The position numbers and the translations under genes were made by a program. The notes under the pieces are model-generated. The model searched no databases and had not been told where the DNA came from. It saw only the letters and a program-made list of their open reading frames with translations. 64,000 nucleotides of DNA, from the NCBI GenBank assembly GCA_037893225.1, contig JAZGUH010000284.1, positions 1 to 64,000 of the forward strand, written 5' to 3'. This document shows positions 1-64,000 of the stretch, piece after piece. Within the stretch, counting starts at the first letter, position 1, and every line of letters starts with the position of its first letter. Origin of the DNA: Hippasteria phrygiana (Eukaryota; Echinodermata; Asteroidea; Valvatida; Goniasteridae).

Positions 1-235
1 GTCATATGGGCCCCTATATAATGTCATTAATTTCAAATGTGTTGTGGGCCGATCGCCAAGATATCGCGCCCAACATTTACACAGCAACACATTGACTGAT
101 GGTGGCGCTAAACAAAATTCAAACCAAACGCTTGCGGGCGGTATGCATGATATTGGCATTTATTATTAAAATGGCGGTCGTTAGAACTAAATTATTAACG
201 TCAGCTTATTTTTTCTAATTACCCGTGTTTCATGT

Positions 236-421
236 TGTAGGCCCTATTTGTTCACGAACCCTGTCTATAGCAGTTGTATTATCCCATGCCTCGTGAATCT
301 ATATCTACGGACAATTTCCTCGTCGTTCAAACTATCTAATGGATTCCGTCTGTCACGAAAGAGTTGTTCTCTTCTTAACGAGCGTCTGGCTTCGTGGTCA
401 GCCAACAGTAGCAGCGCCATT
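236..421 (-). pseudogene. Harbinger transposase fragment, copy A (frameshifted)
   Basis: This is the same fragment as in copies B and C, but copy A reads CTGTCTATAGCAG where the others read CTGTCTAGCAG. The extra two bases break the frame near the C-terminal end. It is a decayed relic. Confidence 0.5.
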
Positions 422-720
422 GCATCAAGCGGTCAGCAACGCACGTAGGCCCACACACATTCTAAGCTAAGACGACCCACACACCGATCTTAAGTTAAAA
501 GCGGTTCTGTCCCGTTGTCAAGGTAGTTAGGACGCATTAAACCCTTCTTATCGTTTGTGAAATCGTTCTTAGGACGCGTCACAAGTTAGGACGAGTTACT
601 CTTCCTAACTCTAGATAGGACGCGTCTTAGCGCTTTGTGAAATCGGCCCCAGATACTATAAAAAAAAGTTACGGCGCTGTATACCAAATGCCCCATTTTT
701 TCGACCGTAACTTTTACCGC

Positions 721-1594
721 GTTCGATTACTTACCCTGCGCTTACTCGTGCAAGCGCGAGCCCGTTCGATTTAGCTACGGTTAGTAGGGTAAGTATCCCA
801 TAAGGCCATGCTAAAAACATGGCTGCCACGTCCGGCGATGTGCCAGCGGTGGGAAATTAATTAAAAACAGCGAGAAATATTTCTTTCCAAATTGCTCTGG
901 ACGATTGACGTAAATGTGTACATATTGCGAATGAAGCACCATGGCTTCAGGCCAGTATGTCACCTTATTTAGAACCAATCCACTTTAGAATGGGGCTCCG
1001 ATTCTGTCTGTCCATCAATCATGGACACTCTGCCTAACAAGGCAGATTCATTAACATTTTAAGTTGCTTCAATTCTTTATAATATTACATAACTGGAAAG
1101 AGTAAACAAATATAGAAATAAATTGAGGGGTCAATGATCATGGTACATGTAGGTTAATAACTCTATGCAAAGCTATGGATTTTTGTTGATTTAATTTTTG
1201 GTAATTTTGGAGGACAATTTCAGTGAAAAAGTTGTGACCATATTGCTAAATTGCTAATTTATTTAATTGAAAATTTGAGCCTCATAAATGTCTTATCAAT
1301 TTGTTATAAACATAAAAATAATTCTATGAGTCATTTAAAATAGAAACAATTAACATACACCAATTATTTGTCAATAAATGATAACAAGATATATAAAAAC
1401 AAATTATAAGCTGGTCACAGCGCTGACAGAAAATTGGGCATCGCAAATAGCGCCAACAGGCCTACAGAGATGTTGTCACTAGCCGCGTTGACGTCACTCG
1501 AGTGACTCGAGATCGTTGTTTACTCTAACGTACTACGCATGTGCAACTTTCCCCGATTTTGGAGGCACGAGTAAACGCGGGTAAGTAATCGAAC
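721..1594. mobile_element. 875-bp element with about 30-bp terminal inverted repeats (copy A)
   Basis: The left end GTTCGATTACTTACCCTGCG and the right end GGGTAAGTAATCGAAC are inverted copies over about 30 bp, with one indel and one or two mismatches. The AT-rich interior has no transposase. It fits a non-autonomous DNA transposon (MITE-like) carried along inside the 3.3-kb tandem unit. Copies B and C of the unit carry it at 4008-4882 and 7293-8167. Confidence 0.7.
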
Positions 1595-3517
1595 ACGCTG
1601 TTTGTGGACGGAGCCGGAAGTGTATTGTTCCCATCCGTACGTAAAACCCTTGACACTTATAAAACAATTACTGCAAAAACGCAGGCTGGAGTTGTGTTTC
1701 TTCTTATCGGAACGTTATACGTACCGGTAATGATCTTGACACATCAGGTGCAATGCGAACAATTTCGATCGGGCGGTCCATAATATCGATCGCCGCACGT
1801 AATACACAGGCGTGCTATGCGTGCAACTTTTTACAGGCGCGCGGCAGCTGCAGTTGCAGGTGCAGGCGCGTGAACATTTTTAAAATAGCACCTCCTCTAC
1901 ATAATATCGAAGTAGTGATACAAAGGTATCACTAGGTATCACTACAGACCAACAGACAAACAAAACAAACAGGCTAAACATATTAAAACGAACAACCCAA
2001 GAAACACCAAACTTACAAACTAACAAGCACCAGACAAAAATGCCTTAATACACAGTTCAGATAGATATTTCTATATTTGTGCACATTATATTTCAGATCA
2101 ATTTTCATTTCGCTAGACTGTTAATAAACCTCTACACGGGATAGGCATCGTCACTTGTTACTGAATTCACATTTCTTAAAATGTGTGGTTTGTAGTCCAT
2201 ACTACATCATTAATTTTGACCATGGTGCTTCTGTCTCGCTGGGGGACAAACGAGGGGCCTTAATGAAGTCATAAATGTCTCATTATCCGAACGCGACTAC
2301 ACATCTCACTAGGTTTATAGCAGGTACGAAGTTGATATTACGGTTATATCATTTGTAAGCTGCGCCTCCTAAAGAAAGGACGTACGTAAGTACTGCATGG
2401 TAATGATGTTGGGTATTAGGATTGGTTAACGTGATGCTACTGTTTGTTTTTTATTAACTTTCGCTCTAAAACACAACGTGCGTAAACGCGTTTAGCGTTA
2501 ACATTAAAACGGGTACCATAGTATTTGTTGTAAAATACGGAACGCATATTTCAAAACATTAAGTGTTCATTTCATAATGATTACTCGTTACTTTTCGGGC
2601 TATACAGTCATTTGCGTGCTTTAATTGAACTCATATGGCAATAATTATAACGGCGGACAGTTTGAGCGGCATGAGTGCATATGGCGCGATCAAGCACAAA
2701 ACGCAGGCGTTACTTTGGAGCCAGCTAGTTAACACTAATATTTAACACATGGCGTGTATTTCACGCTCAAACCTTCTAGCGGAACCAAGCTGGATAAGCC
2801 GGTGAAACAGTTACCATGAAAATATCTAGAATCTCCGGTGACCAAGTGTTTGTAAGGATGGGCCCAACTCTTCTGCAAACAATATTAACAATGCGCTTTT
2901 GTAATATCGAATATTTTATGATTTTAACGTTCGTGCATTTTTGCTTTGAAGTGTTTTTTCTTCAGCTTTGTGTGTTAATTCCATTAAATATATATAATTA
3001 TTTCATATCAATGTATGTAGAAACACGGAAAGAAGTTTCACGAATTAAATTGTCATGAGCTTGGGGACTGCAACGAGCATTTTATAGACATTGTTCAAAG
3101 AACCAAAATATGTTTTCATGGCTGAATCATTTTCCCAAGACACTATGGTGTAATGAGCGAAACCTTTTCAAGGCTTGCTGCGTCTATGTACTAATAAGCA
3201 ATGTTTGGTGGAAATATGCGTAAACAATTTCAAATGATTAAATAGAACAACATGCCATCCATGTCATGTTGTTCATGTATTCATGTGTGTCATATGGGCC
3301 CCTATATAATGTCATTAATTTCAGATGTGTTGTGGGCCGATAGCCAAGATATCGCGCCCAACATTTACACAGCAACACATTGACTGATGGTGGCGCTAAA
3401 CAAAATTCAAACCAAACGCTTGCGGGCGGTATGCATGATATTGGCATTTATTATTAAAATGGCGGTCGTTAGAACCAAATTATTAACGTCAGTTTATTTT
3501 TTCTAATTACCCGTGTT

Positions 3518-3706
3518 TCATGTTGTAGGCCCTATTTGTTCACGAACCCTGTCTAGCAGTTGTATTATCCCATGCCTCGTGAATCTATATCTACGGACAA
3601 TTTCCTCGTCGTTCAAACTATCTAATGGATTCCGTCTGTCACGAAAGAGTTGTTCTCTTCTTAACGACCGTCTGGCTTCGTGGTCAGCCAACAGTAGCAG
3701 CGCCAT
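3518..3706 (-). pseudogene. Harbinger (HARBI1-like) transposase N-terminal fragment, copy B
   Basis: A 62-codon open frame contains RDRRNPLDSLNDEEIVRRYR followed by FTRHGIIQLLDRV. This matches the N-terminal region of PIF/Harbinger nucleases, where a D/E-E-x-x-R-R-Y-R-F motif precedes the helix-rich region. The DDE nuclease domain is not present in the unit, so this is a truncated relic or a first exon without its partners. A stop follows REQIGPTT directly. Confidence 0.6.
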
Positions 3707-4007
3707 TGCATCAAGCGGTCAGCAACGCACGTAGGCCCACACAAATTCTAAGCTAAGACGACCCACACACCGATCTTAAGTTAAAAGCGGTTCTGCCCCG
3801 TTGTCAAGGTAGTTAGGACGCATTAAACCCTTCTTATCTTTTGTGAAATCGTTCTTAGGACGCGTCACAAGTTAGGACGAGTTACTCTTCCTAACTCGAG
3901 ATAGGACGCGTCTTAGCGCTTTGTGAAATCGGCCCCAGATACTATAATAAAAGTTACGGCGCTGTATACCAAATGCCGCATTTTTATCGACCGTAACTTT
4001 TTACCGC

Positions 4008-4882
4008 GTTCGATTACTTACCCCGCGCTTACTCGCGCAAGCGCGAGCCCGTTCGATTTAGCTACGGTTAGTAGGGTAAGTATCCCATAAGGCCATGCTA
4101 AAAACATGGCTGCCACGTCCGTCGATGTGTCAGCGGTGGGAAATTAATTAAAAACAGCGAGAAATATTTCTTTCCAAATTACTCTGGACGATTGACGTAA
4201 ATGTGTACATATTGCGAATGAAGCACCATGGCTTCAGGCCAGTATGTCACCGTATTTAAAACCAATCCACTTTAGAATGGGGCTCCGATTCTGTCTGTCC
4301 ATCAATCATGGACACTCTGCCTAACAAGGCAGATTCATTAACATTTTAAGTTGCTTCAATTCTTTATAATATTACATAACTGGAAAGAGTAAAAAAAATA
4401 GAAATAAATTGAGTGGTCAATGATCATGGTACATGTAGGTTAATAACTCTATGCAAAGCTATGGATTTTTGTTGATTTAATTTTTGGTAATTTTGGAGGA
4501 CAATTTCAGTTAAAAAGTTGTGACCATATTGCTAAATTGCTAATTTATTTAATTGAAAATTTGAGCCTCATAAATTTCTTATCAATTTGTTATAAACATA
4601 AAAATAATTCTATGAGTCATTTAAAATAGAAACAATTAACATACACCAATTATTTGTCAATAAATGATAACAAGATATATAAAAAAACAAATTATAAGCT
4701 GGTCACAGCGCTGACAGAAAATTGGGCATCGCAAATAGCGCCACCAGGCCTACAGAGATGTTGTCACTAGCCGCGTTGACGTCACTCGAGTGACTCGAGA
4801 TCGTTGTTTACTCTAACGTACTACGCATGTGCAACTTTCCCCGATTTTGGAGGCACGAGTAAACGCGGGTAAGTAATCGAAC
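4008..4882. mobile_element. 875-bp TIR element, copy B
   Basis: This is the tandem copy of the element at 721-1594, with the same inverted ends. The left end here reads TTACCCCGCGCTTACTCGCG, so it pairs slightly better with the right end than copy A does. Confidence 0.7.
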
Positions 4883-6802
4883 ACGCTGTTTGTGGACGGA
4901 GCCGGAAGTGTATTGTTCCCATCCGTACGTAAAACCCTTGACACTTATAAAACAATTACTGCAAAAACGCAGGCTGGAGTTTTGTTTCTTCTTATCGGAA
5001 CGTTATACGTACCGATAATGATCTTGACACAACAGGTGCAATGCGAACAATTTCGATCGGGCGGTCCATAATCGATCGCCGCACGTAATACACAGGCGTG
5101 CTTTGCGTGCAACTTTTTTACAGGCGCGCGGCAGCTGCAGTTGCAGCTGCAGGCGCGTGAACATTTTTAAAATAGCACCTCCTCTACATAATATCGAAGT
5201 AGTGATACAAAGGTATCACTAGGTATCACTACAGACCAACAGACAAACAAAACAAACAGGCTAAACATATTAAAACGAACAACCCAAGAAACACCAAACT
5301 TAAAACTAACAAGCACCAGACAAAAATGCCTTAATACACAGTTCAGATAGATATTTCTATATTTGTGCACATTATATTTCAGATCGATTTTCATTTCGCT
5401 AGACTGTTAATAAACCTCTACACGGGATAGGCATCGTCACTTGTTACTGAATTCACATTTCTTAAAATGTGTGGTTTGTAGTCCATACTACATCATTAAT
5501 TTTGACCATGGTGCTTCTATCTCGCTGGGGGACAAACGAGGGGCCTTAATGAAGTCATAAGTGTCTCATTATCCGAACGCGACTACACATCTCACTAGGT
5601 TTATAGCAGGTACGAAGTCGATATCACGGTTATATCATTTGTAAGCTGCGCCTCCTCAAGAAAGGACGTACGTAAGTACTGCATGATAATGATGTTGGGT
5701 ATTAGGATTGGTTAACGTGGTGCTACTGTTTGCTTTCTATTAACTTTCGCTCTAAAACCAACGTGCGTAAACGCGTTTAGCGTTAACATAAAAGCGGGTA
5801 CCATAGTATTTGTTGTAAAATACGGAACGCATATTTCAAAACATTAAGTGTTCATTTCATAATGATTACTCGTTACTTTTCGGGCTATACAGTCATTTGC
5901 GTGCTTTAATTGAACTCATATGGCAATAATTATAACGGCGGACAGTTTGAGCGGCATGAGTGCATATGGCGCGATCAAGCACAAAACGCAGGCGTTACTT
6001 TGGAGCCAGCTAGTTAACACTAATATTTAACACATGGCGTGTATTTCACGCTCAAACCTTCTAGCGGAACCAAGCTGGATAAGCCGGTGAAACAGTTACC
6101 ATGAAAATATCTAGAATCTCCGGTGACCAAGTGTTTGTAAGGATGGGCCCAACTCTTCTGCAAACAATATTAACAATGCGCTTTTGTAATATCGAATATT
6201 TTATGATTTTAACGTTCGTGCATTTTTGCTTTGAAGTGTTTTTTCTTCAGCTTTGTGTGTTAATTCCATTAAATATATATAATTATTTCATATCAATGTA
6301 TGTAGAAACACGGAAAGAAGTTTCACGAATTAAATTGTCATGAGCTTGGGGACTGCAACGAGCATTTTATAGACATTGTTCAAAGAACCAAAATATGTTT
6401 TCATGGCTGAATCATTTTCCCAAGACACTATGGTGTAATGAGCGAAACCTTTTCAAGGCTTGCTGCGTCTATGTACTAATAAGCAATGTTTGGTGGAAAT
6501 ATGCGTAAACAATTTCAAATGATTAAATAGAACAACATGCCATCCATGTCATGTTGTTCATGTATTCATGTGTGTCATATGGGCCCCTATATAATGTCAT
6601 TAATTTCAGATGTGTTGTGGGCCGATAGCCAAGATATCGCGCCCAACATTTACACAGCAACACATTGACTGATGGTGGCGCTAAACAAAATTCAAACCAA
6701 ACGCTTGCGGGCGGTATGCATGATATTGGCATTTATTATTAAAATGGCGGTCGTTAGAACCAAATTATTAACGTCAGTTTATTTTTTCTAATTACCCGTG
6801 TT

Positions 6803-6991
6803 TCATGTTGTAGGCCCTATTTGTTCACGAACCCTGTCTAGCAGTTGTATTATCCCATGCCTCGTGAATCTATATCTACGGACAATTTCCTCGTCGTTCA
6901 AACTATCTAATGGATTCCGTCTGTCACGAAAGAGTTGTTCTCTTCTTAACGACCGTCTGGCTTCGTGGTCAGCCAACAGTAGCAGCGCCAT
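6803..6991 (-). pseudogene. Harbinger transposase fragment, copy C
   Basis: This is identical at protein level to the fragment in copy B, 3,285 bp downstream. It has the same RRYRFTRHGII motif and the same stop after REQIGPTT. Identity between the two copies reflects recent duplication of the unit rather than selection on the fragment. Confidence 0.6.
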
Positions 6992-7292
6992 TGCATCAAG
7001 CGGTCAGCAACGCACGTAGGCCCACACAAATTCTAAGCTAAGACGACCCACACACCGATCTTAAGTTAAAAGCGGTTCTGCCCCGTTGTCAAGGTAGTTA
7101 GGACGCATTAAACCCTTCTTATCTTTTGTGAAATCGTTCTTAGGACGCGTCACAAGTTAGGACGAGTTACTCTTCCTAACTCGAGATAGGACGCGTCTTA
7201 GCGCTTTGTGAAATCGGCCCCAGATACTATAATAAAAGTTACGGCGCTGTATACCAAATGCCGCATTTTTATCGACCGTAACTTTTTACCGC

Positions 7293-8167
7293 GTTCGATT
7301 ACTTACCCCGCGCTTACTCGCGCAAGCGCGAGCCCGTTCGATTTAGCTACGGTTAGTAGGGTAAGTATCCCATAAGGCCATGCTAAAAACATGGCTGCCA
7401 CGTCCGTCGATGTGTCAGCGGTGGGAAATTAATTAAAAACAGCGAGAAATATTTCTTTCCAAATTACTCTGGACGATTGACGTAAATGTGTACATATTGC
7501 GAATGAAGCACCATGGCTTCAGGCCAGTATGTCACCGTATTTAAAACCAATCCACTTTAGAATGGGGCTCCGATTCTGTCTGTCCATCAATCATGGACAC
7601 TCTGCCTAACAAGGCAGATTCATTAACATTTTAAGTTGCTTCAATTCTTTATAATATTACATAACTGGAAAGAGTAAAAAAAATAGAAATAAATTGAGTG
7701 GTCAATGATCATGGTACATGTAGGTTAATAACTCTATGCAAAGCTATGGATTTTTGTTGATTTAATTTTTGGTAATTTTGGAGGACAATTTCAGTTAAAA
7801 AGTTGTGACCATATTGCTAAATTGCTAATTTATTTAATTGAAAATTTGAGCCTCATAAATTTCTTATCAATTTGTTATAAACATAAAAATAATTCTATGA
7901 GTCATTTAAAATAGAAACAATTAACATACACCAATTATTTGTCAATAAATGATAACAAGATATATAAAAAAACAAATTATAAGCTGGTCACAGCGCTGAC
8001 AGAAAATTGGGCATCGCAAATAGCGCCACCAGGCCTACAGAGATGTTGTCACTAGCCGCGTTGACGTCACTCGAGTGACTCGAGATCGTTGTTTACTCTA
8101 ACGTACTACGCATGTGCAACTTTCCCCGATTTTGGAGGCACGAGTAAACGCGGGTAAGTAATCGAAC
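7293..8167. mobile_element. 875-bp TIR element, copy C
   Basis: Third tandem copy of the element. As far as I can read, it is identical to the one at 4008-4882, as expected from duplication of the whole 3,285-bp unit. Confidence 0.7.
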
Positions 8168-9770
8168 ACGCTGTTTGTGGACGGAGCCGGAAGTGTATTG
8201 TTCCCATCCGTACGTAAAACCCTTGACACTTATAAAACAATTACTGCAAAAACGCAGGCTGGAGTTTTGTTTCTTCTTATCGGAACGTTATACGTACCGA
8301 TAATGATCTTGACACAACAGGTGCAATGCGAACAATTTCGATCGGGCGGTCCATAATCGATCGCCGCACGTAATACACAGGCGTGCTTTGCGTGCAACTT
8401 TTTTACAGGCGCGCGGCAGCTGCAGTTGCAGCTGCAGGCGCGTGAACATTTTTAAAATAGCACCTCCTCTACATAATATCGAAGTAGTGATACAAAGGTA
8501 TCACTAGGTATCACTACAGACCAACAGACAAACAAAACAAACAGGCTAAACATATTAAAACGAACAACCCAAGAAACACCAAACTTAAAACTAACAAGCA
8601 CCAGACAAAAATGCCTTAATACACAGTTCAGATAGATATTTCTATATTTGTGCACATTATATTTCAGATCGATTTTCATTTCGCTAGACTGTTAATAAAC
8701 CTCTACACGGGATAGGCATCGTCACTTGTTACTGAATTCACATTTCTTAAAATGTGTGGTTTGTAGTCCATACTACATCATTAATTTTGACCATGGTGCT
8801 TCTATCTCGCTGGGGGACAAACGAGGGGCCTTAATGAAGTCATAAGTGTCTCATTATCCGAACGCGACTACACATCTCACTAGGTTTATAGCAGGTACGA
8901 AGTCGATATCACGGTTATATCATTTGTAAGCTGCGCCTCCTCAAGAAAGGACGTACGTAAGTACTGCATGATAATGATGTTGGGTATTAGGATTGGTTAA
9001 CGTGGTGCTACTGTTTGCTTTCTATTAACTTTCGCTCTAAAACCAACGTGCGTAAACGCGTTTAGCGTTAACATAAAAGCGGGTACCATAGTATTTGTTG
9101 TAAAATACGGAACGCATATTTCAAAACATTAAGTGTTCATTTCATAATGATTACTCGTTACTTTTCGGGCTATACAGTCATTTGCGTGCTTTAATTGAAC
9201 TCATATGGCAATAATTATAACGGCGGACAGTTTGAGCGGCATGAGTGCATATGGCGCGATCAAGCACAAAACGCAGGCGTTACTTTGGAGCCAGCTAGTT
9301 AACACTAATATTTAACACATGGCGTGTATTTCACGCTCAAACCTTCTAGCGGAACCAAGCTGGATAAGCCGGTGAAACAGTTACCATGAAAATATCTAGA
9401 ATTTCCGGTGACCAAGTGTTTGTAAGGATGGGCCCAACTCTTCTGCAAACAATATTAACAATGCGCTTTTGTAATATCGAATATTTTATGATTTTAACGT
9501 TCGTGTATTTTTGCTTTGAAGTGTTTTTTTCTTCAGCTTTGTGTGTTAATTCCATTAAATATATATAATTATTTCATATCAATGTATGTAGAAACACGGA
9601 AAGAAGTTCACGAATTAAATTGTCATGAGCTTGGGGACTGCAACGAGCATTTTATAGACATTGTTCAAAGAACCAAAATATGTTTTCATGGCTGAATCAT
9701 TTTCCCAAGACACTATGGTGTAATGAGCGAAACCTTTTCAAGGCTTGCTGCGTCTGTGTACTAATGAGCA

Positions 9771-10310
9771 AGTACAAAACTATAAGGTGGCATTGCTATG
9801 GTAATCAAGATGACACGGTATTGACGCACATAGATTGTTGGATTTTCTTAGCAAAATGTATAGCTGATTTCGTGATTTCAAGGCAACCTTTTTGAAAAAG
9901 GAATTGGTAGGAGTTTGGAAAAGGATTTGTTCCCCCGACAAATCCTTGGTGCGCCACTGAGCCGATCCCATATGCGCCACCCTCGGGGACGTATCATTTG
10001 TCATGCATTTCCAGCGAGGAAGGGAAAGTTGAGATTTGGATTTTGGCATGGGAAGCAATTGACGTCATATATCACCCGCTGAAGAATGCGAGCACCCTTA
10101 GACAACTTTTAATAAATTCTCATTGGAAACTTCGATGTGGTAAAGCCTGTTCGCATTAACATTCGCATGTTGCGGGGTGATTATGTTATAACCACGTTCA
10201 TTAATGTGTATATGTTAAACATTAACATGTTCAATCTGGTGACAGGTAAAGTTGAGATATAGCTTAGAAAGCGTTTCCGCAGTTACAAAAGAGACTGCTG
10301 CCCAGTCAAC
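9771..10310. other. Unique sequence between the tandem array and the cyclase gene
   Basis: About 540 bp separate the end of the 3.3-kb array from the first coding exon. It presumably holds the promoter and 5' UTR of the cyclase. I see no convincing TATA box or initiator, no long open frame with recognisable content, and no repeat shared with the rest of the window. Confidence 0.5.
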
Positions 10311-10622
10311 ATGGCTTTGGAGAAGGACATTTCAGTGGATCGTCTGGAGGACGGTCGCAACAACAGCCTAGCATCTAGTTTGGGTTCCATGAGCCAGGTG
10401 GATGAGCCCATACGAAAAGCGATCCAGGAGACCAAGAGCACCCTGTGTTCAGCTACTCCACCGACACCAGTTGGCAAGAGGAAACAGATGGTCAAGATGT
10501 TAACCTTAACCCTCATGCCTATCATTGTGCTGACCACATTAGCTATCTCTGATTTGATTGCTACCCTGACTAAAAGTGTCGATGCTATTGAGATAAGACG
10601 CAACGTGCGATTCAGTAGGCAG
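10311..10622 (+). CDS. NIT-GC exon 1: N-terminus and first membrane helix
   Basis: ATGG lies in a good initiation context (CAACATGG). It encodes 104 residues ending FSRQ at an AG|GTAAAA donor, phase 0. A polar head with a KRKQ cluster precedes the hydrophobic run [18 protein letters not shown], the first transmembrane helix or signal anchor. Confidence 0.85.
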
Positions 10623-13600
10623 GTAAAACATCCCGTTAATAGAATTGCGCTTTTCTGTAGAATGCAAGTGACAATTTCTATGATCCATCCGGTCCTTGTA
10701 TTAATAATGATAAGCATGAATCAATTTATGATTTAATATCGAAACATTGAATGAATATTTGTTACAAAATCGGCTACGAAAAGCAACAATATATCTCCTT
10801 TCTTTCCTTGTCGCGGTCTGTGTCGATCAGTGTTGTAATTTCTGAATTCATTTCCTATTTAGGTTGGTAATCTTGTCCATAGTCTTCAGCTCGAGCGAGA
10901 CATGACGGCGTTGTATATCAGTTCCTTGATGCAGCAAAGGACAACTGGTCCTCAGCGCAAGGCATTCTTGATCAACACCTATCCCATAACAGACGAAGTA
11001 CTGCGCAATCTAGATGATTGGCCTGTTGCGGGGACTGCAGCTTACCAGCAATTCCAGAACAATGAGGCTTTCATGTCATTCTTGTTCGAATATCGTCTGA
11101 CTCTGGATATCCACAACACCACCATCTATGAGGTATGTCTAAAGCCGTTATTGAGTTTGTAGAAATGCAGATGGGGGTATATAAATTATGCATTCAGTTA
11201 TTTCTACCTGTTAAGCTGACAAATTAAGAGCGATGATATTTTACATTAAAATATTACTAAGAGTATCTCAGTTACTCAAGGTTTGGCTTTAAGAGATTTC
11301 CATTTCTCAGATGTCTTTCAGTTTCACAAAATTCAAATTATTTTGTTTGTAACAGTTTGGAATAATGTTCTGTTATCTTTTGCGGTGGATATCAATGTAT
11401 ATTTTTGCGAACTTTGAAAGATGTTTTATTTTTCCTGGCCAGGTGATCTATTTCTACAGTGACGCTATTCAACTTTTTATCGACTGGTTGTATGAGAGTG
11501 TCGGAAAGTCTGGTGGCCAAGGCTTGTGGGAAACACTGGTAGCTTATCAACTACTCATAGTTGGTATGGAACAGACTGGTATTGAACGAACTCTTGGGGC
11601 GGTGTTCTACACCCAAGGAGGTTTTGCCAAGCCAATTGATTACCGTTGGTATATGGAGAAAATGCAGGTAGGCGTATGCACACCCTTCCAAATATGCGTA
11701 ATCCCAAGCACAATAGACGGACCACATTATGCCAAACATATTTTTGATGTTTATTTCGTGTACAGGTTCTGTATATATTTCCGAGGACAAGAGGAGAAAG
11801 GAAATACAAAGAAACCTTTCAGTCCTCGCAAGTCAAGTCTTTTGTTGAAAAAGTCTTTTTAGTCTATGGGGTTGGGTTTATTAATGGAACAATAGGAAAC
11901 ACAAAGCATTGTCCTCGGAAGTATTGGGAAAGTACGACTGTGTGGAAACACACCCACAAGTGTGTAAACACCTTCAATCGGGGACCTCATATTGTCCTCC
12001 TATTATTCATACTTTTAACTTTTTGGCGAGGACCCTCATTGGTTTATACACGATTTTCAACCGGGGACCTTTCTCAACCGGGGACCCTGTTGTCCTCTAT
12101 TGTTAAAGGTCCCAAATGCAAAAACAAACCCACACAAGTGTGTAAACACCTGCAATCGGGGACCTCCCATTGTTCCTCTTTTGTTTTATATACTCTAACG
12201 TTTTGGCAAGGACCCTCATTGGTTTTGTACACGATTTTCAAACGGGGACCTTTCTCAAAAGGGGGACCCTATTGTCCTCTGTCACGTAGCATTCCTTTTT
12301 GGCGAAAGGAACTTTCAGTGTCATTTGGGTCGATTGTCGTGTTTCACGAATCACTGTAAGTGGTGTGAACAGATTTGTCATGTACAAAGGAGTAATTTTG
12401 TTAAGGTTTTTGAAAACAAGGATAGCCCTTTTGGACTGAACTCTTTCATTAAAAGGAATCCAATTTAGTCTGGCAAACATATCAGCTGAGGGGCTGAGGG
12501 AGGTACATTTAAGGATTATCCGTGCGGCTCTTTCTAGACAATTGTTGAGGGTATTGCCGTGAGATATGTACCTTCCTCCCCACACCGTACAACAATACTC
12601 TAAAGATGGAATAACTAAACTTACAAAGAGTGTGTGCAGGCTGCTTTGGGGAACGTAATCACGAATTCTGTTTAACACACCCAATTTAGACGAAACAGTC
12701 TTCCTTACGTATTTTACATGTGGACCCCAACTTAATGTTTCATCAACAACTACACCCAAGCATTTACAAGATTTCGATTGTTCGATAACATTATCAGCAA
12801 TGCACACGTTCAGGTCGACGTTGAATAGTTTTGGTATGTTTAAAAGATATATCCTAAAAGGGAAAAATTGTGTGACGTCATGATGACGTCATAAATTTCT
12901 TTTTTAACGCATGTCAGGGTCGGTCTGATTATAAAAATGTATACATTGAATTTGTCTCTACCTAATTCCAAAATTTTATGATCGTGGCTCACTCAAGTAA
13001 GAAATAACAGCCATTTAAAAATTTAGACCAAATTCAATATAACACAAAGGAATTCTGGGAAGGGCAGAAAACCATGGCTTAAATGTGCATGCTGTTTATA
13101 AAAAGGATTGATTTCTAGTCTTTTTTCAAGTCGCTAGATAATTTGAATTTTAAAAATCGTAACATTCTTCTTAATATATCTAGCGAACAAAACAAGATGT
13201 TTTTAACATCCTTTTTGTTATTGCTTTTGTATGTCTCAAAGATATGTCCTAAAAGGGAAAAATTGTGTGACGTCACGATTTGTTTACGCATGTCAGGGTC
13301 GGTCCGATTATAAAAATGTATACAGTGAATTTTTCTCTACCTAATTCCAAAATGTCATGATCGTGGCTCATTCAAGTGAGAAATAACCGCAATTTGAAAA
13401 TTTAGACCAAACACAAAGGAATTCTGGGAAGGGCAGAAAACCAAGGCTTAAAATGTGCATGCTGTTTATAAAAAGGGTTTATTTCTAGTCTTTTTTCAAG
13501 TCGTCAGACTATTGCCCATAGCATTTGTAAACGTTTTCTTTCTTACCGGCCACTTTGGCTACTTTTAAACTTGGCAGACACTAAGACCAACTGCTCAGAA

Positions 13601-15819
13601 TGTGTGCCGAACTTTTACGTCATGATGACGCCATCACATGTCACGTGACGTCATCTTAAAGTGGAATTTTTCAAAGTCATATATCTACAAAAGTATAAGT
13701 CCGATTAAGTTGAAACGTAATATCTAGGTATGCCACCGGGTGTTATAAATGAAAATTGACATGACGTTATGATGACGTCATCACATGTCACATGACGTCA
13801 TCTTTAAGTGGCATTTTTGGAAGCCATATATCTACAGAAGTACAAGTTCGATTAAGTTGAAAAGTAATATCTAGGTAGCCCAGTAGGTTTATAAATGAAA
13901 ATGTACATGACATTATGATGACGTCATCACATGTCACGTGACGTCAGCTTAAATGTGCAGTTTTTGAAACTATATATCTACAAAAGTACAAGTTCGATTA
14001 AGTTGAAATGTGGTATCTAACATTGTTTAATCACCATTGAAATCCAATCCCCGACATCATCAAACTACCACAAAATACCTCGAAACAGCCCTGTCTTTGT
14101 CCACAAACACCAAACCTCTCGTCTTCTTATTTTAGTTCTAACCCAAACCCTATAGACTTTGTGCATAGATTTTCTGACTGGCAATTTGGTCATCAAACAA
14201 CCTTTGGATCTTAGGCCAAATTAGCACAGACATAGACCCTTATGCAAAGTCGTGTTTCGAAGAGTGACGTCATGATGACGTCATCTGGTGTCATGTTACA
14301 AGCGATTTAAGATAAATATTTTTTAATTTTTAAAATGCTATATAAAATCAGCCGTGAGACCCCTGATCTTGGTTTTAGTGTCAATTGATAGTATAAACCA
14401 GGATCTTCATTTTATCTCGTGTGCGTCAAATCACGTGACCCTTCCTTCCGAACCAAACCGGAAGTGCCATATAATTTGAAAGTGGAAAAGGATGTGATCT
14501 TGCTTTCATCGATCTTAGTCTTCGCCTAGGTTGTACTTCCCAAAAAAATTACTTGTGACGTCTTAAAATGTTCGAGCGCCCTCTAGCGGCAGGTTGAAAA
14601 ATGTTAAATGAATAATCAGCAGATTTAAACCTTCAAAAATTGCCAAAAAATCAACCGCGAGAGATATAATCCAGATATTTGCTTCAGATAGCATAGTTAA
14701 CATAGCTCTCGAGCTTTTTGATAATGACGTCACGATGACGTCATCAAATATTGGATTACAAGCAATCACAGATTTCTAGATTTAATCTTTGAAAATCAAT
14801 ATAGAATCAATCGAGAGAGATCTGATTTTTCTTTTAATGGGAACTGATAGACTAATCCAGGGTCTTAATTTTTGATATTACATACAAAATCACGTGACTT
14901 TCCTTCCGGTTGAAACCGGAAGTGCCTCATAATTTGAAAGTGGAAAAAGATGTGAACTTGCTTTTAGCGATATTAGTCTCCGCCAAGGTTGTACTTCACC
15001 AAAAAATTACCTATGACATCATAAAATGTTCGAGCGCCCTCTCATCATCATCATCATTCCCTCGGCTGATGTAGCCGTCGGGGGGACCTGAGGGCGGAAG
15101 CAGCTACAGTCCTCCTCCATGCTGGTCTGTCTGCGGCCTGCACCAAGAGGTCTGGCATGGTCATGTCCGTCCACTCTTTGACGTTGTCGTACCAGCTCTT
15201 TCGTTGCCGCCCTCGCCTGCGTCCTCCCTCGACGGTGCCCTGCATGATGGTCTTACAGAGACTGTCGTGCCGTGTGACGTGGCCGAACCAAGCCAGCTTC
15301 CATCGCTTGATGGAAGCTAGAAGAGGTTCCTGGGGACCCAAAAAACTCTCGACCTTGCTCCGCACGTACACATTGGTCTTGTGCTCCAAGTAGGAGATGC
15401 GGAGCAGCTTCCTCATGTATTTCATTTCAAATGCCTGCATTCGTCTTTCTGTCTCTATCAGCAGTGTCCACGACTCGCACCCATAAAGTAGGATGGAGAG
15501 CACCATAGATTTGAAGAGTCTGTACTTGGTGGGGAAGCCGATGTTGCTCTGCCACACCCTGTTGAGTCTGGCCATCGCTGCTGTGGCTGTGGCAATCCGG
15601 ATGCGGATTTCTGCTGTGCAGGTGCCATCCTTGGACAGGGTCGCTCCAAAATACTTGAAGCTTGACACTTCTACTAGTGGTTCGCCATTCATGGTGATGT
15701 TGGCACTGGTGTTGTTTCTGCTGTTCACCATGACCTTCGACTTCTCTGTGCTGACTTCCATGCCGTACGCACTAGCGCTTGCAACCAGTCTGTTCGTCAG
15801 GTCTTGCAGTTCGTTGTTG

Positions 15820-15851
<32 letters not shown>

Positions 15852-18800
15852 CATCAGGTCTATGTCATCTGCAAAGCGAAGGTTGCAGACGGGTCTGCCC
15901 CCAATAGAAATGGAGGTGTGGTGGTCATGGAGGGTCTCCTGCATGATTCTCTCCAGAAAGACATTGAAGAGAGCGGGTGAGAGTACGCAACCCTGTCTGA
16001 CGCCGACGGTTGTCTGGAAGAATTCTCCTAGTTGACTGTTCAGAAGAACTGCGCTGCTGGGGTGCTCATAGAGGGCCTGGATGACTTGAACAAGGCCTTC
16101 CTCGACGTTAAAGCCTCTGAGTACATTCCAGAGGCCATCATGCCAAACTCTGTCTAAGGCCTTCTTGAAGTCAATAAAGTTGTGGAAGAGGTCGCGTTGG
16201 TGCTGTAGATGTTTTTCAATAATGACTCTACAGTTGAAGATCTGTTCCATTGTACTCCGCCCTGCTCTGAAACCCGCTTGCTCTTCCGACAGTAGTTCCT
16301 CAGCCTTCGATTTCAATCGGTTAAGGATGATGCGGAGCATCACCTTACTGGGGTGGCTGATCAGGCTTATGGTCCTATAGTTTTCGCACTGTCTGAGGTT
16401 ACCTTTCTTTGGTAAGGGTATCACTAGTGATTGGGTCCACTCTGTTGGCCATTTCTTCTGTTCCCAGATCTTCTGGCAGAGAGTTGTTAGGGCCTTTACT
16501 GTTTCTTCTCCTCCACTTCTCAGCAGTTCGGAGGGGACGTTGTCCACTCCGGGTGACTTGTCTGCTTTCAGACTCCGTACTGCCGCTTCTACCTCCTCCT
16601 TCAGTACCGGCAGATTGTCCTCACTTTCTGAGGGGGTCTGGTTGGCTTGCAGTATGGAGGCGTCTGAGTGGAGTTCGTAATTGTATGTACAGGCCATCGC
16701 AGTACTCCGTCCACCTCATCAGGACTTCATTACTGTCCGTCAGTAACTTGCCATCTTTATCGTCGATGACAGCTGCTCTCGGCTGACTGGTCTTGGTGAG
16801 GGCTTTGAGAGTGTCGTAGGCCTGTTTGTTATTCCCCGATTCCATCCCTTTCTCAATGGCACCGCACTGCTCCTCTATCCAGTCCTCTTTGGCTGCTCTC
16901 ATCTTCTTTCTGACCTCTCTATGCACCTGCTGATACTGCGCCCTTGCTTCATCGCTTGTATACTTCTCTCTCCTCAGCTCTCGTCTCTTATCGCATAGGC
17001 CCAGAACCTCATTCGTGACCCAAGGCTGGATTTTCTTCCGCTTCCTCCACAGTACCTCTTCAGCTGTTGTAAGTAGCACTTCTTTGATGTCATTGGCGAG
17101 AGAGTCTACTTCACTGTCGAGCAGGTTTAGGGCTGCGAACTAGAGCGCCCTCTAGCGGCAGTTAAAAAAATGTTTAACATGAATAATCAGTCGATGTGTG
17201 TGGCGAAGTTTGCTGAAATCACTTTATAATTGATGTATATAATCGGCTTCATGCTAAGAACAAGTTGAGGGGGATAAAGATTGATGCATGACGTCACCAG
17301 ACCGGAAGTTGCAATGAAAATACCTTTAAACCTGAACAAATTGCTGAAAAATCAACCGCAGGAGATATAATCCAGATATTTGCTTCACATGGCAGAGTTA
17401 ACATAGCTCTCGAGCTTTCTGATAATGACGTCACGATGACGTCATCAGATATCGGATTACAAGCAATCAAATATTTCTGGATTTAATCTTTGAAAATCAA
17501 TATACAACCAATCGAGAGAGATTTGATTTTGCTTTTAATGGGAACTGATAGAATAATCCAGGTTCTTCATTTTTTATATTACGTGCAAAATCACGTGACC
17601 TATCCTTCCGGTTCAAACCGGAAGTGCCTCATAATTTGAAAGTGGAAAAAGATGTTAACTTGCTTTCAACGATGATAGTCTCCGAGTAGGTTGTACTTCA
17701 AAAAATCATAACCGGTAACGTCATATAATGTTAGAACGCCCTCTAGCGAAAGGTTTTAAAATGTTTTAAATAAACAATCGGTTGATGTGTGTGGCGTTAT
17801 TGAAGGGCCCGTATCTAGAGAACCGTAGTTCCGATTGAGCTGAAACTTAGTTTGTTGGTAGACCGGCTTGTGTTATAGATGAAAATTGATGTGACGTCAT
17901 GATGACTTCATCATACGATTTTATAATAACTTTTTCCAGTTTTGGAACCTTTAAGCCATATCTCGACAACAGAACATGCTAATTTCGAAATTATTTTGCA
18001 ATAGGTTTGTTAGAGCATACATACTTACATATAAATGTAAAAAAATGTTTGACGTCATAATGACGTCATCAAAAAATACTTCTTTGAAACACATGTAAGG
18101 GTAGCTCCGATCGTCACGAAAATTAGAGGGTAGCAGATATTGGCATCAGCATGCAAAATCCGAAGTGACGTCATGATGACGTCATCAGACGAGTTTCTAT
18201 GAATTTTTAAATGTTTAAAATTGCCATAGACAATGCACATGTTTCATTTCGGACGTCACTTTTGCCATTAATCAGACTTCTGTGTTAATGAGAGTTTGCA
18301 TAGACTGAGACTCCATACCCAACTCGTGCATTCTACTCTGACGTCATGATGACGTCATCTGAAAGGTGCTTTTTTGAAGGGCCAATATCTAGAGAACTAA
18401 GTCCGATTAAGCTCAAACTTTGTAGGTTGGCAGGCTGACATGTGTTGTAGATGAAAATTAATGTGATGTCACGATGACGTCCGTCATACAATTTTACGAC
18501 TTTTTGAACCCTAAATCCATATCTCGACAACAAAACATGCTAATTTCGAAATTCCTTTTGTAATAGGTTTGTTAGATCATACAATCATATAAATGTGAAA
18601 AATGAAGTTATCAAAAATATACTTTTTTGTAATATATCAGGGTAAGTCCGATCGTCACGAAAATTATTGGTTGGTAGGCAGATATTGTCACTAGCATGTA
18701 AATTCCAAAGTGACGTCATGATGACGTAAACGACTGATTTTTCTATGAATTTGTTTATGTTTCAAATTTCACTGTACTCTTAAAATTGGGCACTTTTTGA

Positions 18801-21800
18801 AATGCCACGAACTTCAAACGGCATATGCATTGAATATATCTACTCGAGATGTGTGCCGAAGCATGACATCATGATGACGTAATCACGTGTCACGTGACGT
18901 CATCTTAAAGGTGCATTTTTGAAGGTCCCATATCTAGAGAACCGTAGGTCCAATCGAGCTCAAACTTGGTTTTTTGGTAGATCGGCTTATGTTATAGATG
19001 AAAATTGATGTGACGTCATGATGACGTCATCATATATAAATTTATGAGCCTTGAAGCTATATCTCATTAGCAGAAAATTCCATATTTAAAATTCTTTTTG
19101 CAATAGGTTTGTTAGCTCATACATTTGTACATTCTTTCATATAAATGTGAAAATTTTTCAAAATGTCCTATTTTTTAAACACATATAAGGGTAGGTCTGA
19201 TCATCATAAACACTGGTGGGTAGGTGTATAGTTTCACAAGCAGGCAAAATCCGAAGTGACATCATGATGACGTCTTCATCTAGTTTTAATTATTTTTCAA
19301 AAGTATACTTTATTCTAATTGCAAAATGTCGTTAAATATAATGATGAATTCACTTTCATTTTCACTTTTACAAGGTAGATTTTGGTGAGAATTGGAAACC
19401 CGCGGAAAAGCCATGTGTTATGTCTGTCTGACAGACACACAACATCTAGTTTATGTTGTACTTCTTCTGGCCTTCCTTAACAAGGTGGTTTTCGAACCAC
19501 GCGTCTCGCCTGCTTAAACGTTAATCATGTTCTCTGCACATTTTGACACCTCAATCGGCACAATAGCATAATGACCAATTTTACAAATCCAGTCTCTTTT
19601 ACAACTTGACCTGACATGACCTCTGACCTGAGTACTTGACCTTTGATCGGACCATCATATAAAGGTTACAATAGTGCATGCATGACCCAAGTTTGATTTC
19701 AATCGGACTTCCAGTTTTTAAATGAGACAAGTTGGACAATTCCAGCCTATTTTAGAACTTGAAATCAAATGACCTTTGACCTCAGTACTTGACCTTTGAC
19801 ACAAGCATAATATAAAGGTTGCAACTATGAATGCATGACCCAAGTTTGATTGCAATTGCACTTCAACTTTGCATAGGCCCTATAAGACCAATTTTACAAT
19901 TCCAGCCTATTTTAGAACTTGAAATCAAATGACCTTTGACCTCAGTACTTGACCTTTGACACAAGCATAATATAAAGGTTGCAATATTGAATGCATGACC
20001 CAAGTTTGATTGCAATTGCACTTCAACTTTGCATAGGCCCTATAAGACCAATTTTACAATTCCAGCCTATTTTACAACTTGACCTCAAATGACCTTTGAC
20101 CTCAGTACTTGACCTTTCAAACAGAAGCTATTGTGCTGAGCCGAAAGGAATTGATGTAGAGAACCCTTTGAAATGGGCCTTCGCTAAACGACTAATTATT
20201 TCACAAAAAGACCCATAAAACAATGTTAAGTATAATATGTACAGCTTTGCTCATACCTATTCTGAAATTTCATGCAAAATTGGTATGTAATTTCTTGACA
20301 TTTTCTAAAAAAAATCGTTGCCTAAATCCAGCGATTTCATTTGAAAAATAACCCTTTTGTAGAATGGATTCTAGTTTTTATTATGCGGCTGCTCTGATCG
20401 GGCGAATCGCGGGCCCTATTGCGAATCGCGGGCTGAATCGCGGGCGAGCTTTAGCCACTGATCTCTATATACAAATCTGGATTGCGCTTTGGCCGTTCAA
20501 GTTGTAGACGGCCGTCCGCCACATTACCACTCCATCCATAGCCGTATTCCCAAACGTATAGGCCTGCTACGTATTCACATGTACACAGGCAGGCGCGCGC
20601 TATGGCTAGGACTAGTGGCGTCACAATATATATTTTGGATGTTCCACACATGCGCGCGCGCGTGCACGCACGGTTATTTAAAAATAACCAATCAGCGTTG
20701 GAAATGGGGAGTGGAAATATGGCGGCTGCTGGCGACATCTGTGCGTAAAGCGCGCAGCGGCCAATGCACAATCCAGATTTGTATACATGGAGATCAGTGG
20801 CTTCAGCCTGGGCCCAATTTCATGGCTCTGCATGCTAACCACAGCTTTCTGCGCTTACGATCACCATTTTGCGCTAACAGCGCTAGCGCAACAATTCTGC
20901 GCTAACCCAGTGAGCACAGAATCCTTAGTTACGGGATGTACGCATGCTCAGGAGCCAAAATTCCCCGCTAACGCGTGAAATACGCTTGCCATGAGCACAT
21001 AATTTTCTGCTACAGTAAGCGGGGATTTTTCGCTAACGGTAAGCAGAGCCATGAAATTGGGCCCAGGTCAGTGCAACAGATAGACCGTCCTAAGTAGTCT
21101 GGTCCCTGATGTAACTTATTAGGAATATTCATACTATTTCGGTCTAGAAACCATACTATATCCCACAATTCCGTTTTCGAATATAAATTGAAAAACATCG
21201 CACATATAGGTTGAACATCGCTCATATATTTGAACATCGCACATATAAATTGGAACATCGCACATATAAATTGGAACATCGCACATATAATAACAAACAT
21301 CGCACACATACATTTGAACATCGCATACATAATGACAAACATCGCACCGCATATATGACAAAACATCGCATATATATTTGAACATCGCACATATAAATTT
21401 GAAGATCGCACATATAAATTTGAACATCGCACATATATATTTGAACATCGCACATATACATTTCAACATCGCACATATAAATTTGAACATCGCACATATA
21501 TATTTGAACATCGCAAATATATATTTGAACATCGTACATATAATGACAAACATCGCACATATATATTTGAACATCGCACATAATGACAAACATCGCACAT
21601 ATATATTTGAACATCGCACAAAAATGCGTAGATTATCGAATATTGCAACGTTTGACATACACGAGAGAGCACAGGCGCTAATAAAAGCGCATACAATACA
21701 ACTGGGGGCGCAAAATAAGACTCACCAAGGAGCAAATAAGACTGACCAAAATCAGTAAAACAGTGTGCGTAAAGGCTCCACCAGAGCACAAAGCCACAAT

Positions 21801-24800
21801 GGGCTAAATACATTGGGAGGAGTTCTGCATCAACCTGGAACCAGTTTATAAAAAACTGTAAGGGCTCCCCGGGCTCCGAAGCATTTCTTGTCTGAGGAAC
21901 TAACGCTCAACAAGAGTAAACTTTGGAAAGAAATGACTCGCTGGAGTGACCAGAAAACGTTGATTTCATTGCTCCTACAAAAGAAAGAACGAAAAGAGAC
22001 CTCACTGTAGGCCTCAAATATAATAACATAAAACGCTGAACATGCATGCCGTGAAAAACATAACCTCATAATGTGGACTGGCACACAATCGCCATAATAT
22101 GTGACATGCGCAGGAGTCTCTGTTTTCAGATATACTTTGTAATTTGCAAACTGTACAATGCAAAATGAAATAAATGAAAGAGCAGACCACGTCGAGCTGA
22201 TGACCAAGCTATGTACTACCCAAGTACATGCCGCCTACCATCCATGCCCATGCAAAGTAATATCCTTCCGTAGGGCCTAAATCGGTATTCACAATTTTGT
22301 TTGAGTAGGCTGTGCCTAGCCCAAACAGTAACATCACTTTAATCGCCTGCCTAGGCCTAGGCCTAATTTATTAAACCAAAACCATTGTTTATTACTCGGA
22401 TAGGCTAGTTTTCAATTTAGCGAACATGTATGGGCAGCGTATGTAACGTTAAGCACGTAGTCTAAAAAGATTGATAATGTGCCGAGCCGTGTAATCATCA
22501 TACACACATCAGGCCCACTTGAAAACGTCAGCCATGTTAGATATAACGCCAGCGTATCGTAGGCATACTGACTAGGCCAATTAGGCCAAAAGTCATAGTG
22601 GCACTAAACAAAAACTTGCCCAAAATGCGAGCTCTATAATTGGAAATTCCTCACCTCGAATTCCACCAATCTTGGCACAAACGAAGCCGCGATGAACTAA
22701 TCAGGGAGAATAACGTCACAAAAGAGAGCAGCACGGTCGAAGATTGTTGAAAAATGACGTTAAAATTCTCAGCAAAATGTTGCTGTTACTCCCAACAGTG
22801 GTGGAATCGAGAATGATGACGCGACGCCAAGCACTTTATGTTAATGTGAACTTTCCACGAATGAACGGCGGTCATTTGCGCGTTCAGCGTGTGACGTAAA
22901 CATAAACAACAACACCGGGTACCAGGCGCGCGCTCAACAGGTTAACGTTTACCAGCGGTATGCCATCCCTGCATGCCAACTACTGTGAAGGCATAGCGAC
23001 ACTGCACCTAGTCTTGGTTCCAAGACGTTCTTAGCGGTGCGACGTATAGCGCGCACGGCCGGCCGACAGCGCCCTCTCGCTACACACACACACACACACA
23101 CGCCAAGGCCAAATCGCTAAGACCGTCTTGGAAATTTCGCAAGTTCTGCTCGCGAAATCGCGAGCAGAATTGTGTGGCATTTGCATGCGCGTGTGACGTA
23201 GCTGCATTATCGCATGTAAATAGCCAACACTCACTAGTCTAGTTTCAGTACTCACGTCGGGTTTACGTGTGTGTGTACGTACGTATGTACGTGCAGCGCA
23301 GTACCAAGCCATTCGTTGTTTGTTGGAACAATTTCTGACCGCGTGGACCAAGCGATCGATTTTACAGCAAATACACTGGGCTTTGGAAAGCTAAAAAGTC
23401 ATCAGATCAGTGCCATACATCAATTTGTACGTGGCCATGATTTGTTTGTTAATTTACCAACGGGATTTGGCAAGAGTGTAATTTTTCAAGCTGCTCCATT
23501 GGTCTTAGATTTCTTGATCGAAGCATGGAGGTGTTTCCTACCTCCATAAACGAAGTAACCGAATGCAAACAGGAGAAAGTGCTGATTATTGTCGTCGTGC
23601 CATTGAAAGCTCTGGCCGTTGATCAGTTACATCGTGCTGAACATCTGGGACTGAAATTGGCAGAGATAACGTCTGACATTCCAGATCACATTTTTGGAAC
23701 AATCCGAAGATTTCTCAATCCTGTTTGCCAGTCCAGAATCACTCTGCTCAAAACGTTAACTGACTAGTAAGTTATTACTTAAACATGAGTTTTCTCCAGT
23801 GCGCAAGCGCGATTATTCGTTTGACCCGCCTGTTAAATAATGCATAAGCAGGTCGCGCGCGCTCCCTTGCGAAATACTCAAGACGTTCTTAGCGATTTGG
23901 ACTTGGCGTGTGTCTGTGTGTAGCTAGAGGGCGCTGCTGTGCGCGCTGTACGTCGCACCGCGCTAAGGACGTCTTGGAACTACACTGCACCGTGGAACAG
24001 AGAGCATTATTCTTCACAAAAATTCTCGAGGTATCCGCGCGTCCATAAACCCGATTAAACTTGCGCTTAATCTTCATATGTGTGCCCTTGATAAACAGTA
24101 TGATGTCATTTTAATTATGCTGGATTTGTCTGCCGCTTTTGACACGGTTGACCACGATATCCTTCTGAGAAGATTGCAAATTCGTTTTGGGATTGGGGGA
24201 AAGTTTGCGATTGGTTGACATCATTTTTAAGAATGAGAACTCAAAGAGTATCAATTGGGTCAATGCTGTCAAAGAGGCAGTTCTTCAGTTTGGTTCCACA
24301 GGGTTCTGTACTCGGACCCGTTTTGTTCTCCTTGTATATAGATCCACTCGAAGACATTATCACCCGTCATGGTCTAAACTCTGTTATTTATGCAGATGAC
24401 TGTCAGATTTACATTTCTTGTGGCTCCCGTGCGGACTATTCATGTGTAACACGCATTGAATCCTGTGTTGACGAGATTCGTTGTTGGATGCGAACAAATG
24501 CTTGCATTGAACGACAGCAAGACAGAGATCTTATGGTTGTTGTCACCTTCAAAAATTCTAGTCTTCGAAATTTAAAGACTGAAGTGCGTGTTGGGGATGT
24601 CCGTACTGTGGCATCTGATTCAGTACGAGATCTTGGGGTGATATTGGACTCGGCTGGAACCATGGATGCGCACATCTCTAGTGTGTGTAGGGTGGCGTCT
24701 CACTCATATAATGGCGGATTGGTAAACTTGGGAATCTTTTTGATCAATCACATACCGGTACTGAGAAACTAATACATGCATTCGTTACTTCCCGATTGGA

Positions 24801-27800
24801 TTATTGTAACAGTGTATTTTCTGGTTTATACGATTATCAGTTCAAGAAATTGCAACATATTCAGAATGCTGCTGCACGACTGGTTATCAGGAGAAAAATT
24901 GATCGTCATGGAGATATGACACCCATATTTCAGGAACTACATTGGCTTCCGGTTGCGGTGCGGGTTGAATTCAAGATCCTTTGTAATATTTTAAAACTTA
25001 TCCGCCATGGTGAGTCAGCGCTACAGTACCTCACATAGTTAATATCAGTTCATGTGTCCAACATTCATACTAAAAGTTGTGATGGGGTTAAGCACAACCA
25101 TCCTAAGATTCGTCCGAAGCCTAGCAAGGCATACGGGGATCGTGCTTTTGCCATCTATGCACCTACTCTATGGAACAGACTACCAACTTCAGAAACATTA
25201 ACGAAGTGGGAATTATTAAATCACAGCTTATGACATTTCTTTTTAAAAGGCATTATTTTTAACTACTAAATTTTACCTAACCGGTTAACTTTTTATGTTA
25301 TTTTGATTTTTTGTAAAGCGTTTTGAGATGTTTATGTAAAACGCTATATTAAGAATACATTATTATTATTATGTTTATAATTATAATTCCTGTGCATGCG
25401 GCAAACGGGCGACTATGCCCGAAATAACCCCAACGGGGCGACGCGCGAGTCGCCCATTTAGAGCACTTTCCCCACGCACCCTACTAAAAAAACACCTCAA
25501 AGGGGCGACTTTCACAATTGGGCGACAGTTATGTGTCGCCCTATTCGACCGCGTCGCTCGAACCCACTCTTGTGTAGCTGTATGTGTCGCCCCAACCGGC
25601 AATTGAGGAAAATTATAACTGTTAATGGTTAAGGAGACATTTTAAAGTTAATTTGGGTACCTTAGGGAGACAAGTGACATTAGGGAGACATTTGGATGTC
25701 TCCCTAATGTCACAGCCCCTTAAATATTGAGAATGTTGCTGTCGCAAATAGGTTATATCGTTAGAGAATGGTCCAAAACATAAATATACCGAAATTCGTG
25801 GCGGTAGGATAAGGGGAAAGTTGGGTTAGGTTACATTAAAGTTGAAAAACAATTTGTGCACAAGTCTATGTGAATGTCTCCCAAATGACCCATCCCCCGT
25901 AATTATTATTACTATTATTATATTTTTTCCTCGTGCCACCGGCGGCGGAACAACGGGGGCCAGGGGGCCTTTGGTCCCCACTTTTTTCCATTTGGGGGAA
26001 TGCCCCCTCCCCCACTTTCTGCAGTTCCGTATAAAGAAAAACAGAAAAGGGCAGCAGCCGGCCGGCACCGGCGCCGTTTTGGCCCCCACCAAGCAGTGCT
26101 TGGAGTGCAGTCCTGTGGCTGAGCGTCAACTTGAAAGGTAGATTTCATATGAAGACTAATGTGAGATTTAGTCCTGACTGCTTTTATTACCATCTTCTAA
26201 GGTCGGAAAGAGCAACATTTGGGCCTCTCAAAAGTACTCGGACATGGTGCGAGAAATTCTTCAGGGTAAGGTTCAAGAGTTCGAGTATGATTATGAAGAA
26301 ATAATCAACACCATGCGGACGGAAATCTCTTACAACAATGCTTCACGAGAACCCTCCTGGCAAAAAGGTACTTGGTGGTTTGACAACATGACCATCTACA
26401 TCGACACACTCAAGGACATCCAAAAGAGAATGGCCGAGGTAGGAACACTTAGAAAATAAAGTCCAAAATGTTGACCTTTTTGGAATAAACTCACAATTTA
26501 AGGGGACATTGCCTTGGAGGCGCCCAATGGGGCTACAAAAAGCTTAAAATTATTAATACTATGGTTGAAAAGATCGTTTAAAACTGCAATATAATAATGT
26601 ACACAACCACCGCTCGTAAATGCGACGTTTGTCTGAAAATCACTGACGAAAATACTTGCGGGGACGAAAGTTTGGTTTGGAACAAAAAGTTGGACTGTTG
26701 GTAACCTGATAGTATACGCGTAGTTTTTCGACAATGATTTTCAGACAAATGCGCATTTTGAAGGGATGATCGTATACATTAATCAATTGAATTGTACTTT
26801 GTAATGATCATTCCAATCATAGCAATTTTGGGACGACGCTTTTTCCGCCTCCAAGCCAAAGTGTTAAGTTCCGTTAATAACTGGAGCGTTGACGCTGTTT
26901 GCAGGTGATCCTCACAAAGCTGAATAGCGCGGTAACTACCGACAATGCAGACCTAGCAGTAAGCATATCCATAATGGTCATCGTTGTCATCGTGTGCGTC
27001 ATCATCATCAAGGTAAAAACAATAACAGTCTTCCCACTGTACAGAGTCATTGAAATTTCCCAAATGATGAATACATTAAATATTACAAAAATGATTTAAT
27101 AAGGGAGGTCAATAAATTGCTTCGTATTTGTTTGAACTAATATCTTGAATATTTGAAACGATCTGTGCTCGCTGCGTGATCGGCATATTGTGTGCAGTTT
27201 ATCTACCATGGTTATCAGGTTAGCATGTGACATTCCCTATGCAATGACACCAGGCATAGGGTTCTCGAGACATTTAAAATTGTTGCAGTGAGCTGCATAT
27301 TGGCTCATGTATTTATGATTCATTTCAACATGCACGTGTGGGGTTGGCCTCCAACAAGAATCTAACCATTTTGTATTGGTGCCTGTTCCCTTCGCTGTCG
27401 GTGTGTGGGAAAAGCTCGGAAACTGTCTATTGATTTGTTTTTGTAGGCTGTGGAGTCTTTGACAGCCAAAATGCAGGTGAATGCCCGTAGTCTGGCCGAC
27501 CAGACCAGAGCCCTCAATAAAGAACGCAAACGTACCGACACTCTCTTGAATAAGATGCTTCCTAGGTCAGTAGTTGTCAGCCTCAAACACAACCAGAACG
27601 TAAGAGCTGAAAACTTCGCCGAGGCTACGATCTTGTTTTCAGATATAGTCGCATTCACCCGTATCTGTTCCGAAAGTAACCCCCTGCAAGTCGTCGAGAT
27701 GCTGAATAATGTGTACACTAACTTCGACAGTCACATCGACAAATACGATGTGTACAAGGTGGAGACGATTGGAGACGCTTACATGATAGTATCAGGTACG

Positions 27801-30800
27801 TTATAACAGTGCATTGTTATCATCAGTACATGGGAGTAAAGATGGGCGTTGGTCGGGTGTTTATTGTGTTCCATCCTGTAACTTATCCAACTGGGCTGCT
27901 AACCTTTACTGCGTCTTGTAGGCACTTCTAACTAAAACAAGAGGAGGTCGCAGGTTCGAATCCCGCTCCTGCCAGTTTCTTTGTTCACTTTAAAAATGTA
28001 AAACAAGATTATAGTTATATTTCGTTTCAAACATGGAGGATCGGGGAACGCGTCCGGCTGCGGCGATTTCTCGTCAAAATGGGGGGGGGGGGGTGGTCAG
28101 AGGGGACGGGACCCATATAATGTATATGACAAGGGAAAAATTATTGTGGGGGGGGGTACAAAATAAGGACGTCAGTTGCTCATGTAAAATGCTATTTTCT
28201 TCTTGGTATTGTAGTTTAAGCAATAACATGTACTCAACAAAAATTGTGCAGTTGATGATCTCGTCAACCCCAATCACCGACGTGACGTGGTTTCCTTAAA
28301 TTGCATCATATAGGTTTGCCTCAACGTAATGGCAACAAGCACGCTAGTGAAATAGCGTGTATGGCCTTGGATTTGCAGAAGTGCATCGAAGAACTAGTCA
28401 TCCCGCATAAACCGGGTACTAAGATGACTCTTCGCATCGGAATGCATACAGGTATGCTCATCGTTTAACTGCAGAGACGATGGAAAAATATGTTATTGAA
28501 ACGCAGATGGAGGCAAATAAACAAATGCACAAAGGGTATTGATACATAAAAAGAGACAAATGCAGACGAACAAACAAACAAACAAACAAACAAACAAACA
28601 GAATCCAGGAGGTTCAAAAACGCAACTTGTGAATTGAAACAGCTTTGGTAATTTGTCGGTGCCGTCTTGGGAGGGGGGGGGGGGGGGGTAGGGGGGGGGG
28701 GGTAGCATTTGAGAAATGTGAAAGAAGATTAACATGCTCATATTCAAGAGTATCGTGACGGTTACCAGTTAGAGAAAGACAGAAAATGTAATGGCAGTTT
28801 TGACGAATACTTTAAAACTCACGATGTCGTGTGAATCTACGGCTATGCATGCAGCTTTTGAAGAACAACCTTTACTAGTTCTGAAGACTTGTATCGAAAC
28901 ATAGAAACTTTCAGGCACCTGCATGTAGTAAAATGAAAAGTGACTCATATTTCGCTGGCAAACCAACGCACCAATGCTAGAGAAATACATGCAGTAGACA
29001 AAGGAATACATCATTTCTTGCATATCTGCGACACGACACTGACCATTTTATTTATCTATTTACAATGTATTTATTTAATGTAATCTTTAAACAGGGTAGA
29101 GTTATTCACTTTATATTACCTACTTTTCAAATAAACCAGCAAAGTTAAAAATACACAAAAACTATAACATTAATTATACATTTAATCGATAGATAACGTT
29201 TCATATATCAGCCGTACTTCGTGGGATCGGTATGAGACTGTCCGTGAATCCAGGGAGGAAACCTTCCTCTGGGTTCATAGTTCGATTACTTGCACTCCCC
29301 ACAGTCACGGCACGAAGACACCATGCTCATCCCTTATTGGTCTTAGTGTATTAGATAAGCAGACAATGAGATAACGTGTCGGGATTTATGGATGGGAAGG
29401 AAACTTGAGTGCGACAGGCAAATCTAAAACCCAGTGAGTCTGGGAAATCGTTCCTGATGAGTCACCATTTCTGAACATTTGGTCAATACCACATAACACT
29501 TTGTCCTATTACAGAATATTTCAGATTTGTTGTTCAAATATGAAAATGCATGATCTACCTAGTGTGTTCCATGTTGATGTTTTTAATATTGTTCAAGTAA
29601 TGCTCAATTTAATACAGCACCTTTCCTCTATATATTTTGAGCAGGTCCTGTGGTTGCCGGTATCGTGGGCTCCAAGATGCCCCGATATTGTCTCTTTGGC
29701 GAGACAGTCAACATTGCAGCCAAGATGGAATCTAACGGACTCCGTAGGTTTTATTTTTCACACGCATGTATATACCACTGATCTCTATGTAAACCGGTTA
29801 GCGCAGTGGCTGTTCGAGTTGAGGCCACCGTCCGCCATGTTATCACTCCCAATACAACAGGTTTTCCAACCTTGTCCCCAGGGTTTCCTTTCATCCTCGT
29901 TCTCCTTACATAACGAACAGTGGTAAATTGGGAGTGGTAATATGGCGGGTGCTGCATGGCTTCAGTTGCTTTTACAGCGCGCAATGGCCAATAAGCTATC
30001 AAGTTTATAGAGATCAGTGATATATACACGAATCCCAGCGCGTCATCCTTGTACCCGGTGGCACCAAAGGCGCGGCGATGAAGCATTGTAACAACATCTA
30101 CATACAAAATAACGTTTTCGCGTAAACATCAGACTCAGTGAAATGCGACTTGCTGGTTATACTACGCATGCTCAGTGGGCGCCGAAAACCAAAACAATGG
30201 AAAACAAAGGGTAAGGGTGAAGGTGAGAAATAGGGTTAGGGTTGGGGTTAGTTTTTAGGGCAGGGTTAGGGTTAGGTTGGGATGAGGTTGAAGGCTGTGC
30301 CATCATGCCAAAACTTATTGTGTTCATTATATAAGCACAATTTTGTTGCAGTGTATTATGGGTAGGGAGTCGGCTATTCATAGACGTCACATTATTACAA
30401 CCGACACTGCGATAGTGCACCGGATGCATTCAACCGTATAACGCTTGGATTCGGGTTTTCAAGGAATGACAGCAATTTGTGTGTGCTATGTTAACTGCTG
30501 TTGGCATATGATCGATCAATCTGTTTCCCACAGTGGAAATGACACTGAGAGATAATGATAAGGAACAATTTATGTGTTGACTGTAGAGAGTAGGAAAAGG
30601 GAGGGTGAATGGAGAAAACAGTAGAAAAGGTTATTCCTGAAAATGTTTTTCAAAGGTAAACTTGTGTGTCTTTGTGGTTTTTACAGGAAATGTTTGTAAG
30701 GGCCACCACAAGTTTTCTTAAGATCATGTCTTACCAGGTGCGTCGAAACACTTTTGAAAGTGTGTGTGGGGGGGGGGGGGGGGGGGGGGGACAGCGCCGG

Positions 30801-32647
30801 TGCCGGCCTGCTGCTGCCCTTTCTGTATGTTTTTCTTTATGCCAAAAGTGGGAGGGGGGGGCATTTTCCCCTATGTGGAAAAAGGGGGGAGGAGAAACAA
30901 GGTTATTTTGTATGATAGCTGTTGCAATGCTTAATTGGCCCCCTGTTCCGCCACCAGTGGATCTTACTGTTCTGGTGCCTTAAATTGCACCCTGGAATGT
31001 ACGACACACGAGCAGATTCTTGAACAAGCAGAGAGCATATTGGGGTATGGTATGGGGAACAATGGTACAGGCCGTCCCGCTCCAAAAAGGTTAAGGAAGG
31101 CGCTCCGGGGAACAGTGGCAAATATGACGAACGAATAATCATGGTTGCCTCAAGAGCGATGGGAATTGGAGGGCGCGTGTTTAATAAGTGGGGATAAGTG
31201 AGAAGTGACTGCAGCGCTTAATATGAGGATCGTACATAGAGGCCTATTCCCACCCTTCCAATAGAATAAAACACCTACAGGTCTGGTCTTGTTTGAAAAA
31301 GTGTGGTTCCCATAACACATATCTACGGGGGGGGGGGGGGGGGGGGGGTTCCCTCAGGGTGAGAGATAGTTGCACGACGTGAATTGAGGCTAACATTAAC
31401 AAGGAACAAGCGCCTACATTTTGCTCACACTGAGATAAGCACATCCCCGAAAGTATACTGAACAGCAAAAGAAACGTCGTGTTTTTAAATCGTTGACATA
31501 ACTCAACCACAAGAGGTTTACATGTATTGTTTTCGGGAAATATGCAGTCTAACATCATTCTGAATCATGACTGTGCCTGAAAATCCTATAGGGGGATGGA
31601 TTGCGACTTGAATAGTTTTCAAAGCATCCGGTATGTAAACGGCCATGGTGGGTATGTGCAAACATGGTTTGGGGAGGTATTGGCTTTCATCAGAAAGTTG
31701 GACCTGTGGTCTTTCAGAACATCGGTCCAGGTAGAGGTCATGGGGTCACGACTGTCCGGTACATCGATCAAGTTGTGAGACCTCACGTTGTGCCGTATTT
31801 CGCACGCCACCAGAATCATGTCTTCCAGCATGACAACACCCGTGCCCACACTGCAAGAGCAGCCAGGGACTTTCTCCAACAGTTAAAAATCAGTAACATG
31901 CCTTGGTCTGCCCTAAGTCCGGATTTGAACCCCATAGAACACTAAGGGACGAGATCCAAAGACGACTTAACGAAGTGCGCCCAAGCCCGACAACTGCAGC
32001 TGAACTGAGTGCAGATTTCCTGAGGGTATGGGCACAGATCCCAATGGCCTGTATTAACCGCCATGTTCACTCCATGTACAGGAGATGTGTATATGTGGTC
32101 ATCTCTCATTGTGGCCACATAAAGTATTGATATGCACACACTCGAACGTGACCATCACGTGATCAGCCCCAAAGGCAAACATGCGCAAAAAAAATTCACC
32201 AGACCGTGGCGATGATGACAGAAAGGAAATGACTTACTCAGATATCCCCAGTCATATTTGTGTTGGTTCTAGGTTACAAATTATACCTGTTGATATCTTG
32301 TATTCATACGACGTTTCTTTTGCTGTTCAGTATAGGCCTATGACTACAGCTGAAAGAAAGATGAAAAATAGCATTGTAATGATTATATATAAAGGTAATA
32401 ATGTAATGTAGACAGTGTTTCAAACTATAACGAAACATTATGGCTGCATTAGTTCTACACGGGTTGGCTGTGACAGTTGTTGCTATGATAAATTATTGAC
32501 GTTTGAATAATAATGAATCAGTATAAATTAAGTACTATTTCTTGGTGTGTTGCAGCTAATCGTATCCAAGTGAGTGAGGACTGCGCACTGATATTGACCA
32601 CCATTAACAGTTTCCGTTTGGCCAAGCGAGGAGAGATTTTCATCAAT
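10311..32647 (+). CDS. NIT-domain receptor guanylate cyclase (gene span, at least 9 exons)
   Basis: Exons at 10311-10622, 10863-11132, 11443-11667, 26202-26438, 26905-27012, 27447-27795, 28314-28451, 29645-29743 and 32556-32647 join in frame with GT/AG borders and give about 610 residues. Order: cytosolic N-terminus; membrane helix at about 63-85; extracellular NIT (nitrate/nitrite-sensing) region at about 105-345; second membrane helix at about 365-383; short linker helix; class III cyclase domain from about residue 435. The cyclase has metal-binding Asp in FSDI and GDAY, and the guanine-selecting Glu (KVETIGDAY) and Cys (RYCLFG). NIT-GCs in other invertebrates make cGMP in response to NO/nitrite-type signals; that role here is inferred. 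The 3' end is uncertain. Intron 3 (14.5 kb) is full of repeats. Confidence 0.88.
10863..11132 (+). CDS. NIT-GC exon 2: first half of the NIT domain
   Basis: The acceptor is TTCCTATTTAG and the donor GAG|GTATGT, phase 0 to 0, 90 codons. It begins [20 protein letters not shown], the start typical of NIT domains (LVHxLQxERxxSA), followed by an amphipathic helix with [13 protein letters not shown]. This helical bundle is the presumed ligand-binding ectodomain. Confidence 0.87.
11443..11667 (+). CDS. NIT-GC exon 3: second half of the NIT domain
   Basis: The acceptor is TTCCTGGCCAG and the donor CAG|GTAGGC, phase 0 to 0, 75 codons. It contains [20 protein letters not shown] followed by the FYTQGG and DYRWYMEK segments, which are characteristic of NIT domains. 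The next coding exon is 14.5 kb away, and its first residues ([13 protein letters not shown]) continue the domain without a gap. Confidence 0.87.
11775..11945. repeat. Dispersed repeat copy (partner at 43.0 kb)
   Basis: The segment from TCCGAGGACAAGAGGAGAAA to GGAAAGTACGACTGTGTGG closely matches 43020-43205, including CTTTCAGTCCTCG, AGTCTATGGGG and GCATTGTCCTCGGA. Two copies 31 kb apart in the same orientation indicate a mobile or dispersed repeat family of unknown type. It follows coding exon 3 of the cyclase within intron 3. Confidence 0.75.
11945..12290. repeat. Imperfect tandem duplication of about 180 bp
   Basis: AAGTGTGTAAACACC, AATCGGGGACCTC and GGACCCTCATTGG recur in the same order, starting near 11950 and near 12127. 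The right copy runs into the truncated LINE remnant. Confidence 0.65.
12285..12840 (-). mobile_element. LINE remnant: C-terminal part of a Jockey/CR1-type reverse transcriptase
   Basis: An open frame of about 180 codons holds [20 protein letters not shown], then [18 protein letters not shown] and [11 protein letters not shown]. These are the thumb and C-terminal motifs of non-LTR retrotransposon polymerases of the Jockey/CR1 group. The catalytic YADD region and the endonuclease are missing. It is truncated at both ends and embedded in repeats within intron 3 of the cyclase. Confidence 0.8.
12843..13508. repeat. Tandem duplication with about 398-bp offset
   Basis: 12843-13132 and 13240-13508 share AAAGATAT(A/G)TCCTAAAAGGG, ACGCATGTCAGGGTCGGT, GAATTCTGGGAAGGGCAGAA and CTAGTCTTTTTTCAAGTCG in the same order. 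The first copy has the double CRE palindrome; the second keeps one half. Confidence 0.8.
15043..17142 (-). mobile_element. 5'-truncated non-LTR retrotransposon with target-site duplication
   Basis: Flanked by the 11-bp direct repeat GAGCGCCCTCT (15032-15042 and 17143-17153), with an (ATG)n tail at the 3' end. Reverse transcriptase motifs run in order: [73 protein letters not shown], then a C-terminal [13 protein letters not shown] and [14 protein letters not shown] region. The frame breaks near 16695; a second open frame (16621-17079) carries the upstream part ending WTEYCDGLY. The endonuclease is missing. A run of 28 C at 15825-15852 expands the glycines after FADDIDLM. I-superfamily or RTE-like; the clade is uncertain. 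Confidence 0.9.
19580..20125. repeat. 161-bp tandem repeat with nuclear-receptor DR1 motifs
   Basis: About three and a half units. Each has CAATTCCAGCCTATTTTA, the perfect DR1 half-site pair TGACCTTTGACCT, a second TTGACCTTTGAC and CATGACCCAAGTTTGATT. DR1 motifs lie near 19770, 19930 and 20090. Units two and three are almost identical. It lies in intron 3 of the cyclase. Confidence 0.85.
20403..20450. repeat. Short GC-rich tandem repeat
   Basis: GCGAATCGCGGGC recurs three times in under 50 bp, just before the left end of the MITE at 20456. It is a local minisatellite with no coding content. Confidence 0.6.
20456..20799. mobile_element. MITE family 1, copy 1 (CACTGATCTC termini)
   Basis: The left end CACTGATCTCTATATACAAA and the right end ATACATGGAGATCAGTG are inverted copies over about 30 bp. 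Both this copy and 29776-30019 carry CCGTCCGCCA followed by CACTCC on the left side, and GGGAGTGG(A/T)AATATGGCGG on the right. No transposase is present. Confidence 0.85.
20807..21067. mobile_element. MITE family 2 (CCTGGGCCCAATTTCATGG termini)
   Basis: A perfect 24-bp inverted repeat starts CCTGGGCCCAATTTCATGG on the left and closes with its reverse complement at 21044-21067. The interior is built of repeated GCGCTAAC-like words. It lies 7 bp from MITE family 1, suggesting nested or hotspot insertion. The termini resemble those of the element at 53472-53722. Confidence 0.85.
21187..21625. repeat. 20- to 21-bp minisatellite (TTGAACATCGCACATATA)
   Basis: Roughly 20 units of TTGAACATCGCACATATA(A/T)A, with some units reading AATGACAAACATCGCAC. 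On the minus strand the array is open in several frames (MCDVQIY-type repeats). That is a by-product of the unit sequence, not a gene. Confidence 0.9.
21626..23017. other. Intron 3 stretch without recognised features
   Basis: About 1.4 kb of cyclase intron 3. I see no coding similarity, no terminal inverted repeat and no tandem array. TAGGCCTAGGC-like words recur near 22350. Confidence 0.5.
23018..23133. mobile_element. MITE family 3, copy 1 (CCAAGACGTTCTTAGCG termini)
   Basis: An almost fully palindromic element of 116 bp. The ends TTCCAAGACGTTCTTAGCG and CGCTAAGACCGTCTTGGAA pair with one mismatch. It contains a (CA)n tract and the GCGCCCTCT word. Confidence 0.85.
23330..23766 (+). pseudogene. 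RecQ-type helicase fragment (frameshifted)
   Basis: Two overlapping frames together encode the start of a RecQ-like helicase core: [19 protein letters not shown] (Q motif region), [16 protein letters not shown] (Walker A, motif I), then after a frame change near 23535 [18 protein letters not shown] (motif Ia). The DEAH box and everything after it are absent. The frameshift, lack of introns and position between two inverted MITE copies point to a transposed or retrocopied relic rather than a working gene. Confidence 0.7.
23878..23979. mobile_element. MITE family 3, copy 2 (inverted relative to copy 1)
   Basis: The sequence from CAAGACGTTCTTAGCGATTT to CGCTAAGGACGTCTTGGAA is, over its length, a reverse complement of 23018-23133: the TTTGGACTTGGCG side here matches CGCCAAGGCCAAA there. 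The two copies bracket the helicase fragment. Confidence 0.85.
23990..25372 (+). mobile_element. CR1/L2-like LINE, 5'-truncated and decayed
   Basis: Reverse transcriptase motifs appear in order but in shifting frames: [20 protein letters not shown] (24118 on), [11 protein letters not shown] and the alternative [32 protein letters not shown] (catalytic YADD), [56 protein letters not shown] and [18 protein letters not shown]. It ends in an (ATT)n tail at 25359-25371, as CR1/L2-like LINEs do. Several frameshifts and stops make it non-functional. Confidence 0.88.
25373..26201. other. End of cyclase intron 3, with a GC-rich repeat
   Basis: 25380-25605 is GC-rich with repeated GGGCGAC words (ACGGGGCGACGCG, GGGGCGACTTTC). 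25670-25720 holds a near-perfect hairpin around ACATTAGGGAGACATTTGGATGTCTCCCTAATGT. 25925-26095 is an inverted copy of the G-rich repeat at 30.8 kb. No exon of the cyclase is needed here, because exons 3 and 4 join directly. Confidence 0.5.
25925..26095 (-). repeat. GC-rich dispersed repeat (partner at 30.77 kb)
   Basis: Read on the minus strand, GGCGCCGGTGCCGGCC, GCTGCTGCCC, TTTTTCTTTATA and GTGGGGGAGGGGGCATT occur in the same order as at 30784-30965 on the plus strand. It is a dispersed family with runs of G/C. Confidence 0.75.
26202..26438 (+). CDS. NIT-GC exon 4: end of the NIT ectodomain
   Basis: The acceptor is CATCTTCTAAG and the donor GAG|GTAGGA, phase 0 to 0, 79 codons. It encodes the NIT tail and a juxtamembrane helical stretch with [20 protein letters not shown], a piece typical of NIT proteins. 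It joins exon 3 in phase across the longest intron of the gene. Confidence 0.87.
26905..27012 (+). CDS. NIT-GC exon 5: second membrane helix
   Basis: 36 codons between TGTTTGCAG and AAG|GTAAAA, phase 0 to 0. The hydrophobic run [15 protein letters not shown] is the transmembrane helix that connects the ectodomain to the cyclase. Confidence 0.85.
27447..27795 (+). CDS. NIT-GC exon 6: signalling helix and first half of the cyclase domain
   Basis: The acceptor is GTTTTTGTAG and the donor TCAG|GTACGT, phase 0 to 1. A coiled-coil-like helix rich in Lys/Arg/Gln ([13 protein letters not shown]) leads into [22 protein letters not shown] and [15 protein letters not shown]. Both metal-binding Asp residues (FSDI, GDAY) and the guanine-binding Glu (KVET) are present. 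DIVAFT has Ala where most cyclases have Gly. Confidence 0.93.
27905..27977 (+). other. tRNA-like B-box sequence (SINE head or decayed tRNA)
   Basis: GGTTCGAATCC followed by CGCTCCTGCCA looks like a tRNA T-arm and 3' acceptor, and fits the RNA polymerase III B box. I cannot find a matching 5' acceptor strand (GGCAGGA) or a proper D arm upstream. A tRNA-derived SINE fragment or a pseudo-tRNA fits better than a tRNA gene. Confidence 0.35.
28314..28451 (+). CDS. NIT-GC exon 7: middle of the cyclase domain
   Basis: The phase 1 join restores SGLPQRNG. The exon runs through [12 protein letters not shown] to LRIGMHTG, the standard order of class III cyclase motifs, and ends ACAG|GTATGC, phase 1. Confidence 0.92.
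28667..28702. repeat. Poly-G tract
   Basis: GGGAG followed by two long G runs separated by TA, inside intron 7 of the cyclase. A (CAAA)n stretch lies just upstream at 28570-28602. Confidence 0.9.
28703..29644. other. Cyclase intron 7, no recognised features
   Basis: No coding similarity, inverted-repeat ends or tandem arrays are visible in this part of the intron. Confidence 0.45.
29645..29743 (+). CDS. NIT-GC exon 8: cyclase catalytic segment
   Basis: The exon encodes [20 protein letters not shown] followed by [13 protein letters not shown]. The Cys in RYCLFG is the second guanine-selecting residue. The usual Arg of the N-x3-R transition-state motif is Lys here (VNIAAKMES), and FGD is FGE. 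The donor CTCC|GTAGGT is phase 1. Confidence 0.92.
29776..30019. mobile_element. MITE family 1, copy 2
   Basis: The ends CACTGATCTCTATG and ATAGAGATCAGTG are inverted copies. The interior shares CCACCGTCCGCCATG and GGGAGTGGTAATATGGCGGG with the copy at 20456-20799, but is 100 bp shorter. TATATA-like flanks on both sides may be the target duplication. It sits in intron 8 of the cyclase. Confidence 0.85.
30209..30282. repeat. Interstitial telomere-like TTAGGG repeats
   Basis: TAGGGTTAGGGTTGGGGTTAG followed by CAGGGTTAGGGTTAGG gives about five TTAGGG-like units within 75 bp. It is a degenerate interstitial telomeric sequence within intron 8. Confidence 0.8.
30765..30965 (+). repeat. G-rich dispersed repeat (partner at 25.93 kb)
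   Basis: A run of about 20 G is followed by GCGCCGGTGCCGGCCTGCTG, TTTTTCTTTATGCC and GTGGGAGGGGGGGCATTTTCC, then GTTCCGCCACCAGTGG. The order matches the minus strand of 25925-26095. Confidence 0.75.
31327..31348. repeat. Poly-G tract
   Basis: An uninterrupted run of about 22 G within intron 8 of the cyclase. It is not connected to any recognised element. Confidence 0.9.
31596..32130 (+). pseudogene. Tc1-type (DD34E) transposase remnant
   Basis: 31664-31945 encodes [19 protein letters not shown], then [18 protein letters not shown] and [11 protein letters not shown]. Exactly 34 residues lie between the Asp of HDN and the Glu of NPIE, so it belongs to the Tc1 DD34E group. The frame then breaks by a small deletion, and the C-terminus ([15 protein letters not shown] ... 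VHSMYRRC) continues in another frame at 31942-32128. The DNA-binding half and first catalytic Asp are missing. It lies in intron 8 of the cyclase. Confidence 0.9.
32556..32647 (+). CDS. NIT-GC exon 9: end of the cyclase fold
   Basis: The acceptor is TGTGTTGCAG. The phase join makes [16 protein letters not shown], then [12 protein letters not shown] to an AAT|GTAAGC donor, phase 0. This matches the xxIxVSxxC...xxRGEIxIKG end of guanylate cyclase domains. At least one short exon with the final KGKG-like strand should follow. Confidence 0.85.
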
Positions 32648-32834
32648 GTAAGCTTTCCCCTCAATAGATATCCAATCATGTAAAGTGACTGAAAACTATC
32701 AAGTCAACTGACTTATTATCGATCGATGGATACAATCGATCAAACGCTAGATATGTCAATTTCCTATTTTGCTGTTAGGACACTCTGCTGCTGCTGCTAA
32801 TAATGATAATAATAATATGATGTTTTGTTTTCAG

Positions 32835-32951
32835 TATGATTTTCAAAATATCGCAAAGGGAATGAGAACAATAAGTCAGATGGAAATGAAAGAAAATGCA
32901 AGAACAATGCGAATATTGACGCATCGCGTAACGACCAATTTTGTGAAGTGA
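32835..32951 (+). CDS. Possible terminal exon of the NIT-GC
   Basis: A TTTTGTTTTCAG acceptor is followed in the required phase 0 by 38 codons containing IAKGMRTISQMEMKE and a TGA stop. KGMRT could replace the usual KG-x-x-x-T strand that closes a cyclase domain, but the match is weak. A strong donor (GTGAGT) overlaps the stop, so it could also be an internal exon or no exon at all. Confidence 0.3.
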   Translation, partial: YDFQNIAKGMRTISQMEMKENARTMRILTHRVTTNFVK

Positions 32952-33009
32952 GTGGTTCGTAGTACTACACTTCAAAAACCGTAATGTTGAATGTCCAGCG
33001 ACGTAACCA

Positions 33010-33200
33010 GGGCTGTCTCCATAGGTGGGGGGGGGGGGGGGGGGGCTGGATGTTACAGTGGGAGGGCTCTCACAATGGTTTATCTTTATGATACTGCTAT
33101 TATCTGCGTTTGCGAAAGTTTCAGTCGGGGGGGGGGGACGATTTTGTTAGGGGGGAATGTGCCCCCCCCCCCCCCCCCCCCCCCCTAGCTACGCCACTGA
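33010..33200. repeat. Dispersed repeat with G-tract and C-tract (partner at 40.7 kb)
   Basis: Starts near TAACCAGGGCTGT, with a long G run, GGCTGGATGTTACAGTGGG, a second G run, GGGGGGAATGTGCC, a C run of about 26 and TAGCTACGCCACTGA. 40745-40925 has the same order (GGCTGGATATTATAGTGGGG ... GGGGGATGTGTCC ... CGCCACC). The G and C runs could fold back on each other. Confidence 0.8.
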
Positions 33201-33349
33201 CCATGTCATGTCTGTATTGGTCGAATGGTCCAGTAAAGATACAAACTGGTGTGCATTTATCCGAACAATAATTGTTGCAGTGTAGGAGTCGTAGCGTAAC
33301 GATTGCTATAAGTAAGCGAGACATAACCGTCGGAATGTATGGCTTTTAT

Positions 33350-34851
33350 ATATGGAACGCCATTGCTATCTTCGGTGGCTTCAGATCGTTGGCTTCGTCA
33401 TTTTCATCATTCCGTTCGGCAATTCCATCATTCAATTTGGCAATTTCATCATTCCATTCGGCAATTTCGCCATTTCGTTTTGCATTTCGACATTCCATTC
33501 GGCAATTTCACCATTGCGTTTGGCAATTTCATCATTCCGTTCGGCAATTTCACCATTCCATTCGGCAAATTCGCCATTCAATTTGGCATTTTCATCATTC
33601 AATTCGGCAATATCACCATTCCGTTTGGCATGTCACCATTCTGTTCGGCAATATCATCATTCAATTCGGCAATATCATCATTCAATTTGACAATATCATC
33701 ATTCAATTCGGCAACTTCATCATTACATTCGGCAATATCACCATTCCGTTTGGCATTTCACCATTTTGTTTGGCAATTTCATCATTCAATTCGGCAATTT
33801 CATCATTCAAATCTGCAATTTCACCATTCAATTTATAAATTTCATCATTCAATTCGGCAATTTCATCATTCAATTCTGCAATTTCATCATTCAATTCGGC
33901 AATTTCACCATTCAATTCGGCAATTTCGTCGTTTCGTTTGGCAATTTCACCTTGCTGTTCTGCGGATTGTCTTTATATGGTAGTAATCGATTCTCCGTGC
34001 TCGCATAACTATTCGGTTTTAGCGCACATCGACTTGACAACCAGCACCTAGCTTGCTCGAAAAAACGCGTCAAAAAATCACGACTGAATAGCAGGACGTG
34101 GATTTTTTTTTACGCGAATATTGACGTCAATATTTACAAATTGCAATGTCCCTTCACGGCCACCATACAAAGGGTCAAGGACACAGAACGCTGAATTGCC
34201 ACAAAGCGTGATGAAATTGAATTGCGGAACGATGAAATTGAATTGCGGAACGATGAAATTGAATTGCGGAATGGTGAATTGGCGAATGAAAGGACGAACT
34301 TGCAGTAAAGGACGATTACTTGTAAAACCGAATAGTTATGCGAGCACGGAGAATCGATTACTACCAAATAACGACAATCCGCAGAACGGAAAGGTGAAAT
34401 TGCCAAACGAAACGACGAAATTCCCGAATTGAATGGTGAAATTTACAAATTGAATGGTGAAATTGCAGAATTGAATGGTGAAATTGCAGAATTGAATGGT
34501 GAAATTGCCGAATTGAATGATGAAATTGCAGATTTGAATGATGAAATTGCCAAACAAAATGGTGAAATGCCAAACGGAATGATGATATTGCCGAATGTAA
34601 TGATGAAGTTGCCGAATTGAATGATGATATTGTCAAATTGAATGATGATTATTGCCGAATTGAATGGTGATATTGCCGAACAGAATGGTGACATGCCAAA
34701 CGGAATGGTGATATTGCCGAATTGAATGATGAAAATGCCAAATTGAATGGCGAATTTGCCGAATGGAATGGTGGAATTGCCGAACGGAATGATGAAAATG
34801 ACGAAGCCAACGATCTGAAGCGACCGAAGATAGCAATGGCGTTCCATATTC
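33350..34851. mobile_element. Foldback (TU/FB-like) element: long inverted repeats of a 21-bp minisatellite
   Basis: The left arm, 33350-34021, starts ATATGGAACGCCATTGCTAT and is filled with about 25 units of CAATTTCATCATTCAATTCGG. The right arm, 34322-34851, is its reverse complement, ending GCAATGGCGTTCCATAT. The inner borders also pair (AATCGATTCTCCGTGCTCGC against GCGAGCACGGAGAATCGATT). A 300-bp spacer contains three GAATTGCGGAACGATGAAA units. Long inverted ends made of short tandem repeats are the hallmark of foldback transposons, known as TU elements in sea urchins. Open frames on both strands are repeat artefacts (21 bp gives DEIAELN heptads). Confidence 0.9.
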
Positions 34852-37800
34852 TTACCATCAAAATACTGTAGCGTGATCCAATGTGGGTTCTTTTCCCATA
34901 TTAGCAAAACGCCAACAAAGAGAGCCTTTACAAATCCTGCCAACTCAAAAAAATGCTGGTTTATTCCATGCAACAGCTTGGGCTACAACTTGCCACTTCC
35001 AGTCACAAACCGAACTAACACTGTATACTACTGGTTCTAGTACAAGAAAATCCCCGCCAACCCACACAAAGAATTATTTTTAGAATATAATTTCCGCTGC
35101 ATTGTCTGCCGCACGCGCGGCCGGCCAATCACAAACTGGGTCACTACAACCGCAAGTCAACCTATAGGGGCCCACCGGCGGTATAGCCGCCGATACCGGC
35201 GGCATGGGAAACAAGAAAACAAATGTGTCCGCTACAATACATTAAACCATTGCGTTAAAGAAGTACATGTTTGTCACTAACTGTCCAATTGAGTAGAGAT
35301 GAAAAGGCATGCATTTCTTGTATCTTGGCCACTGGGCGTAATTTACATAAAGGGAAGTTTTTCGAGGATCTTACGTAATCAAGCTTTGGGTTAGTGTTGA
35401 GGAAAGGAATAACCGTGGTTCGTAATTGTTTTCTGAGGTTTACTTGGGTAAAGAAAATTTGCATTGTGGTGCGTTTCTGTAAATAATGTGTACAACTTTT
35501 ACGACCAAGTAGCATTTAGTCATTTTGTGCCGATACACTTTCACGTCAACACGGATATAGTTCAGAGGATGATTATTTTCACTCGGGTTAGTTTTCGCAG
35601 TGACAGTGAATAATCTAATAGTGAAGACTTTGAATATGCATGTTTCTTGAAAGTGTGGATTCGTAATTCCGAATCCATATACTTTACTCAAGATTCGTAG
35701 CTCCGAATCCACACTTTTTGTTCAATGTAAAAGGTTCGTAGTTCCGAATCCACACTTTTAACAATAGTGTGACGTCATAGCAATGGTTTAAGTTAAGGAG
35801 AATATACGAGAAAGTGTGGATTCATAATTTAATACACTACAAAATAACGCAATTGATGTTGGCAGGGACGTGGCATCATGACTACGCACTGGCTGCTTGG
35901 ATGTATGCAGGACGCTGATAGCAGTAACTTCACAGCTAGTCGTGAGGTGATGAATCTACATGTGCCTGAATTGCCTAATCCAGCCATTGTAGATGACTGA
36001 CGCGAGCCAAGTCATGTTTGGTAACCTGACCAATCGACATAATTTAGTTATTGATGTAGTTAAATGTGCGATCTGGTACTAAATATATCCAAGTAACGTG
36101 ATAGGTATATTTCACTTAGGACTTAATTAAGAAATATGCACGTAAATTAATGCTCGTTTTGTTAGTTGACACTCTGTATTATGCAGTGCACTGGTAAATG
36201 TTGATAAATCCAAGTAAAGGGACTAGGTTTGAAGAAAAACAACGTGATGCGTAATTGATCATGTAAGATGTAATTGAAAAGTTAGTATGCACGTAAATTA
36301 TTATCATTACCTTATTGAGAATGACACCCTGCGCAGGTAAATGTGAAAGTTCTGAAGCTTATGAGAACTCACCCACGGTCTTCAGTTATACACACACATA
36401 AATGTATTAATACACAAGCACGAATACACTTCTGCAGGAAATGATAGCCAGCATTAAATTTACTGTAAGCCATTACGGAATTTACTGAATTGTCAATAGG
36501 TTTGTAAATTGTTAGAAACCGCTACTGGAGTATTTCAAGTATTTAGTTTAAGAATAGTGTAGAATGCATCCATAGCTTACAGTATAATGGACTTTCGAAG
36601 TAATGACATGACACCGACTCGTTGAATTCGTGCGGCCAGGTGGGGGATGGAACAGAGGGCTGTGGTATCACGGCATGCATTTCAGTACATGCAAGTTGGG
36701 ATCATGTCAATTTTTACACAAAGACAACTTTTTTCAAATTCACAAGGAAACAACAATGGCTTTCTTTAGGCCCCTAATATGAAGTAAAACTAATCCTCAA
36801 AATATACATCTATACACTGTTATTCTCCTGTTCAAACAAACGCTGTGTAGAAAAGATTTTAAACAACAATGTGTGATTATTGTACAAGGTTGTGTGATCA
36901 TATCCAAGTTGTATTAATGCTAGGTTGTGTAAAAGTAATTTGATGTCATATAAATCGATACTGTCGCCAAAACTGAATTTAAACAACTGTTGTATAGACT
37001 TTGAAGCACGTGATCAGAAACAAACCAATCACGAAGTACCCCTGTTGTGACAAAAAATACTTGAAACAAAATGGCGGACGTGCATGGGTTTAATGGAGCA
37101 GTGGGGATTTGAAGAATTGGTTCAAGTATTAGATTTTTCACTTATTTTAATGAAACATACACTATAAAACTTCCTGTATTTTCACGGTGAAAAGCATGTA
37201 AATATCACGGTGAATAACAGTAAATGGACTGCGCGCTGCATTTAACGGGAAAAACAGGTATAAGGGCCGCCTATTACGTAGCAATTGCACGACCAATCAG
37301 AAATGAGGAAATTTGTATTTACAAAAGTCAGGCTAAATTGCCGTGTTTAGTGCAAAAATACACTTTCTTGACCATAATATGTTTTATTCAAATAATTCCA
37401 CAAACATAGGTGAAGAATCTCATAACATCTCCTTTAATTTCATATTCAAATATTGAAATTGTTCATGGGAAGCCATGACTTTTATTATGAGGGGGATACG
37501 CTGAATATATAACTAAAGCACAGCATCGTTTACTTTGTAGTCTTTAGTAGATTATCGTAGCATTTGTATACTCTTTGTAATGTATAATATATTACTTCCG
37601 TTTAGTCTGCTTCCCACTTCATTCATTTGTGTTAATTAATGGCAACCCAGACTGTAGAAAAATCACGTAATTTCCCGTAATATCGTCACAGTTTTCACAA
37701 ACAGACGAATTTTGCCTCTCCGCACTAAACTAAAGTTACAAGAAAATCAGGTTTTAAGCTGCTCACTTTTTAAATTGAAGATATTACCTGCATTTATACC

Positions 37801-37916
37801 ACATGTTTATTCATTGTTGACACTATGTTAAAGTTCAGTTCTCGGTCTTTCACAAGTCATTGGCAGCTGAGCGATAAGTCAATTAATTACTGAGTTATTA
37901 ATTGATTAATAAATTT
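34852..37916. other. Intergenic stretch without recognised genes
   Basis: About 3 kb of AT-rich DNA. 35650-35830 holds four copies of a partly inverted word (GTGTGGATTCGTAATTCC / AGTTCCGAATCCACAC), able to form hairpins. I found no exon with recognisable protein similarity on either strand. Confidence 0.5.
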
Positions 37917-38265
37917 GTCTCTTCGTGAAAACTCAGAAGCGAGAAATGGCTCGTTTTGCCCCACAGAGTGTTATTTGTCTCTTCGTGAAAACCCAAAATC
38001 CATTTTCTGGCAATTTTGCCCCACACAGCCCTATTGTATTAACACGGAATTCAAATTCGTCTCTTCGTGAAAACCCAAAATCCATTTTCTGGCAATTTTG
38101 CCCCACACATCCCTATTGTATTAACACGGAATTCAAATTCGTCTCTTCGTGAAAACCCAAAATCCATTTTCTGGCAATTTTGCCCTTCACAGGCCTGAGT
38201 TCGAATTTGGCTCTTCGTGAAAACCCAAAATCCATTTTCTGGCAATTTTGCCCTTCTCAGCCATA
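37917..38265. repeat. 60- to 84-bp tandem repeat, five units
   Basis: TCTTCGTGAAAACCCAAAAT followed by CCATTTTCTGGCAATTTTGCC recurs near 37917, 37976, 38060, 38140 and 38208, with ATTGTATTAACACGGAATTC between the middle units. The minus-strand open frame over it (GFWVFTK repeats) is a by-product. Confidence 0.85.
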
Positions 38266-40490
38266 ATATACGCCATAATATACAACTAGGGTTGTGTAAA
38301 CTGTTTACACAATAGCTGCTAGATTCATATAGTAAACAGCGGTTGTGTACAATTTTACACAACTTGTGTAAGATTTTACACAACCGTAATAACAGTGTAC
38401 AGGTACATATTTTTTCGGAGAAACCGTATAGGCCTACTACGACGTATAATATTTCCGCATGTCCCCACTTCACGAACGTAGTAAACACGTGCGACGTCAT
38501 TACTTCGTAGGTCCATTAACAATAGCATGAATTATGTATACATGTTGATTGTGTTTCTGTTTGGAAATGCTGTCCTCATGACACGAGTATTGGGTAATCA
38601 CTGTATAGCTTAAATACGTGAAGCTTAATGCACTTGCATGTAAAACCATGATGTCAGAGGAAATGGCAGCCTAGTACAATTTTCACACTTTTACTATAGA
38701 ATCGTTGCTCAAGTACGCGTTAAGAATGTCCGTGCTCTTTCTGAGGTTCACTACGAAAACTGTTTTTTTGTAGCAGTACAAAAGCTACTCACTTTTGGAC
38801 GAGACATCGAACGAAAAAAAACTCTCAAGTTTAGGTATCGAATAATTACTTTACCAATGTCGAATTGTTTGCTGCCTTACAATAAATAGGACGTAACGCA
38901 GCCAAGAATATAAACCTTTTTTGGTGTTTCTTTTTTGTTTAGGTTTGGAAAAGGGTAGTTTTTTGTAAACATATAATATGTTGCAAGAAAATATAACAAC
39001 AAATCACGGACAGCATATCAGGAAAAGAATCTGTGAGAATGTGCGTAACCAGTGTGGTCTATTATGAGCTGGAGCGATTTTTTTAGTTTGTTTTGTTGTG
39101 TGGGGATGGGCGGGGGGGGGGGGAGTGGCTTAAAATGCGTCGTAATCAGTTGTTGGGGTCTTTGGTCGTAACATTGTGCAGAATCGGAAATTTCATATCT
39201 TTGATGTAAACAGTCCACGTAGACAATAAAACACATATTGGGTATTCCTATTTCCCGTCAGTTAAAATTTCAAATATCATCGGCCAATGCGTTGTCTACA
39301 GTATTAATGGATGTATCATTTAGCACTATGTGTAACTGTGTGCATGTTATTATGATTTGAAGCTGTATGTTACATTGTTTCTCAACTATTTGTCTACGGA
39401 GACAGAATCATATTTAAACGTAGAACGGAAAAGGACAATCCGCTTCATGGGATAGGTGCACAGCCTATATACCATTGAACTGCGCTCAAAAAATATTTAA
39501 GGACATTAATGTGACCTGTCATCACGAACGGGCCGTAAACCCGCAATAGCAAATTTTTATATACAGTCGAAAATAGGTAAAAATGCATTTTCCTGTCCAA
39601 AATACGATTCATATTTCATTGACAAATTTGAACATCAAACTTACATTCTGTTGAGTTTGAAAGCCTAAAAGTGTCTTAAAATCCAAAAGTCAGTGATTTA
39701 AGTGAGACGTCGTGTAAGAAATGGATTATAAATAGCTTATAAATCGATTAAAACACTGTTTTCAACAATGGAAATGAGCCATTTTTACCTTCATTATTTC
39801 TAGTTGTAAGTCGCCATTTCTTACGGAATCTGTGTATTTGTAAATAAGTTATTCTCTCTGATTGGTCAAAAGTAACGGATTAGCCTACCTAGAATACACC
39901 CAAAAAAAAGCCAATTTAATCGACCCTTTCTCAGCCTTTGATTTTTCGTTTCACGTAAACAATCGTCACTAAGCGGCCTAAACACGCAGCGCGATTGGCT
40001 GTAATCGATCAGCTGACCAAATGAGCATGCGCGGAACGATCCAACGTTGTCTTCTGGGTTGTGATGAAAACATGGACGGAGGGCACTGTGGTTCGTAACG
40101 TAAAACTCGTCAAATTCCCTCGATTTGTAGCTCCAGAAATGAAGTCCCATTGAAGCCCCAATAGTGAACTTTGATACATGTAAAAGCCAGTAGATGTTGT
40201 AAAGGATATTTTTGTCCAGTCTTTGTTAAGAGTTTGGCACGTTTTGAGCTGGATGTGCATGAAAATACTTAACACATGGCGATCTTACCATGCTTACTTT
40301 GCTCTTCTGTTTATTGTCTGTTTAATACAGTGGGTCCATGAACAACAAAGTCCGTAAATGGTTCTATTCTATGCATTTTTGAGGCCATGAAGCAAAACAA
40401 GTTTGTCCTCAATTGTTGCTTATTATCCATTAAGAATTGCATTTATACTTTCATCGTCGTATGTGTAAAAAAGTGTGCAGAGGCATAGGA
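38266..40490. other. Intergenic stretch without recognised genes
   Basis: 38285-38390 has several TTGTGTAAA/TTTACACAA words in both orientations, giving small hairpins. A G run lies at 39112-39123. No supported coding sequence. Confidence 0.5.
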
Positions 40491-40499
40491 AGGGCTCTC

Positions 40500-40925
40500 T
40501 TCGTATTGGGGGTGGGGGCAGGGGCAGATCTAGGGGGGGGGGTGTGGGAGTTCCAACCCCCCCCCCCCCCCGGGATGCTGAGCAAAGTTGTGAAAAGCAA
40601 TGCTAAACCACATCCTTGTTTGTTATACCGCTGGTCCATACACTGTACACTGTACTGGTATAGGCGGGTACAACCCCTCCCTAAATGAAAGGCTAGATCG
40701 GCCCCTGGGGGATGAGGGAGGGAGTGGGGGCGGGGCAAAGGGGAGTCGGGAGGCTGGATATTATAGTGGGGGGAACCAAACAGTATATTTCTTAATAATA
40801 CTATTAGTTTACAACTCCGTTTGCAAAATTTCTAGGGGGAGACTTTGGGGGGGGGGGGCGACAATTTATTTAGGGGGATGTGTCCCCCACCCCCCCCCCC
40901 CCCCCCACCCCGGTTGCGCCACCTT
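40500..40925. repeat. G/C-tract dispersed repeat (partner at 33.0 kb)
   Basis: 40745-40925 repeats the order seen at 33010-33200: GGCTGGATATTATAGTGGGG, a G run near 40848-40858, GGGGGATGTGTCC, a C run near 40890-40906 and CGCCACC. 40530-40572 has another adjacent G run and C run (GGGGGGGGTGTGGGAG ... CCCCCCCCGGGATGC), probably a second, nested copy. Confidence 0.75.
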
Positions 40926-41730
40926 CCCTTGTGGCACCCCTGCCCTCAGTGGATCCTGTTAATTAAAACCAATGCATTTTGCTGATAAAGTAAACATTGA
41001 AGAACATATGTGCAGTTTCAAAATTATTGTACAAATACAACTGTCGGTTGCTATGTCGTTTTTATGGTACTACAATATGAAATTTACCCGATATGTTTTC
41101 TCTAGTATTTCTCAGCTTTGCGATTAATTAATGCGCCCGATCTGGCTCCATTCAAAATGCTGTAACTTTTAAACTAGAACTCCAATTGACATGGCTGACC
41201 CCTTGTTTTAAAGCTAATAAAATGCTCTATCATTTAAGTATAAAATCTCAATATTGATGGGGTATGACTTTACTGCCCGTTTGTGGTGACGGGTATTGAT
41301 ATTTCCATACAACAGATTTTTGCAAGATCAACACCGTTTTTGTTTGTTGTAACTGGTTAACTGAAGTTTCTCCAGCAGCCAATCACACTTAGGCTAATAC
41401 AATTTGTACAACTATCACTTTATCAGCCATGCAGTGGCTCTCTATCAATATTAAAGGATAGTCTTTTTAAGAGACCGATACTATTTTACTGAACGTGATA
41501 GTGAAATTGAAACTTAACGCTTCAATTATTGCTTTGAAATAGTTGATGTTAAGAAATTAACCATATCTTGCCAAGGCAGTTTTACATTATCAAGACTAAT
41601 AATCTCCCCGAAAGATCTTGATACATTTACAAGAAAATTTTGATACTGTTGCTTTCCCGCATTCAACCCCTTTTTGAGGACCCTTTACACAATATCCTTT
41701 TTCTAACTCTTTTTCTATCTCCTTCCAAAG

Positions 41731-42574
41731 ATTCACAAGGCTGGCAACCCCGGTAGGCCCATTGTCTCTGGTAATGGTTTACCCACAGAACGTATCTCCC
41801 TGTTTATTGACAGTTTTCTCAAATCCCTCGTTCCACAGATGCCATCATACATCCATGACACCCCAGACTTCCTGCGCAAGCTGGAAGAAATCAAAAACAA
41901 GATTCCCAGCACAGCCATCATTGGGACTTTTGACGTCTCATCCCTGTACACCAACATCCCCCACGAGGAAGGTATTCGTGCTTGTTCCTCGGCCCTGGCC
42001 AAGGCAGGACACACAACCCCACCCATCAGTTATATTGGCACCCTTATGAGACTTGTACTAACCAAGAACAATGTTTCCTTCCTAGGTAAACACTATCTAC
42101 AGGTACACGGTACAGCCATGGGCACTCGCATGGCCCCCTCCTTTGCATGCCTCTTAATGGGCGACCTCGAAGAGCGCATGCTTACCTCAGCACCATGTCG
42201 CCCCTGGGTATGGTGGAGATATATTGACGATGTATTTTTCATCTGGACCAGTAATCAGGACAGTCTGGAGACTTTCATTAATCACATTAATTCCTTCCAC
42301 AGGACCATCAAGTTTACATCAGAATATTCAGTGCATCAGACCAACTTCCTGGATGTCACCATCCGCAAGGAAGACAACTCGCTAACCACTGATCTGTATT
42401 CTGAACCCACAGACACCCACCAGTACCTCCACTCCTCCAGCTGTCATTGCAAGACAGGCATAACATTCAGCCAGGCACTTAGACTCAGAAGGATTTGTTC
42501 TAATAATTCTGACTTTTCCCATCATGTACAGGTACTGAAGAATAACTTGGTTGCCAGGGGCCACAGCTCCCGCT
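41731..42574 (+). mobile_element. Penelope-like element: reverse transcriptase (5'-truncated)
   Basis: An open frame of 281 codons from IHKAGNPGRPIVSGNGLPTE to a TAA. Diagnostic Penelope-like motifs appear in order: GRPIVSG, PSYIHDTPDFLRKLEE, FDVSSLYTNIPHEEGI, HGTAMGTRMAPSFACLLMG, WWRYIDDVFFIW (catalytic YIDD), TNFLDVTI, LYSEPTDTHQYLHSSSCH and FSQALRLRRICS. In-frame sequence after the stop (ITRDLALKEKTPS..., PMVTTFHPSLPPLRKIINDN) continues the RT C-terminus, so the TAA is a disabling mutation. No GIY-YIG endonuclease is recognisable downstream, and the N-terminus is missing. Confidence 0.93.
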
Positions 42575-42860
42575 AAGTTTAACGTGCTATCGCAAGAGCC
42601 AAATCTATCACCAGAGATTTGGCTCTCAAGGAAAAGACGCCCAGCACTAATGCCTACCCCAAGATTCCTATGGTCACCACCTTTCATCCTAGTCTCCCTC
42701 CCCTTCGTAAAATAATTAATGACAACCATCATATCCTTCATACTTCAGGCGTATTAGGCCGTCAGCTGAAGGCTGTATCGTTCAAGTTCGTCTTAAAAAA
42801 ATTGGGCAACCATATTTTGGGTTGTTTGGTAGCTTTGACCATGCTGAATACACCCTAGAT
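42575..42860 (+). pseudogene. Penelope-like element: C-terminal RT extension after the stop
   Basis: 42619-42858 is open and begins LALKEKTPSTNAYPK, then MVTTFHPSLPPLRKI. That is the Penelope RT C-terminal region (VTTxxPxLPxLRKI). It was once continuous with the upstream frame. Similarity is lost after HHILHTSG, marking the 3' truncation. Confidence 0.75.
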
Positions 42861-43019
42861 TTTCCCCAACTCAAAAGTTGCATTCTCACCCAAAAATTGG
42901 GCCCTGAATATTCCCTGTGCATAGCCTACATACGCCACACGTAGCGAATAATTCGTTTTTTCATACGAGGATGTCAACATGGCAGCGTCCACGACACGGT
43001 GTACGTGCACTGTATATAT

Positions 43020-43205
43020 CTCCGAGGACAAGAGAAGAAAGGAAACACAAAGAAACCTTTCAGTCCTCGAACGTAGAGTCTTTTGTTGAAATCAGTCCTC
43101 GAACGTAAGGATACGTGCTTAGTCTATGGGGGTTGGTTATATTAAAGGAACAATAGGAAACAAAAAGCATTGTCCTCGGACGTATTGGGGAAGTACGACT
43201 GTGTG
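43020..43205. repeat. Dispersed repeat copy (partner at 11.78 kb)
   Basis: TCCGAGGACAAGAGAAGAAA through GGGGAAGTACGACTGTGTG matches 11775-11945, with an extra duplicated CAGTCCTCGAACGTA word in this copy. Confidence 0.75.
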
Positions 43206-43297
43206 TGTGTGCCACGTCGTTGACTCCGAAAATGGCAGGATTTTCAACTTTACAGTCGTCAGATGGAACAAATTTTTGATTTGTTTACAGAAGTTGA

Positions 43298-43736
43298 GGC
43301 GATTGTGTAGTGTAGGGCCCTGTTCCCTATAAGGAATCAAAAATCCACTTTTAGGTTAATGGAATTGCCAAACTAGTTAGCGACATTACAAACCAACAGG
43401 TATGCCGTTGATAAAGGGCGGGGTTCTATTTTTTTAGGGAAATTTTGGGGTAAAGCGGCGATGAAGACGACAAAACGCAACTCGAAAATACAACTGGCAA
43501 TTACCGCGACGCACAGTAAACATGCAAAACCGCGTTGATTCGCGTGGCAACTGCCGTGAAGCGCGTAAGAAAATTGCATTTTCATCCGCAATAAACTGTT
43601 CAAAATGACAAAAAAGAGAGGTCAAAAGAATTAAGAGAAGTCTGCCTTAGGTTAATAAGTAATTTTGGAATGAGAAAAAATACCCTTGACTCTATTTTGA
43701 TCAAAACTAAAGAGGGCCCTACACCACACAATCGCC
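43298..43736. mobile_element. hAT-like MITE with 8-bp target-site duplication
   Basis: The ends GGCGATTGTGTAGTGTAGGG and its inverse (AGGGCCCTACACCACACAAT then CGCC) form about 24-bp terminal inverted repeats with one mismatch. GAAGTTGA flanks both sides (43290-43297 and 43737-43744). An 8-bp duplication is the signature of hAT-superfamily transposition. The interior has no transposase. Confidence 0.88.
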
Positions 43737-44163
43737 GAAGTTGAGGCAACTAGTGGCAGGCAGTCAGAAGGAAATAACCCTTGCCTTGGAAAATTCGGCG
43801 ATTTGGGCATCGGAAACCCCTCATTTGGATTGGGGATAGGCATGAGAAATGATATGATGTATAGCCTATACTACTAGGTCGGCATGGACGTCGGGTGGGT
43901 TTCGGGTGTTTGAATGTTCAAGTAAATTAATAATATTCTGCCTTTGGAATGTCTATAATAATGAGTTTCCTATTCTGTCAGCTGACTGAATTAATTATTG
44001 AGTCCAGCAAGTAGCAGGCATGGCAGGAGTTACAGTATTGATCATCATGTCAGAACCCACACCACAGATCCAGTGAACGACTTTAGGCAAATATCATATG
44101 TTTCTTATCTTTTGAGCAATAAATGTCGGCTAAGACTGATGAGAGCAGGTTTTGATGAATTGG

Positions 44164-44183
44164 TTGGGGGGGGGGGGGGGGGG
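44164..44183. repeat. Poly-G tract
   Basis: A run of about 20 G in otherwise unremarkable intergenic DNA. Confidence 0.9.
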
Positions 44184-44534
44184 GTGGTAGCTACATAAAA
44201 CCAATTCATGGACCTCTGTTTATAAAAAAAATATGAATGGGATTTTTACTATAACCACTGAATTGAGACCAAAGTGGATAATTTTATTAAGCAAAAGTTG
44301 GCTTGAAATTCATTACTCGGACCCAGGAAGCCTTCCTTAGTGTAATACTGCAAATAAACAAGTGCATGTATGTATTACGGACATAAAAAATATACTTCAA
44401 TGCCATATCTTGAGGGGAAAAGGAATCCCAAAACGGAACAAATAGGACTTGATTTAGAATAGCCTAATAAAGATGTATACGGTTTAGGCTCAAGTTCCCT
44501 ACATGACCCCCAAAATATTTTGTAACTGAACCAA

Positions 44535-44724
44535 ACAACCAAACAAACAAACAAACAAACAAACAAACAACCAAACAACCAAACAAACAAACAAACAAAC
44601 AAACAAACAAACAAACAAACAAACAAACAAACAAACAAACAAACAAACAAACAAACAAACAAACAAACAAACAAACAACCAACCAAACAAACAAACAAAC
44701 AAACAAACAAACAAACAAACAAAC
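44535..44724. repeat. (CAAA)n microsatellite, about 190 bp
   Basis: Nearly pure ACAA tetranucleotide repeat with a few AACCAACC interruptions. On the minus strand it is open in all frames (CLFV repeats), which is an artefact. Confidence 0.97.
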
Positions 44725-45074
44725 AGTCAGACCATGTATGGATTGTGAGGACCGCCCTTTGGGCACATTTGTGACCTACAAAGTGGGGACCAGTTGGGAA
44801 CCTGTCATGAATTCCAGGACCGTTTTCTTTTCTTTTCTAAATGTTAATGATATATATCTGTTGGGCATTTACAAATGCCCTAATTACTTTGAATATCAAT
44901 TAACAAGAAATGTAATGAACATGAAGAGAAACCTTGCGCTTTCTGAATGGTGTAGAATAAAATGGGTTTATTAATTGTTCTATTATATGTTACATTTTAA
45001 TCACAACAGATATGCGTTTATTACCGATAATCTCACGGCCAATCAACCAATTATGTAAATATAATTTCAATCCC

Positions 45075-46083
45075 AGGACCAAACACAAACAACAAGGTAT
45101 GACTTCTGCAATCTCGGGACCAAACAAACAAAGAGTAAGGTATGACTTCTGCAATCTCGGGACCAAACAAACAAAGAGTAAGGTATGACTTCTGCAATCT
45201 CGGGACCAAACAAACAAAGAGTAAGGTATGACTTCTGTAATATCGGGACCAAACAAACAAAGAGTAAGGTATGACTTCTGCAATATCGGGACCAAACAAA
45301 CAAAGAGTAAGGTATGACTTCTGCAATCTCGGGACCAAACAAACAAAGAGTAAGGTATGACTTCTGCAATCTCGGGACCAAACAAACAAAGAGTAAGGTA
45401 TGACTTCTGTAATATCGGGACCAAACAAACAAAGAGTAAGGTATGACTTCTGCAATATCGGGACCAAACAAACAAAGAGTAAGGTATGACTTCTGCAATC
45501 TCGGGACCAAACAAACAAAGAGTAAGGTATGACTTCTGCAATCTCGGGACCAAACAAACAAACAAAGAGTAAGGTATGACTTCTGCAATCTCGGGACCAA
45601 ACAAACAAAGAGTAAGGTATGACTTCTGTAATATCGGGACCAAACAAACAAAGAGTAAGGTATGACTTCTGCAATCTCGGGACCAAACAAACAAAGAGTA
45701 AGGTATGACTTCTGCAATCTCGGGACCAAACAAACAAAGAGTAAGGTATGACTTCTGCAATCTCGGGACCAAACAAACAAAGAGTAAGGTATGACTTCTG
45801 TAATATCGGGACCAAACAAACAAAGAGTAAGGTATGACTTCTGCAATATCGGGACCAAACAAACAAAGAGTAAGGTATGACTTCTGCAATCTCGGGACCA
45901 AACAAACAAAGAGTAAGGTATGACTAACCCTTCTGCAATCTTGGGACCAAACAAACAAAGAATAAGGTATGACTTCTGCAATCTCGGGACCAAACAAACA
46001 AAGAGTAAGGTATGACTTCTGCAATCTCGGGACCAAACAAACAAAGAGTAAGGTATGACTTCTGCAATATCGGGACCAAACAA
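45075..46083. repeat. 43-bp satellite, about 23 units with higher-order structure
   Basis: Unit GTATGACTTCTGCAATCTCG then GGACCAAACAAACAAAGAGT then AAG. Three variants differ at the TGCAATCTCG, TGTAATATCG and TGCAATATCG positions. They occur in a repeating order close to A-A-(A)-B-C, so blocks of four or five units have been duplicated together. 43 is not a multiple of three and no unit carries a stop on the minus strand, so three long overlapping minus-strand frames exist. None is a gene. Confidence 0.97.
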
Positions 46084-46085
46084 TA

Positions 46086-47528
46086 GTTGATAGTTGCAGT
46101 AGTTATAAATTATAAGAGGGTAAAAATGCCAAAGTTCATCCAAATATTTCCATGAACTAAATCAAAAATAGTTCTTACAATCATGGATATTGCAATCTAA
46201 GTCTCAAATGAAATGTTTTTCTACGATCAAATGCAATCCTGGTTTTGGGAGTCAAAAAACATAAACGTTAACGTTATAAATTATCAATAAGATTGTTATT
46301 TGTTCATAAGTTGATCTGCCAGTACCATAATCCAAACAAACATATGCCTTATCTTATACGAAAGCCCTGGTCTATCTATACGTTTATCTTAACATATCAC
46401 ATTATTATTAAGATACCATTAACCTTGGATAACCTTCAGTTTGCTTTTGAAATACTCGGCTTCCGTATTACAAAATTAACGTTTACCTATGACTGATTTT
46501 TTAAATGCCAAAATAACTGTACATGTACTTGCTCACGTCAAGTTATCCTTTTCATGGTTCCTCTTTCAGTTTAAACGTATTAAACATGAATAAATCATCT
46601 ATTAAAATATCAAGATAAACAGGAACCTATTCAGTCATCTATTCAGTCATCAGTGAAATCCAGAAGAAAACCACTTTTCCTCGCTCGTGTCTTAGCAAAA
46701 AAAGACTGTTGCACAGTGTTACTTGTGTAACCTTCCAATATCTCTGGTTTAATACACTTTAGTTTGGAGTTTAAAAGCAAGGAATTTACATTGTAAATTT
46801 GGCCATTCTAAAAAAAATTACTCTTGTCTCATACCTGAGATTGATGCTATATCTAGATTAATCTTTAGTTTGTTAACAACAAATACATTTATTACCTCTT
46901 CTACATTCATTCCCATATACCCGTTTGATTAATTCCACTAAAATCCACGCACATCAGATAAGGCAGCATATACAAATAGCGCAAAATATTGTAAAACGTG
47001 TGTTAATAACAATAACTTTAAACGCTCTATTCTCTTTCAAACGTATTTGCGATATTTTTGCGAAGTGTTGGCAGATCACATTAATTTTTTTTAATTTTAT
47101 ATCAACATCGGTAATATCAAAGATAAAAGTTGCTTGATCAAAAACAAATAACAAATCCATGGTTTAGTGTCAAACACTTCTAACAACTGTAAAAGTCATT
47201 TTTTTGAATTTCTAGAAGCAAGATTTAGCGTGCATAATATACTAACACTGTAAACTGGTAACAATGGACTTCCATTGTTACTGCACCGTTTTTCTTTTGT
47301 TAGATGTTCATAGTGTAACCGGCCTGTTGGACATGTTCCTGAAACATTCGATTTGGAGCACACTTTCTTGCCTGATCAATAACTTAAGTTCCAATTACGT
47401 TATCTGTGCATTTACACTTAAGAAGAGTCAAAATCAATGTATCTTTATGGACTTACGGTACCCGAACACAGAAAAAAACACTGTTGCTTGACAAAATTAT
47501 TCTGATTTGGGGTTCAGGAGTCCTTTGG

Positions 47529-47575
<47 letters not shown>

Positions 47576-49456
47576 TTTCTTTTTTACTTATTTGGATTCC
47601 ATTTGACAAATGTTAACATCATTTGTGTGCTTCATATACAGAACGATCAATTAATGTATCATGCCTAACATTGCTTACAGAGTGTCTTTTACAGTACATT
47701 TCGTGAAATAGTTATCGTTACGTTCTGTTTCTTGTAACCGCTAAAAAGATTCTTGTAAATATCTGTCACTTTTACAATCAGCATCACGTATCCATTATCT
47801 GAGATTCCAATTTCAAAAGCAACCATTTGAGTTACAATCTCAATTATCCCTACATATATGTCGGATCAAAACAATACAAATATCATAACACTCTAACTTT
47901 AAATGACAAGATTTAAAGGCAATAGTAAACTGTTCAAATATAAACAGTGTTTATGTGGAGCCATACGCCCACTTGAAAGGAAATCCTGAAACCCAACTAA
48001 AGAAAAGTGCCCACACTTGGCGGTCGTAGGGGAGGTAGTGGTAAATTTTATTTCTCTCAGAGTCCAGAATTGGCTGGTGCTGAAAGGCGGACAAGCCGGA
48101 CAGTGCTGTCATATAATAGCGTTATCTACTTAGCCCTAACAGTCCTGAATCCTCCAATTTCAATATGATTTTCCACACGCCTAGGGAGTTAGGGTTAAAT
48201 CATTAAAGCCCGTTCTTACGGAAGAAACTTTGGGCCAATCGTATCCGCCAACTGTGTGTGGCCCGGCGAATGAGCTGCGCCGACGTATGTGCGCAGCGCA
48301 TGCATCATTAGGGACCGTCTTGTCTTTTGTTTACTTTGTAACAGCAGTGTACTCTGTAAATGTAAGGGACGGTCACCTAATACTTAGGGGACCACGTTCC
48401 ATAAACTAGATTAAACATAGCGTTTAATCTTCATATACTAGCAGAAACTCCAAATACATTTTCTGCAAGAAAAACAAATACACGTATAAGGCTTTTGGTA
48501 AAACATAATGAGAATTGAGATACATCAACTCAATCCTTAAAACAAAATCAGACATAAAACGAAAGCATTAGACTTGCCAATTCCTTAGATCCAGATAAGG
48601 CTGTACATCAAGTTGTGCATACATGTACTTCAACTGTATATTGTAATCGGAGCGCAGAGCAACGTCCTGAATTAAATCAGAACTTTGCCTCACATGTGGT
48701 AGCTAGTTGATATAATGTGACAACGAACACCACTGTCTAACAGTCGGTAAAAATCTTTGTGTTTCGAGCAAAGCAGATGTCAATGCACAGGTAAGTGAAA
48801 AAGTAGGGATTCAGAACCGTGTTAGACATAATGCTTTGAGGAAATAATAAATTACCAAGAGGCAACTCGGTGTTTGTAGAAGAAATGAAGGCCCTACAGG
48901 AAAATGGCGCATTTCAAAATTTAAGTATTGCATGGATTCTTTGTTGAAATTGACAATCGGGCAAGGTTAATAACTAATGCTGTAGCTGTACCATTGCTGA
49001 TCCCTGGGCAAATTGCAATGATCCGATTGTTCCAGACGATGCACGCAAACAGATCGCGTTTTGCAGGCAAGGAGTGATGCCCTTATGACAAATGCTTAGG
49101 TATGCAAATAATAGGTACTTGTAATACATTTAATACTTTGAGTGTTGCATCTGTAGTTGCATTTGTATTGGGTATGACAGATCCATATGTGTTTGCCTTT
49201 CTGGAGCCTTGGCTGAAGGCAACGAGGTCATGGAACCAGGAGTAATCAGCAAAGTTCTAGGTGGAGGGGCCAGAGAAAGTGCAGCAGTACATGTTATCTA
49301 AGCACAGAATTTGCTTAGAAAGTTTTTAAGTGATCATTTATTCAATTTCCAATACTTAATTTTTTAGACAATTCAAGAAAAGGTTTGTGATCACCCTATA
49401 ACACTTGTGACACTCTCTTAGTGTAATTATTATACCTTTCCTGCAACCAAATGTAA
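46086..49456. other. Intergenic stretch without recognised genes
   Basis: AT-rich. A (TTA)n microsatellite lies at 47532-47572. The region from 48.9 to 49.4 kb lies downstream of the minus-strand gene. No exon or element was recognised. Confidence 0.5.
49337..49342 (-). promoter_or_regulatory. Poly(A) signal AATAAA of the BRCT-recombinase gene
   Basis: AATAAA on the minus strand, about 115 bp after the TAG/TGA-type stop that follows LGVQS. Spacing and position are right for the 3' end of the gene. Confidence 0.55.
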
Positions 49457-51742
49457 CTATGACTGGACACCAAGTTCCATTTTCTTCAGGTTTGCTGTTG
49501 CCTTTTGATTGATGTTGTGAATTTTATTTCTCAGTTCCGTCCAAGATTTACCATGAAGAAGGTTGCCTCCTCTTTTTAGGATCAGCAAACACAATGACTT
49601 CCCAGGTGTATTCTTTGTTTTTAGAAGTGTTTTAACTTCTTTTTGGGCAAGAATGAATTGTTCTTGCTCTTTTGTCCACCTATTGTACTGCCGTTGTGTT
49701 CGAGCTACAGGCCTAGGTTTAACCACCTTCTTTGCATGGCCCTCAACTTTTGTTTTACGTGGGCCACCCTTCCTCTGGCTCCCAGTTGGAACATTGCTCT
49801 CAATGCCCATTTCTGGATTATCATCCTCAGCCTCACTTTCATCCTCTTCGGAACTGATAGATGAGAATGATTCTTCGGGTCCCAGATCCACCTCCTGAAG
49901 GGACTTGCCCTTAAATTGAGCCGTTTTCCCCTCCTGGGCAAGATTTAATATCTTACTCATCTTTGCTAAGAGCAGCGTTTCACTAGGGAGGCGGTAATAC
50001 TCACGATGGATACTCACATCGTGACCCATGTGATTTGCCAACTGCTCCAACTCGTTCTTTTTGAGATCTAGGAGTTGCGAAAGTGTGGCCAAGTGCTTTC
50101 TCAATTTGGTACAACGGACATTCTCCGGATGTTTCAGTTTTGGTACAGCTACAGCTGAAAGGTGGGCCATAACTTGGTACGCCCTTATTGGTGTTGAAGC
50201 GCTCTCACTACACCTAGAGAATAGGAATGTTTTCCCTATATTGTACTCAGCAAGCATATCCATGCTCTCTTTCAAATGGCGCGGGAGCAAAATTGGCACT
50301 CCTCGGCCACGTTTGCCCCGCACCATTACGAGAGTGAGCCTTTGGATAGCAACCCTCTCAGGTGCAGTTAATGACTCTAGTATTTCGTCATGCACAGGAC
50401 GCTGATGGTTTGTGCTCTCAGTATAGTGGTTCACCGTTAGTAGTTCTACCTCTTTGGGGCGCCTTCGATTGAACAGAATAACTTGGGCAAGGGTTACCTG
50501 AGCAAATTCTGTGTAGGTTGAGGCAGACATAGGTTGTTCTCTGATGACTGTCTTCAGATTTTCCTCTGTCTGCCTCAAAAACCGATTAAATTTTACGCAG
50601 TCTTCCGTAAGCGGCAGGATTTTGGGTGTCTGCCACATTTTTTCTTGTTGCTGACGTTGTGCTGATGCAGATACATGCACTCTCCATTCTGATTTTAACA
50701 AGTGCAAAAAATCATCCACAGCAGCCCCTTTTTCACGATTTTCAGATCGTATGTAGCTATTCTTTGCGACAGCTGCTAGCTCTGTGAGGGAAAAGCCTAC
50801 CCGAAGGGCAGTGCTGTATGCTTTGTATGACTGGCTACTGCTATCATAACCTGATAATTTGAGCGCTGCTTGAACAACAGTATCAAAAGATGATGGTTTC
50901 ACCATATCTGTTGCCTGGTGAATGCTGCTGTTTAGCTGTCTGGAGATGTCCAGTACCTTTGCTAGGGTCCTCATCTTCTCTCTGGCCTTATCGCTGCTTC
51001 TATTGGAATTGCTTTTACCAAGAACATGACCACCAACCTGCAGAATATCTTTGTCGTTTCTGACAATCAGTGATATTTGATCACTTTTCATATCCTGGAG
51101 GGCATTCTCCATTTGAACAGATAGACTGAATTTTGTTGGTATAAGCATTCGCCCTTCTTTCACGTGACTGTTGGTAGACTTGCAATCTTTACTTCTATAA
51201 GGGCATGTTTCTTTATGTTTCCACAGATAATGTCGATGGAAGTAGCCAAAGCAATTACTGCAAGGAATGTAATCATTTACGGTATGCTTTCCCTTTGAGC
51301 TGTCTTTTGGCCTTTTTCGGACGATGAGGTCATTTTCTTCATTTTGGTGAACTAATATATTATGTTCGTGATTTCCTAAGTTTCTGATATGTTGCCATTT
51401 TTGCCTTCTCAGTTGTTTACATTTATCTGGCACAGCTAGTGTTTCAGCAACTAGTTTTTCTTCTGAATGAAATCTTTTACAGTGACGTGGAAGTTTTCTT
51501 TGCCGTTCATTACAGTACAGGCAGTAACTATACTTTGGCACGCTCACATCCATTACATACATTTCACCTGAACCCGAAGCCTCTTTAATTTCATTTCCTG
51601 CATCACTCACTATATTTTCATCTGAGCATTTACGTTTACGTGGTTTCGAAGCAGGTTCGTCATCTTCTTCACCGCTACTATCAGACGTGTCCTCGTCATC
51701 TGACGGCTTGTAATCACTGTCCAAATCACTAGATGCACCACT
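49457..51742 (-). CDS. Terminal exon: zinc fingers, Crypton-like tyrosine recombinase, SANT-like tail
   Basis: 761 codons from SGASSDLDSDYKPSDDE to LGVQS. Numbering from the Leu/Met codon at 51724: C2H2 finger C68-C71-H81-H86; C2HC finger C155-C158-H170-C174; tyrosine-recombinase fold with R422 (RRRPKEVELL), R542 (TKLRKHLAT), H568 (HMGHDVS) and Y576/Y577 (HREYYRLP). The His of the usual HxxR box is Thr. An acidic stretch (SSISSEEDESEAEDD) and a C-terminal NRWTKEQEQFILAQKEVK ... KSWTELRNKIHN segment resemble a SANT/Myb-like fold. Related intronless-exon proteins occur in fish and invertebrates; they derive from Crypton-type elements. The intact frame suggests the exon is recent or under constraint. 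Confidence 0.85.
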   Translation of the reverse strand, partial: SGASSDLDSDYKPSDDEDTSDSSGEEDDEPASKPRKRKCSDENIVSDAGNEIKEASGSGEMYVMDVSVPKYSYCLYCNERQRKLPRHCKRFHSEEKLVAETLAVPDKCKQLRRQKWQHIRNLGNHEHNILVHQNEENDLIVRKRPKDSSKGKHTVNDYIPCSNCFGYFHRHYLWKHKETCPYRSKDCKSTNSHVKEGRMLIPTKFSLSVQMENALQDMKSDQISLIVRNDKDILQVGGHVLGKSNSNRSSDKAREKMRTLAKVLDISRQLNSSIHQATDMVKPSSFDTVVQAALKLSGYDSSSQSYKAYSTALRVGFSLTELAAVAKNSYIRSENREKGAAVDDFLHLLKSEWRVHVSASAQRQQQEKMWQTPKILPLTEDCVKFNRFLRQTEENLKTVIREQPMSASTYTEFAQVTLAQVILFNRRRPKEVELLTVNHYTESTNHQRPVHDEILESLTAPERVAIQRLTLVMVRGKRGRGVPILLPRHLKESMDMLAEYNIGKTFLFSRCSESASTPIRAYQVMAHLSAVAVPKLKHPENVRCTKLRKHLATLSQLLDLKKNELEQLANHMGHDVSIHREYYRLPSETLLLAKMSKILNLAQEGKTAQFKGKSLQEVDLGPEESFSSISSEEDESEAEDDNPEMGIESNVPTGSQRKGGPRKTKVEGHAKKVVKPRPVARTQRQYNRWTKEQEQFILAQKEVKTLLKTKNTPGKSLCLLILKRGGNLLHGKSWTELRNKIHNINQKATANLKKMELGVQS

Positions 51743-54700
51743 CTGGAATTAAATCAAAATGAATCCGAAAGAAGCTTGAAATAGTCCTTATCCAGAGCGA
51801 AGGATTTTGACACTAATCCAAATATCTCTTAAACTGTGCCCTGCTTGTTTAATGCATGTAAAACAGGTCTCCATCCAGTAAAGACTTCCCCACTTATTAG
51901 TGCATGTGAGTGAGGATGTTGCTTATCATTACAATCATTTCATTCCATTGTTTTTGATTCTCAAATTTTCTCAATATTTTTGCACCCTGCAACTGGGTTC
52001 CCGATAAACTGCTTTTGATGTCTTTAATTAAAAAAGAATAGATTCACGAACGACTGCTAAGATAATGAACTATTGCTAATATTCACCAGGCTAAACATTC
52101 TCATTTTCTTACATATACATGTTCACAGGCATACCTCGTCATGATATGTCTCTTTTCGGCCGGCATTACTCTCCTCATCACTGACAGCACTAACCTAGTT
52201 GAGAAGCACAAAATATCCATCCAACTATAAAGGTTTAATATTGCCTCTAAAATAGGAAAATATATATTCTATGGTCTATACCATGATATATTTTTCCAAC
52301 ATATACAGGCACCGAAGAAAATTAAGTATTTCTTTCCAATACCACATAACACAATATTCACATTGGCCGCAGGACTAATAATTTTCCCTTCCATAGAAGA
52401 AAGATGACTTTAAATAAAATGTCATGATTTTCAATGCTTATGTGTTCTCATTAAGACATTTTGGCAAATCATTGCACTGGTTATTTTAGTGTATTTTTAA
52501 TGCTATAACAGTACCCATATTCTGTTTGGAAAGTTTATGCATGTGTACATGAAAAGGACGCTCCAACGAATGTTGAAATTCATACTACACTTTTCAATTG
52601 TTTTGTATAGTTCAATTTGAATCCATTAAATACGTTAGTCGTTATGTTAAAACTCCCAAAGGTTAAAATTATGTACCTCTTCTATGACGTCCATGGATCC
52701 ACAAGGCTTTTGTCCATTTTTGGTGGCGAAGTTGGTAGATCTAGATGATGGTTGCTTCTTTTTGAAGGCTAAGTCGGGGGATGTGGTAGTGCTTCGTCCC
52801 CTTTCGTCTACCAGTGATTCCCCTGATCAAATAAACATAATGATTTTTAGACAAAGGAAACATGTTAAACTTCCTCCATTGGATTAAGATAAATGTACAA
52901 ACATGTTTATATTTATTCATGAGGAGAATGATTGTTTTTCTGCATTTGGGAAACATAAAATCAATACATGTACATTTCGGAAATAGGGAGTGAAACTGAT
53001 TAAATTAGTCTCATCTATATTAGTATAGCTACTTATTCTCATGAGCGGTATGTATATGTTTTTTAGCCAAAATGGATCCGGTACCTCACCACACTGGTGA
53101 GTTTTTTGTCTTTGGATTAAAAGTTAAACTAACAAAACCAGCAGAATAGTATTACTGTTAATGAATAAAATCAATGTTGAATCAAACAACTAGGTTTCCT
53201 TAAAGGTTAAAATTGGACATGATACAGGTGGACAACTTACCATCATCAAACAGGAGACTATAAACCTGAAGTGGCTGGACGGTATATGAAGAAATACTAT
53301 CTAGAAGCCATTCTCCGGTGACAACGGGCACCTCGTATTTTGCATACAGATCTACAAAACAAAAGCATTAGTTAAGATATTATTTTCACACTCACCTTTA
53401 TATTTTCAGAAATTTAACCATGTTTAAAATCTTTGGAACTCTATTTCTATAAACTCCAATAGCATTGTAGTCAGGGGCCAATTTCATAGAACTGTTAAAC
53501 ACAAACATTTGCTTAGCATGAAAATGTCTTGCTTATTAAAAACAGGTTACCAGCCAAAAGTCCATGTAATTTTCATGCTAAGCAAACAACAGCTGAATGC
53601 CAGTCAAAAGCAATATTCCACACATGGACATCTGGCTGGTAATCCAGTTTTTATCAAGGAAGCATTTTCAAGCTAAGCAAATTGTTGTGCTTTTAATAAC
53701 AGCTTTATGAAATTGGCCCCTGGTCACATTAAACAGTGTATTAAACTATTCGTATTTCAAGAGACATATATACAATGCAGAAGATTGCTGGAAGTTTGCC
53801 TAACGCTAACAGAACATCCAATTTGTCTTTTGGTGATGCGACTCTAAATCTATCATGCCCTATACATGGAACGAGACAGCTCAATGTTAAGTAGGTTCCC
53901 GCACCAGCCAAATTATTTCATTTTATTATTACTCAGAAATAGGAACACATTGATAAAAATGTTTATATTTGAACAGGTGCAAGCAGAGCAAGCTACTGCT
54001 TACCATTTATTTTGCTGTCATCCCCGTCAACTAGAGGACAGTAGATGATGACACGCTTGTGACTTGATGAAGTGCCAACGAATTTGTCCACAGAATCCAG
54101 TGTTCTTGCTCCACACAAACTAAGCAGATATTTCGCATCATCTGTAGAAATTAAGGTACAGCAAGACTGTTTTTAGCATCAAACCAGCACCCTGGAAAAA
54201 TTTTCAGTAAACAGTGGAATTAGTTCTACACATTTACCCAATATTTGATGCTAGAGTATAAAAACTGCAGAGTCTTCGCTATTAAACATCAAATAATTAT
54301 GTATTCTGTATTATGATGCACTGCCATCCATTTTTATAAGCATTTATTAATGCGTCATAAACACACTATTTTTAGAAATCTTTTACATCATTGATCACGT
54401 CCGAACATTCCAAAAATATTAATTGGGAGATGCACATTTGGAAACATGATACAAATTTTAAAGATATGATTTGGTATCTGCTGCATTAAAGTGTACCTTT
54501 GGTTATGTACTGACGTTTGCCGACAACATAAATTTCATAGTTTTGAAGCAGTGGCATTTGGCTGTTAACTCTACACAGTCTGGCTTGTTGTGGCCCCTTT
54601 GTTTGGTCGTCTGCGCGAACTTCATAGTTATCTTCTTTGACGAGGAAGCCCCTCCTCAGAGACATTTCCACCCCTTCGAAAAAATAGACGCTTTTTAAAA

Positions 54701-57700
54701 GGAGTATCTCTTTTGTGAATAACCTATGTGTTACAACAAAATGTAAGTGATTAATAAACTAATACAGGCCTGTGATTGAAGCTGAATTGATTGGGAATTC
54801 GGGGGAGGGTTGTACTATTTATAAACCAAACAGAAATACGAGGGCGGGTCTTAAGACTTTTACAGTTTCAAATTAAATCTGAATTCCAAATTGTCTAAAT
54901 ACTTGAGCCCATGATCTTGTTGAAATTTTGTGTGCAGAGGAGGACAAGCTTTGGAAGACTCTTTCAAACCACTTTACTTACATTTGTAGCTTACAACCCA
55001 AATTCCGGCAGCAACTCCAAGAAAGAACTTAAGCGATTTGGCTTTGATAATATTATCATCATCTGCAATCAAAACATAAAACAAAATATATTTATATAGC
55101 TTTCTTGATGCACATGGATTGCTCGCAAGGAGTAGGTCTGTGTCTTCGTCAGATGCTCTTTTTGTAAGAACTAATGTCATCTATGGATGGTTAGTGCTGT
55201 CGTTTGTTAGTGCTGTCACACTAGTATCTAATCTTGAAAGAGCAAGGTCAATAAACAATAAAGGGTATCATTGTATTAAGGTTTCTAAATAAACAGTTTC
55301 ATTACCTGCATCAATGATGACATGAGTGGTGGAACTGCGAAAGTTTGTTGTATACTGACATTTGGTATTCTGTGCCAGCTTCTTAACCTGTTCCCGCATA
55401 GAGGAGACAAGGGATGTAAGAACTGTTGAAAGAACACAGCTGTATATGCAGAAATATTTAACGGCATCAGTTATGAAATTCTTCCTCCAAACATGAGTTG
55501 GAATAATACGTTAAGCAACAAAATAATACATGGCTTAGAATTAAACAGCTTTATCGTTAAAAGCAACTGTTACAACTTACTAATTCGTCCAAATTAAGTA
55601 GCGTTGTGACCAATGATAAACCTGTTGAAGAGGAGGTGCTGGAACATTTCCCTGAAGCATGTGCTCTTGTTGAAGAGGAGGTGAGGGGACACTCCCCTAA
55701 AACACGTGCACCTGTCAAAGAGGAGTTGCTGGGACGTTCCCCTGAAGCACGTCCACCTGTTGAAGAGGAGGTGCTGAGACCCTGCCCTGAAGCACGTCCA
55801 CCTGTTGAGGAGGTGGGGGGACCCTGCCCTGAAGCACGTGCAACTGTTGAAGAGGAGGTGGGGGGACCCTGCTCTGAAGCACGTGCACCTGTTGAAGAGG
55901 AGGTCGGGGGACCCTGCTCTGAAGCACGTGCACCTGTTGAAGAGGAGGTGCTGAGACCCTGCCCTGAAGCACATGCACCTGATGAAGAGGTGCTGGGACG
56001 CTCCCCTGAAGCACGTGTACCTGTTGAAGAGGTGTTGTTGAGACCCTCCCCTGAAGCATGTGCACCCGATGAAGAGGAGGTGCTGGGATGCTCTACTGAA
56101 ACACGTGCACCTGTTGAAGAGGTGCTGGGACGCTCCCCTAAAGCACGTGCACCTGTTAAAGAGGAAGTGCTCGGATGCTCCCCTGAAGCACGTGCACCTG
56201 TTAAAGAGGAGTGGCTGGGACGTTCCCCTGAAGCATGTGCACCTGTTGAAGAGGAGGTTGGGGGACCCTGCCCTGAAGCACGTGCACTTGTTGAAGAGGA
56301 GGAGCTGGAACGCTCCCCTGAAGCACTTGCACCTGTTGAAGAGGAAGTGCTGGGAAGCTTCCCTGAAGCACGTGCACCTGTTGAAGAGGAAGTGCTGGGA
56401 CGCTCCCCTGAAGCATGTGCACCTGTTAAAGAGAAGGTTCTGGGACACTCCCCTGAAGCATGTGCACCTGATGAAGAGGAGGTGCTGGGACGCTCCCCCG
56501 AAGCATGTGTATTTGCTTGTTCTGTGTAAGGTGAATAAAAATGATATATGTTCACTTACACTCTAAGTACTTAATGTAAATAGGTAAAGATTTGGCTGAG
56601 GTTTTCTTATAACAAAACTGGATTACATTGTAGGCCTACCTTTAAAACGTGTAATGCATTCTTCAATGGATGGCCTTGTTTGTTCAATTGGGCAGATCAT
56701 CCTCTCAATCAGATACTTCAAAGTTGACCACCTTCCAAGATGAATTAACGTATATCTTCCTATCTTTAGGTTTCGGACAACTCCCTCTGGCTCATTTGTA
56801 TATGGAGATGTTGTTTCGTGGGGGATGTGGCCATCACTCAGAATGTAGTATATAAGGCTGCCTGTGACCTGATAGAATTAGGAGTTATTTTGAATAATGA
56901 ATGCTACACTAGCCCCTGACATTTTGCACAATTGACTCAGTGGAATTAAAGCTATGACACTAATTTCAGTTACTGGTGAAGTGAGTCATATAACTTAATG
57001 CTGAGAACATTGCAAAGTTGTATACGTTTATAACTATATTTTATAGCTTCAGTTTATTTGATACCAAACACGAAGGGATAGGGTTAATAAATTCCCTATT
57101 CCCCATTTTTTTTCATGATGCACTTCCCCATACAATTTTTAATATACGCACAGGTTGATGGTAACTGCAGACCTTTGCGGTACACTAGCTATGTGTGATT
57201 TGTGTTATTGTTTTTTCCTCACATGGTATTCATCATAGAAATAGAGAGTGGTGGGGGTTGGTTTATGGAGAGGCAATGTCAATACTGTTAACTCATTCTA
57301 AATCTACGGCATGATAGCACTTTTCTAAACACATAGTGTTACCTATTCAGTACATAATGTATAAAATGTTTGGTGCACGTTGTACATGTACATTACCTGA
57401 ATATCCGATGACTTCTTGTATTTCACCACAACTCCAGGGAGGCTTTCCACAGACATCCAACAAAATGTTCCCATAGTCTGTGTGTAAAGAGTTGTTTTCC
57501 CCATAAGCTGACGGGAAACTCCAAAGTCTGCAATCTTGACATTACCGCTGGTGTCTGTCGGTAAAATAGGTGAACTAAAGTAGATTGTTCTTAATCGATC
57601 CAAATGGACTACACATAAAGTAATTTTTAAAAAGACGTTCTACATAAAAGACAAGATGACATCCAACGTGCCTAAATACAGCATTTTGATCTTCCAAAAA

Positions 57701-60357
57701 TCTTGAAATTTGGTGTGCCCTTAAACATCATTTTTTTTCAATGTACACTACAGATGGCTTCAGTCACACTTTTAGGTGGCATTTGTGCATTTAAACCAGT
57801 GACACAAAAAACAACAACAACAACAACAACAGGAATAGCAACACATAAAATATTTCCTAATTACCAATCAGTGCATTAGCAGGCTTGATATCTCTATGAA
57901 TTATCCCTTGTCCATGTAGTTCTTGGAGGCCACTCAGGAACCCAATGCACATATTCTTTCTTCCTTCCTCTGTGCGATGTTGAACCGCGAAGGCGATCTG
58001 ACCTTCAATGACCTCCATAATGTTGAATTCACACAGCTCTGATACAAAGTATGTGAAATCGTCGTCTTCCTCTAAACATAATGTATTCAGGACATGTTTA
58101 AAGTTGCAGCCTTGCAGATCTCTCCAGATTTGTTTTTCTTTTCCAACAAGATCAGAGCTCACCCTTTTGACGACAACTGGAAGGTTGTTGAATTTGCCTA
58201 AGAATAGTTTGGAGCCATTGTTGCCGTTAGCTATGACCAGCTGCCGACTGTATGACATTTTTCCAACATGCCTCTTCTGGGCTGCTTCAATCCCGTTCCA
58301 CTTTTGAAGCAGTTGCAGCCATCTTTTCCCCTGGAATGAAAATTCAATGAAGATATTTAACATTCGGCACTATGATGCATCCATGAAAAATAGCAAAAAC
58401 ACTCTTTAGATATTGATTTGGAGGATGGAAGTTAAAACGCGTCGAAGCCATTATTTTTCAGAGCTCTTTCAACCCAGAAGTTGTGAAAGAAGTTGCTTCA
58501 TTTGTTTGTATTAATGCAGGGAATAGTGTTTCCATATTAGGTGTCAGTTCCTTCACAAGAAAGTTAGTGAACGATCAGTGTCTGCAATTTATTTCAAGAT
58601 ACATACCCGGTACTGCTCACAGCTGGGATCCTGATCAACATTCTGGCAAAAGAAAAAAAATGCAAATTGTTTTTAGTACACAGGAACATTTCATTGGATT
58701 TCTGACATATTAGGATATTTGCATCCAACTGACCAAAATAAAAACTATGACAAAGGGAACTGAATAGAAATTGATGAACAACCGCCATGAAAATATTTTT
58801 AACACCCCTTCATTTCAACTAGACAAGTCAGTTGGTTGGCCCTTCCAAACTCCTTTAAGTGAGAAACGTCGTCGTAAAATAATTACACCTGACAAATGGC
58901 TTGCCCAATCAAATTCAGGGACCCGAACAGTCAAAGTTCCTACAACAAACACAAGCATCAATGCTTAACCTGTTGAGCTACTACATATGCAGCACAAGCG
59001 CAATATCATTTTGACGACATAAACAATCTGATAACATCAATTCAAATAATCCTTTTCCCTACCCAGCTATAAAAAGCGGCTGCTGTTTTGTGGAGGAAAC
59101 ATTGTTTTAATCTCTGACGCAAAGCTAAACAAACAATGTCAAATTATTGCTTTACCTTCTTTCTCCAAGGAACATTGTCATCTCCATAATCATATCGGAG
59201 CTCTTGTCCTACAGCAATGTCTAGCAAAGCAAAGAGGCAGAGACATGGAGTCCCGTCCACAGACACAACCTTCATTTGGCAGTTTGCATCTTTCTTTGGT
59301 AAATCGTTTACCATGCGGCAGGCACCATTGGAATTAGTTCCATCAACACTACAAGAAAATATATGGAAAATGCACCACTTCTTAAAAGTATTGTATTATG
59401 TGTATTAATCCCACATATGAAGAGCAAGGCAAACAAATGAGATGACTGCTGAAAAAGGAAGCAGTTATTTTCTCTGTATCTATACTGTCCCGTTGAAAAA
59501 CATTACCACGGGAGGAAGCTTACCCGTGTGAAAGCAGCAGCAAATAAACAAGGTTTAGAAGGATGTGTAAGAGTTTTAGAAACTAAGTAAAGTTTATATT
59601 ATCTTTGCAATTTATATTTGCACTATGCATTGTCAAATTTCACTACTCAACAAGTCTGCAAGGAACAGCATTCTCTAACCAATAGGGCAGGAGAGGGGGG
59701 GGGGGTTCTTTAGGCATGTGCTTATACACATGTACAGTGGGTTTTTTCTATGAACCCCACTATAATTAAAGCTTACCAAAGTGCAATTCCCTTGTCTTGA
59801 AAAAAGAACAAGAAGCTCCCTTTGTCCTCTGAGTAACTGTCATGGCGGTGCTCTCCTTCCGCCTTGGTGGTTACTTCCCCCCGATACTGAAGAAGGAAAT
59901 CGCCCTTTGAAAAATCCTTGGTTGTGAAGGTTCCGCATCCTATCAAAATTATATTTGTACAACTGTTACCCAAAGACCTAGACAGGCTACAACAGCTGAC
60001 AAATCATTCTAGGGAATAACTAATTGCATATAGGATGAACTGCACTTGCATTTTTGTTGTTTGAGTTTCAACATGCAGTTTGAATGAATTAAATTATTAT
60101 AAATGAAATTGTTCGTATTGTTTGAATGTGCCGAGTATATTGTACGTTCAATCAAAAATCAATTTAAATAGCACGGGGAAGCAAATAACACATAAAGAAT
60201 CAGAACGAACAGTGTTCAATTTAGAGGTTTCGATATAAAACTTACCAATTGTATCATTTATGTATCGTACTTCAAAACCCTCATTGTCTTGTTTACTTCT
60301 GCAGACACTGCATGCCTGCTGCAATGGGGTCTGTCTTGCAGTCCTCAAGCGAGGCAT
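49457..60357 (-). CDS. Multi-domain gene: SET, IRE1-like kinase, Ser/Thr repeat, tandem BRCT, tyrosine recombinase (span)
   Basis: Fifteen minus-strand exons. Predicted order: residues 1-156 a KMT5A-type SET domain; 157-168 a microexon linker; 169-452 an IRE1/RNase L-type kinase; 453-766 a 15-residue repeat; 767-975 tandem BRCT; 976-1043 an acidic linker; 1044-1804 zinc fingers, a tyrosine-recombinase domain and a SANT-like tail. All joins from the first exon through the repeat exon agree in phase, as do all joins from BRCT to the end. The join between 55581 and 55422 lacks one base. No stop-plus-poly(A) signal or start separates the two halves, favouring one gene, but two genes remain possible. 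No TIRs or target duplications bracket the locus. Confidence 0.6.
52135..52194 (-). CDS. Short acidic linker exon
   Basis: 20 codons, VSAVSDEESNAGRKETYHDE, between CTCAACTAG and GAG|GTATGC, phase 0 on both sides. It continues the acidic, serine-rich region into the next exon. Confidence 0.6.
52677..52822 (-). CDS. Linker exon after BRCT
   Basis: 48 codons of polar, basic sequence: ESLVDERGRSTTTSPDLAF, KKKQPSSRSTNFATK, SMDVIEE. Acceptor TTATTTGATCAG, donor GAG|GTACAT, phases 2/3 to 0. No domain is recognised. Confidence 0.65.
53241..53351 (-). CDS. BRCT 2, final exon
   Basis: DLYAKYEVPVVTGEWLLDSI then SSYTVQPLQVYSLLFDD. PVVTxEWLLDSI with its invariant Trp is the classic C-terminal BRCT signature, matching BRCA1 PVVTREWVLDSV. 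Donor GATG|GTAAGT, phase 1. Confidence 0.92.
53472..53722. mobile_element. MITE with CAGGGGCCAATTTCATAGA termini, inside a BRCT intron
   Basis: 251 bp, ends CAGGGGCCAATTTCATAGA and TTTATGAAATTGGCCCCTG, inverted over about 27 bp. The interior repeats TTTGCTTAGCATGAAAAT in both orientations, forming an inner palindrome. It lies in the intron between BRCT2 exons at 54004 and 53351. Related to the element at 20807-21067. Confidence 0.88.
54004..54141 (-). CDS. BRCT 2, middle exon
   Basis: The join makes KDDAKYLLSLCGARTLDSVD, then SSSHKRVIIYC, the helix (LxxLVxLCGAxV) and third strand of BRCT2. Donor AATG|GTAAGC, phase 1. Confidence 0.88.
54497..54673 (-). CDS. BRCT 1 end, inter-BRCT linker and BRCT 2 start
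   Basis: The T+GG codon restores the invariant Trp (SYKW). VEMSLRRGFLVKEDNYEVRA parallels the SIKERKMLNEHDFEVRG end of BRCA1 BRCT1. A linker follows (DDQTKGPQQARLCR), then LLQNYEIYVVG opens BRCT2. Donor AAAG|GTACAC, phase 1. Confidence 0.88.
54982..55062 (-). CDS. BRCT 1, second exon
   Basis: The join makes Asp: DDDNIIKAKSLKFFLGVAAG then IWVVSYK. This is very close to the TLKYFLGIAGGKWVVSY core of BRCA1 BRCT1, including the Lys that contacts phosphoserine in BRCA1. Donor AAAT|GTAAGT, phase 1. Confidence 0.9.
55306..55422 (-). CDS. BRCT 1, first exon
   Basis: Acceptor TCTTTCAACAG. In the BRCT frame it reads VLTSLVSSMREQVKKLAQNT, then FRSSTTHVIIDA, matching the first strand, helix and TTHVV strand of BRCA1-type BRCT1. 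The first codon needs one base from the previous exon. The donor is GCAG|GTAATG, phase 1. The other open frame through this exon hits a stop in the next one. Confidence 0.8.
55581..56521 (-). CDS. Repeat exon: 20 units of a 15-residue Ser/Thr-rich motif
   Basis: Acceptor TTCACCTTACACAG, in phase with the kinase. It encodes 313 residues, mostly ASGERPSTSSSTGAR-like units of 45 bp. Three units are 42 bp, so every length change keeps the frame. After the last unit, LSLVTTLLNLDEL runs to TTA|GTAAGT, phase 0. The product should be a disordered, phosphorylatable linker. Reverse-strand and other frames over it are also open because of the unit composition and are not genes. Confidence 0.75.
56640..56868 (-). 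CDS. Kinase exon 3: C-lobe
   Basis: 76 codons from VTGSLIYYILSDGHIPHETT to MICPIEQTRPSIEECITRFK. SDI-Q-V-T-G-S-L-I-Y-Y and RMI-x6-RPS are the alpha-F and alpha-I landmarks. In IRE1 and RNase L this is followed by a KEN ribonuclease domain; here the frame runs straight into the Ser/Thr repeat. Donor AAAG|GTAGGC, phase 1. Confidence 0.85.
57397..57554 (-). CDS. Kinase exon 2: DFG and activation loop
   Basis: Phase join makes LID-TSGNVKIADFGVSR. DFG is intact, then TQTMGTFCWMSVESLPG (APE-equivalent SVE) and KKSSDIQ, ending CAG|GTAATG, phase 0. The activation loop has several Thr and Tyr residues. Confidence 0.88.
57813..57833. repeat. (CAA)n microsatellite
   Basis: A short run of ACA/CAA triplets within the intron just after kinase exon 1 (minus strand). 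Not coding. Confidence 0.8.
57865..58330 (-). CDS. Kinase exon 1: N-lobe and catalytic loop
   Basis: 155 codons, GKRWLQLLQKWNGIEA to NALIG. A glycine-rich stretch (NGNNGSKLFLGKF) precedes the Lys of VVVKRV and the acidic helix EKQIWRDL. DDFTYFVSELCEFNIMEVIE and GIIHRDIKPANALI follow. The DDxFxYFxxELC segment is typical of the IRE1/RNase L kinase clade. The HRD Asp is present. Donor ATTG|GTAATT, phase 1. Confidence 0.88.
58607..58642 (-). CDS. 36-bp microexon linking SET and kinase
   Basis: Twelve codons, NVDQDPSCEQYR, between TTTCTTTGCCAG and CGG|GTATGT, phase 0 on both sides. Its phase fits both the SET exon before it and the kinase exon after it, which is the main evidence that SET and kinase belong to one transcript. 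Confidence 0.65.
59156..59348 (-). CDS. SET domain exon 2: catalytic half
   Basis: A TG+T codon makes Cys: ALCVDGTNSNGACRMVND, then PCLCLFALLDIAVGQELRYD and YGDD. CVD-(x)n-R-x-V-N and the catalytic YDYGD are the second SET core. The usual NHS is ND here, as in KMT5A-like family expansions. The post-SET tail is short (VPWRKK). Donor AAG|GTAAAG, phase 0. Confidence 0.88.
59777..59939 (-). CDS. SET domain exon 1
   Basis: It joins the previous exon in phase (G plus GA). CGTFTTKDFSKGDFLLQYRG is the SAM-binding GxG and first core of SET, followed by EDKGSFLFFFQDKGIAL, as in KMT5A-type H4K20 methyltransferases and their many invertebrate and fish relatives. Donor TTTG|GTAAGC, phase 2. Confidence 0.85.
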
Positions 60358-60370
60358 ATTGGCCGGAACT
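60246..60370 (-). CDS. First recognised exon: pre-SET segment
   Basis: The acceptor is TTCCATTGCAG. The likely start ATG (60355-60357) gives MPRLRTARQTPLQQ, then a C-x-x-C pair (ACSVCRSK), FEVRYINDTIG and a G|GTAAGT donor, phase 1. FEVRYI matches the LEVKYI strand that begins SET domains of the KMT5A-like family. Upstream 5' UTR exons are not visible. The frame is also open for nine codons before this Met, so the start is not certain. Confidence 0.7.
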
Positions 60371-61650
60371 CTGCAATGGAACACACAACTTTTAAGTTTG
60401 GAGTAAGGAGGAAGCTAACATTTTGTGTGATATACTAGATTCTTTATAGTTAACATTTATTCTATTCTTGTTTTTCTTCTTGTTTACATGCATTCTATAA
60501 CTTGGCCAATCAATCAATAAATTAGGGAAAAATTACTATTTTTCTTTATTCCCAGTGGGAAAAATATTAAAAGAGTCACAACAAAAATCAACGCAGTGTA
60601 ATAATTGATTTTTATGCGAATTTAATAAAGGAAATACTGCCATAGTAAATGACAACCATATAGTGATTAAGGGTGTGTGCAATTGAATACTTTACCTAAT
60701 TACAATGGAAGGTTAACTACAAAGATAGAGGTTATGACTAGATAGAGGTTATGATAAAGGTCATTTGGCGGCCTGTTATTGTAAAACATAGGAACAATTA
60801 AAGTGAAAGTCACGTACCACCAATTTGTTTTTGTTATGATTTCAGAGTATAGGGATTAACCTGTATTGCAAATTAGATTATTAAAAAATTTTTGCACGTT
60901 TTCGCTTGTAATACAATACAAGAATGCCGCTTAATTATAATACGGACATCTAAAACATTACTCCTGGGCCCTAACCTCCTTCAGCATGATCAGCAAGTGA
61001 TCATCGAGAGATGTTTCAGTCAGAAAAAAGGAGCCTATATTTTAATTCGTGAGGACCATTGCGTCCCAAACGTGATCCTCAGATTTTCCTTCAGTGGTGA
61101 AATGATAGTATGAAAATATTTATCCGAAAATCGACACGAAATGAGTAGCTTAAAGCAATTTTACACTATCAGAATTATAATAAAGATTCCAACAAGTTAA
61201 ATCTAAATATAGCTTTATTTTCTTGCTGCTTGTGTATACACTTTCCATTTTTATGTATTTATTTGTCAAATTTGTATCGTGACCCAGCGGACCACAATTT
61301 TCTGTGTGACCGTTGTCATGTCGGGGAGCGCAGAACTAGGTTGGTCCACGTGGCCTGCAGTCCACGTACCATGCTTATTATACCATAAATTGTACGTACA
61401 TTTACGTACATGTACATGTACATCTGGCCGTTAATTCAGACTGTTTATGGCAGCTCTTCTTTGCAATGTTTCTTTCAGTTTAGTCAGTCCCGAAAAGTCA
61501 GATATATTTGTAGGGAATGTTAATACCTTTCGATCGAAAAATTACATTACGGCCGGACCCTTTGCCCGATTTCGCCAAATCTGAGGACATCGCTTTCGTG
61601 ACTTTCGGATTGAATTTAAGTAGGCCTATATTAATTTTTCATTCGATTTT
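60371..61650. other. Upstream region of the minus-strand gene
   Basis: About 1.3 kb that should include the promoter and any 5' UTR exon of the SET-first gene. I see no clear core promoter motif, long frame or repeat. ACGTACATGTACATGTACAT near 61400 is a short palindromic run. Confidence 0.4.
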
Positions 61651-61659
61651 TTAAGGTAA

Positions 61660-63540
61660 GGTAACAAAATAACGAATCCTAAGTTAAACAAAAATTATTG
61701 AGGAATATCTTGAAAAATGTGCGCAAACTTTAAGGGGAATACACCTGTATACTGCTCAGCATAAGTGCACACAATAGATACATGATGGAATATGTTCCAA
61801 ATAAAATCTGATTCTTTTTTTATTTAGAAAACAATATTTTGTTGAAGGTCTGGTATGGCAATTTCAATGTATACTGAAGTCCAACACTGCGATAAGAATA
61901 TAATTGCCCCTACAGGTCGCATATCCTATGCCTAGAAATCTGTGTTAAGTGTATGATCTGTCAATGACTTAAAGCTTTGCTCTTGCATCCTGGCACTTGA
62001 CCGCCACCTCTCATAACCCGCGTGACCCTAACGTGGCCCCTGCATGCCATAGGAGTAAGGGCCATGATATCATGAGAATTTACCAGTTTGCTAAAAAAGG
62101 TACAGCCTTATTGTGCCCTTCGAAAAATTCTTTCAGTAAATTTTGGAACTATCTTTTGCACGTCTCAATCTCTAGAAAATAGGTTTTTTTACAGTGTCCT
62201 ATGTGTCGCTGCCATATAACCCTAACTTTATATGGCCGGGGCGTACTATAGTGTTTTCATTCGTTAAGAGCTTGCATGACTTAAATTTGGAGATTTTTCC
62301 ACAATTTCTCGGGCCGCTGTTATCGGAACATGGAAGTTCATTTCTTTCATTACTTTACTCGGATGATTATGATTTTTTAACTATTGTTTTTGAATTGAGT
62401 AAAGCATAACCTGTTGAACTCGTAGTATTTAACAGGCATCAAATCTAAAGCTAACCGTCGTACTCACGGTGAAAATAACATCTAGCGTACAAAGTTGATG
62501 TACCATACGTCTGAACTGTTTGACCACCATTGACTGTATATACCATTAACCACGATCATTAATTATTGGAAAAAATAACCAAGCATTTTAATGGCAAAAT
62601 CTTTGTTTCGCAAGTACATGTAAGTAACAGAATTCACGGGTAATTTTCCTCTTTGCCCGGAGCAAAAACAAATGAGCACACCACTGCAATTTTTTTATTT
62701 GTGACTGCAGAGAATCGGAAAACTTTGGAACAATTAAAACTCGATGAGGAAATGTTTCAAAGGAAATCGGCAATTAATTTTAACCGAAAATCCACTTTTA
62801 TGATGAAGAAAATGGTTATTTTGATGAAGGTGTATTCAAGTTCAATACTGCGGTAGGAATAGGCATTTTCCTTATAACTGCTGAAATGTTTTTAAAGGAA
62901 TAATGGAACACAAATAACGAATATGAAGTTCAACAAAAATTGAGGAACGTCGGTGAAGGGCAAAACCTAATATTGAGGAACGTCTTGAAAAATTTAATTA
63001 AAGGACCTTCAATTACACCACGGTAATTATACTGTTAAGCATAAATGCACACAATGGATATATAATGGGGAATATGTTCCAAATAGTATTTTCAATTATT
63101 TTGATATAGAAAAAGAAACTTATTTTCTTGAAGGTCTGGTATGCCATTTCCCATGTAAACGTCTGGTACTCAAGTTCAACACTGCGGTGGTAATATATAA
63201 CCCCAGGTAACGTTTCCTATGCCTAAAAATATTTGTTTAATGTGTGACCTGTTTATTATTTTTAGCTTTTTTCTTGCATCCTTACTTGATGCCCTTGACC
63301 GGCCACAAGTCACATGACTTTAATGCGACCCTTCTCCATATGCAAAAGGGCCTTGATATCATAAGAATTTACCCCATTGCTAACAATTTGCAGCCTTATT
63401 ACTTCGAAAAATAACTTCTGTAAATTTTGGAACTATCTACAATGCACGTCTCAATTTAAAGAATAATTGTTATTTTTATTTCAAATTTTCCTGTGTGTTG
63501 TCGCCGTATTACTCTGCATTATATTACGGTCGTACATAGC
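61660..63540. repeat. Degenerate direct duplication, about 1.27-kb offset
   Basis: 61660-62230 and 62920-63540 share, in order, GAGGAA(T/C)(A/G)TCTTGAAAAAT, GCACACAAT(A/G)GATA, GAATATGTTCCAAATA, GAAGGTCTGGTATG, AGTTCAACACTGCG-like words, TTCTTGCATCC, TGATATCAT(G/A)AGAATTTACC and AATTTTGGAACTATCT. Divergence is high, so this is an old tandem duplication or two old copies of one repeat. Confidence 0.8.
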
Positions 63541-64000
63541 GAAACCAGCAATATAGCGCTGTTCAGAAAATGCCTCCTAATAATCCGGCAAGTTTTCCGC
63601 CGGAGAATTATAATTTACATAAAATTGTACAATTCATTGGGACCCTGTTCATGTGCGCATTACGCAAGCATTGATATTTGACCAGAATGGTTCGATATTC
63701 TGAGTTAGTCTTGCCTGCTGTCGATGTGGACTATCCGCTTTTCTGGACCTATTAATCGAAGATTTTTAAGTAGAATGGTCTCTTTGCAGTTTGTTACATA
63801 ATCATGATAATAATGAATAGCATAAGTTTGATTGCTGTATTTAGAACGATATGCTTTAATAATTATGCAACATCTCCAAAAATGTACAAATACCAAAGTT
63901 AGGTGGATTTTAAACCCTCCGCATTTCTCCCCTTCTGACTACGGCCCGCGGTGCGTTTTATTTTAGTTTCATTTCATAGCTAAGAACCCGGGCTTAAATT
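63541..64000. other. Window end, no recognised features
   Basis: AT-rich. No coding similarity, no inverted-repeat ends. Confidence 0.4.

Follow-up and report, generated by a model that had tools for sequence, protein, structure and literature searches.

A dispersed ~20.6-kb element of Hippasteria phrygiana encoding a predicted protein with SET, kinase, BRCT and tyrosine recombinase modules

Overview

The window analyzed here, a stretch of 64,000 nucleotides of contig C284 of the Hippasteria phrygiana assembly, contains the greater part of what we judge, with a probability of about 0.78, to be a dispersed element of ~20.6 kb that is present in five copies, one of them a circular contig, and that encodes a predicted 1,792-aa, four-module protein likely to cut the element out as a circle and integrate it at CAAA repeats. 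The copies share their ends and differ in their flanks, empty paralogous target sites are present for one copy, the two ends of another are joined to each other, and the reading frame is open in three. The structural model of the recombinase has an Xer/Cre-like fold. Overall, the element looks like a Crypton-like transposon with a writer–kinase–reader front end. Chances seem about even that it belongs to a so far undescribed superfamily of tyrosine-recombinase transposons in animals, one whose recombinase is joined to a writer of methyltransferase type, a kinase and a phosphopeptide reader; the element would then supply its own chromatin and phospho-signaling control of site choice, and the assembly would have captured a circular form of it.

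Spliced gene model

The model joins 16 exons on the minus strand (60357–49457) into 5,379 nt encoding 1,792 aa, with a single, terminal stop. All 15 joins are GT–AG, the only type of site used, and phase-consistent, and there are no internal stops; the splice sites were selected to fit, so phase agreement is by itself weak evidence. Outside support for the exons comes from a protein of Acanthaster planci (P0055) and from the sister copies, three genomic copies having retained the splice sites and the open frame. In the alignment with P0055, 7 of the 15 joins (1, 2, 5, 6, 9, 10 and 11) are ungapped within 8 residues and joins 3, 4, 12, 13 and 14 show 1–3 gap positions each; joins 7 and 8 flank a Ser/Thr repeat that is absent from P0055, and at join 15 GASSD comes next in both chains. 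A Pfam scan of the spliced chain, with the repeat shortened, gave SET (4e-12), Pkinase (7e-28), BRCT (5e-11) and BRCT_2 (4e-9), all above the Pfam cut-offs; the unspliced frame reached just 0.004 for BRCT, versus 5e-11 once spliced. The domains, their order and their strand are thus as named in an initial annotation made from the sequence alone, and they lie in one continuous spliced frame. The phase agreement noted there also stands, for every join; its counts of five joins before the repeat exon and six after the first BRCT exon differ from those of the present model, seven up to the repeat exon and eight after it.

The single gene proposed earlier had to cross a gap at 55.58–55.42 kb, which the join 55581/55387 closes. 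The repeat exon, exon 8, runs to 55581, ending GAATTA/gtaagt, and encodes GLSLVTTLLNLDEL, the first BRCT1 strand, which lines up with the corresponding strand of a BRCA1; the next exon begins at 55387. The acceptor of exon 11 at 54673 yields WVVSYK/WVEMSLRRG, which aligns with BRCA1, and with the exon 8/9 and 10/11 joins corrected BRCT1 aligns without the insert of the first model. Naive joins at exon 10/11 and between repeat and BRCT were rejected for a frame clash, and other acceptors fit. An assembly error at the exon-10 donor was also rejected because the four copies compared (C284, C408, C658 and C45) have identical bases there. Intron 12 contains an imperfect 250-bp palindrome (53472–53722), at which copy C968 is ~0.9 kb longer.

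These joins bear on the alternative that the element holds two head-to-tail genes, SET–kinase–repeat and BRCT–recombinase, and no single chain. The repeat exon carries the first strand of BRCT1, has no in-frame Met, and has an acceptor in phase with the kinase exon; in addition, a single annotated A. planci protein extends from SET through kinase and BRCT into the beginning of the exon-16 linker. Two genes are therefore unlikely, even if P0055 and copy C968 have the SET–kinase–BRCT parts without the recombinase and a scallop protein (P0193) is composed of repeat, BRCT and recombinase without SET or kinase.

Table 1 Features of the gene and of the element (window coordinates unless stated).
Feature	Position	Strand	Basis
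Exon 1 (start codon, SET)	60246..60357	-	gene model
Exon 2 (SET)	59777..59939	-	gene model; Pfam SET
Exon 3 (SET, YDYG end)	59156..59348	-	gene model; Pfam SET
Exon 4 (linker)	58607..58642	-	gene model
Exon 5 (IRE1-like kinase N-lobe, HRD)	57865..58330	-	gene model; Pfam Pkinase
Exon 6 (kinase, DFG)	57397..57554	-	gene model; Pfam Pkinase
Exon 7 (kinase C-lobe)	56640..56868	-	gene model; Pfam; A. planci alignment
Exon 8 (45-bp x 20 Ser/Thr-rich repeat, first BRCT1 strand)	55581..56521	-	gene model; tandem-repeat scan
Exon 9 (BRCT1)	55306..55387	-	gene model; Pfam BRCT
Exon 10 (BRCT1)	54982..55062	-	gene model; Pfam BRCT
Exon 11 (BRCT1 end, inter-BRCT linker, BRCT2 start)	54497..54673	-	gene model; Pfam
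Exon 12 (BRCT2)	54004..54141	-	gene model; Pfam BRCT_2
Exon 13 (BRCT2 end)	53241..53351	-	gene model; Pfam BRCT_2
Exon 14 (linker)	52677..52822	-	gene model
Exon 15 (linker)	52135..52194	-	gene model
Exon 16 (acidic linker, two zinc-finger-like motifs, tyrosine recombinase, helical C-terminal piece)	49457..51742	-	gene model; conserved columns; AF2 model and fold match
Mobile element, ~20.6 kb	44724 to contig position 65337 (window part 44724..64000)	- (gene strand)	five copies share ends
(CAAA)n tract at left boundary, target-like	44532..44723	.	TRF; end sequences
43-bp x 23 minisatellite near left end, units with GGGACCAAACAAACAAA	45068..46083	.	TRF; motif positions

Domains of the predicted protein

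The chain consists, in order, of a KMT5A-like SET domain, an IRE1-like kinase, a BRCA1-like BRCT pair, zinc-finger-like motifs and an Xer/Cre-fold tyrosine recombinase, and it is outside the definitions of KMT5A, IRE1 and BRCA1. The best PDB match of the SET domain is KMT5A (E 7e-23). Of the NH motif and YDYG that mark KMT5A (SET8), the domain keeps YDYG, and ND replaces NH in the window and in 9 of 9 aligned relatives, the KMT5A row of the alignment reading NH. The NH motif is essential, and with ND in its place in the window and the nine relatives the activity of this one is uncertain. The kinase matches IRE1 (E 4e-19) and contains HRD and DFG. IRE1 is defined by a kinase and a KEN RNase, and the Pfam scan of the chain gave no RNase domain; the exon after the kinase is the Ser/Thr repeat, where IRE1 kinase-endoribonucleases have the KEN RNase domain. 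The BRCT pair matches BRCA1 (E 1e-18, computed with an earlier exon-11 start), and the same scan gave no RING domain; BRCA1 is characterized by a RING at the N-terminus together with a BRCT pair at the C-terminus. For the recombinase exon there is no sequence match in Pfam or the PDB; the fold of its AlphaFold (AF2) model matches XerH, XerA and Cre, and the catalytic-type residues R, K, R, H and Y are retained in conserved columns. By eye, the helical C-terminal piece of exon 16 looks Myb/SANT-like.

Copies and ends of the element

We searched the window's own genome (944 Mb, 1,285 contigs). With the recombinase exon as query, the window locus was recovered along with C408 and C658 (each at 100%) and a broken copy in C45 (98%), and a kinase search added C968, so that the copy number of the locus, proposed earlier as a check, is five. 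An exon-by-exon search with the BRCT pair found only these five at E ≤ 0.001. The copies are 94 to 100% alike: C408:440449–461170 equals contig C284 44684–65402 at 100%, with 2 substitutions and one 3-base gap over 20.64 kb; C658 is 98.5% identical to C284 in the longest piece (14.7 kb) and 94–97% in shorter pieces; C45 is 94–98% identical across its main pieces and C968 94–99%.

All five copies have the same two ends. The left end, the first base past the CAAA tract, starts CAGTCAGACC; the right end closes with GGTGAGTA, followed by ACAAACAAAC, and the last 1.3 kb of the element lies outside the window. A left-end probe found the five copies at 92–100% and two further sequences at 74–75% (C196 and C932), and a right-end probe found the five copies. 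It is these shared, sharp ends that define an element of ~20.6 kb from 44724 to 65337. Beyond them the sequences differ, save for one right-hand repeat common to C284 and C408, a likeness that derives from a repeat family. ACAAACAAAC or CAAA repeats are present at both ends of C284, C408 and C658, at the C968 junction and, in C45, at the right end only; self-comparison of the element detected no other terminal repeat. Short direct repeats at the ends and no long terminal repeats are what is expected of a Crypton. The minisatellite near the left end, with its GGGACCAAACAAACAAA units, is a possible recombinase-binding array. Positions 43298–43736 of the window and 64322–64751 of the same contig are inverted copies (87%) of a ~430-bp sequence bounded by terminal inverted repeats, which is probably a MITE; the first lies just outside the element and the second within it.

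Could the near-identical copies be alleles? We set this aside because the flanks differ and because searches with the right flank of C45, and with the non-repeat portions of the flanks of C658, each located a single occurrence; such copies could still conceivably come from a partly diploid assembly.

Outside the exons the element has 72 ORFs of at least 50 aa. The three longest are minisatellite frames, 9 of the next eleven listed were scanned without a Pfam match at E ≤ 0.1, and the others are 81 aa or shorter. Like a Crypton, the element shows no reverse transcriptase or DDE transposase among these ORFs (nine Pfam-scanned), and the spliced SET–kinase–BRCT–recombinase gene is its sole recognizable gene. 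Elsewhere in the window, frames at 41707–42576, 15054–17139, 12238–12888 and 24152–24772 resemble retroelement reverse transcriptases by eye, one at 27447–27806 similarly resembles a guanylate cyclase catalytic exon, and two arrays of a 21-bp unit lie in opposite orientation at 33394–33949 and 34389–34805.

Circular contig and target sites

Contig C968 is 18,061 bp long. At GGTGAGTACAAACAAACAGTCAGACC its right element end runs directly into the left end, and its final base is followed without a break by its first, which makes the contig circular. It lacks window positions 48766–51659, which take in almost all of the recombinase exon, and also a piece of kinase exon 7. The contig may represent a circle that was excised or else a head-to-tail array, as a tandem array would give the same contig. 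An inverted repeat around the junction was reached by 363, 455 and 657 of 1000 shuffles at three arm lengths, and we therefore claim no binding-site symmetry.

Most element ends adjoin CAAA repeats. Long CAAA tracts are found on both sides of C284 and C408 and short ones on both sides of C658; C45 has CAAA on the right and (ACAG)n on the left. The C408 copy lies within the (CAAA)n tail of a repeat of which the genome has at least 23 long copies, counting the one at C408. In all six of the other repeat copies sampled (C1095, C504, C429, C143, C192 and C822; 115–121 bases each), CTCGCT(C/T)GTT(CAAA)n is present without the element; the stretch sampled from C1095 stops inside the tract, and no left end of the element occurs on that contig. 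These empty C408 targets are paralogous, not allelic, and flank searches of the assembly for C45 and C658 found no allelic empty site. A 178-bp repeat with several GGGACC motifs in the window (11955–12280) resembles sequence to the left of the C45 copy and may be the relic end of a related element.

Frame integrity and selection

The full frame and the splice dinucleotides are retained in C284 (1,792 aa), C408 (1,792 aa) and C658 (1,791 aa); the frames of C45 and C968 are broken. Between C284 and C658, with the repeat excluded, there are 9 synonymous (965 sites) and 3 nonsynonymous (3,505 sites) differences, a ratio of 0.09. Seven of the former and one of the latter fall in the recombinase part; SET, kinase and BRCT alone have two of each, too few to judge. 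The ratio is 0.24 for C284 versus C45, 0.16 for C284 versus C968, 0.20 for C658 versus either C45 or C968, and 0.95 between the two broken copies.

Relatives among proteins and within the genome

We gathered 73 recombinase-family proteins, each search scoring the ~8,000 candidates that shared most words. Profile scans placed a SET domain in 15 of them (sea urchin P0005, sea cucumber P0176, P0179 and P0180, Patiria P0177 and ten fish records), a kinase piece in two (killifish P0012, E 5e-26; Garra P0010, 1e-5) and a BRCT pair, after a repeat, in one (scallop P0193, 2e-24). In A. planci P0055, SET–kinase–BRCT is followed by the beginning of the exon-16 linker (GASSD...), with no recombinase. The initial annotation knew of no protein with this combination. 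Such partial sets qualify that statement; no four-module protein was found outside the window's genome among the ~8,000 word-sharing candidates scored per search (in one search, among the 120 of 219 matches listed). Another fused module occurs in Tubulanus polymorphus P0192, where Pfam finds an OTU protease domain with Phage_integrase.

A recombinase tree was built from 71 of the 73 proteins, with P0015 (scores equal to those of P0014) and P0192 (short span) dropped. The window pairs with P0001 in a starred ten-member clade (100/100), the three named members of which come from echinoderms; Strongylocentrotus purpuratus P0005 falls in this clade, and the kinase-bearing fish and the BRCT-bearing scallop are in other branches. 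The killifish kinase piece scores 94 bits to that of the window versus 45 bits to an Engraulis ankyrin-kinase, and by eye the two share an insert. This closeness and the insert suggest a single origin of the two kinases, and the kinase–recombinase link, common to fish proteins, may be ancestral. The scallop BRCT pair proved no nearer to the window than to BRCA1 (72 versus 71 bits; 88 to A. planci).

Several loci in the genome are more distantly related. Among the 59 candidates scored out of 301, at least 34 have a related recombinase ORF of 588–691 aa that is 33–34% identical to that of the window, and their scores are nearly equal; examples are C361:881976–883640 and loci on C179, C367 and C760. 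They form a separate, probably recently spread, recombinase family. C728:55000–74300 is a cluster of broken recombinase copies with ~47–65% identity to the window's. C364:309200–323900 has matches to the kinase (~40%), the second BRCT (35%) and the recombinase (44–64%) in the same order and strand as the window; it is an older relative with broken frames, and no SET match there fell below E 1. At C292:1061437–1067575, SET exons precede an open recombinase frame (~31%) and neither kinase nor BRCT was detected, which makes it an in-genome SET–recombinase relative.

Another recombinase, such as that of the abundant 646-aa family, might move the element in trans, its own recombinase being a passenger. 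The 34 or more loci with a related recombinase and the closure of C968, which is without its own, would suit this reading. We nevertheless consider it improbable, given that the window recombinase keeps its catalytic-type residues, that its changes between C284 and C658 are mostly synonymous, and that an intact sister could equally mobilize C968. Less plausible still is that a host gene domesticated a recombinase and was spread by segmental duplication, not by that recombinase: the length and many introns of the gene, the purifying selection between intact copies, the A. planci relative and the right-hand flank repeat common to C284 and C408 are in keeping with it, but both ends are common to 5/5 copies with differing flanks, one copy is closed end to end, and the sister copies of the C408 target repeat are without the element in 6/6 sampled. 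The initial annotation had offered both a host protein that captured a recombinase and a mobile element with chromatin, kinase and phosphopeptide-reader modules; the five shared-end copies, their differing flanks, the CAAA-rich targets, the empty paralogous sites and the fused-end circular contig support the mobile element and do not favor the host protein.

Proposed mechanism

For the mobile element, we envisage strand exchange by the recombinase within the short ACAAACAAAC repeat of both ends, by analogy with Cryptons, for which excision as a circle has been proposed (PMC3212892). This exchange would release the element as a circle, which would then insert into CAAA repeats. The SET–kinase–BRCT front end could couple recombination to host chromatin, regulating or targeting it. 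In such a scheme the kinase would phosphorylate Ser/Thr sites, with the protein's own Ser/Thr-rich repeat as the most evident candidate. Binding of the BRCT pair to a phosphorylated partner, or to this repeat, would assemble recombinase subunits or recruit them to host chromatin. The target of the SET domain might be a histone or a neighboring protein at the site, which it would methylate.

If this is correct, the element is a jumping gene equipped with chromatin and signaling tools of its own. Three copies have an intact recombinase fused to three signaling or chromatin modules, versus the recombinase-only animal elements described in PMC3212892. The ends, the junction and the empty targets are concrete substrates for testing the movement of a eukaryotic tyrosine-recombinase transposon, and with them one could ask if a transposon is able to bring along a chromatin writer, a kinase and a phospho-reader of its own. 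A set of fish and echinoderm SET-domain proteins now labeled "uncharacterized" would, moreover, have to be seen as likely products of transposons or as descended from such products.

Comparison with known systems

The titles and abstract openings that we surveyed in the literature on Cryptons and tyrosine-recombinase elements contained no account of such an element. According to Kojima and Jurka 2011 (PMC3212892), the Cryptons first found, in fungi, have short direct repeats at their ends, circle excision is proposed by analogy, earlier animal elements (sea-urchin, insect and cnidarian) are called YR-only, and animal Cryptons are without a C-terminal domain and terminal repeats. Like Cryptons (of which CryptonA and CryptonI are animal tyrosine-recombinase DNA transposons), the present element encodes a tyrosine recombinase with no other transposition enzyme seen and lacks long terminal repeats; it has deletion derivatives, a proposed circular intermediate and, like the fungal elements, short direct end repeats. 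Unlike the Cryptons described in the same paper (PMC3212892), it is ~20.6 kb long with a 16-exon gene, and SET, kinase, BRCT, zinc-finger-like and C-terminal parts are attached to the recombinase. The 16 Pfam families matched at E ≤ 0.1 by any of 37 family members include none named for DUF3504 and none with the name of a DUF3504 gene (by profile only), and we therefore do not file the element as CryptonA. The label "Crypton-type" given initially fits the apparent mode of working, and the profiles of the 37 members do not support CryptonA membership.

Among individual proteins, the SET–recombinase proteins of S. purpuratus (LOC105438115) and Patiria (LOC119733959) share the ND SET subtype at the N-terminus, the zinc-finger-like region and the recombinase; in the 15 SET–recombinase proteins of echinoderms and fish, unlike the window protein, kinase and BRCT pair were not detected. 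A. planci LOC110986593 isoform X2 (P0055) shares SET, IRE1-like kinase, BRCT pair and exon-16 linker start in one protein, whereas the Ser/Thr repeat and the recombinase are missing from it as annotated. Two predicted proteins resemble the window over part of the chain each, Argopecten irradians P0193 (repeat, BRCT pair, acidic linker, zinc finger, recombinase) and Nothobranchius furzeri P0012 (kinase C-lobe, zinc finger, recombinase); their recombinases belong to other tree branches, and the gene models may be truncated. The Starship elements of fungi are also large and moved by a tyrosine recombinase, and they carry many separate cargo genes; here, in contrast, the extra modules are fused to the recombinase. 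By analogy, the element appears to work like a Crypton and is best called a variant of the tyrosine-recombinase DNA transposon.
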